A stretch of DNA of 64,000 nucleotides from Rhizoclosmatium globosum. Taxonomy: Eukaryota; Chytridiomycota; Chytridiomycetes; Chytridiales; Chytriomycetaceae. The stretch lies in assembly GCA_002104985.1 (NCBI GenBank), contig MCGO01000091.1, forward strand, positions 97,526 through 161,525, written 5' to 3'. The notes beneath the pieces were generated by a model. The model was not told where the DNA came from and made no database searches. It saw only the letters and a program-made list of their open reading frames with translations. The translations under genes and the position numbers were made by a program. Positions 1-64,000 of this stretch are shown in pieces (the stretch's first letter is position 1; every line of letters begins with the position of its first letter).

Positions 1-1
1 G

Positions 2-1019
2 ATTGCAGCTCGAGCCATTCTCTGCAAGGACTTGATGCAGAATCCAGAGCAATCGCAGGAAAGAAACAGCGTTAAAGTATATTTCTATGATGACAAGAGC
101 TTCCCGGTGGTGGATTGGAACCGTCTCCCGAATCCATATAAACACGAAGCTGTGAAACTTAGTGCAGCCATTTATTCTGCGAGAGACAGAGAAGCCTTGG
201 GTGTTGTCACCGAGTTTATTAAGGAGGATAACATCATGTATTTCGTGACTGTCGTTGATGGGATTGCATATGTTGTGTTTCGAGGAACAGAACCGTCGTC
301 AACACAAAACTGGCTGGCTAATGTCACGTTTGCTTTGGCGGAATTTGAACAATGTAGTTTCCATTCAGGATATTTGAGGATATGTCAGCAGCTCTTGGAC
401 GCAGTATGGCAACGAGTGTTGGATTTAGAATGCACTCAAGTTGTTTTTACGGGACATAGTTTGGGCGGCGCGCTTGCGCACACGATGCACCTGCTCTGTC
501 TCTTGACCAAGTTTGAAAGCACAAGTTTGCCCATCATATCGATTGGGTTTGGATCCCCTCCTCCATTTGGAAAGAAGACGATTGCTTTCTTTGAGGAACA
601 CAAGCTGCAAGGACGGTTCATCACGTTCTGTAACCAAGGAGGTTTGTTCTTTTGTTTTCTCTCCTTTAATCGCATTGGAATTAATCTTTGATTCAGACCC
701 AGTTCCTATGGCATTCAAGGCTGTTGAATACTTTGAACAACAATTGTCCACAACCACGGCCATCTCGCCAGATTTCAAAACAGCGCTCAATATTGCGACA
801 TTCATTCCAAAAGTCATGAGCCAGGCATACGCGTATCTTGGAACATTTGTCTTTTTCGATGCGAGTGTCAGAAATTTGATGGCTAGTGGGGAACAAGCGG
901 TGTTGTGGAATCATGAAGCAGTAAGTAAATGGATGAGCATCACGCGGTTGGATGAATGTTCGGTGGACAAGCATCACATTACACGATATTGCAAGTTTGT
1001 GGAGGCACAATATATATAA
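2..1019 (+). CDS. Class 3 lipase (alpha/beta hydrolase), 5' end outside the window
   Basis: Predicted triacylglycerol lipase of the fungal class 3 family. The nucleophile elbow GHSLGGAL lies at about 453-476. One 55-bp intron (642-696) joins NQG to DPVP, restoring the DPVP motif that carries the catalytic Asp. A likely catalytic His is in DKHHITRY near the C-terminus. The 'VFRGTEPSS' stretch matches the conserved oxyanion-side strand of the family. The frame is open back to base 2 with no convincing start before the ATG at 35, so the N-terminus is probably cut off by the window edge. No signal peptide can be judged. Substrate is inferred from family only. Confidence 0.85.
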
Positions 1020-1151
1020 AGAGTATTATTCCTTCTTTCCTCTGGTTTTGTAAATCTGTGAATCGAGAGTGCCTTATTTGCAGCAAGACAAAGTGGAAAT
1101 CCCTTGCTGATTTTGCAAGAATCTCAATCGCCTTTGAAAGACCCAAACTAA

Positions 1152-4100
1152 ATGAAGTCGCGCGAGTCAACGAGCTCTGCAAACCGAGTTAAGACCTTTT
1201 TCACAATATCAAGGACGTCGAACTCTGTCCTACCAAACAAAGACAAAGACGAACCTCAGTCTCCACAGTCTCCTCCATCCTCTCAGTCCCCAAAAGCACA
1301 ACGAAGACAATCTGGAGGAGCTCAGGTTGGTTATCCTATTCCTTTCTTTCACTTATTCTTTAATATGATTTATCCGTTCTTATTTATGCATTTATCATCT
1401 CTCGTTCCATCAACATCAAAAACTATTCTCTTATTTCATTTGACAGGGTTCGATGGTTCCGATATCGACTGGAACGGCTCCTCCGCCACTTCCTGTGCCA
1501 ATGTCTGCATCTGCACCTGCATCTGTACCCACTGCAAATCTGGCGGGACGGGACCCAGTCGCTCTTGGGCCCGCACAATCAAAGTCGCTTCTTTCTGGGC
1601 CAAACAGACGCGTACAACCCATCGCTCAAATGTAGTACATCAACATTAATTAATTTAATTCTGTTTCTAACTCTTTCCTCCCTTTCAATGCTTTCTTATT
1701 CGTAGGTACTCACCACCAGCCACAGATCGCTTCCTTCAGCTTGGAGACGAAGTATCCCTTGTTTCTGATCACGGTGGAATGCTTTTTGCTGATGGCCAAG
1801 TAAAGAAACGGGCTTATGTTTTGGGTGAGTGGAGAAGTGGGTCATGACTCATATACAAATCACCCCTTTTGAATATCCACTGAAACCTTATGAAAAATCA
1901 GACAATTGGAACCCACGTCTTGCTTCAATGGGCGATCAAATGAAGTCTGTTTTTCGCATCGAGCCTCAAATGGCGTATCGAGAGCATAAGGTTGTTATCA
2001 TGTTCAGGAAATCCGTTTTATTTATCGTTTTTTTCTGTGTCGACTAGGCTTTCAGACAAGCGACTATTCATGAAGTTGACGATGATTTGTTTTTTCAAGA
2101 CATCCTGCAACGCCCTGTGGCAACGAAAGACGGATTTGACTTGGCACATGTCGAGCAGTTGAAGCAATCGGCTATGCTGGAGGCCTATTCAAACGAAATG
2201 GATTTCCTGAGATTACGAGGAACTACTGGTACGTACGTTTACAAGAATTTGGCGTTCTTACTGTTTAAAATTATCGCAGTTATTTACGGCAGTCTCGTAC
2301 AATTGTATAACATGCACACAAAGAGCTACCTATCCGTTAATTCAAGAGAGACTTGTTATAATGAGCCCACGGCTATGCCAATCGAAATGGAAAAGAACCT
2401 TAGACGGGAATGTTTATTTCGAATTATGCCAAAGTTTAGAATTCGTGCTGACGGAGAACCCGTCCGAGTCGGTGATGTAGTTGTCTTCCGTTCTGTGGCT
2501 ACAGAAGCACACTTGAATCATGGTATAGACGGCATCTTTCACTCAAACTATGCCTAACCTAAAAAATAGCCAAGTTCAAGTTTAACAATGACACGGCCAT
2601 GATTCCAATGACTGGACAAGAGTACTTTGAATCGCCATCGAAAATCCCCACAACACTTGACATTCGTGAAGCATGTGTATCAATGCCCCATCATGGTTGG
2701 GCAATCAAAGTATTTAGAACAGCCCAAACAGCCGACTTTATCCCAACAATCCATCCTCAACACATAATGAATGCATCTACTAGCGCTCCAATTATTACAG
2801 CACCATCTCCTACTGCTACCACTCCTGGAACTCCAACAACCCCCACGCAACAGCCAACACAATCTGCCCCTCTTCCAACTATATCCCCACTTCCATCTGC
2901 AAGCGCATTTGTCAATCGAATCATTCAAGGCGGAAAGTTTATCAGACTCTACCATAAAGAGCATTCAGGATACCTTGCCTGTCCACCGTTTCTATCCCTT
3001 GCGGAATCAACGTACCTCGCTGGCGGTGTAGATGAACGAAAAATCCAGCTCTTGGAGTATCATTTCGATCCTTTGAATCCACAGGATGGAAGCTCGTGTC
3101 TCAGTCTTTGGCAGGTTGAAGTCGTTACTGATGCGATGAATGGCGAAGCTGTGGAATGGGGATCACTTATCCGTCTACGTCATGCAGCGAGCAACATGTA
3201 CTTACGAGTGAGGAGTGAATATGAGGTGTCTGGGGAGAGTGGAGAGAGTGCCGGTGTTCTGGTTGATTTGACGTGTGTTCCTGGTCCTCCAGCAAATGAA
3301 GCGCTGGAGGCAAACAGAGAAAGTGCAGGAGATATGAATGCGGCGAGAAGTGGTGGTCTGGAAAAGGATCCAACAGTGTTTGTGTTTGGACAAGTAAATG
3401 CTGAGACAGTGAGCAGTGTTCATGCAGGAGCGTATTTAAGGATACAGCATTATGCGACGGGTACCTGGCTGCATCCTGTGCGCGCGAGGGGTGGGGATGT
3501 TTATGTACCGAGAGTTCAGAGACCTGGTGTCGTAGAATCTGTTGCTGACAAGATGGCGTACTTTGTTGTGGCTAGTTATGAAAATCATATGGATGATTGT
3601 AAGATTCTTTGATGTTTCCGATCACTTAAAATACTAACCTTTTTCAAATAGACTTTTCTGTCTCGTTGGCAGAGCCAGAATTGGTCGATCGTTTCAATTT
3701 TGTGCATTCATTTGTGCCCTGGGTTTTACAATTTGTTGCACAATCGCGCAGTTTGTCGGAAGTGAAATCTGGCTTGTATCCCATCAAGTCAAAGGAAGAT
3801 CGTACCTTGCGAATGATCCTATCTTCTCTGATATATTTCTGTACCAAGTCTCAGACGATAGACCCTTTGAAACGTGAGGGGACTCCGATATTACGTAAGA
3901 TATCTGTGATAATATACACAATTTTTAAAGCCTTTGACGACAGTGCATCAAACGCTTCTTCGTGAGACTTCAATCATTGATATTATTCTTAAGTTTTTGA
4001 GCTTTCCTTTTCATCCTGAGGAACGTTTGGTTCTACAGACTTCGTTGTATGAGCTTGAGACAGGACTCTCTGGCGATGATCTTCGAGTTAGCTCGCGGTC

Positions 4101-7100
4101 ACCTCGCCCCAGACCCACTTCTATGATGAATTTCAAAGTCACTGTATCTGTTTCTGATGCCGAAGGAGATGATTCTCCGATTGTCCGTCAACGGCATAGT
4201 GACGTGATTCCAGCCTCAGTATCAAGAATATCAGCAAGCCCACAGGCGATTCGAGCGAACAGCCCTGATACCGTCATAAAACCAGTCCGTGGAAGCCAAG
4301 AAAGCATAAGCAACAGTGATGCTGTTATAGCTCTAGCTGACATAAAATCGGGAAAGCAAGAAGTCTTAGTTCGTATCTTCAAGTATATATATCGCGTCCT
4401 TAAGCAGTTCCTCTTGGGAAGCGAGCATACGAATCAGAGTCATTTAGCTGACAAGTTCATGATTATGAGTGAGCATATTGATTTGAATGTTGGCGCAGCA
4501 GATACACTCATGCAATTAATTGACGGAAATCCAACAATTGTTCAAAAAATCAGTTCCACACAGATTGAGAGCTTCATCACACTGTTGGCAAGAGATCGAA
4601 ACCCATCGTATGTCAATTTCTTGATTGCCATGTGTTGGTGCGATGGTGTTGCAATGCCTTCTCATCAATTCGATATTGCTCAAAAACTGTTAGGACCTGC
4701 ACATCCCGAAAACGGCGAAGTTGAAGATACAGCGTATCCCATACATTTGTTCAAGACGCGCCTGGTAGGAGGAAAGTTGCTGGAAGTTCTTCCTGCCACG
4801 GAAAAGATATTTCGGCGATGGGTCCCTTTACAAGAACTTTGTGTCAAAGCTGGGAACGTTCCTACACCTACAGTTCGCCCTATCAGCTCATTACAGGCTG
4901 CTGCTGAGCGGCGAAGAACCATGAGTACGAAAAAATCGGCTTCAGAGCTGTTGGCTTCAAAACTTGATGGTGGTGCCAAAAAGGGAATTCCAAACCGAGC
5001 TTCAATTGCGGCATACTTTGAATCCATGCTAAAGCTCTACAAGGCACTTTGCATGGGGCAAAACTCAAGAGTCATCAATTTGTTGCGGAATCGATGGAAG
5101 GTGTTGTCATTGGAGGAATGCTATGTTGGTTTGCGAGATGAAAATCTTCCTGAGACTGTGCGGGCCTTGTATGGAGATATAATGAGAGGTAATATTGCTG
5201 ATTTTTAATTATTTTTCTAAGGGTTTTTGGTCATAGTGGCATTTGTCGATAAGTATCCGATCGCACCTTTCATTTCCGACTATGTATTTCCGATGGAAAC
5301 AATAGAAAACCGCCCAACCTTTAGTTATATTCTAGAAGACGCGGCCATTGATAACGGAGAGGAGGATGACTCGATTTTATTGAAAACAGCTGAATGGGCC
5401 GCGGGGTATTTAAAAAAGAACTCAGTTCATGTTGCCGAAGAAACCGACAAAAACCAGATGACTTTGAGCGTTCTACGCTTAACTAAATTTTTGGTGCTAT
5501 CTGGGTATGTTCGCGAAGAGGAGCGCGTGAAAGACTTGTTCCGAATTTTGATGATGGTTTTGGATGGGAAAACCGATGTCCTGTGAGTTACTTTCAGGGT
5601 TATTTGCATTCTCATGTAGATCTTAGTGATAAAAATATGCTTGGCTTCACTGAAGACGAACGTGCAAAGACTCCTTGGGCTTTGAAGAATCGATTTGAGT
5701 TTAACGAAATGACACAGCCAATCATTTACTCCAAGATAGAAATTTGTCTCATTATGGAGAAACTTGTACAGCTTCGATTGGAAATGCGATGTTATCTATT
5801 ACTATACTATTGGCAGGATTATTTTAAGTTTGTTCTCATCTGATTTTAATGCGTTCTTAAATTTCCTTTTAGAACTCCTCGAAAGAATTTGTTGGTTGGA
5901 TCAAATGACGCCGCGTTAGGGTTTCAGAATGTTCAGTCGTTGCTTTCATCAATTTTTGATGAAACTGCGTATTTTCGACTTCGCGATGTTCTCAGTCCCA
6001 TCTTACTCGAGCTTCTTCGCTACGATAACGCTAAATTAAAACAAAATGCGATGCGACTCCTGCACAGATTGTTCAGCTCAATCGAAGAGTTGATTGATAT
6101 TTCTCAGATTTCAGTGGTGCTAAATGAACCGGATCACATAACTTCATACGATTGGATTAAGAATCAACTTCTCGTTTTCATTCAAAACGGGGTGGGAACA
6201 GCAACTGCCTTTGAGTCGTCAGAGCCTGTTATTTTGGGCGGAATCAATTTTGAGACTGCATCTACCATTAATTCCTTGTTACTTGATCTTGGGCATCTCT
6301 GTGTTGTTGGCTCGAAAACGACAGGAACTAAGTCTACGGATGTTGTGGTAAAAGCAGAGTCCTTAGAAAATGGAGGACACGTTGCGCCAGATGTCATCAC
6401 TCAAGTTGTGATAAGAAATATTGGGATCCATAATTGGGTTCTACTCATGCTCAAAAACCGTCTTTCACACGCCATCGCAAACGAATCAAGCAAGCTACCT
6501 CATGTTTTGCGAAACGTTGGACGAGTTTCGTCTCCTGGAGTGTCAGCAGATTCGAGAGCAAGTCGCGAACGCGATGAAATCGGTTCAATCGATAGCGTGG
6601 CTATCGGACAAGCGTCGGTGCACTCGTCAATGAATGACCTTTCCACACCATTGAAAACAATTCAGTCACAGATCCTTCTGTCTGCTTTTAATTTCCTGTT
6701 ACGATTTGCTACGGGTAACAAACAACATATGGCATTGCTTTTCGATCAGTTTGATTTGTTAGTTGAAAGTACAAATCCCCGCCTTTGTGGAGCATCACCT
6801 GAAGTTTCAAAACAATGTGTTGAAGTCCTCGGCTTGATCCTCTCCCAAAATATTGAAATCTGTTCACGAATAACCGAACATCATGTCACTCAAATTCTTG
6901 AGCTTTCCCACGGCCGTCGATTTGAGTACATCAGACTCTTAAAGAGTATCATTCGAGTTGAAGGGAAGATCTTGAAACGGAACCAAAGTTTGGTTCTGAA
7001 GCAACTTCTCGAAAATCGCAAGCTATACATGAATTTGACCAGTTTATTCAATCATTTTGAGCTTGATTTAATGGAAGACTCAAAGAGAGAAGAATGGAAG

Positions 7101-10100
7101 AGTAAAGAAGGCCTGGAATACATTGTGTCACCTTTGACCCTAAGACGTTCTCTATCCACGAATGTGAACAATCTTGGTAGTATGTTGGATATCAAGCCTT
7201 TCAATTCAATCAACGCGAGATATAATTCTCATTCCGTGAATTCTAATCGAGAACATTCACCAGCGCATTCGCCATCAGCACAGCGGCTTAAAGCCGCAAC
7301 AGTCCCAATTGAATACTTCGAAGACTTGATACTTTTGCTTGCAGAATGCTGTGAGGAAAGAAACTATATGATGCAGCTGGTATGTGGTTGACGTTGGCTT
7401 AGATATGCATTGATAAGTGACCTAGATGTGCCAAACTGTTGTTTCGATCAGCGAGATCCTGTCGATAATGAACTCGCACACTGCGTCCTATTCTCTGAAG
7501 AGTGCTTTTGCGACACTTCTTGTCACTGCATATATGGAAGCAACTGGAGAAGAAGACAACGAAAAACACCCTGAAAGGATACATAAGGACCCACGGGCAT
7601 GGAGCTTTTTGGAATTTGTTGCAAGACTTGTCAAAGAAGTTAAAGTTGGTCTTCTTGAAAAGAAACCCTTACAAAATGAAGTTGAAGCATTTTTGTTCAA
7701 CGGGGGGCTGAAATTTGTGGTTGGCTTTTATAAATACTGTTTGGCAGGAACGTCAAACGACCATTCGAGCGTATTTGATTTATCCAGCGATCTTCTTGAT
7801 GACCTTTCAGAGCTTTTAAAGATGTTTGAGCCGATAAAGTCGAAAATGAATATGGTCGTCCTAACAATTAAGGCGATTGGAGCAGCTGGATTTGATGGAA
7901 CCATTTGTCAACCTGATAAATACGAAACTTGGCGATTTGGTAGTACATCCGAACGCCGAAAAACAGTTGGATCATTTTCTTACAACCAAGTTGGGGAGTT
8001 TTTCGAACATCAGAACGTTGTTGCTGTGAATAGAAGCCTCTTGGATCTCTTATCGAGAATTTATACTGATCCTTCAGTAAAAGCAATGAATGCGAAAGAG
8101 TTTACGATGCTTGGTAGGTACATTTGAAATGTGATTATTCTGATTTTACTTTAGCGGAGAAGTTTCACCTCAATGTGGACAAAAGGTTGTCGCAAAAAGA
8201 CTTCACAGCTATGTGCGCCCCAACGAAATCACTTATTGAATTTCTTGAACAATCTGGAAATGGGTCTGCAACCCAAACTTCAGTTGCAACAAAACGGAGA
8301 CATAAACGTCGTGCAGTCAAGCAAAGCCAAGATAACAATGAAATCAAATATGACATCAAGACGCTTAAAATCTTGGAATGGCTTGTCACTGAAGAAATTA
8401 ATCAAGTTGATGAGATTGATCGCACAAAATATCCTGATAAATGGGCGAAAGCTGAGATGCGGAAAGTAAACGTCCAGAAACTATTGAGTGAATTAGGATG
8501 TACATTGATGGCAGAAAGATTGTTGACTTCGGAGCGTCCAGGTGTATTTTGCCCATCTTTACGTGTCCTCATCGTGTTGCTCGATGGTGGAAACAAAGAT
8601 ATCCAAAATACACTAGAAAGTTACTGGCTGGGTACAAGGTTTGCACCTTTTCTCTCTTGTATTTACTGACAGAATAACTTAGGGAGGAACGATTTTTCTA
8701 CTGTATTCACGAAACTATCAAGAAATTTGTGATTCAAGTACGAGAGACTCGTAGTCAGCAAGAAGCTCAGATTTTAAATGGCGACCCACGTTCAAGTGAA
8801 TCTAATGGGGAAGAAGGCGCTGAATCCTCGCGCGGTATAAATAAGTCGAGATCAATGTTTTCTATCGACAGCCTTGATCAACCAACCGGATCAAGTTTCA
8901 ATATTTCAAGCGCGAAAACTGTTAATCTAGTCGATTCTCCATCAGTCGCAGGTTCTGGTGGCATTGAAGATGGCGAATACAGTGCCATACGATCTGTCAT
9001 GAGACTCCTACAACTCTTGGTTGAGGGCCATAACTTTAGAATACAGGAATATATGCGGGTACAGCCTGACAATATTAAAACGTTCAATCTTATTCGCCAA
9101 GTTGTTGATTTCCTGCATTCTGTGGTATCCATCGATTCAGTTCAAATAATACCTGTTCTGATTCAAGTGTTTGACACTCTCATTGACTTATCGCAGGTAT
9201 TTTGATGTCATATGAGTTTGGCGAGCTTCTAAACAATGAATTATAGGGCTGTTCACAAAATCAAGTGACAATCTTCCAGTCAAAAGTGGTTCATGCCGTG
9301 AACTACATCTGGGTTCAAAGCTATGCAGATTGCCCAGAAGACCAGGTTCTTGAATTGAAAGGAAAGGCCGCATTATGTCTCCTTTCGCTTTTGGAGGATG
9401 ATTCGGATGAAGATACTCGTGCTGTTTTTAAACAAATGGCTGCAATGTTCGACTTACGGGCTCTACTAAGTAATTTGTAAGCAAAGAATGCAATTTAAAT
9501 GTTGATTGACTGAAATTGTTTAAAACAGGAATGATGTTCACAAATTGGTGACTGCAGCTGATGAAGAGAAACGTCGAAAATTTCAAACTCAAATCGATAA
9601 CATGGCTAGAAAGGAAACTATTTTTAAGTTAATGTAAGGACCTAAAGTCAACGTTTAGTTCACTCATGATGAATCTTAGCCATTACCTCTTTCATCAAGG
9701 CAAAGAAATAAGCAAAGAGTTTGTGAACGAGATGTTGTACAGATGGAAACTGAAAGAAGCAAAGTCGCAAGATCAAATTACCTTTGTTGATAAGCATCCA
9801 GCAAGTTTAACGAAGTCAGATATTCCCGCTATTCGAGACTCCAACGTTGAACTGGACAGCGTCGAAATCAAGAAAGGACAGAGTGAATCAGAATCCGAGG
9901 AAACTCAGCCTTTACTGAAAACCGACCCTGAAATAGTACACCATATTCGCGACTCAGAAGCTGATATGACAAAAAATTTACAGAAAGTCATTGATGAAAT
10001 CAAAAAGGAGGAGGAGGATTCAACAGAATCCCAGGACGATGAAGGAACCTCGCCAAAGGAAACGGGTTTCATCTACTCGATGCTCATTGCGACGTTGCTT

Positions 10101-12165
10101 CCATACATGAGCATCGAAAATCAGGAATTATGTGAACGCAGTGTGGCTTTCAACGTCTTCAACAACAAGACAGGTCGAATCGAAATTGTTCGAGAATCTA
10201 ACACAACTGCAGATAAACGATTGTACACAGTCTTGTTTCCTATTCCAGAAATATGTTTTTACATAAAGGACTACACAAAGGATCGCTTCCTGTGGATGAG
10301 AAAAAGGTTTGTTCATACTCCAGCCAAACAAAATATCTCATCAGTCTTCCTAGAAATACTCCGCAGGAGAAGGTGGAGGATTTCATCAATCAGTCTCAAG
10401 ATATTATTTATGAAATTAAGAACCAAGCCCGCGTAGAAGGTGAATTTGTGCAGTGCTTGGATTATGGCTGACTGTAGATTTCAGAGAATATATGGCTGAG
10501 TAAGCTGGCCCAAGGCCACAGTTATTGGTGGAGAGGAGCATATATTCTTGCATTTTTTATAAATATCGGAAATATGCTATGTATGGTTGCACCAACCGGT
10601 GACATCGAGCATGACGACTTTTCAAAGTGCCCTTCCATTGTAGATCACGGCCGAACATTGTTAGGCCTTCTACTAATCTTTTTATGGGTTTGTAGTTTTC
10701 CAACCTTTTCTGTATACTCACATTGGTTCAGCTGCTTTCATCAGCAGAATTTATGGCAACTCAGCTACCATTACTTGTGAATCGCAAGCGTGTCGAGCGC
10801 ATGGTCGAAGAAAATAATCGAATTCGCAAAGAAAATGAGCATCGACTTTGGACGGGTGGTGAAAAGGTTGAATTGAAAAGCATTTCTGAGTTGCAGGTAT
10901 GGAAGTCGAGTTTCTGTTTTCGGTTACTTATGTTTTCTTAAGTCCATGGAGCTAACTTCAAGCGATTTGATTCACGGATTTTTCCAAGAACCAAAGGCTT
11001 TGTATCATGCGCTTATGGTTATTTTGGCCATCTTTGGTTTAGAGTATCCGTCTCTTTACGCACTTCACTTGCTCGATTTCATGTACAGAGACGAAGTGCT
11101 GCAAGGAGTCATAGCTTCTGTCACTATGAATTGGAGTTCTCTTTCAAAAACTGTGAGTATCATTTTCATGCTATCTTTGCTGACGATGATTTAGGTAATT
11201 CTTGGAGTTATCATAATCTACATCTATTCCGTAATTGGATTCGTCTATTTCCGCCATGCTTTCGATGAAAAGGAAGGTCTGCACTGTCATTCGCTGTTTA
11301 GTTGCTTCCTTACCGTCCTGAGCTATGGCCTTCGGTCTGGTGGGGGAATTGGAGAGTTGCTTCAAGTTCCCGTAAACGAAGAACGAGAATATTATGGTGC
11401 CCGAATTCTTTTGGATCTCAGTTTCTTCTTGATAGTAATCGTCTTTCTTCTCAATGTTGTGTTTGGGTAGGAAATTTCCTTCTTGTCTATTTTCCTCAAC
11501 GACTGATGATGTGATTCCAGTATCATCTTCGATACATTTGGACAGCTTAGAGAGGATCGAAAAGACATCAGCGACGATTTGAAAACCCAGTGTTACGTGT
11601 GCTCCATTAACGCGAGCGAGTTCCAAAGACATTCCAGCGGATTTGAGAACCACATAAAGAAAGAGCACAATGTTTGGTACGTTTTGTTGTGTCTCTTAGG
11701 TAACGCTTTTTCTTACATCACTTCAGGCATTATCTGTTCTTCCTCGTCCATCTTGAGTTAAAGGACAAAACCGAATACACATCGCACGAAACATTCATCA
11801 GCGAATCCCTAGGAAAGAATGATCTTTCTTTCTTCCCAATCAATCGCGCGATTGCACTCAAGAATTGGGAAGAAAGCGATAACGTCGTGGATAAAGTTAC
11901 CGCTTTGGAACATGTAATGGGTGCCATGATGGACAACGTCACTGCAATGCGAATTCAATTACAAATTCAAATTGAAAATGCGGCAAGAGACGCTCAGTTT
12001 GCGAATACCAAAGTTCTCGCCGGTCAAGAAGGACGCAATACGAAACTGAACGCGGCTCTAGGGACAGCAGTCGCATTTTCAAAGCTGAAAATGAAGCGAA
12101 GCGCGAACAATTTGAAAGACAAAGGCAATTTGAGTCTATCTTCCGCGGGTTTGGGGGCGCAATAG
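1152..12165 (+). CDS. IP3 receptor/ryanodine-receptor family calcium-release channel
   Basis: Endomembrane Ca2+ release channel, 3,249 residues. Exons: 1152-1325, 1447-1631, 1706-1824, 1902-1990, 2048-2228, 2280-2522, 2570-3598, 3652-3894, 3944-5188, 5237-5582, 5627-5827, 5873-7379, 7426-8113, 8155-8638, 8683-9196, 9247-9476, 9529-9633, 9680-10306, 10345-10439, 10485-10687, 10732-10896, 10943-11152, 11195-11466, 11521-11676, 11727-12165. They total 9,750 nt with no frame break. Order: N-terminal beta-trefoil (about residues 120-330), MIR region (about 400-640), RIH helical repeats, long central solenoid, 6-TM pore domain (about 2770-3040), then the diagnostic C-terminal CYVC..EFQRH..HIKKEHNVWHYLFF zinc/linker motif and a coiled-coil end. 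The pore filter is GGGIGE (11339-11356). It is longer than animal IP3Rs (about 2,700). Residues that contact IP3 in mammals look replaced, so the ligand is uncertain. This family is not known from Dikarya. Confidence 0.93.
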
Positions 12166-12254
12166 TTTGGATGATGAGGTGGATCTTATTATTTCTCTTT
12201 TTTTATATTCTTGTTTCATCTATACATTTCTTTCCTCATTGTTTTTCTGCAACA

Positions 12255-13052
12255 ATGCCGAATGAAACTTGTCACTACGATTTTTCTGCAGAAGTCAGCC
12301 TTTGCACGACTATGGCGGCTGTGTCAGCAATATTATTGATTTTCTTGATCCTATTTATTCTATACTGTGAAGCACCCCCGCCACGAAAGTGGCAGCGAGT
12401 TCTTTCAAAATTTAACGTGACTCTCGCTATTATGGGATTGTCTTTGGTCATATTGTACGCCACTGATGCAGATATTTTGAATAATTATGAAATGATGAAG
12501 GACGAAGATTACATTATTCAGTCTATTGGTATGGCGAGTTTTCTAACAGGATACATTCATTATTCCTGGAGTCGAGTGGAGACGATTACAAAGAACTTTT
12601 CTCCTTATTTCCGACGTTTTATACACTTTCTGATGGTTGCAGTGCCTCTCCTCTGTGCAGTAGTGACTATATTGATGTCTGTTTGCTTCTTCCACGGAGA
12701 TACCCCTGTCATGACTAATACCATTAATATCACAACTCTTTTGATTATTATCATGGCAGCGATTCTGGACTTAATCTTTCTTTCAATATTTGTCAAATGT
12801 GTTCGAAACACAACAGTTGAATTGAGTGAAACAGACATTCGATTTCTTACCATCTCAAAGTACGGTGGTGTAAGTTGCTTTTTAATGATAATCAGTGTCA
12901 TTATTTTCCTCAAGACGTTAGTTGCTTATGATGAGGCATCGTTCATTGGGGTCTTTGTTTCATTCTCGGCAACACATATGACGTTGATTGGAATGAAAGT
13001 TGCGCTGTGGCGTCATAAAGTTGGAAAGAAGAAAGGACGTAGTAATAGCTGA
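12255..13052 (+). CDS. Seven-transmembrane protein of unknown family
   Basis: Single-exon ORF with seven evident hydrophobic segments, a short N-terminus carrying an N-glycosylation sequon (NET) and a basic C-terminal tail (KVGKKKGRSNS). This topology is GPCR-like (N-out, C-in), but I see no family motif such as DRY or NPxxY, so function is not assigned. I chose the ATG at 12255. An in-frame ATG at 12171 would leave 5 bp after the upstream channel's stop, and 12166-12254 is T-rich and looks like leader. An AATAAA at 13060-13065 just after the stop is a likely polyadenylation signal. A secreted or GPCR-like receptor are both possible. Confidence 0.7.
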   Translation: MPNETCHYDFSAEVSLCTTMAAVSAILLIFLILFILYCEAPPPRKWQRVLSKFNVTLAIMGLSLVILYATDADILNNYEMMKDEDYIIQSIGMASFLTGYIHYSWSRVETITKNFSPYFRRFIHFLMVAVPLLCAVVTILMSVCFFHGDTPVMTNTINITTLLIIIMAAILDLIFLSIFVKCVRNTTVELSETDIRFLTISKYGGVSCFLMIISVIIFLKTLVAYDEASFIGVFVSFSATHMTLIGMKVALWRHKVGKKKGRSNS

Positions 13053-13081
13053 GGATCAGAATAAAGTTTTTATATGAGAAC

Positions 13082-16000
13082 TCAAATCATAACGAATAGA
13101 AGTGCAAGTGTTAGTCCAAGATAGCAATTACGACGCGAACTTCCAACTTTAATGTCGATTGATCTGGTTTTGGTGATTTTCGGCTCAGCAGATCCTGATG
13201 AGGAGGATGAAGCGGAGGCAGATGGAGAAGGTAACATTGTTCCATAAATTGCGGATGTAACAGTTTCTTTTGTTCCAATTAAGGATGACGTGGCAGCGGC
13301 GGTGGTGAGAATTGCTTTTGTTCCAGTCAGTAATGACATAGTAGCACCTGTCGGCAAAACGGGAATGGTTGTGGTCGTAAAGAATTCAGAAGCAGATGTT
13401 ACGGCAGAATATTTGGCAATAGCGCTTTGAATTGTAGATAGGGAACTGGATGGTAGGATAACAGCGGTTGGCACAGACGATGATGGAATGTCAACAGGAG
13501 CTACTCCAAGCACAAGCGCAAACGTGGCCGAAGCATCACGTCGCAGCGCAAACAAGTTACCATCAATTTGAACAGAAGCCAAAACACTGTTTCCCGTATT
13601 TGCCGCAATGATCAAAGTCCCATCGTTGTGCAAATCAAAAGTGAACCAAACACTTTTGATAAAGTTTCCAAATACGTACGTGATGGAGAACCCGATTGGA
13701 AGAATCTCAGCAGAAACAGTCCCGGAACTCGCTTCATTGTAGGTTTGAAGATTTTCATACTTGATGGCTTGGTATCTTGAAGGAGTCACCAACATCACAA
13801 TAGCATTTAAACCAGGTGTGGTAACATTCGAAGATGGAATAGCAGCTCCAGCAAATTTGGCTGGAATTCCGGGAGTCACAGGTTCAGTAATGCTGAATAA
13901 CGAGGAGGCAAGTTTTGAAGCGTTTACTTTTCCGAGTGCTGCAGGCAGCTGTATATTCAGCTTAGCAATCAGTTGTACAGAGTCGCCATTGTAGACGGAA
14001 AGAGCTCCGCTACTAGGAATGGGTCCAGATGCCAAGTTTGCGATTTCAGCAGACGGCTTTTTGATTGGGCAAGGATTGGTAATTGGATCACTTGGAAGAC
14101 GTGGATCACAAGATTGAGACGGAGTCTGCGTGACAGAAGAAACCGTGGAAGCAATAGGTCCGTTAGTGACAGTGGCAGAAACTTTAGGGCTCTCTGAAGC
14201 AGATACAATCGGAGTGTCGGCAGGACAATCCTTGCGATTAGTTGCTTTGAATGTGGCTGCGTTGACAAAACAGTTTCCATCAAGAACACTAATTGTATGT
14301 GAGCCGATATAAAATCAAACAGGACGGACTCACGGATTAAAGTTGAGACGCGGAGACAGACTTGAAGGAATGAAACCGTCCAGCTTATTGTTGCTCACAT
14401 CGCTTACACCAAAGTTAACTTCATATTTTACCACGTCAAAAGAATGAAAGCTTACAAAGCATTCAAGAATGGTGGGATGCTGTCCGGTATGGATCCAGAA
14501 AGCATGTTATTGCTTAAGAACCTGTCAACAAAAAGTATTGGGACAACTGCACGTATCACAAAAGAAAACTTACACCCCAGTCAAAGTATTCGGAAGATTT
14601 GGGAACGGTCCTGCGATTTGGTTGTTTCGAAGGTTCCTAGAACATTCAAATTAGTCAGGTCCATTAAGGAAAAAATGTCCGTACAAAGTGCTTAAATGAG
14701 CTGGCCAAACGGATGGTAGGGGTCCCGTCAAGTTGTTATCAGAAAGACCAAGGTTGTACAGGTTTGGGGGAAGGTTTGGTAGTGGGCCAGAAACTTTTGT
14801 AGAAGTCAAGTACCTAATGGGAACCAGCCAATTCTTTAGAGCACGCAAAGCTGAAATTGACATCGAACTCACAAGCTTCCACATTTGGTAAGACCGCTCA
14901 AGTCTGGCATCGGTCCCGTGAAATCTTTTTGATAGAACGAACTGCAACAACGTTTTAGATTGACATTAGAGTCGAAAATGCGACTTACATGGTATTAATG
15001 TATTTATTGTCCCGAGACTCGATTCCTGGCATTGTTAAGCACGCGTAAGGGTCTGCATTAACGGGGAATTGTGATGGCCAAGCAAGGCTCAAGATTTGGC
15101 AGTCAGTAAGGCTCACAGGGGTGACTGTCGCAGATATCACGTCGCTTGTAGTCCGAGTTGACACAGTTGCAGATATCACGTCGCTTGTAGTACGAGTTGA
15201 CACAGTTGCAGATATCACGTCGCTTGTAGTACGAGATGACACAGCCATAGTAGTTGTGGCCGTCGAAACAACAGGCTGCACGGGTTGACAATCATCACGG
15301 TTTGTAGCCCCAAAGGAAGCAGCGTTATCGAAACAGTTTCCACTCAGTTGTCTGGGTATTAAATAAAATTTAAGTTTAATGGTTCGCTGCGTAATTGGGG
15401 AAAGTACTCACGGCTTTAAGTTGTTATGAGAGGCAGCAAGGACTGCTGGAATTCTCCCAGTCAAAGTGTTATTTGAAACATCACTGGGCGTTGATGAAAA
15501 TGAGTTAAATAAGTAGATCAGAGAAATCCAGGAAGGTCTTTTGATGCCACTCACAAGTAGTAAAGGTTTGAAGGGAGAGAATCAGGAATCGAGCCTGATA
15601 ATTGATTGTTGGCCAAGGAACTAATAAACAGAATATCAGAGATTGAAAACAATAAAATCCAAGTACACTTACAGTCCAGTCATGGAATTAGAAAGCTTTG
15701 GGAACGGACCAGATATTTTGTTGTTATTTAAGTTCCTTTATGTAAACGTTGGTATTCCGAACACAGCCAGGCAAAACTAAGACACTCACAAGACAGTCAA
15801 AGTAGCTGGTAAATTCGACGGGATAGTTCCAGTCACACCACTGTCGACGATAGTGAGACCGTACAGATTTGGCGGCAAATTAGGAATCGGACCATTCAAA
15901 CCAGTCGACCACAAACTCCTATCAATAACATTAATGCCGACATCAATCTTAAAAGGATACAAACAAGCTCGCGCATTGAGTAAGTCCACTCAAATCCGGA

Positions 16001-17341
16001 AGAGAACCTTTCAGCTCTGGCTTATTGTTGAATTGACTGCACAAAACGGAAATACTGCTTAATCGAACAGACAAACGACAGGTTTTAAAAAATAACACGT
16101 ACATGGAGTAAATGTGCTCGTTGTCGCGTGAAGTAATGGCAGGATCTTTGAGACATCCATATGAATCAGTGTTTGGGAATTGCGAGGGCCACGCCTTGTT
16201 CAGAATTTGACAATCTGTGAGAGTCGTTGGAGAGTTTGTGGAAACTGGGGATTGGGAGATGGTGGTGATTGTGCTGGCGGTGGTTGGGATGGCGGTGGTT
16301 GATGAGACTGGGGTGGAACAGTCAGCACGGTTCTTGACGTTAAAGGCGATAGCGTTGTCGAAGCAGTTGCCGTCAAAGTTTCTGTGGTAGTGATTGAAGA
16401 AGATGTAAAATCAGACTGCAGTTTTCATTTATGGGAGACTAACGCTGCATTGAAGTTTTTAAGTACATCTGGAAGTACGCCATTGAAAGAGTTGTTCATA
16501 AGATTCCTACAATAAAGATGTCAGATTTAATTGAATACTTTTTTTCAAGTTGTGGTGAAAAATTCTTACAACGTCGCAAGGTTTGGCGGCAATGTCGCTG
16601 GAATTGAGCCCGACAACAAGTTATCATTCAAGTATCTACAAAAAATATATGAATATCATCCCTTCAACCCCTTAATCCCAAGAAAAGCGAATATTTACAC
16701 TGTTGTTACTGTGTTTGGGAGCTTTGGGAACGGCCCGGAAAGTTGTGTCTGTTTTAAGTTCCTGGAGGGTTTTTGTTGTAAGCAGAGGAGGGCCAACTTA
16801 AGATAAACGATACATACAGCACGACCAATGTCTGAGGAAGCTCCAGGGGAATGGTTCCAGTAAATCCCGCATCGACAAGTGTAAGTCCATACAAGTTTGG
16901 AGGCAAACTTGGAATGGGGCCTGTCAAGCCTGTTGTCCACAAACTCCTGTTTTTCACAAATTAATGAAAACAATGCAATAACAAAACCATAATAAATAAA
17001 CACGAACAATGTGGTGCACATTGTAAGGCCACTCAAGTCTGGGAGATTTCCAACCAACTCTGGTTTGTTGTTGAATTCACTGGGTTTCCATGAGATAAGC
17101 CGGGTTAGTGAGTTGATTGAGGACGTAGGCGACGAAAGGAGAGGAGACGTTACATTGCATCAATGTGTTTGTTGTCGTTTGAAGTGATCCCAGGTTGCTT
17201 CAAACACGCGTATGGGTCACTTGGGTTGTCAGGAAACTGAGTTGCCCAGGCGTTGCTGAGGATTTGGCAGTCAGTGAGCGGAGAAGCATCTGCAGCGACA
17301 ATGGCGGCAGTTGCAGCAGCCACAACAAAGGCGAGATGCAT
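13082..17341 (-). CDS. Surface LRR protein made of three repeated LRR modules, probably GPI-anchored
   Basis: Multi-exon gene with a clean signal peptide (MHLAFVVAAATAAIVAADA; an upstream in-frame ATG exists at 17383). Three modules follow (about 17.3-16.3, 16.3-15.3 and 15.28-14.2 kb). Each starts with an N-cap of the type LTDCQIL..AW..QFP..PY.CL and continues with plant-type LRRs (for example LxGPIPxLPPNLYGL), each on its own small exon. Each module closes with a GNCF.NA..F...NR.DC cap and a Ser/Thr-rich linker. A last domain of about 320 residues (13.1-14.2 kb) ends in SSRR followed by a short hydrophobic tail, typical of a GPI signal. No promoter-like gap or new signal peptide separates the modules, so I read one gene; three adjacent genes are less likely. 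Exon edges are approximate. The role is inferred as adhesion or recognition at the cell surface. Confidence 0.72.
15131..15247. repeat. Three 39-bp in-frame tandem repeats in the LRR gene linker
   Basis: Three near-identical 39-bp units encode a 13-residue repeat (RTTSDVISATVST) in the Ser/Thr-rich linker before the third LRR module. The two junction-distal units differ by only a few bases, so the expansion is recent. Length polymorphism between strains is expected. Confidence 0.9.
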
Positions 17342-17547
17342 TTGGCGGTGGTGATTTGTTTTTTGGTTCTTTTTGAGCCACAAGTTTTAGGATGTGCTTT
17401 GCTTTTTGTTTGACGAAGCCCAATTTGTGTCTGAATTATTTTCTTTTTGTTAATTAGAGTTGATTTATACAAATGAGGGAGAAAGAAAAGAGTTGTGAAG
17501 AAGTATTTAATGAATATAAGAAGTATTTGAAAAAAAGAAGAGGGGAG

Positions 17548-18315
17548 ATGCTTCAAGTTCTAGAGAAGGTTTGATTGTGCATCTCCAAGCTCCTTGTCAA
17601 CTTACTAACTATGGGTGAATATCGATACAGACGGGACCAATAGTGATGGTGATCACAGCAGTAATGATGGTTGGAACACAGTTCTCAGCTGACTCCCTTC
17701 ACTACTTTATTGGATCCATCCTGATTGTTCTGTATGATGCCCCCTTCACAGTTCCCCTTGAATCCAACTGAATCAAATGTACAACCAACAAAAACAGGAT
17801 CGCAAAGACACTCAAGAAGGCGATTCGACAGCCCCGACCAAGTTCAGGTTCAAAGGAAGACTTTGGAATGCCGTCGTCGCATTCGGCGGCAATGTGAGTG
17901 CTTGGCTTTGCATTTGATTTGTTGGTGACCGTGTGGAACAAATAGCATGTTTATGGGCTGTTATGCGTGTTTGTGGGTTGCTGATGAGCTGGATCACCTG
18001 TCTGAATTATCTGATCGGATCTGGGGCCATTCATTCGAAACAATTGCAATTAATTCGGCGGTTCTTGTTGCGTGCTTTGTCGTTGTGTGGTCCCGCGTGT
18101 ACCTTGGGCATCACAACTTTGAGCAGGTTGGCGCTGGATCTGTGTTGGGTGTTGTGTTTGGATGGATCTGGAGGCGGTATACTTTGCATCTATTTTCAGA
18201 GTCAGAGTATATTGCTTTGTTGGCGGCAACACGGAGTAATTTCTTGGCGTCCACTGTTGGACTCGTTGTGTTTCTGGCTTCAACAATCTACCTCAAGGAG
18301 CACGATTATATATAA
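17548..18315 (+). CDS. DOLPP1: Dolichyl-diphosphatase-like PAP2 phosphatase
   Basis: Predicted ER-membrane enzyme that hydrolyses dolichyl diphosphate released by N-glycosylation. I rebuilt four exons: 17548-17568, 17631-17731, 17798-17893, 17946-18315. They total 588 nt, exactly 195 codons plus stop. The three PAP2 signatures are complete only after splicing: KKAIRQPRP (KX6RP), GMPSSH (PSGH type) and SRVYLGHHNFEQ (SRX5H). The Gln after the last His is usual for the dolichyl-phosphatase branch. Introns are 52-66 bp, and a TACTAAC-type branch site precedes exon 2. The first exon has only seven codons, so the N-terminus is shorter than the human enzyme (about 238 residues) and the true start could lie upstream. 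Confidence 0.82.
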
Positions 18316-18358
18316 AATGTAATTTTATTTGAGATACTGTACTCGGCACAAACTATAC

Positions 18359-19487
18359 TTAGCAAGCAATGGGGGGAGATGGTCCTTTGGATCCATACTT
18401 TACAAACTCAATCAGTTCAGGCGAGAAATGTGTGGCATACGCGTTTTCAAATGCTTGCACTTCTTCAGAAGTCATGAGATCTTTCCAGCGCTTGTTGGTT
18501 CCCTTGTTGATGAAATGACCAGGAACAAGAATCGCGTCGGAGGGTTGGAACATGGCTTCATTTTGCTTCATGTACGCAAACGAAGATTGGTGGACAACAT
18601 TTTTGATTTCATCATCGATGAGATCTGCATTGGTTTAATGGAGTTGTTGTTAAAATACATGTCTTTCATCAGTCACCAACAACGGAAAACTGATACATAC
18701 CTTGTTCCAAGAATGCAGCAACTCTCCGCACATTCCCTTCCAAATCATCCAACAAATCCTGATAATGCAGAATCAGAATATTCGGTAAATGACGGTACTG
18801 CCACCACGACTTGACATGATCAAAGTACGGCCACAACGGCTTCCCATCCACAAGCCACATCTGAATCAACTCTGAAAGCGTTGTTTCCTGTGCCGGCTGT
18901 TCAAGCAGTTCCCTTGCGTCCGGCTGGAATGCTTGCAAGTGGTTGTGGTATGAGACTAACGCGTCTTTGCATTCACGCACCACGTGGATGTATTTCACGT
19001 GCGGCTGGTAGTGGATTGCGGTGAGTGGGGCGTGGGATTTGAATATTTTGTGTGGGATTGATGGATCTGAGGCGAGGGATTCTACTTTTGCGCGGGAGAG
19101 CTTCATTTCGACCCATGGAGATTTCTGGGTGATGTTAAAGATGCTATTAGTGGGAGTTTGTTGTGACGATTTGGGCTTGGCAAAAAAAAATGAGATGGGA
19201 TAACAAACCAGGTGGATGTTTTCAGTTGATTCGACGCCTTTTGCATAGATTTGGCGGCAGATTTGTTGCATCCAAGTTGTACCTTTTCATTGTTGAACGA
19301 GGTAAAAGGTGGGATTGGAGTTAGAAGGTTTGAATGCTTGAATAGTGTCAAACAGTAACATACCACTCTTTCCATAAGTGTTCACGAGGACATCACCTTC
19401 TCCAAGGCGGAGAGTGTCCCAGATGGACGTGTCATTATGTCCATCAATAAAGCAGAGGACGGTGCGTTCAGGAAGTTGGGCCTCCAT
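18359..19487 (-). CDS. PAPS-dependent sulfotransferase (Sulfotransfer_1 type)
   Basis: Four exons (19487-19364, 19282-19209, 19124-18701, 18624-18359) total 888 nt, 295 residues. The 5'-phosphosulfate loop is NTYGKSGTTW, completed by splicing exons 1 and 2; it has Gly where the family usually has Pro. The 3'-phosphate site is RECKDALVSYHN, and the C-terminal PAPS-binding loop is NKGTNKRWKDLMT. Length and lack of a signal peptide fit soluble cytosolic sulfotransferases, which transfer sulfate to small hydroxylated or amine acceptors; the acceptor is unknown. The gene converges on the PAP2 gene (43 bp between stops) and diverges from the amine oxidase, with a shared 218-bp promoter region (19488-19705). 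Such enzymes are uncommon in Dikarya. Confidence 0.88.
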
Positions 19488-19705
19488 TTCGTTGGTTTTG
19501 AATGTGTGTTTTTGTTGAGGGTTTTTCAGACACAACTTCGCTGGAAAAAGAGGGAGAGAATTGAACAATTAAAAATGAAACATTCGAGGATATTAGATAA
19601 TAGAGAAACGCGAGCAGTATCTGTTGGTTGGATGAAAGGACAAGATTGATAAATTGATAAATAAAGAAGTAAGGAAAAACCTGAATCAGCTAGGAACAAA
19701 CCGGA

Positions 19706-21296
19706 ATGAGATCCACACCTGAATACGATGTGATTGTGATTGGCGCCGGAATGAGTGGCATATCAGCTGCATCTGAATTGGACAAGAAGGGGTTGCGGGT
19801 GCTGGTTCTTGAAGCGAGGGACCGAATCGGAGGCAGAATCAATACAATCTACCCGTTTGGACCGGACAATGTGGCAGTTGAACTCGGAGCTCAGTTGAGT
19901 GTATTCGCAATGAGAATTAACACTTGGTTGGCTTACTCAGTGTTGGAGTAATAGGTGGATTCACGGAACCGAGGCCAACTTGAACCCTCTTCTCCACCTT
20001 ATTGACAATGTGTCTCTTCCCTCTGACTGGGAACACACGAAAATGTTCAACAAACACGGCGCTTTAGTGGACCCACAAGTTGCGTCAAAGTGTCTTGAAG
20101 CCGTGGAACAATTAGGTGAGCGATGTGTTGAGGCTTACAAAAAGGGCGAAAGAGGTAGCTTCGCTGCTTTCATGGCACGTGATGTTGAATGGAGTGGAAA
20201 ATGCATCTTTGGTACGTGTCCACCTGGAAAGGTTCTTGTCTGTGCGAATTGTGTGGAGAAGGTGTTTGTTGGACGGGAATTTGAGAATGTTGAGGGTGCT
20301 GAGTTGGATGAGCTTAGTATTGGAGAGAAGGCTGGGGAGGGCAACTTTGAAGGCGATAATGCCATTCCGGTGAAGGGATATCGATGGTTGCTAGAGAAAC
20401 TGATTCGTGAAATGCACTCCACTGAATTCCGATTTGGATGCGAGGTTCAATCTATCGACTACTCCGGGGAATTTGTCACAATCTTTACTTCAAGAGGAAT
20501 CCATCACGCTAAAACAATCGTCTCGACGATTCCACTTGGTGTCATGAAGTCTCCCCACGCTCCCAAGTTTACTCCACCACTCCCACCCGCCTACCAACAC
20601 TCCATCAAAACCCTTGGATTCGGCCTCCTCGATAAAACTATCCTCACTTTCGAGAAATCCTTCTGGCCTCCATCCACCCACGGATTCCAATCCCACCTCG
20701 ACTTATCTCCTCATGGAGGACCCTCTGACGCGTTCATCCTCCTCTTTAATCTCAAAGCCGGTATTCAATACAACGGCGACCCAAACATCATAGTCGCATA
20801 CTACGCAGCCAACGTAGCAGACTGGCTCGAAACCCTTCCCGACGAAAAAGTCGTCCCCATCTTTCTCAACCACCTCACACATCTCTTTGGCGCACCCACC
20901 CCTCTTTTATCGCATACAGTCACGCGATGGAGAAACGAAAAGTATTCTTGTGGGAGTTATAGCTATTTGAGTAAAGGGAGCGAGTTTTCGGATCAGGCGG
21001 TTTGGACGCGGCCGGTTGGAGGTGGGAAGGTTGTGTTTGCGGGGGAGCATACTATTGAGACGCATTTTGCGACTGTTCATGGAGCGCTTTTGAGTGGACG
21101 GAGGGCTGCGGAACAGGTTTTGAAGAAGGTTGAAGGGGTTGATGAGGATTTTGAGAAGAAGGAGAAGGGCTTCGGGGAGGGAAGTGAGGAGGAGGAGGAA
21201 GAGGAGGAAGAAGATCTTGTGAAAGGGAATTGGAAGGGATTTGTTGTGATGGGCGTTGTAGTGTTGATTGCTCTTGTGGTGTACATGACTTTCTAA
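19706..21296 (+). CDS. Tail-anchored FAD amine oxidase (monoamine/polyamine oxidase type)
   Basis: Two exons (19706-19893, 19955-21296) give 509 residues. The N-terminus is the Rossmann FAD motif [15 protein letters not shown], followed by [11 protein letters not shown]. The intron joins to form ELGAQWIHGTE, the family's conserved block. Near the end, [10 protein letters not shown] and [16 protein letters not shown] bind FAD. The mammalian MAO flavin-linking Cys motif is absent, so FAD is probably non-covalent. After a Glu-rich stretch, a single C-terminal hydrophobic segment (about residues 486-506) predicts a tail anchor in the outer mitochondrial, ER or peroxisomal membrane. It should oxidise an amine to an aldehyde with H2O2 release; substrate not assigned. 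Confidence 0.87.
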
Positions 21297-21603
21297 TCTT
21301 TCTTATCTTACCATATGAAATATAATATGTACATCGTTTAATGTCATCAGAGTTTGGCCTGGATGGTTACTATTGATCTCACTATTTTATTTATATATCT
21401 GAGGAAGATAACAGCAGATACAATAAAGAAAGAGACGAATCCAAGCTCGATCTTTTTTCCAGATCCGGAAGAATTACAAATGACGTGTTTGGAAATGTCC
21501 CGAATCTCCCCCAAAAAGCATTCGTATAAATCGAGAAACGAGAGTGCCCCACAAAAACACAAGATAACGAAAAAAGTCAACCCAAAACCTCAAACAATCC
21601 ACA
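21297..21603. other. Intergenic region: amine oxidase 3' end and THI4 promoter/leader
   Basis: No ORF here looks real. It holds the 3' flank of the amine oxidase gene and the upstream region and leader of THI4. I see no TPP aptamer motif in this leader, unlike the usual fungal arrangement. Confidence 0.6.
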
Positions 21604-22782
<1,179 letters not shown>

Positions 22783-22838
22783 GCTTCCTTCCTGCCTGTG
22801 AAGTCCTTTTATCTTTCTTCTTATCTTTCTCTCTCTTT

Positions 22839-22924
22839 GCGCAAACGGGTGCCCTTTCATATTGGCTGAGATTATACCGTCATTATTAACCCGATCATGG
22901 TAATACATGCGAGGGGATTTGCGT
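22839..22924 (+). promoter_or_regulatory. TPP (thi-box) riboswitch aptamer in the THI4 3' UTR
   Basis: Matches the thi-box consensus in order on the THI4 strand. P1 is GCGCAAA (22839-22845) pairing with TTTGCGT (22918-22924). P2/P3 is GGGTGCCC ... GGCTGAGATTATACC (22848-22879). P4/P5 is ACCCGATCATGG ... CATGCGAGGGG (22889-22917). The CTGAGA and GCGAGG cores, which bind the pyrimidine and the diphosphate, are intact. The downstream gene is on the opposite strand, so THI4 is the only plausible target. Known fungal TPP switches sit in 5' introns; a 3' UTR site is the arrangement known in plant THIC. Confidence 0.9.
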
Positions 22925-22928
22925 CAAA

Positions 22929-22934
22929 AATAAA
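22929..22934 (+). promoter_or_regulatory. Polyadenylation signal AATAAA abutting the TPP aptamer
   Basis: AATAAA begins four bases after the 3' side of aptamer helix P1. Ligand-dependent folding could therefore influence 3' end formation of THI4 mRNA. The hexamer is seen; the coupling is inference. Confidence 0.55.
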
Positions 22935-23022
22935 CCATTTGATTTAAAAGTCAACTTCTTACTTCTTGTACTGCATTATTCGATATGTACCCACAACAAA
23001 AAAATAAACGAATAAATTAAAC

Positions 23023-24096
23023 TCAATTGGATTTCATCAGCTCCATGTTCTCTGCGGCGATTCCCTCCTCCAACTCTGGAACTAATGTCTCCGGTGTGGA
23101 TCTATCGGGTGATCCCAAATCACGACGTTTCTTGTATTTGAGCAAAAGGAAGAGCTGAATCAATCCGAAAATCAGGCCGACACCGTTGGGGGCGGCAATG
23201 AACCCTGCAAGATATCCAAGTGAGTCATGGTGGGAATCAGAGTAATCGAAAGGACTTACAGTTCTGTAAAGCGAACCCATAAGCAGTCCACAAAATGCAG
23301 TTGGTTATACTGGGTGAAAAAGAGTTGTGAGTGTTTATACGTGGCAGTTCCGAGATGATGGGCTCACGTTGCAAACGTCAACAAGGAATCCAAAGTACTA
23401 GCATCCTTGTTCTTAATGACAGTATAAAAGACCATCAAAGGACTACCAAAGAAGATGACTAATACCAAATAGAATAAATACCAAAGATAAGCATAACAAC
23501 AAGCATAACAAGGACCAACTCAACTGAGAAACAGATTCGCCAGTGAGCCCATAATAAGATCGCCCGTCTCATGAGCCACATCAGTAATGTACACAAAGCC
23601 GACACTTGTGACAAGCAGGGCCGTCAGTCCAACAAGTAGTCTGATTGCAGTTGTCCTTGTCTTTGCGGGAGTGATTGGAAGCAGCATCAGAGTGAAGTAG
23701 AGCGAGGCAATGTATCCAATTGTGTTTGGCACAAAGACAAAGTAGTCTTTGAGGTACCAGGCTGGATAAGGTTTACTTGGGTGTTAGAGGTAGTACCGTA
23801 GTAGTGACTAGGTAGGAGGGTTACTCACAGTACACCACCCATCCAAGTGTATTTACTACTTGAAGTGCGTATGGAAGAGTGTTCACAGCGCCCGTTGTTC
23901 CTGCTTCAAGACATCGGTTGACTGTTGGAAGCGGTGACATACACAAGAAGACAGCTGACATTCCTCCCCTTTTGCATCCAGTGTCAGAGTAACATTATCA
24001 AACGATCACGGATAACGCTTACAAAGTAGGTACAATGTACTTGAGGATCGTGGTGCATGCTGCTGATGCTCCGGCGCATGTTTCCGCTACTCCCAT
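23023..24096 (-). CDS. SWEET-family sugar transporter 1
   Basis: Seven-TM MtN3/saliva facilitator, in several short exons. Start chosen at MGVAETCAGASAACTTILKY because the neighbouring paralogue begins the same way (MGISETCSGS). The two MtN3 triple-helix repeats are visible: FVFVPNTIGYIASLYF in the first, and AAPNGVGLIFGLIQLFLLLKY in the second, with the paired Pro-Asn that line the SWEET substrate path. The tail is short, basic, then acidic. Sugar uniport across the plasma or vacuolar membrane is expected; the sugar is unknown. The paralogue lies immediately upstream on the same strand, a tandem duplication. Confidence 0.87.
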
Positions 24097-24241
24097 TTCT
24101 GTATTGATTATTTATGACTTTGGGTTGAGGTCGGAACAAACCTTTCTCTCAAAACATTCTACTTTTATATAATCTTCAATAAAAATCTAGCCTCGGACTG
24201 TATGGAAGGCAAGTAAATAAGGTTTAAAACAAAGCTGTGAA

Positions 24242-25442
24242 TCATTTGGCTTGGAGCATTTCTCCCTTCACACTGTCGTCATCGTCGGCCCGTGGAAGTA
24301 AACCTGATGCTGCTGGAGTATACGCTCCACCTCCCTCCACATCCTGCTTAGCACGCCCATATCGCCAAATCAGAAACCCTTGAAACAACGAAAACACAAG
24401 TCCAAGTCCGTTTGGAACTGCGATAAAATCTGTTTTTTTAAAAGAAAAAAAGAGTGTGTCAGGCGCAGATGTGTGCTGAGAGAGGAAGTACTTACAATTC
24501 CCCAAGGCGATTCCATACGCTGACCACAGAATACAGTTGATTGCCCTATCAAAAGCCCAAAACCAACAAACAAATTAGTAGAGAAATTCAAAAGAAAAAT
24601 GAAAGACTCACGTCGCAAGTGTCAACAAAGCATCCAACGCGGACGAATCCCGCTCCTTAATCACCTTCCAACAAACAGCCAAAGGACTTGCATAAAAGAT
24701 AACTACAACAAAAAAAGTTTCGTCGATTAATACCCTCCCCAACCCCCCAATAAACTCCCCCACAACTCAACTCAACACCAAATTCGCTATAACCCCCATA
24801 ACAACCAACCCCGTCTCCCTCTCCACATCCGCAATCACCAAAACCCCAACTGAAATCAAAACGAAACCGGAGAGTCCGAGCAGGGCCTTTATTGTTGTTC
24901 CTTGCTTCTCTGGCGGCGAGATGGGGAGGAGGACGAGCGTGAAGTAGAGGGATGCGAGGTACCCGAATACGTTGGGGGAGAAGACAAAGTAGTCTTTTAT
25001 GTACCATGCTTTTTTTTTTGGTAGAGATTATTAGGTTTTTGAAAGGAAGGGCGAAAGGAGTGGGTGTGTGTGAGAAAATAGTCTAAGAGTGGAGGGGGAG
25101 GCTTTGTTAAATAGGGTGTGTCGTACAGTATGTGATCCAGACGAGTGAGTTTGCGGCGCAGAGGGCGTATGGAAGTGTGTTTGTGGATCCGGTTTTGCGG
25201 TCGAGGACGCAGCGGTTTACGGTTGGGAGAGGGGATATGCAGAGGCAGCAGGATGCTATTGCGCCGCTGTTTTTTTATAGGGTTGGTGGGTTAGTGATAT
25301 ATTAGTTGTGGTTGTGATTGAGATTGAGATTTTATGATGGTTGTGTGGGCTTGAGGGCGGAGGAGGCTTACAGTGATGGGATTACGTATTGTAGGACGAT
25401 TGTGCACGCTGTTGAGCCGGAGCAGGTTTCTGATATACCCAT
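24242..25442 (-). CDS. SWEET-family sugar transporter 2
   Basis: Paralogue of the preceding gene in the same orientation. It starts MGISETCSGSTACTIVLQY, and the last TM block is AVPNGLGLVFSLFQGFLIWRYG, followed by a tail with Asp-rich DDDDS. Introns are short and lie where those of SWEET 1 lie. Its middle part (24.66-25.26 kb) carries the VFSPNVFGYLAS-type Pro-Asn repeat read on the minus strand. Divergence between the two is substantial in the tails and third-codon positions, so the duplication is not recent. Exon edges in the middle were not all resolved. Confidence 0.82.
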
Positions 25443-25688
25443 TTTGTGATGCGACAGTGTTTGACTCTCCTTTTTGCAATGGAGATTTGCAGAGGGGATT
25501 TGCGTGCCTGTCTGGCCCTTGTGCACACCTGTCTGGAAAAAAATTAAGATGCACAGGATAAACGAGGTTTGGATGCTGATTACAGAATAAATGGTTGGGG
25601 TTTATTTATTTTTTTTGAAAAGGGGAAACGATAAATGGATAATATACTTCTATCCCAAGGCGCTCATATCTTGACACTTTCTGTATTT

Positions 25689-28104
25689 TTACGCATCACT
25701 GTTGAATCGGTTTGTAGAAAGACCACGACCCGCATGGTATTCCTGATCGTCTCCGGCACGAGGTCGTCGTGGAACTCCACTGCGATCTCGTCCAGTTCCT
25801 GATTCGGTGTGCGGTCTCCCTGTTCCGCTTGTTGGTACTTGGGTCGGTGATGTTGTTGTTCGAGGGCGTCGCTGGGATACAGGTGCTGGTTCTTGGTCTG
25901 TAGTTGTTGTGTGGAAATGTGGTCGAGGGCTGTGAGTGGAAACTGGTTTTGAAGGTGTTCCTGATCTTGGGGATCTTGTGCCGGATGGACTGCGGGATGT
26001 GTTGGAGTATGTGTGGTGGTCAGAAGCGTGGATTTCGCTTGTGTATTGGTCGTGGTAGTTTGGTGTAGTTTGGGGATGGTGGGGATAGTGGTGAGGAGTG
26101 TGAGATGAGAATTCTACAGGAGCATGACGAGATGTGTTTGATTGAGGTTGCGGTGAGGTGGCATTTTGGGAGCGGGGATGTGGTGATGCGTTGTTGGAGT
26201 TATGACTGTATGGGGAAGAAGAGTGTACGGGAACCGAAGATGCGACAATAGCTGATGAGACTTGGGTTGCAGTTGGGTTCAAATAGTGAACTGGTGGAGA
26301 TTGGTACGGTTGAAGAGAAGGTGGAGGGAAATCGTCGTTGGAGACTTCGATTGCTTTAAACTTTGGAGAATCGTCGGAATCAGATGATGAACGGCGGCGG
26401 GAGATAACAAAGCCTCCGACCACGAGGACAACGACAGCAGCTGCACCAATGCCGCCGTACAAAGCATAATTCGGTGATGACGATGAGTTTGGCTGGGTAT
26501 TTTGCTGGTTGTTGCTGACACCTTGGTTGCCAACAACAGACGACGTTGTTTGTGAAGTTCCAGAAACATTCGAACTAACTTGTGCTGTTGTTTGCGCATC
26601 GCCTGAATTGTTGGAGGCAGTGGCAGAGTCCGAGGAAGAATTATCTTCTGCGGGAGGTGGGAGTACGACATTTCCTGGATCAATTGCATTTCCATTTGCG
26701 TCTGTTCCTGACGACACGGAGACGGATACGGCAGGTGCTAATGAATTGGAATTAGTTGGTTGGCTCCTATGACACATTCCAGCTCATAATTTACAATTTT
26801 AACGCCACTCTCTTATTCCCTTCGCCTATGTCCTTAAGCCTCGCGGTATGGTATGGAATTCTTTCGGCACCCTCAGCTCCGCTCATACCCTCATGATATA
26901 CATCGCTTCGCTACACACATCGCTTCGCGAAAAGTCGTTCGCTGCGCTCACAATCCGCTGTGTTCACAATCCGGTGCGTTCACAATCCGCTATTCTCACA
27001 TTTTGTCAAGCTCTCCGCCTGACATGTAAACTGAGCTCCGCTCGTTCCACTCGCTACGTCGCACCCCACTCACTACGCACCCCACTCACTACGCACCCCA
27101 CTCGCTACGCATCCCACTTGCACACCAAAAAAGCAAATATTGGCACTCACGAGCAGCAGTGGCTTTGAAAAGACAAGAGTCAATGGAACAGGAAGTACGA
27201 TCCGCACTCAAGACCATTCCCGAACAAGTTCACCGACTTGAAGTCTGGAAGTGGGGGTACAAAATCGGGTTGACGAGGCAGGTTCCGGGTTCTTGATTTG
27301 TAGTTGAATGTTGGAGAAGGTGACATCGGAAGTGACCACCGCCTGGTAGTATAATTCGAGAACAAGTTCTGCACGTGGTTGAGCCTGTCCCTTCATGTCC
27401 ATTGAGAAAGAGACAGTGCATCCATTTGGAGAAGCCAGACCAGAACCAGGGCCAGAACTACAATAATTAAGTAAGTAATTAATTCCGTCAAATTAGATTG
27501 TTTTTGAGGTTGATGTTTGAAGAAAGACACGCACCAAGCGACACCCGACCGAACCACAGTTTGGACCCAAGTCGAACCCTGAAGAACAAGCGACATTTGA
27601 AGGTTGTCGCCTGGAGCCACGTCCATCATGTTTCCGCCCAGACAGCCTTTGTAGCCAGCGACAGTTCCGGTTGGGTTCACGTATTGCGCTGAAATGTGCC
27701 AGCCTCGGTAAACGGAGGTGTTTGGAGGTTTGTTTGGCGTCTGTTTGGAGTTGTTTAGATAGTTGCTAGTTGCTAGTTACTAGTAAAGTACTAGGTACTA
27801 GCTACTACTAAGGTACTAGTAAGGTACTACTAAGTATACTCACACACGAGGGTCCAAAGGTAAGCACGGGCTGCAGAACCCCAAATCCAATTGGCGCAAA
27901 TGTCGACGAGTTCCTTACGCTCTGAAGCCCCGGCCAGTAGAAGTACGTTGCATCGCCACTCGTCGGTCGCTGTGGAACAGGCGGCACCGTCAATGTGCAC
28001 GTGAACGAGGTGAATGTGTTGCCTGGCCCGGAAAGCGTCCAGTCAAACGCATCGGCGATCGTTGCAAAAAGTAGTTGGACTGCAACAACAAGAACTAGAA
28101 ACAT
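25689..28104 (-). CDS. Single-pass membrane protein with a secreted fungal-type ectodomain
   Basis: The N-terminus has a signal peptide (MFLVLVVAVQLLFATIADA). The ectodomain of about 230 residues has features recurring in fungal secreted proteins of unknown function (FYWPGLQSV, IGFGVLQPVLTFGPSC, WHISAQYV, GCLGGNMM). It splices into a Ser/Asn/Thr-rich stalk, one TM segment (YALYGGIGAAAVVVLVVGGF) and a basic, Pro/Ser/His-rich cytosolic tail of about 240 residues. The two halves can be joined in frame (REW to SQPTN) by a 448-bp intron (26767-27214) with a weak GTCTTG donor. Without that join the second half would lack a signal peptide. A sensor or wall-linked receptor role is a guess. If the join is wrong, these are two genes: 27208-28104 (secreted) and 25689-26777. 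Confidence 0.6.
26767..27214. repeat. Repeat-filled 448-bp intron or spacer
   Basis: This stretch is far longer than the usual 45-60 bp introns here and is built from short direct repeats: a CACAATCCG-type unit (26949-26995) and a CCACTCACTACGCAC-type unit (27064-27116), interspersed with CTCGCTACG/CATCGCTTCGC motifs. It has no credible ORF on either strand. It looks like inserted low-complexity or miniature repeat sequence. Confidence 0.6.
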
Positions 28105-28505
28105 TGGTTTGGTGGTGAAGGAAAGACACCCGTGCCCAATTTGGAAATAGTTTCAAAATGAACAAATAAAGAATTGTAGAAATTTTACTACCACTGCCAC
28201 AAATAAGCTTCCAGTTATCAATGTTGAATCGACTGTTATTCCATAGAGCTTTCCCTTGATAGGTTTCTAGTCACCAAGTCGAATGATGACGAGAAGCACA
28301 TTATAATGAGCTTATATGTAATGCAGGATATTTGATAAATTGGCAGTAGAATTGTCACAGGAAGTGTCGAATGTTGTACTCTGAATACTCAATAATCCCC
28401 TCAGTGCGGTTTGTCTTGATTATACTAATGAATAAATAATCAGGCTTTCTCCCACGAATTAATCAGCCCCCAATCAATAATTGCAATAAACGAAATTAAC
28501 TTTGA
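28105..28505. other. AT-rich intergenic stretch, no gene seen
   Basis: Promoter region of the minus-strand membrane-protein gene and possibly of the short plus-strand ORF that follows. No ORF, RNA gene or clear repeat was seen. Confidence 0.5.
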
Positions 28506-28530
28506 TTGCTATGTGCTTGTTTTAACACAG

Positions 28531-28874
28531 TTGGGAAGGATGGTGTTGTGGATGGGAAAGTGTTTAAGGAGGGATCGTGCTCGAATCCGACTGGAGAGCA
28601 AGGGGCAATTGATTTGTTAAAGTGTAGTGTTCTTTTGACGGCAAAGAATGGGACGTGTGTGAATGTTCCGCCTGAGTGTGCAGGGGCATTTGCGGATCGG
28701 TTCAATGTGATTCAGATTGGCAGTTACTTTTATGATGTTTATGGAGTTCCAAGTGCTGCTGTTACTGCGGGTGTTCCGGTGGCCGCGTTGTTGATGGTGC
28801 TGTTGTTGGCTTTGTCTGTTACTGCGGGTGTTCCGGTGGCCGCGTTGTTGATGGTGCTGTTGTTGGCTTTGTGA
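28531..28874 (+). CDS. Orphan Cys-containing C-terminal fragment with hydrophobic tail
   Basis: Reading frame of about 114 codons following a plausible splice acceptor (ACACAG, ending at 28530), with no clear start codon. It has four Cys (GSCSN, LLKCS, GTCVN, PECAG) and ends in a duplicated hydrophobic segment, as in a secreted or GPI-anchored protein. No family is recognised. I found no upstream exon with a signal peptide, so this may be a gene remnant. Confidence 0.4.
28761..28874 (+). repeat. Exact tandem duplication, 2 x 57 bp, coding a hydrophobic tail
   Basis: Units at 28761-28817 and 28818-28874 both encode VTAGVPVAALLMVLLLAL. Apart from the final stop they are identical at the base level, so the duplication is very recent or an assembly artefact. 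Confidence 0.85.
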
Positions 28875-29073
28875 GTGCGACGCTTGCGTTTGAGATGATC
28901 AAGTTATGGGTGTTCATATTTAGTTTATAGCATAGTTAGAATTATTTTACCGAATATAGATCTGTATAGATTACATAATTTGGTTTCGACAGTTTATTTT
29001 CTTTTGACATCATGTCCAGTCCTTATCACCACCGTCACATTCCATACATTTCTCTGAATACAACGACTTTGTT

Positions 29074-29964
29074 TACACCATCCTTCTGTTTGACTTTTGG
29101 AAGAACTGAGTGATGTAGACGAGTTGGAATCCAACGACTGATGCAATAATTAACCCTTCAAAGAATGTCCAGTAAAGAACACGAGAGTTTGTGCTTTCAG
29201 CAGCTAACATTGATTGATATCGATAAGTACGAGTTCAGAGGCTTTAGTCAAAAAACAACGAAACATACTCTCATGGTGTCGCAAGAGTCTCAAACGAATG
29301 TAGGCCTGTTCATCAGTCACTTGCTGGATTGCATTAGTGAGTTCCTGGACCTCTTTAGCCAGGGAGTCCTTAGACTCTAATGTAGGATTAATATTAACGA
29401 CCCCTTCATCACACTTGAATCCAAAACCAGAAAAGAAACACGCACCATCTTTTGCACCACTCTTTTTGTCCAAAATCCGACGTTGTTCATCAGGTCCGTT
29501 GATTGAGAAGGAGACAAACTTTTCCGTGTTTCCAGCATGGCCCAGGTTGCTGATGCAGTACGAGTACGAGCCAGTCTTTGGTGCATCGACTGAGAAGGAT
29601 CCAGTTGAAGTTCTGAATGCGGATTGGATGATGAGTTCGTCTGGGTTTGTGATCTGTTTGGGTGTGTTTGTTTAATACCCAGTCCTAACTCGTATCCTAA
29701 CTAGTAGCTAGTGTAAACACAGTGCACCCACCCAGAAATCAACGTCCAAGTTGTCTCCTCCAAACACCTGCGCAACTTAGTGTCAGTCAGAGTGATCCAA
29801 CAAACAAAACACAAAACCTGGAACGAAAGACCCAGAAAGTCGCCTGCATTCAACGGCTCAACAAAACAGTGCTTGGTCTGTGCTTCAACTGTCACGTGGA
29901 AGTTGTTGGACGCTGCCGTGAAGCTCGCAAGCCCAAAGAGAAGGTAAACTAGTTGGGGCAACAT
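29074..29964 (-). CDS. p24/TMED family cargo receptor (EMP24-like)
   Basis: Type I membrane protein of COPII/COPI vesicles cycling between ER and Golgi. Signal peptide MLPQLVYLLFGLASFTAA is followed by a GOLD domain (FHVTVEAQTKHCFVEPL ... TGSYSYCISNLGHAG, with the paired Cys), a coiled coil (KDSLAKEVQELTNAIQQV) and a C-terminal TM after NSRVLYWTFFEGL. The family's cytosolic FF motif is present (QFFQKSNRRMV). At least four short introns split it; the last exon holds the TM segment and stop (29074). The Cys-Phe context resembles the beta (EMP24/TMED2) branch, but the subfamily is uncertain. Confidence 0.87.
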
Positions 29965-30110
29965 TTTGTGATTAATCCTTTGTGGAGAAAAGAGAGACAT
30001 TATTGGATGAAAAGAGAAATCTGTTAATCTATTTATTCTGGGTATAATCATATAAATGAAATAATTATTGTCCACTTATCACTCAAACACATGTCCGCCT
30101 TTAATATGTG

Positions 30111-31630
30111 CTAGCAAGACTGTGTGGAAGTCTTCATGGCTCCAAAGGGAGTTTGGCATGTATCTGACCGACACTTTCTATTCTCCTCCTTGCAGATCGG
30201 ATCAGTCTCTAACCGATGACACGCTGTGCAGTACGTTTTGCATGGAGGATCAAGTGCAGCGGTACCGCCTTCGATTGTGTTTTCATAGACGTGTTGGCAA
30301 ATTGTGCTCTTCTTCAAACATCCAATTGGAGCAGTAGTCATAGCTCTCCAGCTTACGTTACAGTTACTGCATGAGGAAGTGCAAGGAGGAATTGGCGTCT
30401 TTGAAATAATATAATTAATGTTTAATTATGTCCTAACACGAAAACTCACCCCAACGGCTGACGAAGTTCTGCAGCAGGTTGCTTGCCATTGACAGCCATC
30501 CGGTACATAATCATGATGGTTTTCAATCAAAGACATATCATTTGGATCCTCGTTTCTCACTGTTGCCTCATACACTCCTCTTGGACGGACACGTTGTTGG
30601 CCTGGAAGTGCTCTGCCGTTCTCATACCCAAATTCAAGTTCTGATGTGTTGATTCCTGTAAAAGCTAAAGCTCGAGGGATAATCACTCTACAGACTGAAG
30701 AATTGGCACATGTGAAATCTCAAAAATTATAGTTTAGGTATGAGTAATGAACTAAATCAAAATAATTACTTATCGAGCATCCGTCTGAATTTCCAGTTGC
30801 AGGCAACAAGTATACCGTCTTGAACAAAACGATTGGTTACATGACCATCGATAAATACAGTGTCCGTTCCCAATCAGACTCTGGTCTTCTCCTGTTCCAC
30901 AATGCGTACAATCGAACGTGTATCTACACTGTCCAGTCGGCATCGCACTCTTCCGTTGAGAGTCATGGCTGCATCCGTAAAAAAACGCGTCTTCCCGTCA
31001 TTATAGTTTCTCTGATTACATGCGTCGCATTCAACTGCTGATTGGCAGGACTCGCAAAAATCGTGGTAGGTGGCTGCGGTTCTGACACTGTATTCTCCGA
31101 TATGTTCTACCCATGAGATGTCTTCGCGTCTGATGGATCGGACGGATGTGTGTGCGTCGCGAGTGCCTTTCATTTTGTATCCGAGGATGCTGTGGACTTG
31201 AATGCGTCTGCATGTGTCTGAGTGTGATGGAATGAGAGTTCCTGGATGGGAGAGGACTTGGGTGCCTGGATGGAATTTGTAAATCGGGGCGGTGTGACGG
31301 AACGTGATTTGATCGTGGACCATTACGACAGAGTCTTCGTGTATGTCGTGTTTGGTTATGGTTGCTGGATGTACATAGTGGAATTCCATGTGGCAGCCTT
31401 GATAGAAAGATTGAATAATTTGGCGTGAATCAGTGATTCCACATTGAAGACAGCGAACTACGTCTTGAACTACAGTACTTGAATAGATATCATGAAGTAA
31501 TAAGTATTTTGCATCGGAAACTGTCAAGTTGCCAGAGTAAATTCGATTCATCAGGAAGTCTTCAACCAAAGATTCTGCAAAGAACCTGGTTTCAGAGTAG
31601 AAATACAGCTTGAGAGCGATTTCAAAAAGA
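30111..31630 (-). CDS. Cys-rich hypothetical protein, probably the C-terminal part of the kinase-GTPase gene
   Basis: Reading frames at 31630-30874, 30686-30426 and 30380-30111 form a continuous-looking protein rich in paired Cys (CLQCGI, CESCQSAVECDACN, CTSSCSNC, CTACHRLETDPIC, CRSDTC). These could be zinc-binding or disulfide clusters. No known domain is recognised. The frame enters from the upstream kinase-GTPase gene without a new start, and breaks occur at about 31630 (shift) and 30873 (in-frame TGA), so it is either decaying or mis-sequenced. A short intron with ATAATTTTTGAG before the acceptor lies near 30720. Confidence 0.4.
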
Positions 31631-33422
31631 ATATCACATTAAATCGCGGATGATTGACATTGACGGATTTAAAATGTACTTTAATATGTGCCCCAAAAGC
31701 AGAGTTGGAGGCGAGCACTATTGGCGTCAATGACGCGATTAAAGCTTCAGTCAAATTATTCGCGTCAGGTGGTTTCTGTATGACAGGCATAATTTGCCTC
31801 TTCATTTCTTCTTTCAAAGTCTGTCTGGTTTCCAAGAAGAAGCTAAAAACATATGGAATCACGTCATCTGCTTCACATACTTGGTGGATAATTTCCGGCG
31901 TTGGAGAATAATTGTCCGCGTATCCGATACGAGAACAGACTTTAACAGTCCTAAAATTCGAGCGTAGCAACGTCAATATTGCACTGCCTCTTGCGAAACA
32001 CCTTACCTCATATCAATATTGCTGGTTGTAGAGCAGCTAGCTCTGTGGCTACAGCGGCTGGCTCACGATCGTGTGTTGGGGAAACGAACCATAGAACCAA
32101 ATCTATTTCGCGAAACTCCAAGCCGACAACACGTGCCATGAGAGACATAAGCTGAACTGCTGTACACGCTGCCTGTGTGTTGAATTTCCAACCCTAAATC
32201 GTGGGTGGTCCAAATGCCGCTGATGTAAAATTTAAACTGTGTGATGGATTAATGCGGCTCCAGCAGTTCCAATACCGTCGAATACGATCCATTGTTGGTT
32301 GTTGAAACTGGTATGCATCATTGTTGGGATGCGAGTTCCGTGGTGAATGCCTTCTGTCCCATCAACTGGACAATTAAATACGTTTTTGGCAACGGTGGTT
32401 TTTCCTGATTATGAATGGATGATGAGAAATGCGCGTGTTTCAAGATGAGGCTTAAACGTACCAGCGCCAACACTCCCGAGAAGAAGGGCGAACTGAAGGT
32501 TCGATGATTGCCAACTTGAAATTGTTGCAACAATAACCGAGAAGATGGGTCTCTTGGTTGGATCACTGTCCCAACAACGCTCAATCAAGTCCCAAACTTC
32601 ATCAGAAACGGGGTCACCAGGAGATTTCGGGTTTCCAGGATTAGGACGAGAAGGTCTGCCGGCTTTTTCAATCCAATAAAGAACTACCGGCTGTTCAAGG
32701 CCTTGCACTTCTTCGGCGAATGGTCGTTGACGCGTAAAGACCTCATACAGAAACATACCGAAGCTGTACGTGTCATACGATAAATCGCCTTGTACCCTTG
32801 TTTGAAAGACTCGGGCGGCGCATATAAAAAATGGCCTCGCTTTGGGTTGGCGCTGTTTGTCCTGTACATGTCTTGCACTTTGCTCATTCCAAAGTCGGCA
32901 AGGTAAGCTCGCCCCATTCGATCTGTGAAGTATATGTATTAATATACCTATTTTGAAAGAGAATGCTCACCAAGTAACACGTTATCGGGTTTCAAGTCTC
33001 TGTGTAGAATCCAGGGATTCAAGGAATGCAGGTATTCCAAGGCACATGCAATATCATGGACCCACCGAATCCTTTCTGGCGTAGTTGGGACTTGATCAGA
33101 GTGTAGCTGCCGGAACAGTTTGTCTCCAGTTGATCAACTACCAACATCGGATCACGAGACCCCGAGTTGAGTGCAATTCCCCAAAGCCGGACGATGTTTG
33201 GATGTTGAGGGAATACCAAATGGATGCTTCAGCTTGAATAGTTTCAAGCAACTTGGATTGGGGTACATTGATGTTTTTGAATGTTTTGATCGCCACTCTG
33301 GTAAAACCCAGCATGCCTTCATACACAACGCCATAGGCACCACGGCCCAGCTCCTTACCGGTCGAAGTGACGGATATTATTGGGATCTTCATGCAAGGTG
33401 CGTTTTCTGGTGAGTTTTTCAC
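31631..33422 (-). pseudogene. TKL-like protein kinase fused to a P-loop GTPase-like domain (frame-disrupted)
   Basis: The kinase part starts at MKNSPENAPC. Its motifs are GRGAYGVVYEG (Gly loop), VAIKTF (Lys), HRDLKPDN (catalytic loop), DFG and YAPPES. It then runs through a short intron into LLLGSVGAGKTTVAKNVF (Walker A), WIVFDGIGTAGA (switch II/Walker B-like) and IDLVLWFVSPTHD, with SRIGYAD where a G4 specificity motif would be expected. The kinase frame is broken near 33125 and 32789, and the GTPase frame near 32028. Two of these are single missing bases beside A/G runs. Kinase and GTPase catalytic residues are otherwise intact. Either a recent pseudogene or an intact gene with consensus indels. 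The kinase groups by eye with tyrosine-kinase-like kinases. Confidence 0.6.
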
Positions 33423-33770
33423 CTGGATGAGGAATGAGTCGAATTATGTACTGAGAATCAGTGAACCTCCTGAATTCTGTGTTTCTACATATTAAAAAGC
33501 TCGTTTTTGTGGGCATATCACATCTGTATCAAAGATAAATACGATCAAATTGAACTTGATACGAAGTTCTCATGGACAGTGCAGAACAGCTTCGGCACCA
33601 TCATTTAGTGGTTATTGGAAGAATCGGAAACATATTCATCAACCGTATCCACTCTGCCTGCCTTCTGCATCCAAGGCCAATCCAATAAAATCGAAGGAAT
33701 AAAAGAGAATAAAAGAGATGGTGTTATTGTCAGAGTTCTGCTTACCGAAAAACTCTTGACACAAAGACAG

Positions 33771-34402
33771 TATGCTCCAGACAGCGGCCTCGGCAAGTTC
33801 ATTTTGGTTATCGGTGTTGCAGCCGTATACAACTCGATCCAATGTTCGTGCCCAAGATGCGATTGACGCACCGTATTTACGCATTGAAGCCAAAGGAAGG
33901 TTGTAGAGTGGAGTTGTTTGGTAGACAGTGTATTGAAAGCAGGTCGATATAGCTACCCACTTGCGGCCCGACAGATGGGATTGTGGACATTTACTAGTGC
34001 TGTGATCCGTATCTATGCAGCATACAACCTGGAGAACGCAGCGTGAGTTGTTGTTGAATGGCGGCAGGATCCGATCACCACCACCTTTTGTGGCTGTGTT
34101 TGGTATCGCTGTCAAGGTATTCGTGCGTGGAAGGGTCTAATTGAGTGGTTGAATAGGTTGTACCAGTTGTGTATGATCACCTTTGCGTGTGCCTTGTTCA
34201 ACTTCTTGGGAGAGATCATTGGTAAGTGTTTATCTGGTTTATTTGGCTGTATGGTCACTGATACTGTTTATATTAGTGCACAAGACAGCACCTGTTTCAT
34301 CGCCAGGAGTGTGGCCTGCGTTGGCATGTCCAGCATTGGACTTGTGTGATGACATTGAACTACTCGGTCTTTGTTACTGCCGGTGGACCTGTTATCCCAT
34401 AA
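33771..34402 (+). CDS. ERG28: ERG28 ergosterol-biosynthesis scaffold protein (with apparent frameshifts)
   Basis: ER membrane protein that tethers the C-4 demethylation complex in sterol synthesis. Exons about 33771-33899, 33943-34042, 34157-34221 and 34277-34402 give GLGKFILVIGVAAVYNSIQ, RLTHRIYALKPKEGR, PLAARQMGLWTFTSAVIRIYAAYN, LYQLCMITFACALFNFLGEII and, after frame correction, the LVWM motif near the end. Three single-base losses (about 33841 CAAATG-type, 34311 and 34349) break the frame. Because ERG28 is usually single-copy and conserved, I suspect assembly errors. The first exon (start codon) was not found. Confidence 0.75.
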
Positions 34403-34526
34403 AGGCAAGCATCTATCAAATGGAAGCCTACAATGCGTTCTTTATTAAACTATTCCAATAAATGAAGGTGTTCTACATATAATTCTTTTTAATTTCCCCC
34501 CAATTTCTCTCCTTCAAAAACATCCA

Positions 34527-35921
34527 ATGCTTGACTCAGACGCATCACTTCAACACGATTTGAAGAGGCCCAGCGCCTGTTCAATTCGCTCGAAGAAAGC
34601 GAGCTTCCGTGTGGCTGTGACGAGTACCAGGTGAGTTGGTTGAGTGCGTGTGTAATGGCCAAATAGACAATGTGTAATGAATGGCCTTGCTGTGACCAGA
34701 CAAAGGTATCCACGGCTCTTTCGCTGCTTTCTTCGTGCCAATCGATGGTCCGCGAACTTGGAATCTTTTCAGAAAACGAACCAATCGACGAAATTAACAC
34801 GTTGGACCTTCGGTAAGTTCTCTCTTGTTCGGTGTACCCATAAAGTTAACCTGTTTCACCACCCACAAGCTTCCTCCTTATTGACTACTATTCATCAGTA
34901 CTCTCCCTCAAACAACAACCTCAACATGCTCCAAACCTCATTCGGTCAGTCGCAACAAAGAACCAGGACCGAATCGCTGTCCTCAAATCCTCCCTCGCCT
35001 CCTTCGACTCGTTTCTGTTTGCCCTTGAAATGATTGATGCGTTGGCGGATGATGACAAGTTGTTTGTGTTGGATCCAAATGCGGCGTTTGCGGTTCCTAA
35101 AGATCCTGCTTTGGCGAGGGCGGCTAAGATTGAGCGCTTTAAACGTGAAAAGGCGCTCAAGGAGAAATTGAAGGTGTTGCAGGCGGCGGTGGATGAGGCA
35201 AGGAAGGATACGGCGAAATCTTCAGGGAACAATAACAACAAGAAAGAAGATGAGGAGCCGGTGGAATTGAGGGATGATGATTTGTACAGGTCGCTCATGC
35301 TTACTACTATCCAGTTGTGTGTACAGAAATCTTTGGAGGAAATGAAGATGGCGAGGGAGGAATTGGACATGTTGGAGCAGATTGCGAAAATGGAGGCTAT
35401 GCGTCCACCACCCTCTGCATCGAACGGGAAAGAAGACTCTGCGGACAGATTGGATGACCTTGCGCAACTCAAGATTAAGCCGACACTTTATTGACCAAGG
35501 ATGGAAAGGTGTGTGTTGTGTATTGAGTGGTTGGAATGAGACAGTACGAACTTAATGGATACCAATACTCCACCCAACAGCCTCGTCAACCTTTCCTCAT
35601 TACAAATCAGAGTAAACGGCAGGAATTCCAAAAAGGTGTCTTCCAGCCTGGATACAATCTGCCCACAATGACTGTCGATGAATTCCTGGCGAACGAATTT
35701 GCACGTGGGAATGTCATTAGTGGTGGAGGGTGAGTTTCTTTTGTTTGGTTTGTTCGGTGTTGGGGTAACTAACAAGTTCTCCCAGTAAAATGCCCGAGAA
35801 GGTGGTGAAGGAGGATCTTGGGGAAGAGGCGGATGACTTGGAAACTTATAAAGCGCGTGCATGGGATGAGTACAAGGATGATAACCCGAAAGGATGGGGT
35901 AATCGTATGAACAAGGGATGA
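34527..35921 (+). CDS. TAP42: TAP42/alpha4 (PP2A-associated regulator)
   Basis: Binds PP2A-type catalytic subunits downstream of TORC1. Exons about 34527-34630, 34700-34812, 34870-35508, 35545-35729 and 35786-35921. Family blocks: EEAQRLFNSLEESEL; LGIFSENEPIDEINTLDLR; RFLLIDYYSSVLSLK; KIERFKREKALKEKL; VFQPGYNLPTMTVDEFL; and the C-terminal RAWDEYKDDNPKGWGNRMN-KG. Two single-base frame breaks are apparent, near 34560 (between start and EEAQ) and near 35490 (IKPTL then TKDGK, a T short in a T run). The gene is essential in yeast, so real inactivation is unlikely. It lies 124 bp after ERG28 on the same strand. Confidence 0.88.
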
Positions 35922-36172
35922 GTGAGTGTTTGAAATGGATTGGTACTTGAATAAATACATTTGATTGCATCTGATTTCAATCTTAATTCATTCTGGTTTC
36001 AATCTGGTTGAGACTGTCAAATATAGAATTTATTATTTTCCATGCGAGTACGGGTAATCATTATCGTTATTACAAATATATAATAGGCTTTCCATGCGTT
36101 CCTGAGATTCCAAAACCATGCATGGCGATTTCATCTCAAAAACTCTGAATTGCCTCATTCCATAAAATCAAT

Positions 36173-37656
36173 TCATGGCATTAAACTGCTCTGTGCAATG
36201 TCTTCGACAAACTCGACATTGGAGGCATGAACAAGGGCTTCAGGGACGACATCTGGAGCTTTTATGGAAGAGAGGGAGAGTTGAGAGGGCTTAGAGTTGG
36301 ACATGGGATATGAAGAAGGGCCTCTGAACGATGCTTGTGAAACTGAACGTGTTAGGAGAGAGCCAGATGACTTTGTAGGCATGGAGACCGAAAGTATTGG
36401 ATTTTGGAGTGGAGCTTGAGGTTGAGGAGTGGATACTTTTTTGTAGTCTCCGTCGTTGGATGAGACTGACGAAACTGATGAGATGGACGTGGGAGACGAA
36501 GGAGTGGCAGAGCCGTTGACAACGACTAGTTGTTGATGTGTTGAAGGGTCTTGTTGGTGGATGGATCGCATCAAGTTTTGGTATATAGAGGGTTTGTCTG
36601 ATGCGGAGGTGGGGGTATTTGTTGTTGGAGTAGTTGGAGTCGAGGAAGGAGGACGAGCAGTGGATGCAGACGAAGTCTTTGTGGATGGAATGGTGATTGG
36701 GGATACGAAAGAGTCCCGGTCTTCATTCAGGGAACCAATTGACCCGACGCCTTCATCTTCATCGTCTTCGTCATCTTCAATTTGGATTGGGGAAGCAGAG
36801 CGGCGGCGGTTGAGCGAAGTGGGTGATGAAAGGGGCGAGGAGGGTCTGGAAGGGGTCGGTGAAGTAGAAAGTTTTGAGCGAAGAGACGTCTGGGACATTC
36901 GTCTGATGTCTGCTTCAACAGTCACTTTGACGCTTCTCTTTACCCGAATCAGTTTCTTTACGTGTGGAACTAGGTCAATCTGAAACACGAATCGTTACTA
37001 TTAAATCAAATGATGACAAATACAAGTACTGTATTTACCAGAACTTGGTCGTCATCATCCACGTGCACCACTGAGCCCAAGTGTTTGACCAAGTGAACGC
37101 GGCCTTGGACCGTGTCGCAAAAGAGGACCCGTCTTTGATCAAGGCCCTTTGAAAAGAGGCCGTTCGAGCGAAGGAGATCAAGAATTAATTCAGTTTGTGT
37201 TGGATTGATCACTGTTGAAATCAGGTGGACAACGGGTCGTTGCGGCGACTGGAGCAGCGACGTCAGAAAGCGAAGGGCGTCGGGTTGGAAGGCGAACGTT
37301 GGATCGTTGGGACACGGCGATGGATTCCACACGATAATCTAGTTTTAATTGTTAGTTGTTTTAGGGTTAAGTTGGGGTTAAGTTGGGGTTAAACAGAGAG
37401 GAGGGACACGCACGTTGTTGAGTGAGATTGACAGGACAAAGCCGGGTCGCTGGATCAAGTTGTCCTTCTTCTTTGGTGTTGTCTTTGGTGTTGTCTTCGC
37501 AGTCGATGAGTCAGTCGATGAGTCAGTCGATGACTCATTCGAAGACAGCGAGGCCATCAGAGTCGCTGCTCCAACAACAACAACAACCGAAAGCGCCGCA
37601 ATGCCAAGCACCGCAAACGCAATTGGTTGTCGCTTTCGAATCGATGAAGTTGACAT
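36173..37656 (-). CDS. PEX22: PEX22-like peroxisomal membrane protein
   Basis: Predicted anchor and co-activator of the peroxisomal ubiquitin-conjugating enzyme PEX4. Exon 1 encodes MSTSSIRKRQPIAFAVLG, an N-terminal TM segment, then a Ser/Thr/Lys linker and VLSISLNN. Exon 2 gives IIVWNPSPCPND, HLISTVINPTQTELIL and RRVLFCDTVQGRVHLVKHL. Exon 3 gives LVPHVKKLIRVKR plus a Ser/Pro-rich extension of about 240 residues absent from yeast PEX22. The order of the conserved Rossmann-like blocks supports the family even though PEX22 sequences are divergent. Introns lie near 37340-37400 and 36983-37040. The long low-complexity tail is probably disordered. Confidence 0.72.
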
Positions 37657-38687
37657 TGGTTTCGCTGAGTTGTTTTGTTTCGAGACTGTTTGTTAAGGCT
37701 GACGTGCACATGGACCCCAGTGCCACTCTCCCTCAAAGAAGGAAATAAAATAAACAACAAAGAACTCATGGCTTCAATTAATCGCATTAACGTACTTTAT
37801 ATTTCCATCACTTTTATTCTTATTCTTGCACGGACTGTCTTGCACTGACTGTGTGCAATAATACTCTAACAGCTTATCTCGATCCAACATAATCATTCTC
37901 CCAGACAATTCATCGCGATTCTTCTGAAACTGGTGTCGAATTCGATTGCTGAATACTTTGTCAATGGGTGAATATGAGCACTGGTTGTTATGAAGGTTGT
38001 AGCCCGTAACAAGCTCCGCCGCTCCAATCGAAATCAATTCGGCCAGACTTTCATCGATTACAGCAGCATGCGCTCTATCGAATCAAAGGGTATTTCACTG
38101 CTTCGAACAAGTCAACTTAACTCGAAATCTGATTGAAACCGCAAGTAAACTATCTTTAGGCAAAGAACGATCAGTACCGAATCGAGTATACAATCACCAC
38201 AAGAATCAAACTTACTTGATTCTCGAAGATAGATCATCCTTCTTTGATAAAAAAGTCATAAACAAAAAAGGTGAGCATCAATACCCAATCAATGCCACGA
38301 TCTTGCGTCCCTTTCCAGCTAGAGCTCTGCTGTTCATGGCAATGATCATAAACGCACGCTTCGGAGTATCTACGCTGCGATCTGTGTTATCTTTCACATC
38401 GATCGTTGTCTATCCTCTTTCCCCTCATTTGAACACTATACCTACTGACATAGCCCCTCCTCTTGCCAGGAAACGTTGCTACTGATCAATTCATTCGTAA
38501 CTAGCCTAGCCATTTTACCAACAACCGTCTTTAACGCACAGATCATTACTTTCGTTGCTTAAATTGGTGAGTGTCTTCTTTCTCTCGCACGCATCCCTGC
38601 GTTCTCCTCTGCCTTTTCGAAGTCGGAGGTGCATTCAATCCACTTTACTTCGTGGGATCACTCATTAACATTGATATCCTTATAGAG
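37657..38687. other. 1-kb intergenic stretch with a possible gene remnant
   Basis: This spacer separates the conserved gene block from the subtelomeric part. A minus-strand frame at about 38084-37774 (AHAAVIDESLAELISIGAAELV ... ending in a stop) is open upstream to a possible splice acceptor and could be a last exon or remnant; no family is recognised. The plus-strand ORF at 38216-38485 shows no coding character. The 5' flank of the next gene starts after about 38490. Confidence 0.4.
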
Positions 38688-41600
38688 ATGGTCTGGTTCC
38701 TTGTCATGGACTTTCTCTTTCCAAAAGACAAACTGAGAGTTCAGCCGTTCTCGGAACCGCTTAAACGATTCAAAATCCAAGTAAACAAAGCAGAAATAAC
38801 CGTGTCTGATTTGAAACAAAAGGTGAATTGTGTGGTTTTATTCTCCCGCTGAACTCAATATTTTCGAAAATAGATCAAAGACATTCAGAAGTATCCTGAT
38901 GATCAGCCACTCAAACTGTATTTTACTATTGAAAATCGAAAGGGATTCAGCCATGTCATGCTCACACAGGATGTGATACTGTCCAATGTTTTTGAATTGG
39001 TTCAAGATTGTGAAAAGGAGCTACTCTTTGACTTTGCAGAGTCATATATTGTTACAATTAGTCCCAAGACAAAGACAAATCAAGATCCTGTGACTGTTGA
39101 ATTGAAATCATTGGAGATTGATGAACTGGAAAAGAATGTGAGTCGTCTTTTAATGGCAACATAGTGTTTCTAAATGCAAGCAGGTTATGTTACACTTTTA
39201 TGTTGCCACTGAGATCAAGTTTTACCGCTGTGACCTGACATCCAACCAGGTGTTCCAATCACTTCAAGTTCTTCACTGAAAAAAACACTCACATCTTATT
39301 CATGTGATTTGGTCTTTGAAACTCCTGGCCAAGGGAGCCTGCAACTCCAAACAAGCTCCCAACTGCCACAGGAGGACACATTGACTATGAGTGCCTCCTC
39401 TGATTTCAAGTCCAAAGAAGTCTTTGATGTTTTTATCTCTTACTGTTGGGCAGACATGAATATTGTTGAACTCTTCTATGCTGAATTGAAAGCAAGTTTT
39501 CCTCAATTGAAAGTTTGGAAGGACAACAAAGGAGGTATGACAAGTGACGTTTACACTGCAATGCCACAAGGCATTTCCACATCAAAAATAGTTATGGCAT
39601 TCTTTTCTGAGGCTTACTTTGTGAGATCTTTGCTTTTGATGAGGCTCCTACTAATTGCCTTCAGAAATCAGAAAATTGCAATCGTGAAATCAAATATGCT
39701 GCAGATCTCAAGAAAAACATCATGCCAGTCCATCTTAGCAATGACAATGTGCCAAATTTAGTTGCGTTGAGGGATGAATTTCCAGCCCCCTTTTTTATTA
39801 CTGCTGGAAAATTATACCATGAACTGAAGGGAACAGATGCAACAACTGAGCAATGGAAAAACCTCATCCACAACGCTTACAAAGAAGTTTGCGGAAAGGG
39901 ATCATTGTCTTCAGTTGATCCTACTCTGGCAACACTCTATCTGTGGCTGAGACCAGTTGATTTCTCCAAGGACTATGCCTCTTTTAAAGAGGAATATGTG
40001 GCAGGCACTCGTTTGCAGGTTATTGACTCATTGAATGCTTGGAGAGTGACTGATGAAAGAGCCATGTTTATGCATGGTGCTGCTGGGACTGGAAGTCACT
40101 TGTGGTGTACAGTCTGCGTGTGAATCTCCCCAAAGAGCAGTATGTGTTGGGGCCATGTTCATATGCAGGCATAATGATGCTCTCAAAAGTGATCCGCTGG
40201 TTCTTATTTCATCTATTGTGTATGAACTTTGCCAAACATTGGGTGGTGAATTCAAACGCCATGTTGAGGCTGAAAAAGCCCTTGATGATCAGCGTGTGAA
40301 AGAGAACAAACAAAGTATTCTGAAGGTTCCAATAGTAGCCTTTGAAACCTTAGTAGTTGATGGGCTCAGGAAACTGACTTCATGTGACAAGACTATTTTG
40401 ATTGTTATAGATGCATTGGATGAGCTCAAGAAAGAAGATCGTCGCCCAATCTTGACTATTTTATCTGATATATGCAAAAAGCTCCCTCCATGGGTAAAAG
40501 TCTTTACGACAGGCCGTCCTGAAAAAGATATATTTCAAGCCCTGCAGTTGATGAGTCCATTTATGTTGGACATATCTGACAAAAGCAACTTGGAAGATTT
40601 GGAGAAGGTGATCAACACCAAGCTTAGTAACTATTGGAAAACCATTCTTCCAAATACTATTGAGTTGAATGCTGTTCAGAACTTCAGAAAAAATCAGCAG
40701 GTCTATTCATTTTTGCTTGTAACATGTGCAAGCATATTATTGATAAGAAGCTGGATCCTGACTCTGCATTGAAGGCTATCCAAGGGCTGGAACCAGGGAC
40801 TGATGCAGTTTATAAAACAATCTTAGAGTATCAATTTCATGACAGAGATTTCAACATGGAAGTTTCTGAAAAACTGAGAGTATTTAAAAGAGTATTTTCT
40901 GTATTGCTTGGCCTCAAAAAGCCACTTAGCGTTGTGCACTTGGCCAATGTTGGCAACTTGATTTATTCTGAAGTTGAATCTGTAGTGTCTGATGTATGTT
41001 GTCTATGTTGTTAGGTTTGTTCTAACAAAACTTAGTGCCGTTCCATATTAAAATTTGAAAATGGAATTATATCTGTACTCCACAAGAGTGTAAAAGATTT
41101 CTTTTATGATAAAAGCCGAAGTGGCACAGAATTTCAAATTGTAGCTATAGACTCACAACTTGCTGTACAGTGCCTCAAAATTTTGGCAACCAACTTAACC
41201 CGCAATATGTCAGGGTTAGATTCAACAAAGTTTTACAACAAGGAAAATCTGGCTCAGCTGCCAGCTTTGAATGATGATATTCTGTATGCACTGGAATTTT
41301 GGATTCAACACTATTTGACAGGATTTCAAACTGCATCATCTGCAATACAAGAGGTTATGATTCAGAGCCTTCACAACTTTGTGACCTCTGTTCTTCCTTT
41401 CTACTTAGAGGCTCTGCTCCTGATTTCCAACCTGAGCTATGTGTTCCCCGCAATTGAGATCATAAAATACCTCTTCTCAAAATTTGAACAACAAACAGAT
41501 GACATGAAAATAATACTCTCTTTACTCAATGACCTGAAATTCATTGGCTTTAATTTCCGCAACCAACTATTGGCTAGTCCACTCCAGGTCTACAATCATG

Positions 41601-42928
41601 CACTTATTGGTGTGCCTCAAGAAACTAAGTACTTTGAGCAATATAGTCATCTTGTAACTGCACGTATAACTATCGGGGCTGAAAAGAACTGGGGCCCATT
41701 AACACTCACTGGGCATTCCAGTATGGTGAGATCAGTGGCATTCTCCCCTGACTCAAGGACAGTCGTTTCTGGATCAGAAGACCAAACAGTCAAATTATGG
41801 TCTGTGGAAACAGGAGAATGTGTCAAGACCCTTGCTGGGCATTCTTTGTCTGTTAGATCAGTGGCATTCTCACCTGACTCAAGGACAGTTGTTTCTGGAT
41901 CAGAAGACCAAACAGTCAAAGTATGGTCTGTGGAAACAGGAGAATGTGTCAAGACCCTTGCTGGGCATTCTTTGTCTGTGAGATCAGTGGCATTCTCACC
42001 TAACTCAAGGACAGTCGTTTCAGGATCAGAAGACCAAACAGTCAAAGTATGGTCTGTGGAAACAGGAGAATGTGTCAAGACCCTTGCTGGGCATTCTTTG
42101 TCTGTGAGATCAGTGGCATTCTCACCTAACTCAAGGACAGTCGTTTCTGGATCAGAAGACCAAACAGTCAAATTATGGTCTGTGGAAACAGGAGAATGTG
42201 TCAAGACCCTTGCTGGGCATTCTGACGCAGTGAATTCAGTAGCATTCCACCCTGACTCAACGACAGTGGTTTCTGGATCAGGTGACCATACAGTCAAATT
42301 GTGGTCTGTAGAAACAGGAGAATGTATCAAGACCCTTGCTGGGCATTCTGACTCAGTGAATTCAGTAGCACTCTCACTAAGGACAGTGGTTTCTGGATCA
42401 AATGACCAAACCATCAAATTGTGGTCTTTTGAAACAAGGAATTGTGTTAAAGTGCAGAACCTTGCTGGGCATGATGGCATAGTGTTTTCAGTGGCATTCC
42501 CAGACTATTCCCCCCAGACTGTCGTTTCTGGATTTGCTGACAAACAAATTAGATTGTGGTCTGCAGAAACAGGGGAATATGTCAAGAATACTGCTAGGCA
42601 TCATGGGAAAGTGTGTTCAGTGGCATTCTCACCTGACTCAAAGACAGTGATTTCTGAATCAAATGACAAAACAATCAAATTGTGGTCTGTGGAAACAGGG
42701 GAGTGCATTGAAACATCTAATTGGGGCAGACATGACAAATCAGAAATATTCATGTCCTTATCGGAGAAATTTAGCTCTTCAAAGTTAGCTATATCAGATG
42801 GATGGCTTTGTAATATAGATGGAACATACCTGTACAATCTTGGTGAAGAAATAAGGTTTAGTTTTGATCATATGGCTGTTACTTGGTGCATTAATAATAA
42901 TGTCTTTTGCCTGAGTCTCAAAGAATAA
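38688..42928 (+). CDS. Ubiquitin-like/Crinkler-type header - TIR - NACHT - WD40 receptor (NLR-like)
   Basis: Fungal NLR-architecture protein. Exon 1 (38688-38822) and exon 2 (38874-39137) encode a header with ITVSDLKQKIKDIQKYPDD, like the ubiquitin-fold start of Crinkler proteins. The TIR domain (39.38-39.9 kb) has VFDVFISYCWADMNIVELF and, across an intron, EAYFKSENCNREIKYA, retaining a Glu where TIR NADases have their catalytic one. The NACHT ATPase has P-loop GAAGTG(K)S, Walker B TILIVIDALDEL, FTTGRPE, and SAGLFIFACN after frame correction. A linker (CRSILKFENGIISVLHKSVKDFF) precedes eight WD40 blades. The frame is broken at 40091-40097, 40149-40154 and 40687-40693, each one base short in an A or G run. 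Probably an innate-immunity or allorecognition sensor (inference). Confidence 0.78.
41705..42712 (+). repeat. Eight WD40 repeats; blades 1-5 are a 126-bp near-identical tandem array
   Basis: Units begin at 41705, 41831, 41957, 42083 and 42209 with exact 126-bp spacing; blades 2 to 4 differ by only a few bases. Blades 6-8 (from 42335) are more divergent, and blade 6 lacks three residues of the FSPDS segment. Each unit reads LAGHS..VRSVAFSPDS then a WD-type end (VKLWSVETGECVKT). Confidence 0.95.
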
Positions 42929-42975
42929 AAGAGTTAAGGGTTTCTATACTCTTGGGTCAGTTGGGTTAGACCCAT

Positions 42976-43041
42976 AGACCCATGCTACCATGCTACTATG
43001 CTACCATGCTACCATGCTACCAAAATTCATGCTACCATGCT
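42976..43041. repeat. CATGCTAC short tandem repeat
   Basis: Imperfect tandem copies of an 8-9 bp CATGCTACC unit lie between the NLR gene and copy A. Unstable simple repeat with no ORF. Confidence 0.85.
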
Positions 43042-43158
43042 TCCAAACTGGTGTGATAATTAACCATAGATATATCTTACTCCATAAATGGATATAGTAT
43101 AGTGGTTCTATACTGTTGGATTAAAAAGAGTTTGTAACGTCAGACCAAGAGAGGAGAA

Positions 43159-46100
43159 ATGAGTGAAACCCAAAGGTGAGTATGAGTCTGTTTGAGTTGT
43201 GTGTATCTCAAAATGGAGAGAGTTGTACATCAGGATGCAACTTATGATCCGACAATAATTTTGGATGTCTGAGTGGGCTGAAGGGGTCGGGGTTATGCCA
43301 AGGGGGGTTTCTTTGTGTTTGGTGATGGTGGGATGGTGATAGTTGTATGTGCTGTGGGTGGTTGTGTTGGGTGGTTGGTTCATCAAATGATAGCTCTTGA
43401 AGAACTCCATCTATTCATCCCTTCAAAAGCCCCATATCTTTTATGTTAAATAAGGCATTGCTATCCTTTCTGATTATTCCTCATTGATCATCATACTTTA
43501 AATCCTTTTTACTTACTACCACCACTTTCCAACAATAGATCAGAACGAGAATGTTCCATGGAAGAGTGCAAGGACGTTCCTGCCTTCAGCAACAAGTATG
43601 CATTGGCAAAACATGGGAGGATGGTTCACCAGCGAGTTGTTTCTGTTCGATATTGGATCAATGACTACACACGTAAGTTCTTTTGAAAGAAAACATAAAT
43701 AACACATCTTAATTTAGAGGAAGATGTACTCACAATTATTCCAAGAGATTCAGACAACAACATGTTCAACTGCATCAAGTGTGACCTTGCTGTAAGCCAT
43801 CCAGAGAAGCTCCAGAATCATGTCAGAAAGGCAAAGTGTGGCTTGACTCATCCTGCCATATTTGGGTTCATGTGCTTGGATTGTGCCTATGTTTGTGTTA
43901 CAGAGAATGGCATCAGGGTTCACTGTCGAAACAAGCATCCAAAGAATCCATACTGGGGATACAGGCCAACCAAAGTGACAAAAGTTCACACTCGTGTCTA
44001 CAGAATGTATAACCCAGAGGAAGGCTTTGATGCCAAGATGAGATCCAAGGAACTCAAGAGCTTTGCCCGTAAACAGAAGAAGATTAAAAACACTGCTGGA
44101 TCACGTTCAAAAGCTTATTTATCCACTGGATTGGAAACTGCTGGTTTGATTGCCTCTTCAAGCAAAACAAACACTCCATTCTTGAATAATGTATGTCTTT
44201 TGTTTTCCTGTGGGTCCATTACTTACTCTATGTGAAATAGATGGGATGGGACAAGTTGGTGTTTGGTGTTGATGCAATCAAGAATCCAGCCAACTACATT
44301 GCCATATTGAATGAGACAAAAGACACAAAGGCCATTGTAATTCTCTGTCGTTTATTTTTGGAGAAAGTCAATGAGTTGGCAACTCTGCCTGGAACCCAAC
44401 CAACCCGCACTGTGATCAAGAATGCTGGCCGTAAATCAACAAATGACTCTGGATATGCAGGAAAGGCTTTCAAGCCTATTGATGTCAAAACTACTATCCC
44501 AGCATACGCTAGAACACTTGGAGTATTTGTAACCATGTTGATTGCTCGTAAGCAGGGCTCCAACACAAGAACAAAGATGCCAATGCTAAGTAATGAGGTC
44601 AACAGAGCTGTTGAGGGATTCTTGGAGGCCCTTGATGTTCCTCTCCTTTGCAGAACAAATGCAGTCTTTGAGAATCAGCAAGAAGCTCTGATCAAATTGC
44701 TGCGAATTGTCTTGTTTGAAGATATTGGATTTGAAGGTCTGAACACAAGTCAAATCCATTTGGTGGAGGAGTTCTTGTTGCTAAGATTCCTGCAACCTGA
44801 TGGTACTTTTTGCAAGGAACAGCTCATGACTGGGCCATGTACTCATTTTTTGTTTACTTGTCGTTGTCTTGTCTTGGAATGGTGTCAAGAAATTGCTTCT
44901 TTTGGAACTTGGATGAGTAGAGCCGAGAAGGAAAAGTGAGTTTTTTGTATTTGTCTGCTCTTTCTAAATATGTTTAAAACAAGGGAAATCAATCAAGTTA
45001 TTGAGCTTGTCAGCTATGGGAAGCATAGTCTCCCTTATGCCAAAATGAAGCAATTCAAGTCCACGTGTGGATTGATCATGATGGGCAGTAATACAGCCAA
45101 TCTCATTAGCAAGCATTGGGATTACAGTTTGCCTAATGAGCCAAAGTTGGTTATCGATGGTCGCTTGGGTGTTTCAAAGACCATGTTCCGGGAAGGTCGA
45201 GCAAACTACTTTAGAGTGATCACAACAGATCTCAGTAATTTGCTGTTTGGGATGGATGTTTCAGACTTCACGTTTCACCCAAAATGATTGACTGACAATG
45301 TCTCAAACTCAAGACCAGGCTACAGCTTCATGACAGAGCAAGCCAACAGCTCTACATTTAATGAAGAAAATGGGAACAGACTTGAAATGCACATCAAAAA
45401 GACCAAGTACTTGAGGACTGAGTTTTTTGAGCCCACAAGACTTATCTACAAATCAGAGGCAATGGAGCTGTACACTGGTATTTTGGTTCAATTTGCTGCA
45501 TTCATCTGACCCTTTTCTTTCTTTTTAGCAAAAGTGGACAACTTTATTTCCATTATGATGCTTGGTCTTGCATTGTTTTGTGGAATGCCTCCCAGAACAA
45601 CAGAGTTTCAAATGACGACTATTGTGAATTCTGGGTTGGGAAAAAGGAACTTGATGATTCTTGAGCACAGATTATGCATCAACTTGAGGTAATTTGTGTC
45701 CTTGTTTGGGGTGATTTACTTAGCAACACGGTTTGAAAAAAGATACAACAAATCAAGTGCAAACTCTGGATTTCATAAAGACTTATTTCGGTTTGTTCCA
45801 GATGAGCTAGCACAGATTCTTGTAAAGTATCTGGTCTTTGTTTATCCACTCTATATGTAAGCACTTACTTGTATTGGTTGTGGTGACTACTTATGAAACA
45901 ACAAAGTGCATTCTGGGCTGACATAAGAATCCGCAAGAAGCTGACTTTCTTGACCCATGAAGATGAAATCCAAGCCAAACCTTATCTCTTTTTGAGAAAC
46001 GGAATCCCTACCAAAGTATCCAAGCTACATGGCTTGTACATTCAAAACTTTTGGAATGTTTTTGGAGTCAATCTGGGTTACAACTGATGGTGCAGCTATT

Positions 46101-46742
46101 ATCCGCAAAATGAAGGCTATATCTGACAAGTGGTGGGAATGGTGCAGTTTGATTGGTGAGGCTGCTTCTTCAAGTAGTTCATCCAAGGCTGCAGCAGGAG
46201 CACAAACAGGATCTGGGTCAGCCTCTGGTTCCGTGGTGATTACAATCCAAGAGAGCAGTGAAGATGAAAAGAGTGGTAATTCAGTAGACGATATTGAGGA
46301 CAATCAAGTTCATAGAGACAAGGAAGGTGATTATGAAGGAGAAGAGGGATTTGATAGTATGGACAACTGTGTCATGGAAAATGAATTTGCAGTTGATAGT
46401 GATGGTGATGTTAATGAAAGTGAACATGGTGAAAGTAACAGTGTCAATGAAAGTGAACATGGTCAAAGTAACAGTATGGATGAAAGTGAAGGTGGTGGTA
46501 GTGACAGTATGGATGAAGTCAGAACAAATCAATCTGAGTTTACCAACAGTCAAGAAGTTTCAACTGGAAACAACCCACCACTTGATTCCATCTATACCAA
46601 TGATCGTAATGACCCATCACTTGCAAACTATTATGCAAGAATTGACAAGTTCTTGGAAGATCATGCAGAAATTCTTGGGTACAACAATACACTAAGTGAG
46701 GATGAAGCATGGGCTACTGACTACAGTGACGTTAAAGATTGA
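43159..46742 (+). pseudogene. Copy A of the zinc-finger tyrosine-recombinase-like gene, inactivated
   Basis: Same exon plan as intact copy C: exons 43159-43175, 43539-43672, 43718-44190, 44241-44935, 44984-45477, 45529-45688, 45743-45856, 45907-46742. The N-terminal C2H2 fingers and the box I region (FCGMPPRTTEFQMTTIV) remain. Two lesions destroy it: a TGA at 45285-45287, where B and C have CGA (Arg), and a 137-bp deletion at 46077/46078 that removes the box II Arg/His, GHS and Tyr block and shifts the frame. The deletion joins at a TGGG microhomology. The acidic tail persists out of frame. Copy A is clearly more diverged from B and C than they are from each other, and no right-hand inverted repeat is seen. 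Confidence 0.85.
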
Positions 46743-46888
46743 AATTCAAACCATGTGCTTTGTTGTTTTCCTACTTTTCATTATTTCCTTCAATCATGCT
46801 TTCATCACCTTTTAAGATTAACTCGTTTTTGTTTCGTGTTTATTCTTTGTTTCAAGAAATGAACAAAGAGTTTATTTGATAAAAAAAG

Positions 46889-48388
46889 TCACTTTTTATC
46901 AGCAAGATAAGAAATAATATGTTTGGCAATCCATTCAACTTCTTCAACATTTCCCCGTTTAACAATTTTTGCATATCTCAAAAACTTTTCAGGATGCTGT
47001 CGGACAATAAAATTGCTTGTGCGTAAGCTATCTGTCAATATAAGAGAAGTTCTCTCTTTCCAGCAAGCTTCTTGCTCCTCTTCTGTTAATTCTGCAGCTA
47101 TTTCTGGAGGATATAATCTGACAACATGCTTCTTGTCCTGAAAAGGTATAAAAGCCACTTCATTTTCTTCAAGATTTATCCAAGTGTCTGAATCAGAAGT
47201 ATAACATTGGTTTTACATTGCGTGGAGTTGGATTGCCAGTATATATAGGAATTAATACCCCAATTGAGTAAGAATGGTTGCTGAGGTCCAGGTGATATTT
47301 GGTTCCTCGACCACACTTTGTTGATGTAGCAAAGCATGCAGTGAAACCAGGAAATAGAATATCTCCATGCTTTGCAACAATCTTGTTTGGTAAACATCAG
47401 TGCCGCCATAATAAGTCTTATTACCCAAACCTCATGAATTAATTTTGTACTTTGCGTTGCTTCATTACCCATCAAAACTTCCGAAATAGTCTTGAGATCT
47501 TCAACAAGGGGCCGGAGACCAATGATTGCTTCTTTTAAAAGTGGGCAAATATGGGTTTCCAGTGAGAAGTATTCTCCGTCCACAGTTGCCTGGGTCACTG
47601 ATACGTCTGGAATCACAATACTTTTGTTGTAATGAACATCAGCCTGACAAAAGATTCTTTAGAATGTGATTTCAAAGAGGGTTACATACAATTCTGGAAG
47701 GATGCAATGGATTTGAGCAACGGTTTCGAAGGTTAGTTGTGTGCATAAGGAACTATGCCTGGCATTATTTGTTTGTTTATTCGAAACAGGTTTCTTTAAG
47801 CAATGTTTGCAATAAAGAGCCAGCTACAATCCGTTGTAATTTTGATGGTCAGTTTTCAGGTACATAATGAGTCTTTCACAGTGCCGCACGTCGTCAGATG
47901 TTTCAAAAATCCCTCTGTCTTCGTTTGAATCATATCCGTCCTCTATTTCTTTGACAAACCATGCCTCCCTACCCGAGTCCAAACCCATCCAACAATCAAA
48001 CACCTGCAGATAGAATCCTCTTTCTTGCCACCTGTCTTCTTCTTCCTCAGCAGTGGAAGCCATCCATCCAGACATGATTTCACTTATAGCCCCAACTTCT
48101 TCGACCTCCATTTCCATTTTATCTTGTATCTTGTAGCTCACTGAGCAAAGCTTCAAGTAGTTGAGCACGAGCAAGGCAGAGCTGATTGTACTTCGAAAGC
48201 TCTTTGATCTTGATAGCCCTTTCGTCTTCCACCCGCAGCGCCAGTTCTAATGATGCTCTTGCCAACTCCTTCCCACCTTCCGAAATCTTGCAGTTCAGAG
48301 CAGCAGCTTGTTGTGTCCACAAGACAAGCTCCTTTCCTTTGTCTCAGACCACGGCAATAAGCTCATCAGTTGTATAGCTTTGAGCCAT
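46889..48388 (-). pseudogene. Disrupted orphan gene(s) of the subtelomere
   Basis: Minus-strand coding-like segments: 48388-48119 (MAQSYTTDELIAVV, a TGA at 48344-48346, then in frame DKGKELVLWTQQAAALN and a helical Glu/Arg-rich stretch); 48150-47824 (MEMEVEEVGAISEIMSGW ... ending NYNGL); then CKHC...C segments, 47616-47176, and 47190-46889 (EENEVAFIPFQDKKH ... ISYLADKK). There is no recognised domain. Frames change between segments, partly by likely introns and partly by breaks, and the in-frame TGA could be a CGA-to-TGA change. It may be one multi-exon gene or two (split near 47824). Function not assignable. Confidence 0.4.
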
Positions 48389-48480
48389 TTGAAACAAAGT
48401 AAAATAATGCAAAAACTCTTTTCATTCAATCGTGCCATCAATAGATAAATATAAAAAACTAAGGATCAAAGTACACCTCA

Positions 48481-49107
48481 TTACAACTCCGCTAAAGTCT
48501 CCTCCGAGCCGCCGCGGCTTCTAGTGTTGGCAGACGGCCCTGCACCTTTCAGTTGATCAGGTTTGTTCTTTTTGGATGGAGTCTTTCTAGGGGCAGCGTC
48601 TCCCTTCAACTTGCGTCCTTGGTATGCTCTTTGTAGAACAGAATCAACTGGACCTGGGTTAGGGCTTGCGGGAGAGCAATGGGTGTCACAGAAACAGAAT
48701 GAACAGCATCGACAGGGGCAGGGAGGTTAAGACCAGGTGGATCCGTAAGGGGAGGGGCATGAACATAAGGGACAATGTCAGGGGCAGGGAGGTTAGGGGG
48801 AGGGAGGGGATTCACTGGTGGTTGAGGGCAGAGAGTGGACGGGGAAAAGAGGCCTGCTTCCACAAGACGTGTATGATGAGTGCGGCCTCCGTTGACAGTG
48901 TTGGTCACTTTTGTAGGGTCGAGGGTTTGCAAGTACATGTCGTAGGCAAGTTGAGGGGCAGTTCTGTCAAATTCTTGTCTCTGCGGAGCAGACAGAAGAG
49001 CCCTAAGTTTCGCTGTCAGGAATGGTAGAGTTGACTTGATGACGTTGTTGATGCCGTTTTGTTGAGCAGCATTGACAGATGCGGCTGTCTTTGGTGGAGC
49101 TGCCATT
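48481..49107 (-). CDS. Hypothetical Pro/Ala-rich protein
   Basis: Starts MAAPPKTAASVNAAQQNG. A helical N-terminal part (FLTAKLRALLSAPQRQEFD) is followed by a Pro-rich region. As sequenced the frame stops at 48606. One extra C in the run near 48675 would continue it as ASPNPGPVDSVLQRAYQ and a Lys-rich end to the stop at 48481, a better C-terminus. Unknown family. It lies back to back with the next gene (18 bp between starts), so one of the two starts may be wrong. Confidence 0.45.
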
Positions 49108-49125
49108 TTGGTGTTAAAAACGATG

Positions 49126-49470
49126 CAAAGAAGAGAATCCATCCAAAGAGCACTCCAAGTTGTTGAGTCTGTTGTCACTGTTTCAAAGCCTGCCCGAAGA
49201 AGAAAGTCGATCAAACCCATTCATACAGTTGACACAGCTTCAAAATATCAACCTGGGACAAGATTGTTCTACATCAGCAAAGCAATGCAAGCAGTACAAG
49301 AGTTGGTTCCTGTTGTTGGACCGAAACAAAAACAGAGAGCGCCCCGACAGCCTCCAGAAGAGCAGACAACGAAAAAGCAAAAAACTTTGGGAGAAAGGAT
49401 TCTCGAGGATATAGTTCATCCTGAAAACAAGTTTCCTGATCCAATGAAGTCAGCTGGCTATTTCAAATAA
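49126..49470 (+). CDS. Hypothetical basic protein
   Basis: ORF MQRRESIQRALQVVESVV ... ending PMKSAGYFK; basic, with a Lys/Gln-rich middle (PKQKQRAPRQPPEEQTTKKQK). No family recognised. It overlaps no stronger frame. It could be an exon of a larger gene that the downstream retroelement interrupts. Confidence 0.4.
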   Translation, partial: QRRESIQRALQVVESVVTVSKPARRRKSIKPIHTVDTASKYQPGTRLFYISKAMQAVQELVPVVGPKQKQRAPRQPPEEQTTKKQKTLGERILEDIVHPENKFPDPMKSAGYFK

Positions 49471-49789
49471 AGTGTAGTTGTTCTATGTTAAAAATTCAGC
49501 CTGAATCAATCAAACCACCCAACAAAGCTTGTGGTAAGGAACTCTTGGAAGCTTCATCCAAGACAATGACAAATGCTTACTTTACAATAGTTTGAACCTA
49601 TGCTTGCACTTTATGCAGCAAAGCGAAGGATTGTATCCAATGTTCTAATAACAGAGTCTTTGGAAGTTGCCACGGCACATTGCCCTTTCTTGACTGTTCT
49701 TCTTAAAGCCACAGAGCAACAAGACACTGGATATTCAGTGTAAGTCTCTTTGATCCTAGACCAATTTAACGTAAGTGGTTCCGATTCTC
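49471..49789 (+). other. Gene-like exon remnant upstream of the retroelement
   Basis: Between a hypothetical ORF and the retroelement lies an exon-like frame at about 49589-49742 (FEPMLALYAAKRRIVSN ... ATEQQDTGYS) bounded by TAG and GTAAGT. A small upstream frame (NQSNHPTKLV, 49500-49533) ends at GTAAGG and splices to it in frame. This looks like part of a host gene cut by the element. No family recognised. Confidence 0.35.
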
Positions 49790-52028
49790 AAGATATCTTT
49801 CTGGAACATGCAAACAATTAGAGCATCTTCTGGTTAGGATTAGGGCCGAGCTCATCTACTATGGAGGTTCAGCAATGGTAAGAGTGTTTACCAAATTCTT
49901 GACTCTTGTACACAAGACATCTACTATTCCTTCTGAATGGAGGAATGCCACTATTGTCCCAGTATACAAGAACAAGGGCTCTCCTTCTGACATTGCCATG
50001 CACCGCCCGATTGCTCTCACCTGCACTGGACGCCGCCTCTATGAACGTGTCCTGCTGCCAGAACTTGTGCACCTAGCCATAGCAACGTTAGATGACACTC
50101 AAGCTGGTTTCCGCCCCTCCCGTTCCACCTTGGATCAAGTCATGGTATTGCACGAAATCCTGTCTGGTGCCAAGGAAGCTTTTGCAGTGTTGCTGGACCT
50201 GAAGGCTGCATATGATATGGTGGACAGGGACATTCTTTGGAAAGAGCTGGAGACATACTTTGGAGTATCAGCTGCAGCCATTCAACGTCTTCAGGATCTG
50301 TTTGACAAGAATCAGAGTATGCTGGTTGTTGCTGGAAAGATGAGTATTCCCATACCCAATGCTCGTGGTTTACTCCAAGGGTCTACCCTCTCACCTATCC
50401 TCTTCAACTTCTTCATTGATCCTCTCTGCAGAAGACTCAAGGCCATAGAAATGCCCACCATTGCAGTCCATGGAGTGCGTGTGAATCGGTTATTGTTTGC
50501 AGATGACACTTCTCTGGTGGCATCAAACACAAGAGACATGGCCAAGTTGCTCAAGACCTGCGAAGACTGGAGTAGGGACGTTGGCATGCAGTTTGCTCCT
50601 CAGAAATGTGTTGTACTTGGGCCACCAATCAACAGGAGAGACGTTGCCTTGAAGATGTATGGAGTGGATTTGCCTTCAGAGACTAGTGCATTGTATCTTG
50701 GAGTCCCCTTCAACTCTTCAGGAATCTGCTGGAAAGAGATGGTATTGGCAAGAACTACTAAAGCCAAACAGGTCATTGCTTCTCTTGCTCCCATTGGATT
50801 CAATGCCAGAGGTTGGGCCCCTGCTGCTTCAGCCAGAATCTACAAGGCTTTCATCCGTCCTGTCATGGAGTATGGTCTTGCTCTCTATGGCCATGGTATG
50901 CCAGCCAATCTGTTGACCTACTATGAGCGAGTCCAAACTATGGCACTGCGAACATTGACGTCAACTCCAAGAAACACCTCCAAGGTTGCTCTCATGAAGT
51001 TACTCCAAGTAGAACCCATGTCCTATCGCGCAAAGATACTGAACTTGAATTGGGCTGCTCGTCTCAACTCCTCAGGTGATGAAGGAAACTTGGCTGTTAA
51101 AGTTTTTCACTATGCTATTCAGCCTGCTAGAACACCTCACAAGAACTCACTCCCAAAGCTTGCCATGCAGAACTCACTCTGGAACCATCCAGAAATCAAC
51201 AAGCCCCACCCGCAACTGCAACGTGCACCTCTTGCAGTCCAAGCAACACGACCTCTGCCTCTCCTGGAAAAGCAGAAGCTGAAGAAGCAAGCAATTGTGG
51301 ACTTGGCTGATCCAAAACCTGGGGGAGTTGGGGATGCAATTGAAGTTACCATGTCTGATCGAGTCAGGCCCTTTCTGCAGCCCAAATCTGGAATTTCAAG
51401 AGAAGACCGGTGGCTCTTACTTCAGTGGACTCTAGGCGCAGTGACTCGTCATGAAGAATGCAAAAAATGTACTGATATGCTTACCAGGGCCCATGCTGCT
51501 ACATGTTCTGGTGCTGACCTGTTGCTCAAGACTCTCCATGAAGATGTTCCACCACCACTCTGCAGGAGACACACTCGTATCGATGCTGTTCTGAACAAGT
51601 ACCGCTCTGTTGCTCCAAATAAATCCACTGCCTATTCCAGCTGTCTGATTGCCATCAAGCTGATTCTCACCAAGTGCCGAGGACTGCGCAGACGCCAAGA
51701 GGATGGCTACTGGACCAACCAAGACCAGTCTGACAATGAGGAACCACCACCAAGACCAGCTGCACCGCCACCGCCAAGATCTGCTGCTTCAATGATCCGC
51801 TCAGCAAGAAGTGCCAGGCTGGCCCAAGAAAGAAACAGACCGCGTGGGAGACCACCAAACCGCCCCAGGGATGTAGGAGGAGAAGGATGAGTTGCAGGGA
51901 GGATGTGTATTGGATATATTAGACAGGATGAGTTGATGTGTGTGTGATCATGATTGGAAGTGAAGTTATGGGATATGAATTATATTGAATTGGTTGAACA
52001 TGCGTGAATAAACTGCCATTGATACCGT
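49790..52028 (+). mobile_element. 5'-truncated non-LTR retrotransposon (LINE) ending at telomeric repeats
   Basis: Carries one reverse transcriptase ORF with no endonuclease domain upstream; the frame is open back to about 49790 without a start, typical of 5' truncation. The 3' UTR (51891-52028) runs directly into GTTAGGATTAGGGTTAGGG. No poly(A) tail, target-site duplication or LTR is visible. Confidence 0.75.
49875..51890 (+). CDS. LINE reverse transcriptase with C-terminal zinc knuckle-like motif
   Basis: RNA-directed DNA polymerase of a non-LTR element, 671 codons from the first ATG (true protein longer). RT blocks in order: WRNATIVPVYKNKG, RPIALTCTGRRLYERVL, QAGFRPSRSTLDQV, VLLDLKAAYDMVDR (first catalytic Asp), GLLQGSTLSPILFNFF, F-A-D-D-T-S-L (catalytic pair), and GMQFAPQKC/LGVPF in the thumb side. 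C-terminal HEECKKCTDMLTRAHAATC is a CCHC-type zinc motif seen in jockey-like fungal elements. The frame is intact across 2 kb, so the copy may be recent. The Arg/Pro-rich end is probably nucleic-acid binding. Confidence 0.88.
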   Translation: MVRVFTKFLTLVHKTSTIPSEWRNATIVPVYKNKGSPSDIAMHRPIALTCTGRRLYERVLLPELVHLAIATLDDTQAGFRPSRSTLDQVMVLHEILSGAKEAFAVLLDLKAAYDMVDRDILWKELETYFGVSAAAIQRLQDLFDKNQSMLVVAGKMSIPIPNARGLLQGSTLSPILFNFFIDPLCRRLKAIEMPTIAVHGVRVNRLLFADDTSLVASNTRDMAKLLKTCEDWSRDVGMQFAPQKCVVLGPPINRRDVALKMYGVDLPSETSALYLGVPFNSSGICWKEMVLARTTKAKQVIASLAPIGFNARGWAPAASARIYKAFIRPVMEYGLALYGHGMPANLLTYYERVQTMALRTLTSTPRNTSKVALMKLLQVEPMSYRAKILNLNWAARLNSSGDEGNLAVKVFHYAIQPARTPHKNSLPKLAMQNSLWNHPEINKPHPQLQRAPLAVQATRPLPLLEKQKLKKQAIVDLADPKPGGVGDAIEVTMSDRVRPFLQPKSGISREDRWLLLQWTLGAVTRHEECKKCTDMLTRAHAATCSGADLLLKTLHEDVPPPLCRRHTRIDAVLNKYRSVAPNKSTAYSSCLIAIKLILTKCRGLRRRQEDGYWTNQDQSDNEEPPPRPAAPPPPRSAASMIRSARSARLAQERNRPRGRPPNRPRDVGGEG

Positions 52029-52051
52029 TAGGATTAGGGTTAGGGTTAGGG
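52029..52051 (+). repeat. Interstitial telomeric repeat 1
   Basis: Degenerate then perfect TTAGGG units (GTTAGGATTAGGGTTAGGG) in the same orientation as the terminal telomere, immediately 3' of the LINE. Confidence 0.95.
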
Positions 52052-52221
52052 AATTGTTGTCTTCAAACAGATACAGTGTGTATGGAGACAACATCAAGAC
52101 AACAGTCGCAGCCTACAGTGCTCTTCCCCCAAAGGAGGAAGTACTCGAAGACATGCTCAAGCTTTCGACAAACAATCGACCAGAACGATTCGAGTTCTGG
52201 GAGCGTAGACTCGCAACCGCG
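52052..52221 (+). pseudogene. Gene fragment trapped between telomeric tracts
   Basis: A reading frame of about 55 codons (YSVYGDNIKTTVAAYSALPP ... NRPERFEFWERRLATAV) has normal coding composition but no start, stop or splice context. It is bounded on both sides by TTAGGG tracts. No family recognised. It looks like filler DNA captured at a former chromosome end. Confidence 0.5.
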
Positions 52222-52283
52222 GTTAGGGTTAGGGTAGGGTTATTTTGTTTTTTTTTTCAACATTCTTATGGGTTAGGGTTAGA
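52222..52283 (+). repeat. Interstitial telomeric repeat 2, split
   Basis: GGTTAGGGTTAGGGTAGGG at 52220-52238, then a T-rich spacer, then GGGTTAGGGTTAGAG at 52270-52284. Same orientation as the terminal telomere. Confidence 0.9.
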
Positions 52284-52434
52284 GTTTATACCCTTAGTGT
52301 TGGGATGGGTTAAGATGGTCAACTGGACCATACCTTCATAAATAGTCAAAACAACCAATATAACTCTTATTTCAACCTCAAAGAATGCTGTTAAGTGTTT
52401 GTTGGGGCCAGGTTTTAATTTGGGTTATGTCTTG
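52284..52434 (+). repeat. 151-bp subtelomeric block, copy 1
   Basis: Starts GTTTATACCCTTAGTGTTGG and ends GGGTTATGTCTTG, directly before a CAGACG/CAGATG microsatellite. It is almost identical to the blocks at 52695-52845 and 57424-57574, with a shortened one at 57281-57394. This copy is not followed by an element left end. Confidence 0.9.
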
Positions 52435-52581
52435 CAGACGCAGACGCAGACGCAGATGCAGATGCAGACGCAGATGCAGATGCAGAGCAGATGCAGACGC
52501 AGATGCAGACGCAGACGCAGACGCAGACGCAGATGCAGATGCAGACGCAGACGCAGATGCAGACGCAGATGCAGATGCAGA
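52435..52581 (+). repeat. CAGACG/CAGATG hexanucleotide microsatellite
   Basis: About 24 imperfect 6-bp units. One frame reads Asp-Ala repeats, one Arg/Cys and one Gln/Thr. Shorter versions (52846-52882, 57575-57611) precede elements B and C, where the Asp-Ala frame runs directly into the recombinase gene's first exon. Confidence 0.95.
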
Positions 52582-52694
52582 CTCCTATTCTCTAACTGCT
52601 CACTTATCAATAAAAGAACATTTATACATTAATTTTATACACTAAATAAACGTAAAAACACCATTTCCCACACCACTTTTTTCTGACCCATCCT
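52582..52694. other. Short unique spacer
   Basis: AT-rich spacer between the long microsatellite and the second 151-bp block; no gene seen. Confidence 0.5.
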
Positions 52695-52845
52695 GTTTAT
52701 ACCCTTAGTGTTGGGATGGGTTAAGATGGTCAACTGGACCATACCTTCATAAATAGTCAAAACAACCAATATAACTCTTATTTCAACCTCAAAGAATACT
52801 GTTAAGTGTTTGTTGGGGCCAGGTTTTAATTTGGGTTATGTCTTG
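52695..52845 (+). repeat. 151-bp subtelomeric block, copy 2 (left flank of element B)
   Basis: Same length and nearly the same sequence as copy 1, followed by a short CAGACG/CAGATG run (52846-52882) and then the left inverted repeat of element B. It probably acts as promoter and leader for the recombinase gene. TCTTGCAG at its end could be a splice acceptor for an Asp-Ala-coding first exon. Confidence 0.85.
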
Positions 52846-52882
52846 CAGACGCAGACGCAGATGCAGATGCAGATGCAGACGC

Positions 52883-53001
52883 TCAACAAGAGTTCAAATT
52901 AAAAGACGAGAACGAAAAGATGGATCAACAAGAAAGGTATGATTTGAGCGAGAACGGGAGCAGTGAGGTGAAATTTTGGAGACAGAGTGGGGGTGGGTCA
53001 A
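52883..53001 (+). repeat. Left terminal inverted repeat of element B
   Basis: Begins TCAACAAGAGTTCAAATTAA and ends GGGGGTGGGTCAA. It includes the start codon (52920), exon 1 and the first splice donor of the recombinase gene. Confidence 0.9.
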
Positions 53002-56000
53002 GGTTTGATCCTGTGGTCTGTGGGAATGGTTGGTCTAGGGTTGATGGGTTTGTGGCAAGAGTGAGTTGTTGATCAAGTTTGGAAATGTTGGTGTTGGTGT
53101 TGTGTGAGCTGTAGTTGGTTGTGTTGGGTGGTTGGATCATCAAATGATAGCTCTTGAAGTACTCTTTACAATCCATCTTAAAACTATCTGTCTATTCTCT
53201 ATTTTGAGGCAATTATTGCTGAAGTGTTGATTCTTGTTTGAAATTCAGACAAGAACTTTAAAATCATTTTCTGACTCTATGAAACAACAGATCCAAAGTT
53301 GAATGCCCCAACCCAGAGTGCAAAGACATTGCACCCTTCAACAACAAATTTGCTTTGGGAAAACATTATAGATTAGTCCACCAGAAGGTTGTTTCTGTTC
53401 GTTATTGGATAAATGACTACACAAGTGAGTGCTTTGATCTCTTTTCTTATTAAATACTAAACTTTGATTGGTTTGTTAGAAGAGGATGAGCTCACTTTAT
53501 TCCGAGGGATTCTGAGGACAATCTGTTTCACTGCAACAAGTGCAACCTTGCAGTAGACTTTCCCGAGAAGCTCCAAAGCCATGTCAAGAAAATGAAATGT
53601 GGTCTGACCCATCCTGCCAGATTTGGATTCATGTGCCTGGACTGCAACTATGTTTGTGTGTCTCAAAGTGCCATCAGGGTACACTGCAGGGCTGAACACC
53701 AAAAGAATCAGTATTGGGGGTACAGGCCAACTCAAGTTGTTAAACTATATGCACGGGTCTTTGGAATGTATAAGCCAGAAGAAGGATTTGATGCTCGCCA
53801 AAGAGCCAAGGAACTTAAAAGCCTTGCGCGTAAACAGAAACAGATCAAAAACACTGCTGGATCACGTTCGAGAGCTTACTTGTCTACTGGATTGGAAACT
53901 GCTGGTCTGATTGCCTCATCAAGCAAAACCAATACACCGTTCCTGAATAACGTAAGTGTTTTGGGGGGCCAAAAATTACCAGTTAACTTTTTCGGATTAG
54001 ATGGGATGGGACAAGTTAGTTTTTGGTATTGATGCCATCAAGAATCCAGCAAAGTACATTGCTATCTTGACAGAGACAAAGGACACCAAGACAGTGATTA
54101 TGTTGTGTCGTTTGTTCTTGGAAAAAGTCAATGAGTTGGCAACTTTACCTGGGACCCAACCGACACGTACAGCCATCAAAATGCTGGTCGCAAATCCACC
54201 AATGACACTGGGTATGCAGGAAAGGCTTTCAAGCCTATTGACGTGAAGGGACCATCCCAACGTATGCGAGAACTCTTGGGTTATTTGTCACAATGTTGAT
54301 TGCTCGTAAGCAAGGTGCCAACACAGGCACCAAAATGCCCAAGTTGCGTGATGATGTGAACGAAGCTGTTGAGGCATTGTTGGAGACACTTGATGTTCCC
54401 CTGCTTTGTAGAACTAATGCAGTCATTGAGAATCAGCAAGAAGCACTGATCAAGTTGTTGCGCATTGTTTTGTTTGAAGACATTGGCTTTGAAGGCCTCG
54501 ATACTGGTCGGATCCATTTGGTCGAAGAATACCTGTTGCTCAGGTTTTTACAGCCTGATGGCACATTTTGCAAAGAGCAACTCATGACTGGACCTTGTAC
54601 TCATTTCCTGTTTGCTTCTCGTTGCTAGTTTGGAATGGTGCCAAGAAATTGCTTCGTTTGGTTCATGGATGGCAAGAGCTGATAAGGACAAGTGAGGCAT
54701 ACTTGTTTTAAGTCTTTTATTCATATCTGTTAAAAACAAGGGAAATCAATCAAGTCATTGAGCTTGTCAGTTATGGAAAGCATAGTCTCCCCTATGCCAA
54801 AATGAAGCAGTTCAAGTCCACATGTGGATTAATCATGATGGGCAGCAATACAGCCAATCTATTAGCAAACATTGGGATTACAGTTTGCCTAATGAACCCA
54901 AGTTGGTTATCGATGGTCGCTTGGGTGTTTCAAAGACTATGTTCCGGGAAGGTCGAGCAAACTACTTTAGAGTGATCACAACAGAACTCAGTAATTTACT
55001 GTTTGGGATGGATGTTTCTGACTTCACGTTTGACTCAAAACGATTGACTGACAATGTCGCAAACTCAAGACCAGGCTACAGCTTCATGACAGAGCAAGCC
55101 AACAGCTCTACATTTAGTGAAGAAAATGGGAACAGACTTGAAATGCATATTAAAAAGACCAAGAACTTGAGGACTGACTTTTTTGAGCCCACAAGACTTA
55201 TCTACAAAACTGAGGCAATGGAGCTGTACACTGGTATTTAGTTTTTATTGGCTGCTGCATACATCTGAGCTCTTATCTTGTAGCTAAAGTTGACAACTTC
55301 ATTTCTTATTGATGCTGGTCTTGCCTGTTTTGCGGAATGCCTCCCCGAACAACAGAGTTCCAAATGACCACCATTGTGAATTCAGGTTTAGGCAAAAGAA
55401 ATTTGATGATTCTTGAACACAGATTGTGCATCAACTTGAGGTGAGTTGTCCCCTTGTTTTGAGTTAGGGCACTGAAGTTTGAAAAAGATACAACAAGTCG
55501 AGTGCCAACTCCGGATTTCATAAAGACTTGTTTCGGTTTGTTCCAGATGAGCTTGCACAGATTCTTGTAAAGTATCTGGTCTTTGTTTACCCACTCTACA
55601 TGTAAGCACTTGTAGTTATGGTTGACTACTGATAAAACGACAAAGTGCGTTCTGGGCTGACATGAGAAACCGCAAAAAGCTTACGTTCTTGACCCATGAA
55701 GATGAAATCCAAGCCAAGACTTATCTGTTTTTGAGAAACGGAATCCCTTGCAAAGTATCCAAATTGCATGGCTTGTACATTCAGAATTTCTGGAGCGTTT
55801 TTGGGGTAAATCTGGGAATCCGTCACACTCGACAAATGATGGCGTCATTTGCAGATCATATTGACTTTGAAGAGACAGCAGTGGCAGAAGTGAACACTAC
55901 TGTAAGTAGTCAATTTGGACATAGCTCTCAAGTGCATCAGAACAATTATGGGGCTACAACTGATGGAGCTGCCGTTATCCGTAAAATGAAGAGCATCTCT

Positions 56001-56620
56001 GATAAGTGGTGGAAGTGGTGCAGTTTGACGGGGGAGGGTGATTCCTCTTTGTATGCAGCTGGACCGCAAGTAGGTTCAGGTTCTGGGTCTCGCTCAGATT
56101 CAAGAGTGATTGAAGTTGACTTGGATGGCAGTAATGACAGTAATGACAGTGAGGTTGAGGGCAGTGAAGATGGTAGTGACAGTGTGGGGGCACTATTGTG
56201 GAAGAAGATGCAGATGATGAGATTTCGGAGGAGGGTCACGACAGTGTTTCTGAAGACGACCATGAAATCCAAGAGACAGAGAGTGATGCTGACTCCAAGG
56301 ATGAAAGTGCATTTGGTGATGATGAGATGCAACTTGATGGTGGTATCAGTGATGACCGCCACTCTATTGTTGATGCAGAGGAAGCAAAATCAAGTTCCGC
56401 TAAAGTAACAGACCAAGCAGGCACTGCAGGTGAATCAACCAATGACACCCGCCTTCACCCACGTTATCCCCGAGAATTTAATGATCCTGCATTGGCAAAC
56501 TTTTACTCCATGATTTACGAGTTTCTCGATGATCACGCTGAAGTTCTTGGATACAATAATACACCAAGTGAGGATGAAGCTTGGGCCACAGATTATGACA
56601 ATGATGATGATGATGAGTGA
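52920..56620 (+). pseudogene. Copy B of the zinc-finger tyrosine-recombinase-like gene (frame breaks)
   Basis: Exon plan as in copy C: first exon 52920-52936, and last exon ending with the stop at 56618-56620. Catalytic blocks are all present, including GIRHTRQMM and QFGHSSQVHQNNYG. Compared with C, single bases are missing near 53500 (TTTATTCC), 54180 (CAAAATGC), 54250 (a G in GAAGGGACC), 54627, 54850 (CTATTAG), 55305-55320 and 56190, breaking the frame repeatedly. All are one-base losses, mostly beside runs. So it is either a young pseudogene or an intact copy with consensus errors. The rest of B is almost identical to C. Confidence 0.75.
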
Positions 56621-56840
56621 CAGACTTAAGTGAATGAGTCTCTGTAGTCTAAAAATGGTGGACATCTTGGACAAGTCATGAAGCACATTAATTTATTTTC
56701 TTTCCACTTCATAATTAAAATTTCAGTCTGTCTTCTTTATTTGACAAAAGCTTTGACAGAGGAGAGTACTTTGTATTTGTAGTGTAAGACACCAGTAAGT
56801 CTTACAACCATATCTTACACGCAGTGAATACAACCATTTA

Positions 56841-56959
56841 TTGACCCACCCCCACTCTGTCTCCAAAATTTCACCTCACCGCTCCCGTTCTCGCTCAAAT
56901 CATACCTTTCTTGTTGATCCATCTTTTCGTTATTGTCTTTTAATTTGAACTCTTGTTGA
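56841..56959 (-). repeat. Right terminal inverted repeat of element B
   Basis: Reverse complement of 52883-53001 with about three differences, so it carries an antisense copy of the gene's exon 1 and splice donor. Confidence 0.9.
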
Positions 56960-57073
56960 AACTGTTGTGACTGTTGAAAGGTTGCTCAATGGTTCCAAGA
57001 GGGACTGAATTGTCAGCTTCTTTTGTTTTTGTTAAAGATTGACACACTCACCCTCCTTCTCAGTATCACCTGA

Positions 57074-57240
57074 AAATAGGATTATACTATTCCTTAATTC
57101 CAAGGTAGTCTATAGGTACAGCTTCAGATTAAGGAATAGGATTATACTAATCGTAAATAGGATTATACTATTCCTTAATTCCAAGGTAGTCTATAGGTAC
57201 AGCTTCAGATTAAGGAATAGGATTATACTAATCGTAAATA
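57074..57240. repeat. Two 81-bp tandem units related to the terminal satellite
   Basis: Unit core AATAGGATTATACTATTCC ... CAGATTAAGGAATAGGATTA is repeated twice plus a partial third. It shares the AAGGAATAGGAT and ATTCCTTAA parts with the 77-bp satellite at the chromosome end. Confidence 0.85.
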
Positions 57241-57280
57241 GGATTATACTATTCCTTAATTCCTTAGGGTTAGGGTCAGG

Positions 57281-57394
57281 GTTTATACCCTTAGTGTTGG
57301 GATGGGTTAAGATGGTCAACTGGACCATACCTTCATAAATAGTCAAAACAACCAATAGAACTCTTATTTCAACCTCAAAGAATACTGTTAAGTG
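57281..57394 (+). repeat. 151-bp subtelomeric block, truncated copy 3
   Basis: Matches the first 114 bp of the block, then breaks into degenerate telomeric sequence. Preceded by CCTTAGGGTTAGGGTCAGG. Confidence 0.85.
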
Positions 57395-57423
57395 GTTAAG
57401 ATTAGGGTTAAGGCTAGGTTAGG

Positions 57424-57574
57424 GTTTATACCCTTAGTGTTGGGATGGGTTAAGATGGTCAACTGGACCATACCTTCATAAATAGTCAAAACAACCAATA
57501 TAACTCTTATTTCAACCTCAAAGAATGCTGTTAAGTGTTTGTTGGGGCCAGGTTTTAATTTGGGTTATGTCTTG
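57424..57574 (+). repeat. 151-bp subtelomeric block, copy 4 (left flank of element C)
   Basis: Full-length block after a degenerate telomeric tract, followed by a short CAGACG/CAGATG run and the left inverted repeat of element C; same order as for element B. Confidence 0.9.
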
Positions 57575-57611
57575 CAGACGCAGACGCAGATGCAGATGCA
57601 GATGCAGACGC

Positions 57612-57749
57612 TCAACAAGAGTTCAAGTTAAAAGACGAGAACGAGAAGATGGATCAAGAAGAAAGGTATGAATCAAGCGAGAACAGGAGTAGTTAGGTGA
57701 AATTTCGGAGGGTGAGCGAGAGTGGGTCAATGAATGATATTCCATGGTT
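57612..57749 (+). repeat. Left terminal inverted repeat of element C
   Basis: Begins TCAACAAGAGTTCAAGTTAA and ends GATATTCCATGGTT. Contains the start codon (57649) and first splice donor of the gene. Confidence 0.88.
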
Positions 57750-60700
57750 TTTGTAAGTGTTGGACCTGAGGTTGATGGGATACTTAGGGGTGGGTGGTTG
57801 TAGATCAAGTTTGGAAATGTTGGTGGTGGTGTTGTGTGAGCTGTAGTTGGTTGTGTTGGGTGGTTGGATCATCAAATGATAGCTCTTGAAGTACTCTTTC
57901 CACACATCCTTCCTAAAACTCATTGTTTATTCTCTATATTGAGGCAATTATTGCTGAAGTGTTGATTCTTGTTTGAAATTCAGACAAGAACTTTAAAATC
58001 ATTTTCTGACTCTATGAAACAACAGATCCAAAGTTGAATGCCCCAACCCAGAGTGCAAAGACATTGCACCCTTCAACAACAAATTTGCTTTGGGAAAACA
58101 TTATAGATTAGTCCACCAGAAGGTTGTTTCTGTTCGTTATTGGATAAATGACTACACAAGTGAGTGCTTTGATCTCTTTTCTTATTAAATACTAAACTTT
58201 GATTGGTTTGTTAGAAGAGGATGAGCTCACTTTCATTCCAAGGGATTCTGAGGACAATTTGTTTCACTGCAACAAGTGCAACCTTGCAGTAAACTTTCCC
58301 GAGAAGCTCCAAAGCCATGTCAAGAAAATGAAATGTGGTCTGACCCATCCTGCCAGATTTGGATTCATGTGCCTGGACTGCAACTATGTTTGTGTGTCTC
58401 AAAGTGCCATCAGGGTACACTGCAGGGCTGAACACCAAAAGAATCAGTATTGGGGGTACAGGCCAACTCAAGTTGTTAAACTATATGCACGGGTCTTTGG
58501 AATGTATAAGCCAGAAGAAGGATTTGATGCTCGCCAAAGAGCCAAGGAACTTAAAAGCCTTGCGCGTAAACAGAAACAGATCAAAAACACGGCTGGGTCA
58601 CGTTCAAGAGCTTACTTGTCTACTGGATTGGAAACTGCTGGTCTGATTGCCTCATCAAGCAAAACCAATACACCGTTCCTGAATAACGTAAGTGTTTGGG
58701 GGGTCGAAAAATACCAGTTAACTTTTTCAGATTAGATGGGATGGGACAAGTTAGTTTTTGGTATTGATGCCATCAAGAATCCAGCAAAGTACATTGCTAT
58801 CTTGACAGAGACAAAGGACACCAAGACAGTGATTATGTTGTGTCGTTTGTTCTTGGAAAAAGTTAATGAGTTGGCAACTTTACCTGGGACCCAACCAACC
58901 CGTACTGCCATCAAGAATGCTGGTCGCAAATCCACCAATGACACTGGGTATGCAGGAAAGGCTTTCAAGCCTATTGACGTGAAGGGGACCATTCCAACGT
59001 ATGCAAGAACTCTTGGGTTATTTGTCACAATGTTGATTGCTCGTAAGCAAGGTGCCAACACAGGCACCAAAATGCCCAAGCTGCGTGATGATGTGAACGA
59101 AGCTGTTGAAGCATTGTTGGAGACACTTGATGTTCCCCTGCTTTGTAGAACTAATGCAGTCATTGAGAATCAGCAAGAAGCACTGATCAAGTTGTTGCGC
59201 ATTGTTTTGTTTGAAGACATTGGCTTTGAAGGCCTCGATACCGGTCGGATCCATTTGGTTGAAGAATACCTGTTGCTCAGATTTTTACAGCCTGATGGCA
59301 CATTTTGCAAAGAGCAACTCATGACTGGACCTTGTACCCATTTCCTGTTTGCTTCTCGTTGCCTAGTTTTGGATTGGTGCCAAGAAATTGCTTCGTTTGG
59401 TTCATGGATGGCAAGAGCTGATAAGGACAAGTGAGGCATACTTTGATTTCAGTCTTTTATTGATTTCTGTTTTTTATAACAAGGGAAATTAATCAAGTCA
59501 TTGAGCTTGTCAGTTATGGAAAGCATAGTCTCCCGTATGCCAAAATGAAGCAGTTCAAGTCCACATGTGGATTAATCATGATGGGCAGCAATACAGCCAA
59601 TCTCATTAGCAAACATTGGGATTACAGTTTGCCTAATGAACCCAAGTTGGTTATTGATGGTCGCTTGGGTGTTTCAAAGACCATGTTCCGGGAAGGTCGA
59701 GCAAACTACTTTCGAGTGATCACAACAGAACTCAGTAATTTACTGTTTGGGATGGATGTTTCTGACTTCACGTTTGACCCAAAACGGTTGACTGACAATG
59801 TCGCAAACTCAAGACCAGGCTACAGCTTCATGACAGAGCAAGCCAACAGCTCTGCATTTAGTGAAGAAAATGGGAACAGACTTGAATTGCACATCAAAAA
59901 GACCAAGAACTTGAGGACTGACTTTTTTGAGCCCACAAGACTTATCTACAAAACTGAGGCAATGGAGCTGTACACTGGTATTTAGTTTTTATTGGCTGCT
60001 GCATACATCTGAGCTTTTATCTTTTAGCTAAAGTGGACAACTTTATTTCTCTGTTGATGCTCGGTCTTGCCTTGTTTTGTGGAATGCCGCCCCGAACAAC
60101 AGAGTTCCAAATGACCACCATTGTGAATTCGGGTTTAGGCAAAAGAAATTTGATGATTCTTGAACACAGATTGTGCATCAACTTGAGGTAAGTTGTGTCC
60201 TTGTTTTGAGTTAGGGCACTGAAGTTTGAAAAAGATACAACAAGTCGAGTGCCAACTCTGGATTTCATAAAGACTTGTTTCGGTTTGTTCCAGATGAGCT
60301 TGCACAGATTCTTGTAAAGTATCTGGTCTTTGTTTACCCACTCTACATGTAAGCACTTGTAGTTATGGTTGACTACTAATAAAACGACAAAGTGCGTTCT
60401 GGGCTGACATGAGAAACCGCAAAAAGCTTACGTTCTTGACCCACGAAGATGAAATCCAAGCCAAGACTTATCTGTTTTTGAGACACGGAATCCCTTGCAA
60501 AGTATCCAAATTGCATGGCTTGTACATTCAGAATTTCTGGAGTGTTTTTGGGGTAAATCTGGGAATCCGCCACACTCGACAAATGATGGCTTCATTTGCA
60601 GATCATATTGACTTTGAAGAGACAGCAGTGGCAGAAGTGAACACTACAGTAAGCAGTCAATTTGGACACAGCTCTCAAGTGCATCAGAACAATTATGGGG

Positions 60701-61359
60701 CCACAACTGATGGAGCTGCTGTTATCCGTAAAATGAAGAGTATCTCTGACAAGTGGTGGAAGTGGTGCAGTTTGACGGGGGAGGGTGATTCCTCTTTGTA
60801 TGCAGCTGGACCGCAAATAGGTTCAGGTTCAGGGTCTCGCTCAGATTCAAGAGTGATTGAAGTTGACTTGGATGGCAGTAATGACAGTGAAGCTGAGGGC
60901 AGTGAAGATGGTAGTGACAGTGTGGGGGACACTATTGTGGAAGAAGATGCAGATGACGAGATTTCGGAGGAGGGTCGTGACAGCAGTGTTTCTCAAGACG
61001 ACCATGAAATCCAAGAGACAAATAGTGATGCCAACTCCAAGGATGAAAGTGCATTTGGTGATGATGAGATGCAACTTGATGGTGGTATCAGTGATGACTG
61101 CGACTCTATTGTTGATGCAGAGGAAGCAAAATCCAGTTCCGCTAAAGTAACAGACCAAGCAGGCACTGCAAGTGAATCAACCAATGACACCCGCCTTCAC
61201 CCACATTATCCCCGAGAATTTAATGATCCTGCATTGGCAAACTTTTACTCCATGATTTATGAGTTTCTCGATGATCACGCTGAAGTTCTTGGATACAATA
61301 ATACACCAAGTGAGGATGAAGCTTGGGCCACAGATTATGACAATGATGATGATGAGTGA
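57649..61359 (+). CDS. C2H2 zinc-finger protein with tyrosine-recombinase-like core (intact copy C)
   Basis: Eight exons: 57649-57665, 58026-58159, 58215-58687, 58736-59430, 59484-59977, 60028-60187, 60235-60348, 60393-61359. They total 3,054 nt, 1,017 residues, no frame break. N-terminus: three C2H2-type fingers (CPNPECK...H...H; CNKCNL...H; CLDCNY...HCRAEH), like the ORSD/DUF3505 module found in fungal subtelomeric genes. C-terminal half: FCGMPPRTTEF (box I Arg), YNKSSANSGFHK (Lys), FVPDELAQILVKYLVFVYP, LGIRHTRQMM (box II Arg), QFGHSSQVHQNNYG (His and nucleophilic Tyr). This is the layout of tyrosine recombinases. A Ser/Asp/Glu-rich acidic tail follows. A longer Asp-Ala-coding first exon upstream is possible. 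Activity is inferred, not shown. Confidence 0.82.
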
Positions 61360-61552
61360 CAGACTTTGTGAATGAGAATGGTAGATATCTTGGACAAGTC
61401 ATGAAGCACATTATTTATTTTCTTTTCATCTTCATAATTAAAGTTTCAGTTTGTCTTCTATATTTTACAAAAGCTTCAACAGGAGAGTACTTTGTATTTG
61501 TAATGTTAGACACCAGTAAGTCTTACAACCGTAACTAACACGCAGTAAATAC

Positions 61553-61689
61553 AACCATGGAATATCATTCATTGACCTACTCTTGCTCTCACTCCAAATT
61601 TCAAATCACTGCTCCTATTCTCGCTTGATTCATACCTTTCTTCTTGATCCATCTTCTCGTTCTCGTCTTTTAACTTGAACTCTTGTTGA
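61553..61689 (-). repeat. Right terminal inverted repeat of element C
   Basis: Reverse complement of the left repeat from AACCATGGAATATC to TCTTGTTGA. It matches the left repeat of C better than either repeat of B. Confidence 0.88.
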
Positions 61690-61796
61690 AACTCTCACTT
61701 GGTGGTGAAAGCTGTAAGTAGTTCCCACAACTGTTTATGAAAGAATTGTCACTCAGAAAATCCTTGACTCCTTCTCATATTTTGGTCCCAGTCATC

Positions 61797-63887
61797 GAGA
61801 ATAGGATAATAGGATTAATCCTATTCTTTAAACTGAGCCCCCATATAAGTAATGGCTGAGATTAAGGAATAGAATAATAGGATAATAGGATTAATCCTAT
61901 TCCTTAAAGTGAACCAGGCTTATAAGTAATGGCTGAGATTAAGGAATAGGATAATAGGATAATAGGATTAATCCTATTCCTTAGACCGAGCCCTCCTTAT
62001 AAGTAATGGCTGAGATTAAGGAATAGGATAATAGGATAATAGGATTAATCCTATTCCTTAGACCGAGCCCTCCTTATAAGTAATGGCTGAGATTAAGGAA
62101 TAGGATAATAGGATAATAGGATTAATCCTATTCCTTAAAGTGAACCAGGCTTATAAGTAATGGCTGAGATTAAGGAATAGGATAATAGGATAATAGGATT
62201 AATCCTATTCCTTAAAGTGAGCCCTGCTTATAAGTAATGGCTGAGATTAAGGAATAGGATAATAGGATAATAGGATTAATCCTATTCCTTAAAGTGAACC
62301 AGGCTTATAAGTAATGGCTGAGATTAAGGAATAGGATAATAGGATAATAGGATTAATCCTATTCCTTAAAGTGAGCCCTGCTTATAAGTAATGGCTGAGA
62401 TTAAGGAATAGGATAATAGGATAATAGGATTAATCCTATTCCTTAAAGTGAGCCCTGCTTATAAGTAATGGCTGAGATTAAGGAATAGGATAATAGGATA
62501 ATAGGATTAATCCTATTCCTTAGACCGAGCCCTGCTTATAAGTAATGGCTGAGATTAAGGAATAGGATAATAGGATAATAGGATTAATCCTATTCCTTAG
62601 ACCGAGCCCTCCTTATAAGTAATGGCTGAGATTAAGGAATAGGATAATAGGATAATAGGATTAATCCTATTCCTTAGACCGAGCCCTCCTTATAAGTAAT
62701 GGCTGAGATTAAGGAATAGGATAATAGGATAATAGGATTAATCCTATTCCTTAAAGTGAGCCCTGCTTATAAGTAATGGCTGAGATTAAGGAATAGGATA
62801 ATAGGATAATAGGATTAATCCTATTCCTTAAAGTGAGCCCTGCTTATAAGTAATGGCTGAGATTAAGGAATAGGATAATAGGATAATAGGATTAATCCTA
62901 TTCCTTAAAGTGAGCCCTGCTTATAAGTAATGGCTGAGATTAAGGAATAGGATAATAGGATAATAGGATTAATCCTATTCCTTAGACCGAGCCCTCCTTA
63001 TAAGTAATGGCTGAGATTAAGGAATAGGATAATAGGATAATAGGATTAATCCTATTCCTTAGACCGAGCCCTCCTTATAAGTAATGGCTGAGATTAAGGA
63101 ATAGGATAATAGGATAATAGGATTAATCCTATTCCTTAAAGTCAACCCCCTTATAAGTAATGGCTGAGATTAAGGAATAGGATAATAGGATAATAGGATT
63201 AATCCTATTCCTTAAAGTCAACCCCCTTATAAGTAATGGCTGAGATTAAGGAATAGGATAATAGGATAATAGGATTAATCCTATTCCTTAAAGTGAACCA
63301 GGCTTATAAGTAATGGCTGAGATTAATGAATAGGATAATAGGATAATAGGATTAATCCTATTCCTTAAAGTCAACCCCCCTTATAAGTAATGGCTGAGAT
63401 TAAGGAATAGGATAATAGGATAATAGGATTAATCCTATTCTTTAAACTGAGCCTCCCTTATAAGTAATGGCTGAGATTAAGGAATAGGATAATAGGATAA
63501 TAGGATTAATCCTATTCCTTAAACTGAACCCCCTTATAAGTAATGGCTGAGATTAAGGAATAGGATAATAGGATAATAGGATTAATCCTATTCTTAAACT
63601 GAGCCTCCTTATAAGTAATGGCTGAGATTAAGGAATAGGATAATAGGATAATAGGATTAATCCTATTCCTTAAACTGAACCAGGCTTATAAGTAATGGCT
63701 GAGATTAAGGAATAGGATAATAGGATAATAGGATTAATCCTATTCCTTAAAGTGAACCAGGCTTATAAGTAATGGCTGAGATTAAGGAATAGGATAATAG
63801 GATAATAGGATTAATCCTATTCCTTAAAGTCAACCCTCCTTATAAGTAATGGCTGAGATTAAGGAATAGGATAATAGGATAATAGGA
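61797..63887. repeat. Subtelomeric satellite: about 27 tandem copies of a 77-bp palindromic unit
   Basis: Spacing between GGCTGAG motifs is 77 bp (for example 61860, 61937, 62014, 62091, 62168). Each unit holds the perfect palindrome AATAGGATTAATCCTATT within a larger AAGGAATAGGAT/ATCCTATTCCTT stem. Variation is concentrated in a short window (ACCAGGC, CCCTGC, CGAGCCCTCC, CAACCCCC types). The last unit runs straight into telomere repeats. No ORF. Confidence 0.97.
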
Positions 63888-64000
63888 TTAAGGGTTAGGG
63901 TTAGGGGTTAGGGTAGGGTTAGGGATAGGGTTAGGGTTAGGGTTAGGGGTTAGGGTTAGGGTTAGGGTTAGGGTTAGGGTTAGGGTTAGGGTTAAGGGTT
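63888..64000 (+). repeat. Telomere (TTAGGG)n, right chromosome end
   Basis: G-rich strand reads 5'-3' to the window end, as at a right-hand chromosome terminus. The inner part has variants (TTAGGGG, TAGGG, GATAGGG); the outer part is regular TTAGGG. Confidence 0.97.

Follow-up and report, generated by a model that had tools for sequence, protein, structure and literature searches.

Candidate mobile units bounded by terminal inverted repeats at chromosome ends of the chytrid Rhizoclosmatium globosum

The window analysed here, a stretch of 64,000 nucleotides, is the telomeric end of Rhizoclosmatium globosum contig C412, and it carries two 4.08-kb units (unit 1, 52883-56959; unit 2, 57612-61689), each with inverted ends around one 8-exon gene. 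Genome-wide, about thirty unit copies of three gene families (a, b, and c) lie near contig ends. The units are bounded by terminal inverted repeats (TIRs) and are likely mobile. We tentatively favor, at close to an even chance, the reading that they are TIR elements joined to chromosome tips at a short motif by their own predicted protein and then spread by tip-to-tip copying.

An earlier note on this DNA had described two subtelomeric units with inverted ends that hold the same gene, and these points were confirmed. The arms comprise 119 nt at 97.5% identity in unit 1 and 138 columns at 92.8% identity, with one gap, in unit 2; the gene is open in copy 2 and frameshifted in copy 1; and (TTAGGG)n forms the last 110 bases of C412. 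Blocks common to both units are 85-100% identical. Self-comparison of the window on the minus strand (dust filter on, E 1e-8, inverted pairs of at least 60 nt) returned only the unit arms, matches of these arms from one unit to the other, and the 77- and 81-bp satellites. The features of this region, which belong to family a where a gene is named, are as follows.

52285..52834, + strand: left flank of unit 1, with the tip-repeat start TTTATACCCTTAGTGTTGGG twice, at 52285 and 52696
52845..52882, + strand: (GCAGAC/T)n tract abutting the unit 1 left TIR
52883..53001, + strand: unit 1 left TIR, with exon 1 inside and ATG at 52920
52920..56620, + strand: gene copy 1, family a, frameshifted
56841..56959, - strand: unit 1 right TIR, 97% complementary to the left arm
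56960..57073, + strand: right flank type R2
57074..57263, + strand: 81-bp satellite, 2.3 copies
57264..57275, + strand: interstitial telomere repeats between unit 1 and unit 2
57282..57563, + strand: left flank of unit 2, with a TTTATACCCTTAGTGTTGGG-type tip-repeat start twice, at 57282 and 57425
57574..57611, + strand: (GCAGAC/T)n tract abutting the unit 2 left TIR
57612..57749, + strand: unit 2 left TIR, containing exon 1 (57649-57665)
57649..61359, + strand: gene copy 2, family a, 8 exons, 1017 aa, open
61553..61689, - strand: unit 2 right TIR, from the self-comparison of the window
61690..61800, + strand: right flank type R1
61800..63891, + strand: 77-bp satellite array, 27 copies
63891..64000, + strand: terminal telomere repeats (TTAGGG)n, the end of C412

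Both satellites are internally palindromic.

The eight exons of copy 2 are separated by GT..AG introns and give a spliced frame of 1017 residues, with the start codon and first exon falling within the left arm; the frameshift of copy 1 sits in the fourth exon. Copy 2 matches the public R. globosum model P0001 at 99% identity across 99% of the searched region. Its predicted protein has an N-terminal part with C2H2-type fingers, recombinase-like motifs (RTTE, K, RHT, GHSS, and Y), and an acidic C-terminal tail. Strong purifying selection acts on the gene (dN/dS 0.06-0.10 between families a, b, and c; 0.02 for the last exon of the two window copies). Protein searches for relatives returned R. globosum proteins only (4, 2, and 6 matches, the searches with 4 and 6 matches having scored the best 7992 candidates by shared words), and we regard the gene as a new, strongly conserved family, so far known from a single chytrid species. 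Pfam scans revealed no helicase domain, in agreement with the helicase-free character claimed earlier, no RVT_1, GCR1_C, capsid, polymerase, or integrase domain, and, at E 10, no DDE or other transposase family; a finger similarity to OrsD (E 0.16) stayed under the family cut-off. None of the RVT_1 matches listed lies inside the two window units.

The protein had also been proposed to be a tyrosine recombinase. Pentad-type motifs are indeed present and occur in all three families, with the exception of LEIRHTGQ for LGIRHTRQ in P0001. They form a candidate catalytic pattern (R-x-x-E, K, R-H, G-H, Y) with an H-to-Y spacing of 9, the same as in lambda Int, and an R-to-H spacing of 33 compared to 22 in lambda. 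When the domain was shuffled 200,000 times, this pattern appeared in 144 cases; it also matched an unrelated reverse-transcriptase ORF of the window and 4 of the 9 known recombinases tried. No recombinase homology was detected in Pfam, NCBIfam, PHROGs, PDB (sequence and profile), or phage-integrase profiles. Comparison by hhalign with phage integrases and Cre gave 0.1-0.4%, no better than negative controls (0.1-1.1%; Cre positive control, 82.9%), a weak comparison because the query profile contained three close sequences only (Neff 1.1). Two AlphaFold2 predictions had mean pLDDT values of 28.7 and 37.2, too low to support a recombinase fold, and this part of the proposal thus gains no support. 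It is motif spacing that makes a tyrosine-recombinase reading possible, and the predicted zinc-finger protein may be a recombinase that places the units at the tips.

Six intact inverted pairs were found for family a. Inverted ends of family b (191 bp) were mapped on 5 contigs, with one pair read in sequence, and those of family c on 4 contigs by a 30-base probe only; blastn among the arms of a, b, and c gave no match between families. The idea of an undescribed, TIR-bearing kind of element gains from ends that recur in b (read) and c (mapped) and from searches that found no relative outside the species, and it gains nothing on the recombinase fold. Arm identity within family-a elements was 100% on C50 and C92, 99.2% on C225, and as given above for unit 1 of C412; on C390, 138/138 bases of family-b arms agreed over the part compared. 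The TIR partner was the sole best match in 2 of the 6 intact family-a pairs and tied in 2, while in the other 2 the arms of other elements matched better than the own partner. Size variants share the same ends in family c (5.1 and 8.2 kb) and family b (4.7 and 19.7 kb), and family-a copies on C188, C343, and C113 end without a right TIR. The window itself holds a third, diverged copy, of family b, at 43121-46742, beyond the bounds of the earlier note; the minus-strand self-comparison of the window showed no right arm nearby.

42942..42956, + strand: variant start motif TTCTATACTCTTGGG, before an 8-bp tandem repeat
43106..43120, + strand: start motif TTCTATACTGTTGGA, 15 bp, before the family-b copy
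43121..43311, + strand: left inverted-repeat sequence of the family-b copy, 191 bp, its end inferred from C374, C390, and C410
43159..46742, + strand: family-b gene copy, decayed, with an internal stop and an internal deletion

Of 36 matches, 34 were tallied, C223 and the second C412 piece at 143600 being omitted, and in 33 of these the gene points tipward; the sole inward match is a 122-base piece on C398. C223 is a minus-strand match close to the low-coordinate end. Outside the tally, an inward orientation is also seen on C379, for the left arm and first exons.

Across the three families, most left ends terminate precisely at TTCTATACTGTTGGA or at a form of it that lacks TGGA. The 15-mer immediately precedes the TIR at 11/21 left ends of family b, 8/11 of family c, and 7/21 of family a, which has in addition one variant 15-mer; the 11-mer form lacking TGGA is found at 5 b, 2 c, and 3 a left ends. 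Instead of the motif, 10/21 family-a left ends abut, or lie a few bases from, a GCAGAC tract, and the remaining left ends (b 5/21, c 1/11) have another or an unread flank. Genome-wide there are 84 exact copies of the 15-mer and none of the reversed control. The base directly before it is G in 76/77 contexts, exact telomere tails before it measure 1-6 nt in 60/77, and its proximal side shows diverse flanks, usually with at most one exact TTAGGG. The 15-mer also heads unrelated non-coding tip repeats. One and the same left flank carries family a on C379 and family c on C206, and on C343 a broken flank is followed by AGGG, the 15-mer, and family a. The window contains the counterpart of this break:

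52109..52125, + strand: uninterrupted chromosome flank, counterpart of the C343 break

This is the only uninterrupted flank seen, and no empty site of a TIR unit was observed. The copies have varied left flanks and base-precise left junctions, and no target-site duplication was seen among copies read with both flanks. In no single 11-mer copy were both sides readable, and we make no claim of a target duplication of 4 bp (ACTG or TGGA). We also dropped the idea that the 15-mer is the true left end and the TIRs mere internal repeats, because inverted ends specific to b and to c were found and because the 11-mer form stands directly at the first TIR base.

Beyond the intact right arms of family a, only R1 or R2 was found. 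All 5 genome-wide matches of R1 abut a family-a right TIR, and the 5 matches of R2 comprise 2 that abut family-a right TIRs and 3 that lie 86 bp past family-c ones. Independent right flanks were not seen at these arms, a pattern also compatible with passive copying of larger blocks. The earlier note had held that copies occurring only within larger segmental duplications would speak against an independent element; the right side partly has this appearance, and the left side does not.

Under the reading we favor, the predicted zinc-finger recombinase-like protein would join an element to a chromosome end at a short fixed motif, with this motif and the inverted ends as its presumed substrates; identical inverted ends within one element could arise if one end were copied from the other during movement, and in a later spread from tip to tip, similar to telomere-attrition-induced replication in Pyricularia, all sequence distal to the joint would be copied. 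We consider it rather unlikely that this is a DNA-based counterpart of telomeric retrotransposons, a chromosome-end DNA element whose families, with unrelated inverted ends, dock exactly at one oriented 15-bp address (TTCTATACTGT, TGGA being optional) and restore tips that have eroded or broken, each family carrying its own zinc-finger tyrosine-recombinase-like enzyme and the same address also heading non-coding tip repeats. Against the favored reading stand the recombinase searches and structure predictions given above, the target duplication and empty site that were not seen, the left ends without the motif, the intact family-a pairs in which the partner arm is not the sole best match, the family-a copies that end without a right TIR, and the restriction of right flanks to R1 or R2; in addition, a symmetric TIR transposon at an asymmetric target would not yield a prevailing orientation. 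The tip-pointing gene is in favor of passive Y'-like subtelomeric blocks, spread by break-induced or telomere-attrition-induced copying only, with incidental inverted ends and a gene whose role is in telomere maintenance or unknown, an alternative that we hold to be possible, if somewhat doubtful. It would also suit the restriction of family-a right flanks to R1 or R2, the interstitial TTAGGG between units, and the junctions at which a gene, truncated as judged by eye, gives way to TTAGGG and then another unit (C377, C290, and C31) or to only a G before the next unit (C390), which resemble those of Pyricularia telomerase mutants in the accessible text of PMC8381367. However, passive blocks leave unexplained the mutually dissimilar ends of the families, the two discrete states in which left junctions of a, b, and c meet the TIR to the base, and the flank occupied by a on C379 and by c on C206.

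RNA-templated addition, in which a reverse transcriptase acting in trans (from a telomeric retrotransposon or telomerase) would copy antisense RNAs with the 15-mer as their 3' tail onto TTAGGG ends, appears improbable. A 15-mer common to unrelated bodies, as with LINE/SINE tails, and standing mostly after partial or single TTAGGG, is in its favor, as is a telomeric retrotransposon in the same arrays with its reverse transcriptase reading inward (14 matches); yet that retrotransposon begins at its own poly(A) junction and not at the 15-mer, the RVT_1 matches listed include none between the C201 motif sites (483-491 kb) and none past 416 kb on C246, the site of motif-headed repeats, and the inverted ends are unaccounted for. 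A search for a reverse transcriptase beyond the 15-mer found one next to a g-type site (L075), but as part of a distinct telomeric retrotransposon that has a poly(A) junction of its own, and the 15-mer as a shared retrotransposon tail was therefore dropped as the main reading. We give equally little credence to an ordinary TIR transposon with an unrecognized DDE or other transposase and recombinase motifs that arose by chance. TIRs of 119-191 bp, multicopy spread, and the occurrence of the pentad pattern in shuffles and an unrelated ORF agree with it, but not the Pfam result for transposase families, the one prevailing orientation, or the target duplication that was not seen.

Known telomere-dedicated mobile elements are mostly retrotransposons. 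A DNA element that encodes a predicted recombinase of its own and uses a fixed address at the chromosome end would add a second route of end rebuilding, and it would become testable how unrelated sequences gain one exact start at broken ends. Among the papers listed by literature searches in the open-access subset, none dealt with such an element, and the genus name was absent from the 20 of 8,495 and 10 of 10,696 hits listed for queries on Rhizoclosmatium. Fungal telomere-dedicated retrotransposons are treated in the accessible parts of PMC12857005 and PMC8381367.

Compared to known systems, the units show mixed resemblances. Yeast Y' elements and fungal telomere-linked helicase (TLH) blocks are multi-copy, lie at chromosome ends, and have a prevailing gene orientation and short telomere tracts between tandem units; the hallmark of TLH blocks is a RecQ-type helicase gene. 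The chytrid units share all of these features, and differ in having no helicase domain, TIRs, a base-precise start at a fixed motif, and a gene without relatives found beyond R. globosum. HeT-A is telomere-specific and is added serially at chromosome ends. The chytrid units resemble it, MoTeR, and FoTeR in both respects; unlike these, they lack a reverse transcriptase, keep introns, and have the gene outward. Tec elements of Euplotes combine TIRs with a DDE transposase and a tyrosine-recombinase gene. The chytrid units similarly combine TIRs with a putative tyrosine-recombinase gene, but no other transposase was found in them, and they are confined to chromosome ends in a prevailing orientation. 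The accessible text of PMC4157794 places Tec among the DNA YR elements of ciliates, and that of PMC12857005 describes TLH co-located with retrotransposons and the 5' end of MoTeR and FoTeR as facing the terminus. Cryptons, as far as the available portion of PMC3212892 goes, have no TIRs or long direct repeats, their terminal direct repeats being 4 or 6 bp, and CryptonF carries GCR1_C. The chytrid unit is like CryptonF in its single large gene and recombinase-like R..K..R..H..Y spacing, and unlike it in having TIRs of 119-191 bp and C2H2-type fingers and no GCR1_C or integrase match. TIRs are shared with the virophage-like EMALEs of Cafeteria, some of which encode a predicted tyrosine recombinase according to the accessible text of PMC8547959, whereas the chytrid units hold a single main gene, in which Pfam scans found neither a capsid, a polymerase, nor an integrase domain. 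In Pyricularia, the part of PMC8381367 available describes eroded ends with a short TTAGGG vestige that capture subterminal sequence during telomere-attrition-induced replication. The chytrid joints likewise show a short TTAGGG vestige and may have captured subterminal sequence, but that mechanism alone gives neither a shared 15-bp start before unrelated bodies nor exact TIR junctions.

Both of the TIR-bounded units that the earlier note had described were borne out, and the window holds the following features.

C412:97526-161525, the window, at the right contig end, closed by telomere repeats
about 39234-42928, WD40 gene with 126-bp repeats, near the tip
43159-46742, third gene copy, of the second family (b), decayed
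49770-51890, second LINE-type reverse transcriptase, outward-reading (RVT_1, E = 1.6e-28)
52883-56959, unit 1, inverted ends of 119 bp, 97.5% identical
57612-61689, unit 2, inverted ends of 138 bp, 92.8% identical

Gene copy 2 encodes 1017 residues in eight exons, and copy 1 carries a frameshift. Since the first exon of copy 2, with its ATG, lies inside the left arm (the TIR on the gene-start side), the right arm carries a reverse repeat of this exon.

A last-exon probe gave 36 genome matches, including pieces, which belong to three families with 94-97% (a, over the full probe), 83-84% (b), and 76-77% (c) identity to the probe. A six-frame protein search, with 50 of 129 candidates scored, returned only these families plus 59-66% matches on C369, which may be a decayed or further family member. 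Orientation was toward the nearer contig end in 33 of 34 tallied last-exon matches, and the farthest lay 30.7 kb from an end, a bound valid for the 11 matches of this tally on contigs longer than 250 kb; an inward-pointing left arm on C379 falls outside the orientation tally. The units are real, TIR-bounded, and, as far as mapped, specific to chromosome ends, with precise, alternating left junctions.

Matched ends are, with exceptions, a property of the families, since inverted pairs occur in a, b, and c and the arms of single elements resemble each other. The initial 30 or so bases recur inverted around the gene on the same contig in 5 pairs among 26 matches for family b (4.7 kb on C57, C260, C390, and C410; 19.7 kb on C90) and in 4 pairs among 16 for family c (5.1 kb on C223 and C401; 8.2 kb on C206 and C246), where right arms were placed by mapping alone, not by sequence reading. 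Arms of b reach 191 bp, with right-side sequence covering all but the outermost 7 bases; on C390, left and right arms are identical at 138/138 readable bases, and another b left arm shows 5/179 differences from the C390 right arm. Over 119 columns, arm identity within single family-a elements was 100% (C50 and C92), 99.2% (C225), 97.5% and 91.6% (C412 units 1 and 2), and 86.6% (C395). Blastn found no mutual similarity among the a, b, and c arms. Among other family-a copies, the right arm is partial on C168 and C400 and missing from those on C188, C343, and C113, which also differ in their 3′ region. Another 3′ region is common to the copies without a right arm at L002, L014, and L008, with a tRNA-like stretch read by eye in L002 and L014. 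In family b (L018, L019, L022, L024, and L092), a second short open frame, seen in L092, lies between gene and right arm.

The 15-mer start motif TTCTATACTGTTGGA has 84 exact genome copies, and its reversed control has none. The first TIR base follows it directly at 11 of 21 left ends in b (two with a one-base difference in an A run), 8 of 11 in c, and 7 of 21 in a (with altered first TIR bases on C395); one further a left end has a variant motif before the TIR. A second junction state, lacking TGGA (TTCTATACTGT followed by TYAA), was found at 5 b, 2 c, and 3 a left ends, and the flank was other or unread at 5 b and 1 c. A GCAGAC tract stands at or nearly at the TIR in 10 of 21 a left ends, including both window units. 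One flank that includes the 11-mer (the 15-mer without TGGA) is common to C206 and C379, running into c on the former and into a on the latter. The most likely account is that an enzyme would have guided the joining of units at a fixed motif, after which copying between chromosome tips would have followed. The main rival is that passive copying alone accounts for the units. If whole tips were simply copied, two discrete states lying precisely at the end of sequence-unrelated arms would not be predicted, and these states are the main argument for a putative enzyme recognising both motif and end.

The 77 distinct 15-mer contexts read (identical contexts merged, three sites left out) lead into bodies of d (30), b (9), a (8), c (8), e (7), f (7), g (2), and other kinds (6). 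Directly before the motif stands G in 76/77, GG in 66/77, and GGG in 57/77; at least 2 telomere-like units lie within 26 nt in 30/77, and in 60/77 the tail that matches TTAGGG exactly has a length of 1-6 nt. Proximal flanks are otherwise diverse, several being, by eye, disrupted genes of family a, b, or c or retrotransposons (L042, L065, L068, L111, L114, and L128). The window holds an uninterrupted counterpart of the C343 flank, in which GTGCTCTT continues into CCCCC, whereas on C343 GTGCTCTT is followed by AGGG and then TTCTATACTG. Such flanks would be expected if sequence had been added serially to chromosome ends that broke and were healed for a short time, as described for Pyricularia survivors (PMC8381367). 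The d, e, and f bodies (L061-L090) are GC-rich non-coding tandem repeats whose first base falls exactly at the 15-mer. A minus-strand frame of one kind (122-149 aa) is present in 7 of the 10 longer d bodies listed. A variant start motif, TTCTATACTCTTGGG, precedes (CCATGCTA)n at window 42942-43045, and on C168 similar sequence is joined, by eye, to a truncated family-a right arm.

On the right side, flank type R1 has 5 genome matches, all adjoining a right arms; of 5 matches to flank type R2, 2 adjoin a right arms and 3 sit 86 bp past the c right-arm end, as placed from the c left arm. This 86-bp gap is constant on C401, C246, and C122. Where the a right arm is partial, it is followed by a repeat headed by the motif (C168), by telomere repeats (C400), or by another copy of the gene (C400). 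The right flanks read included no independent one next to an intact right arm. The prevailing orientation and the fixed right side together speak against a simple symmetric cut-and-paste element. On the features tested, the units fall outside Cryptons, Tec elements, TLH blocks, and telomeric retrotransposons.

Purifying selection on the gene is strong. Between families, dN/dS was 0.065-0.067 (a-b), 0.079-0.098 (a-c), and 0.060-0.101 (b-c), with synonymous sites near saturation, and it was 0.02 between the last exons of the window copies. C2H2-type fingers were weakly recognised (zf-H2C2_5, E = 1.9e-4, below the family cut-off). The conserved blocks had been read as a tyrosine-recombinase pentad; the residues are present and the H-to-Y spacing of 9 matches that of phage integrases, but the R-to-H spacing is 33 compared with 22 in lambda. 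The full pattern arose in 144 of 200,000 shuffles, also occurs in the window RT ORF, and matches just 4 of 9 known recombinases, and independent tests of the fold by profile comparison and structure prediction gave this reading no support. Judged by motif order and spacing alone, the chances that the protein is a recombinase are about even.

Beside the units, a telomere-associated non-LTR retrotransposon was observed in which telomere or tip sequence is followed by poly(T) and GAACATTCTTTATTCC, with the RT directed away from the tip (L075, L044, L037, L068, and L074; contigs C51, C13, C395, and C35). Its probe gave 14 matches, 12 at 96-100% identity over the full probe. The geometry is similar to that of MoTeR/FoTeR, whose 5′ end lies toward the terminus. 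A frame upstream of the window WD40 gene resembles a Toll/interleukin-receptor domain, which would perhaps make this near-tip gene an NLR-like receptor.
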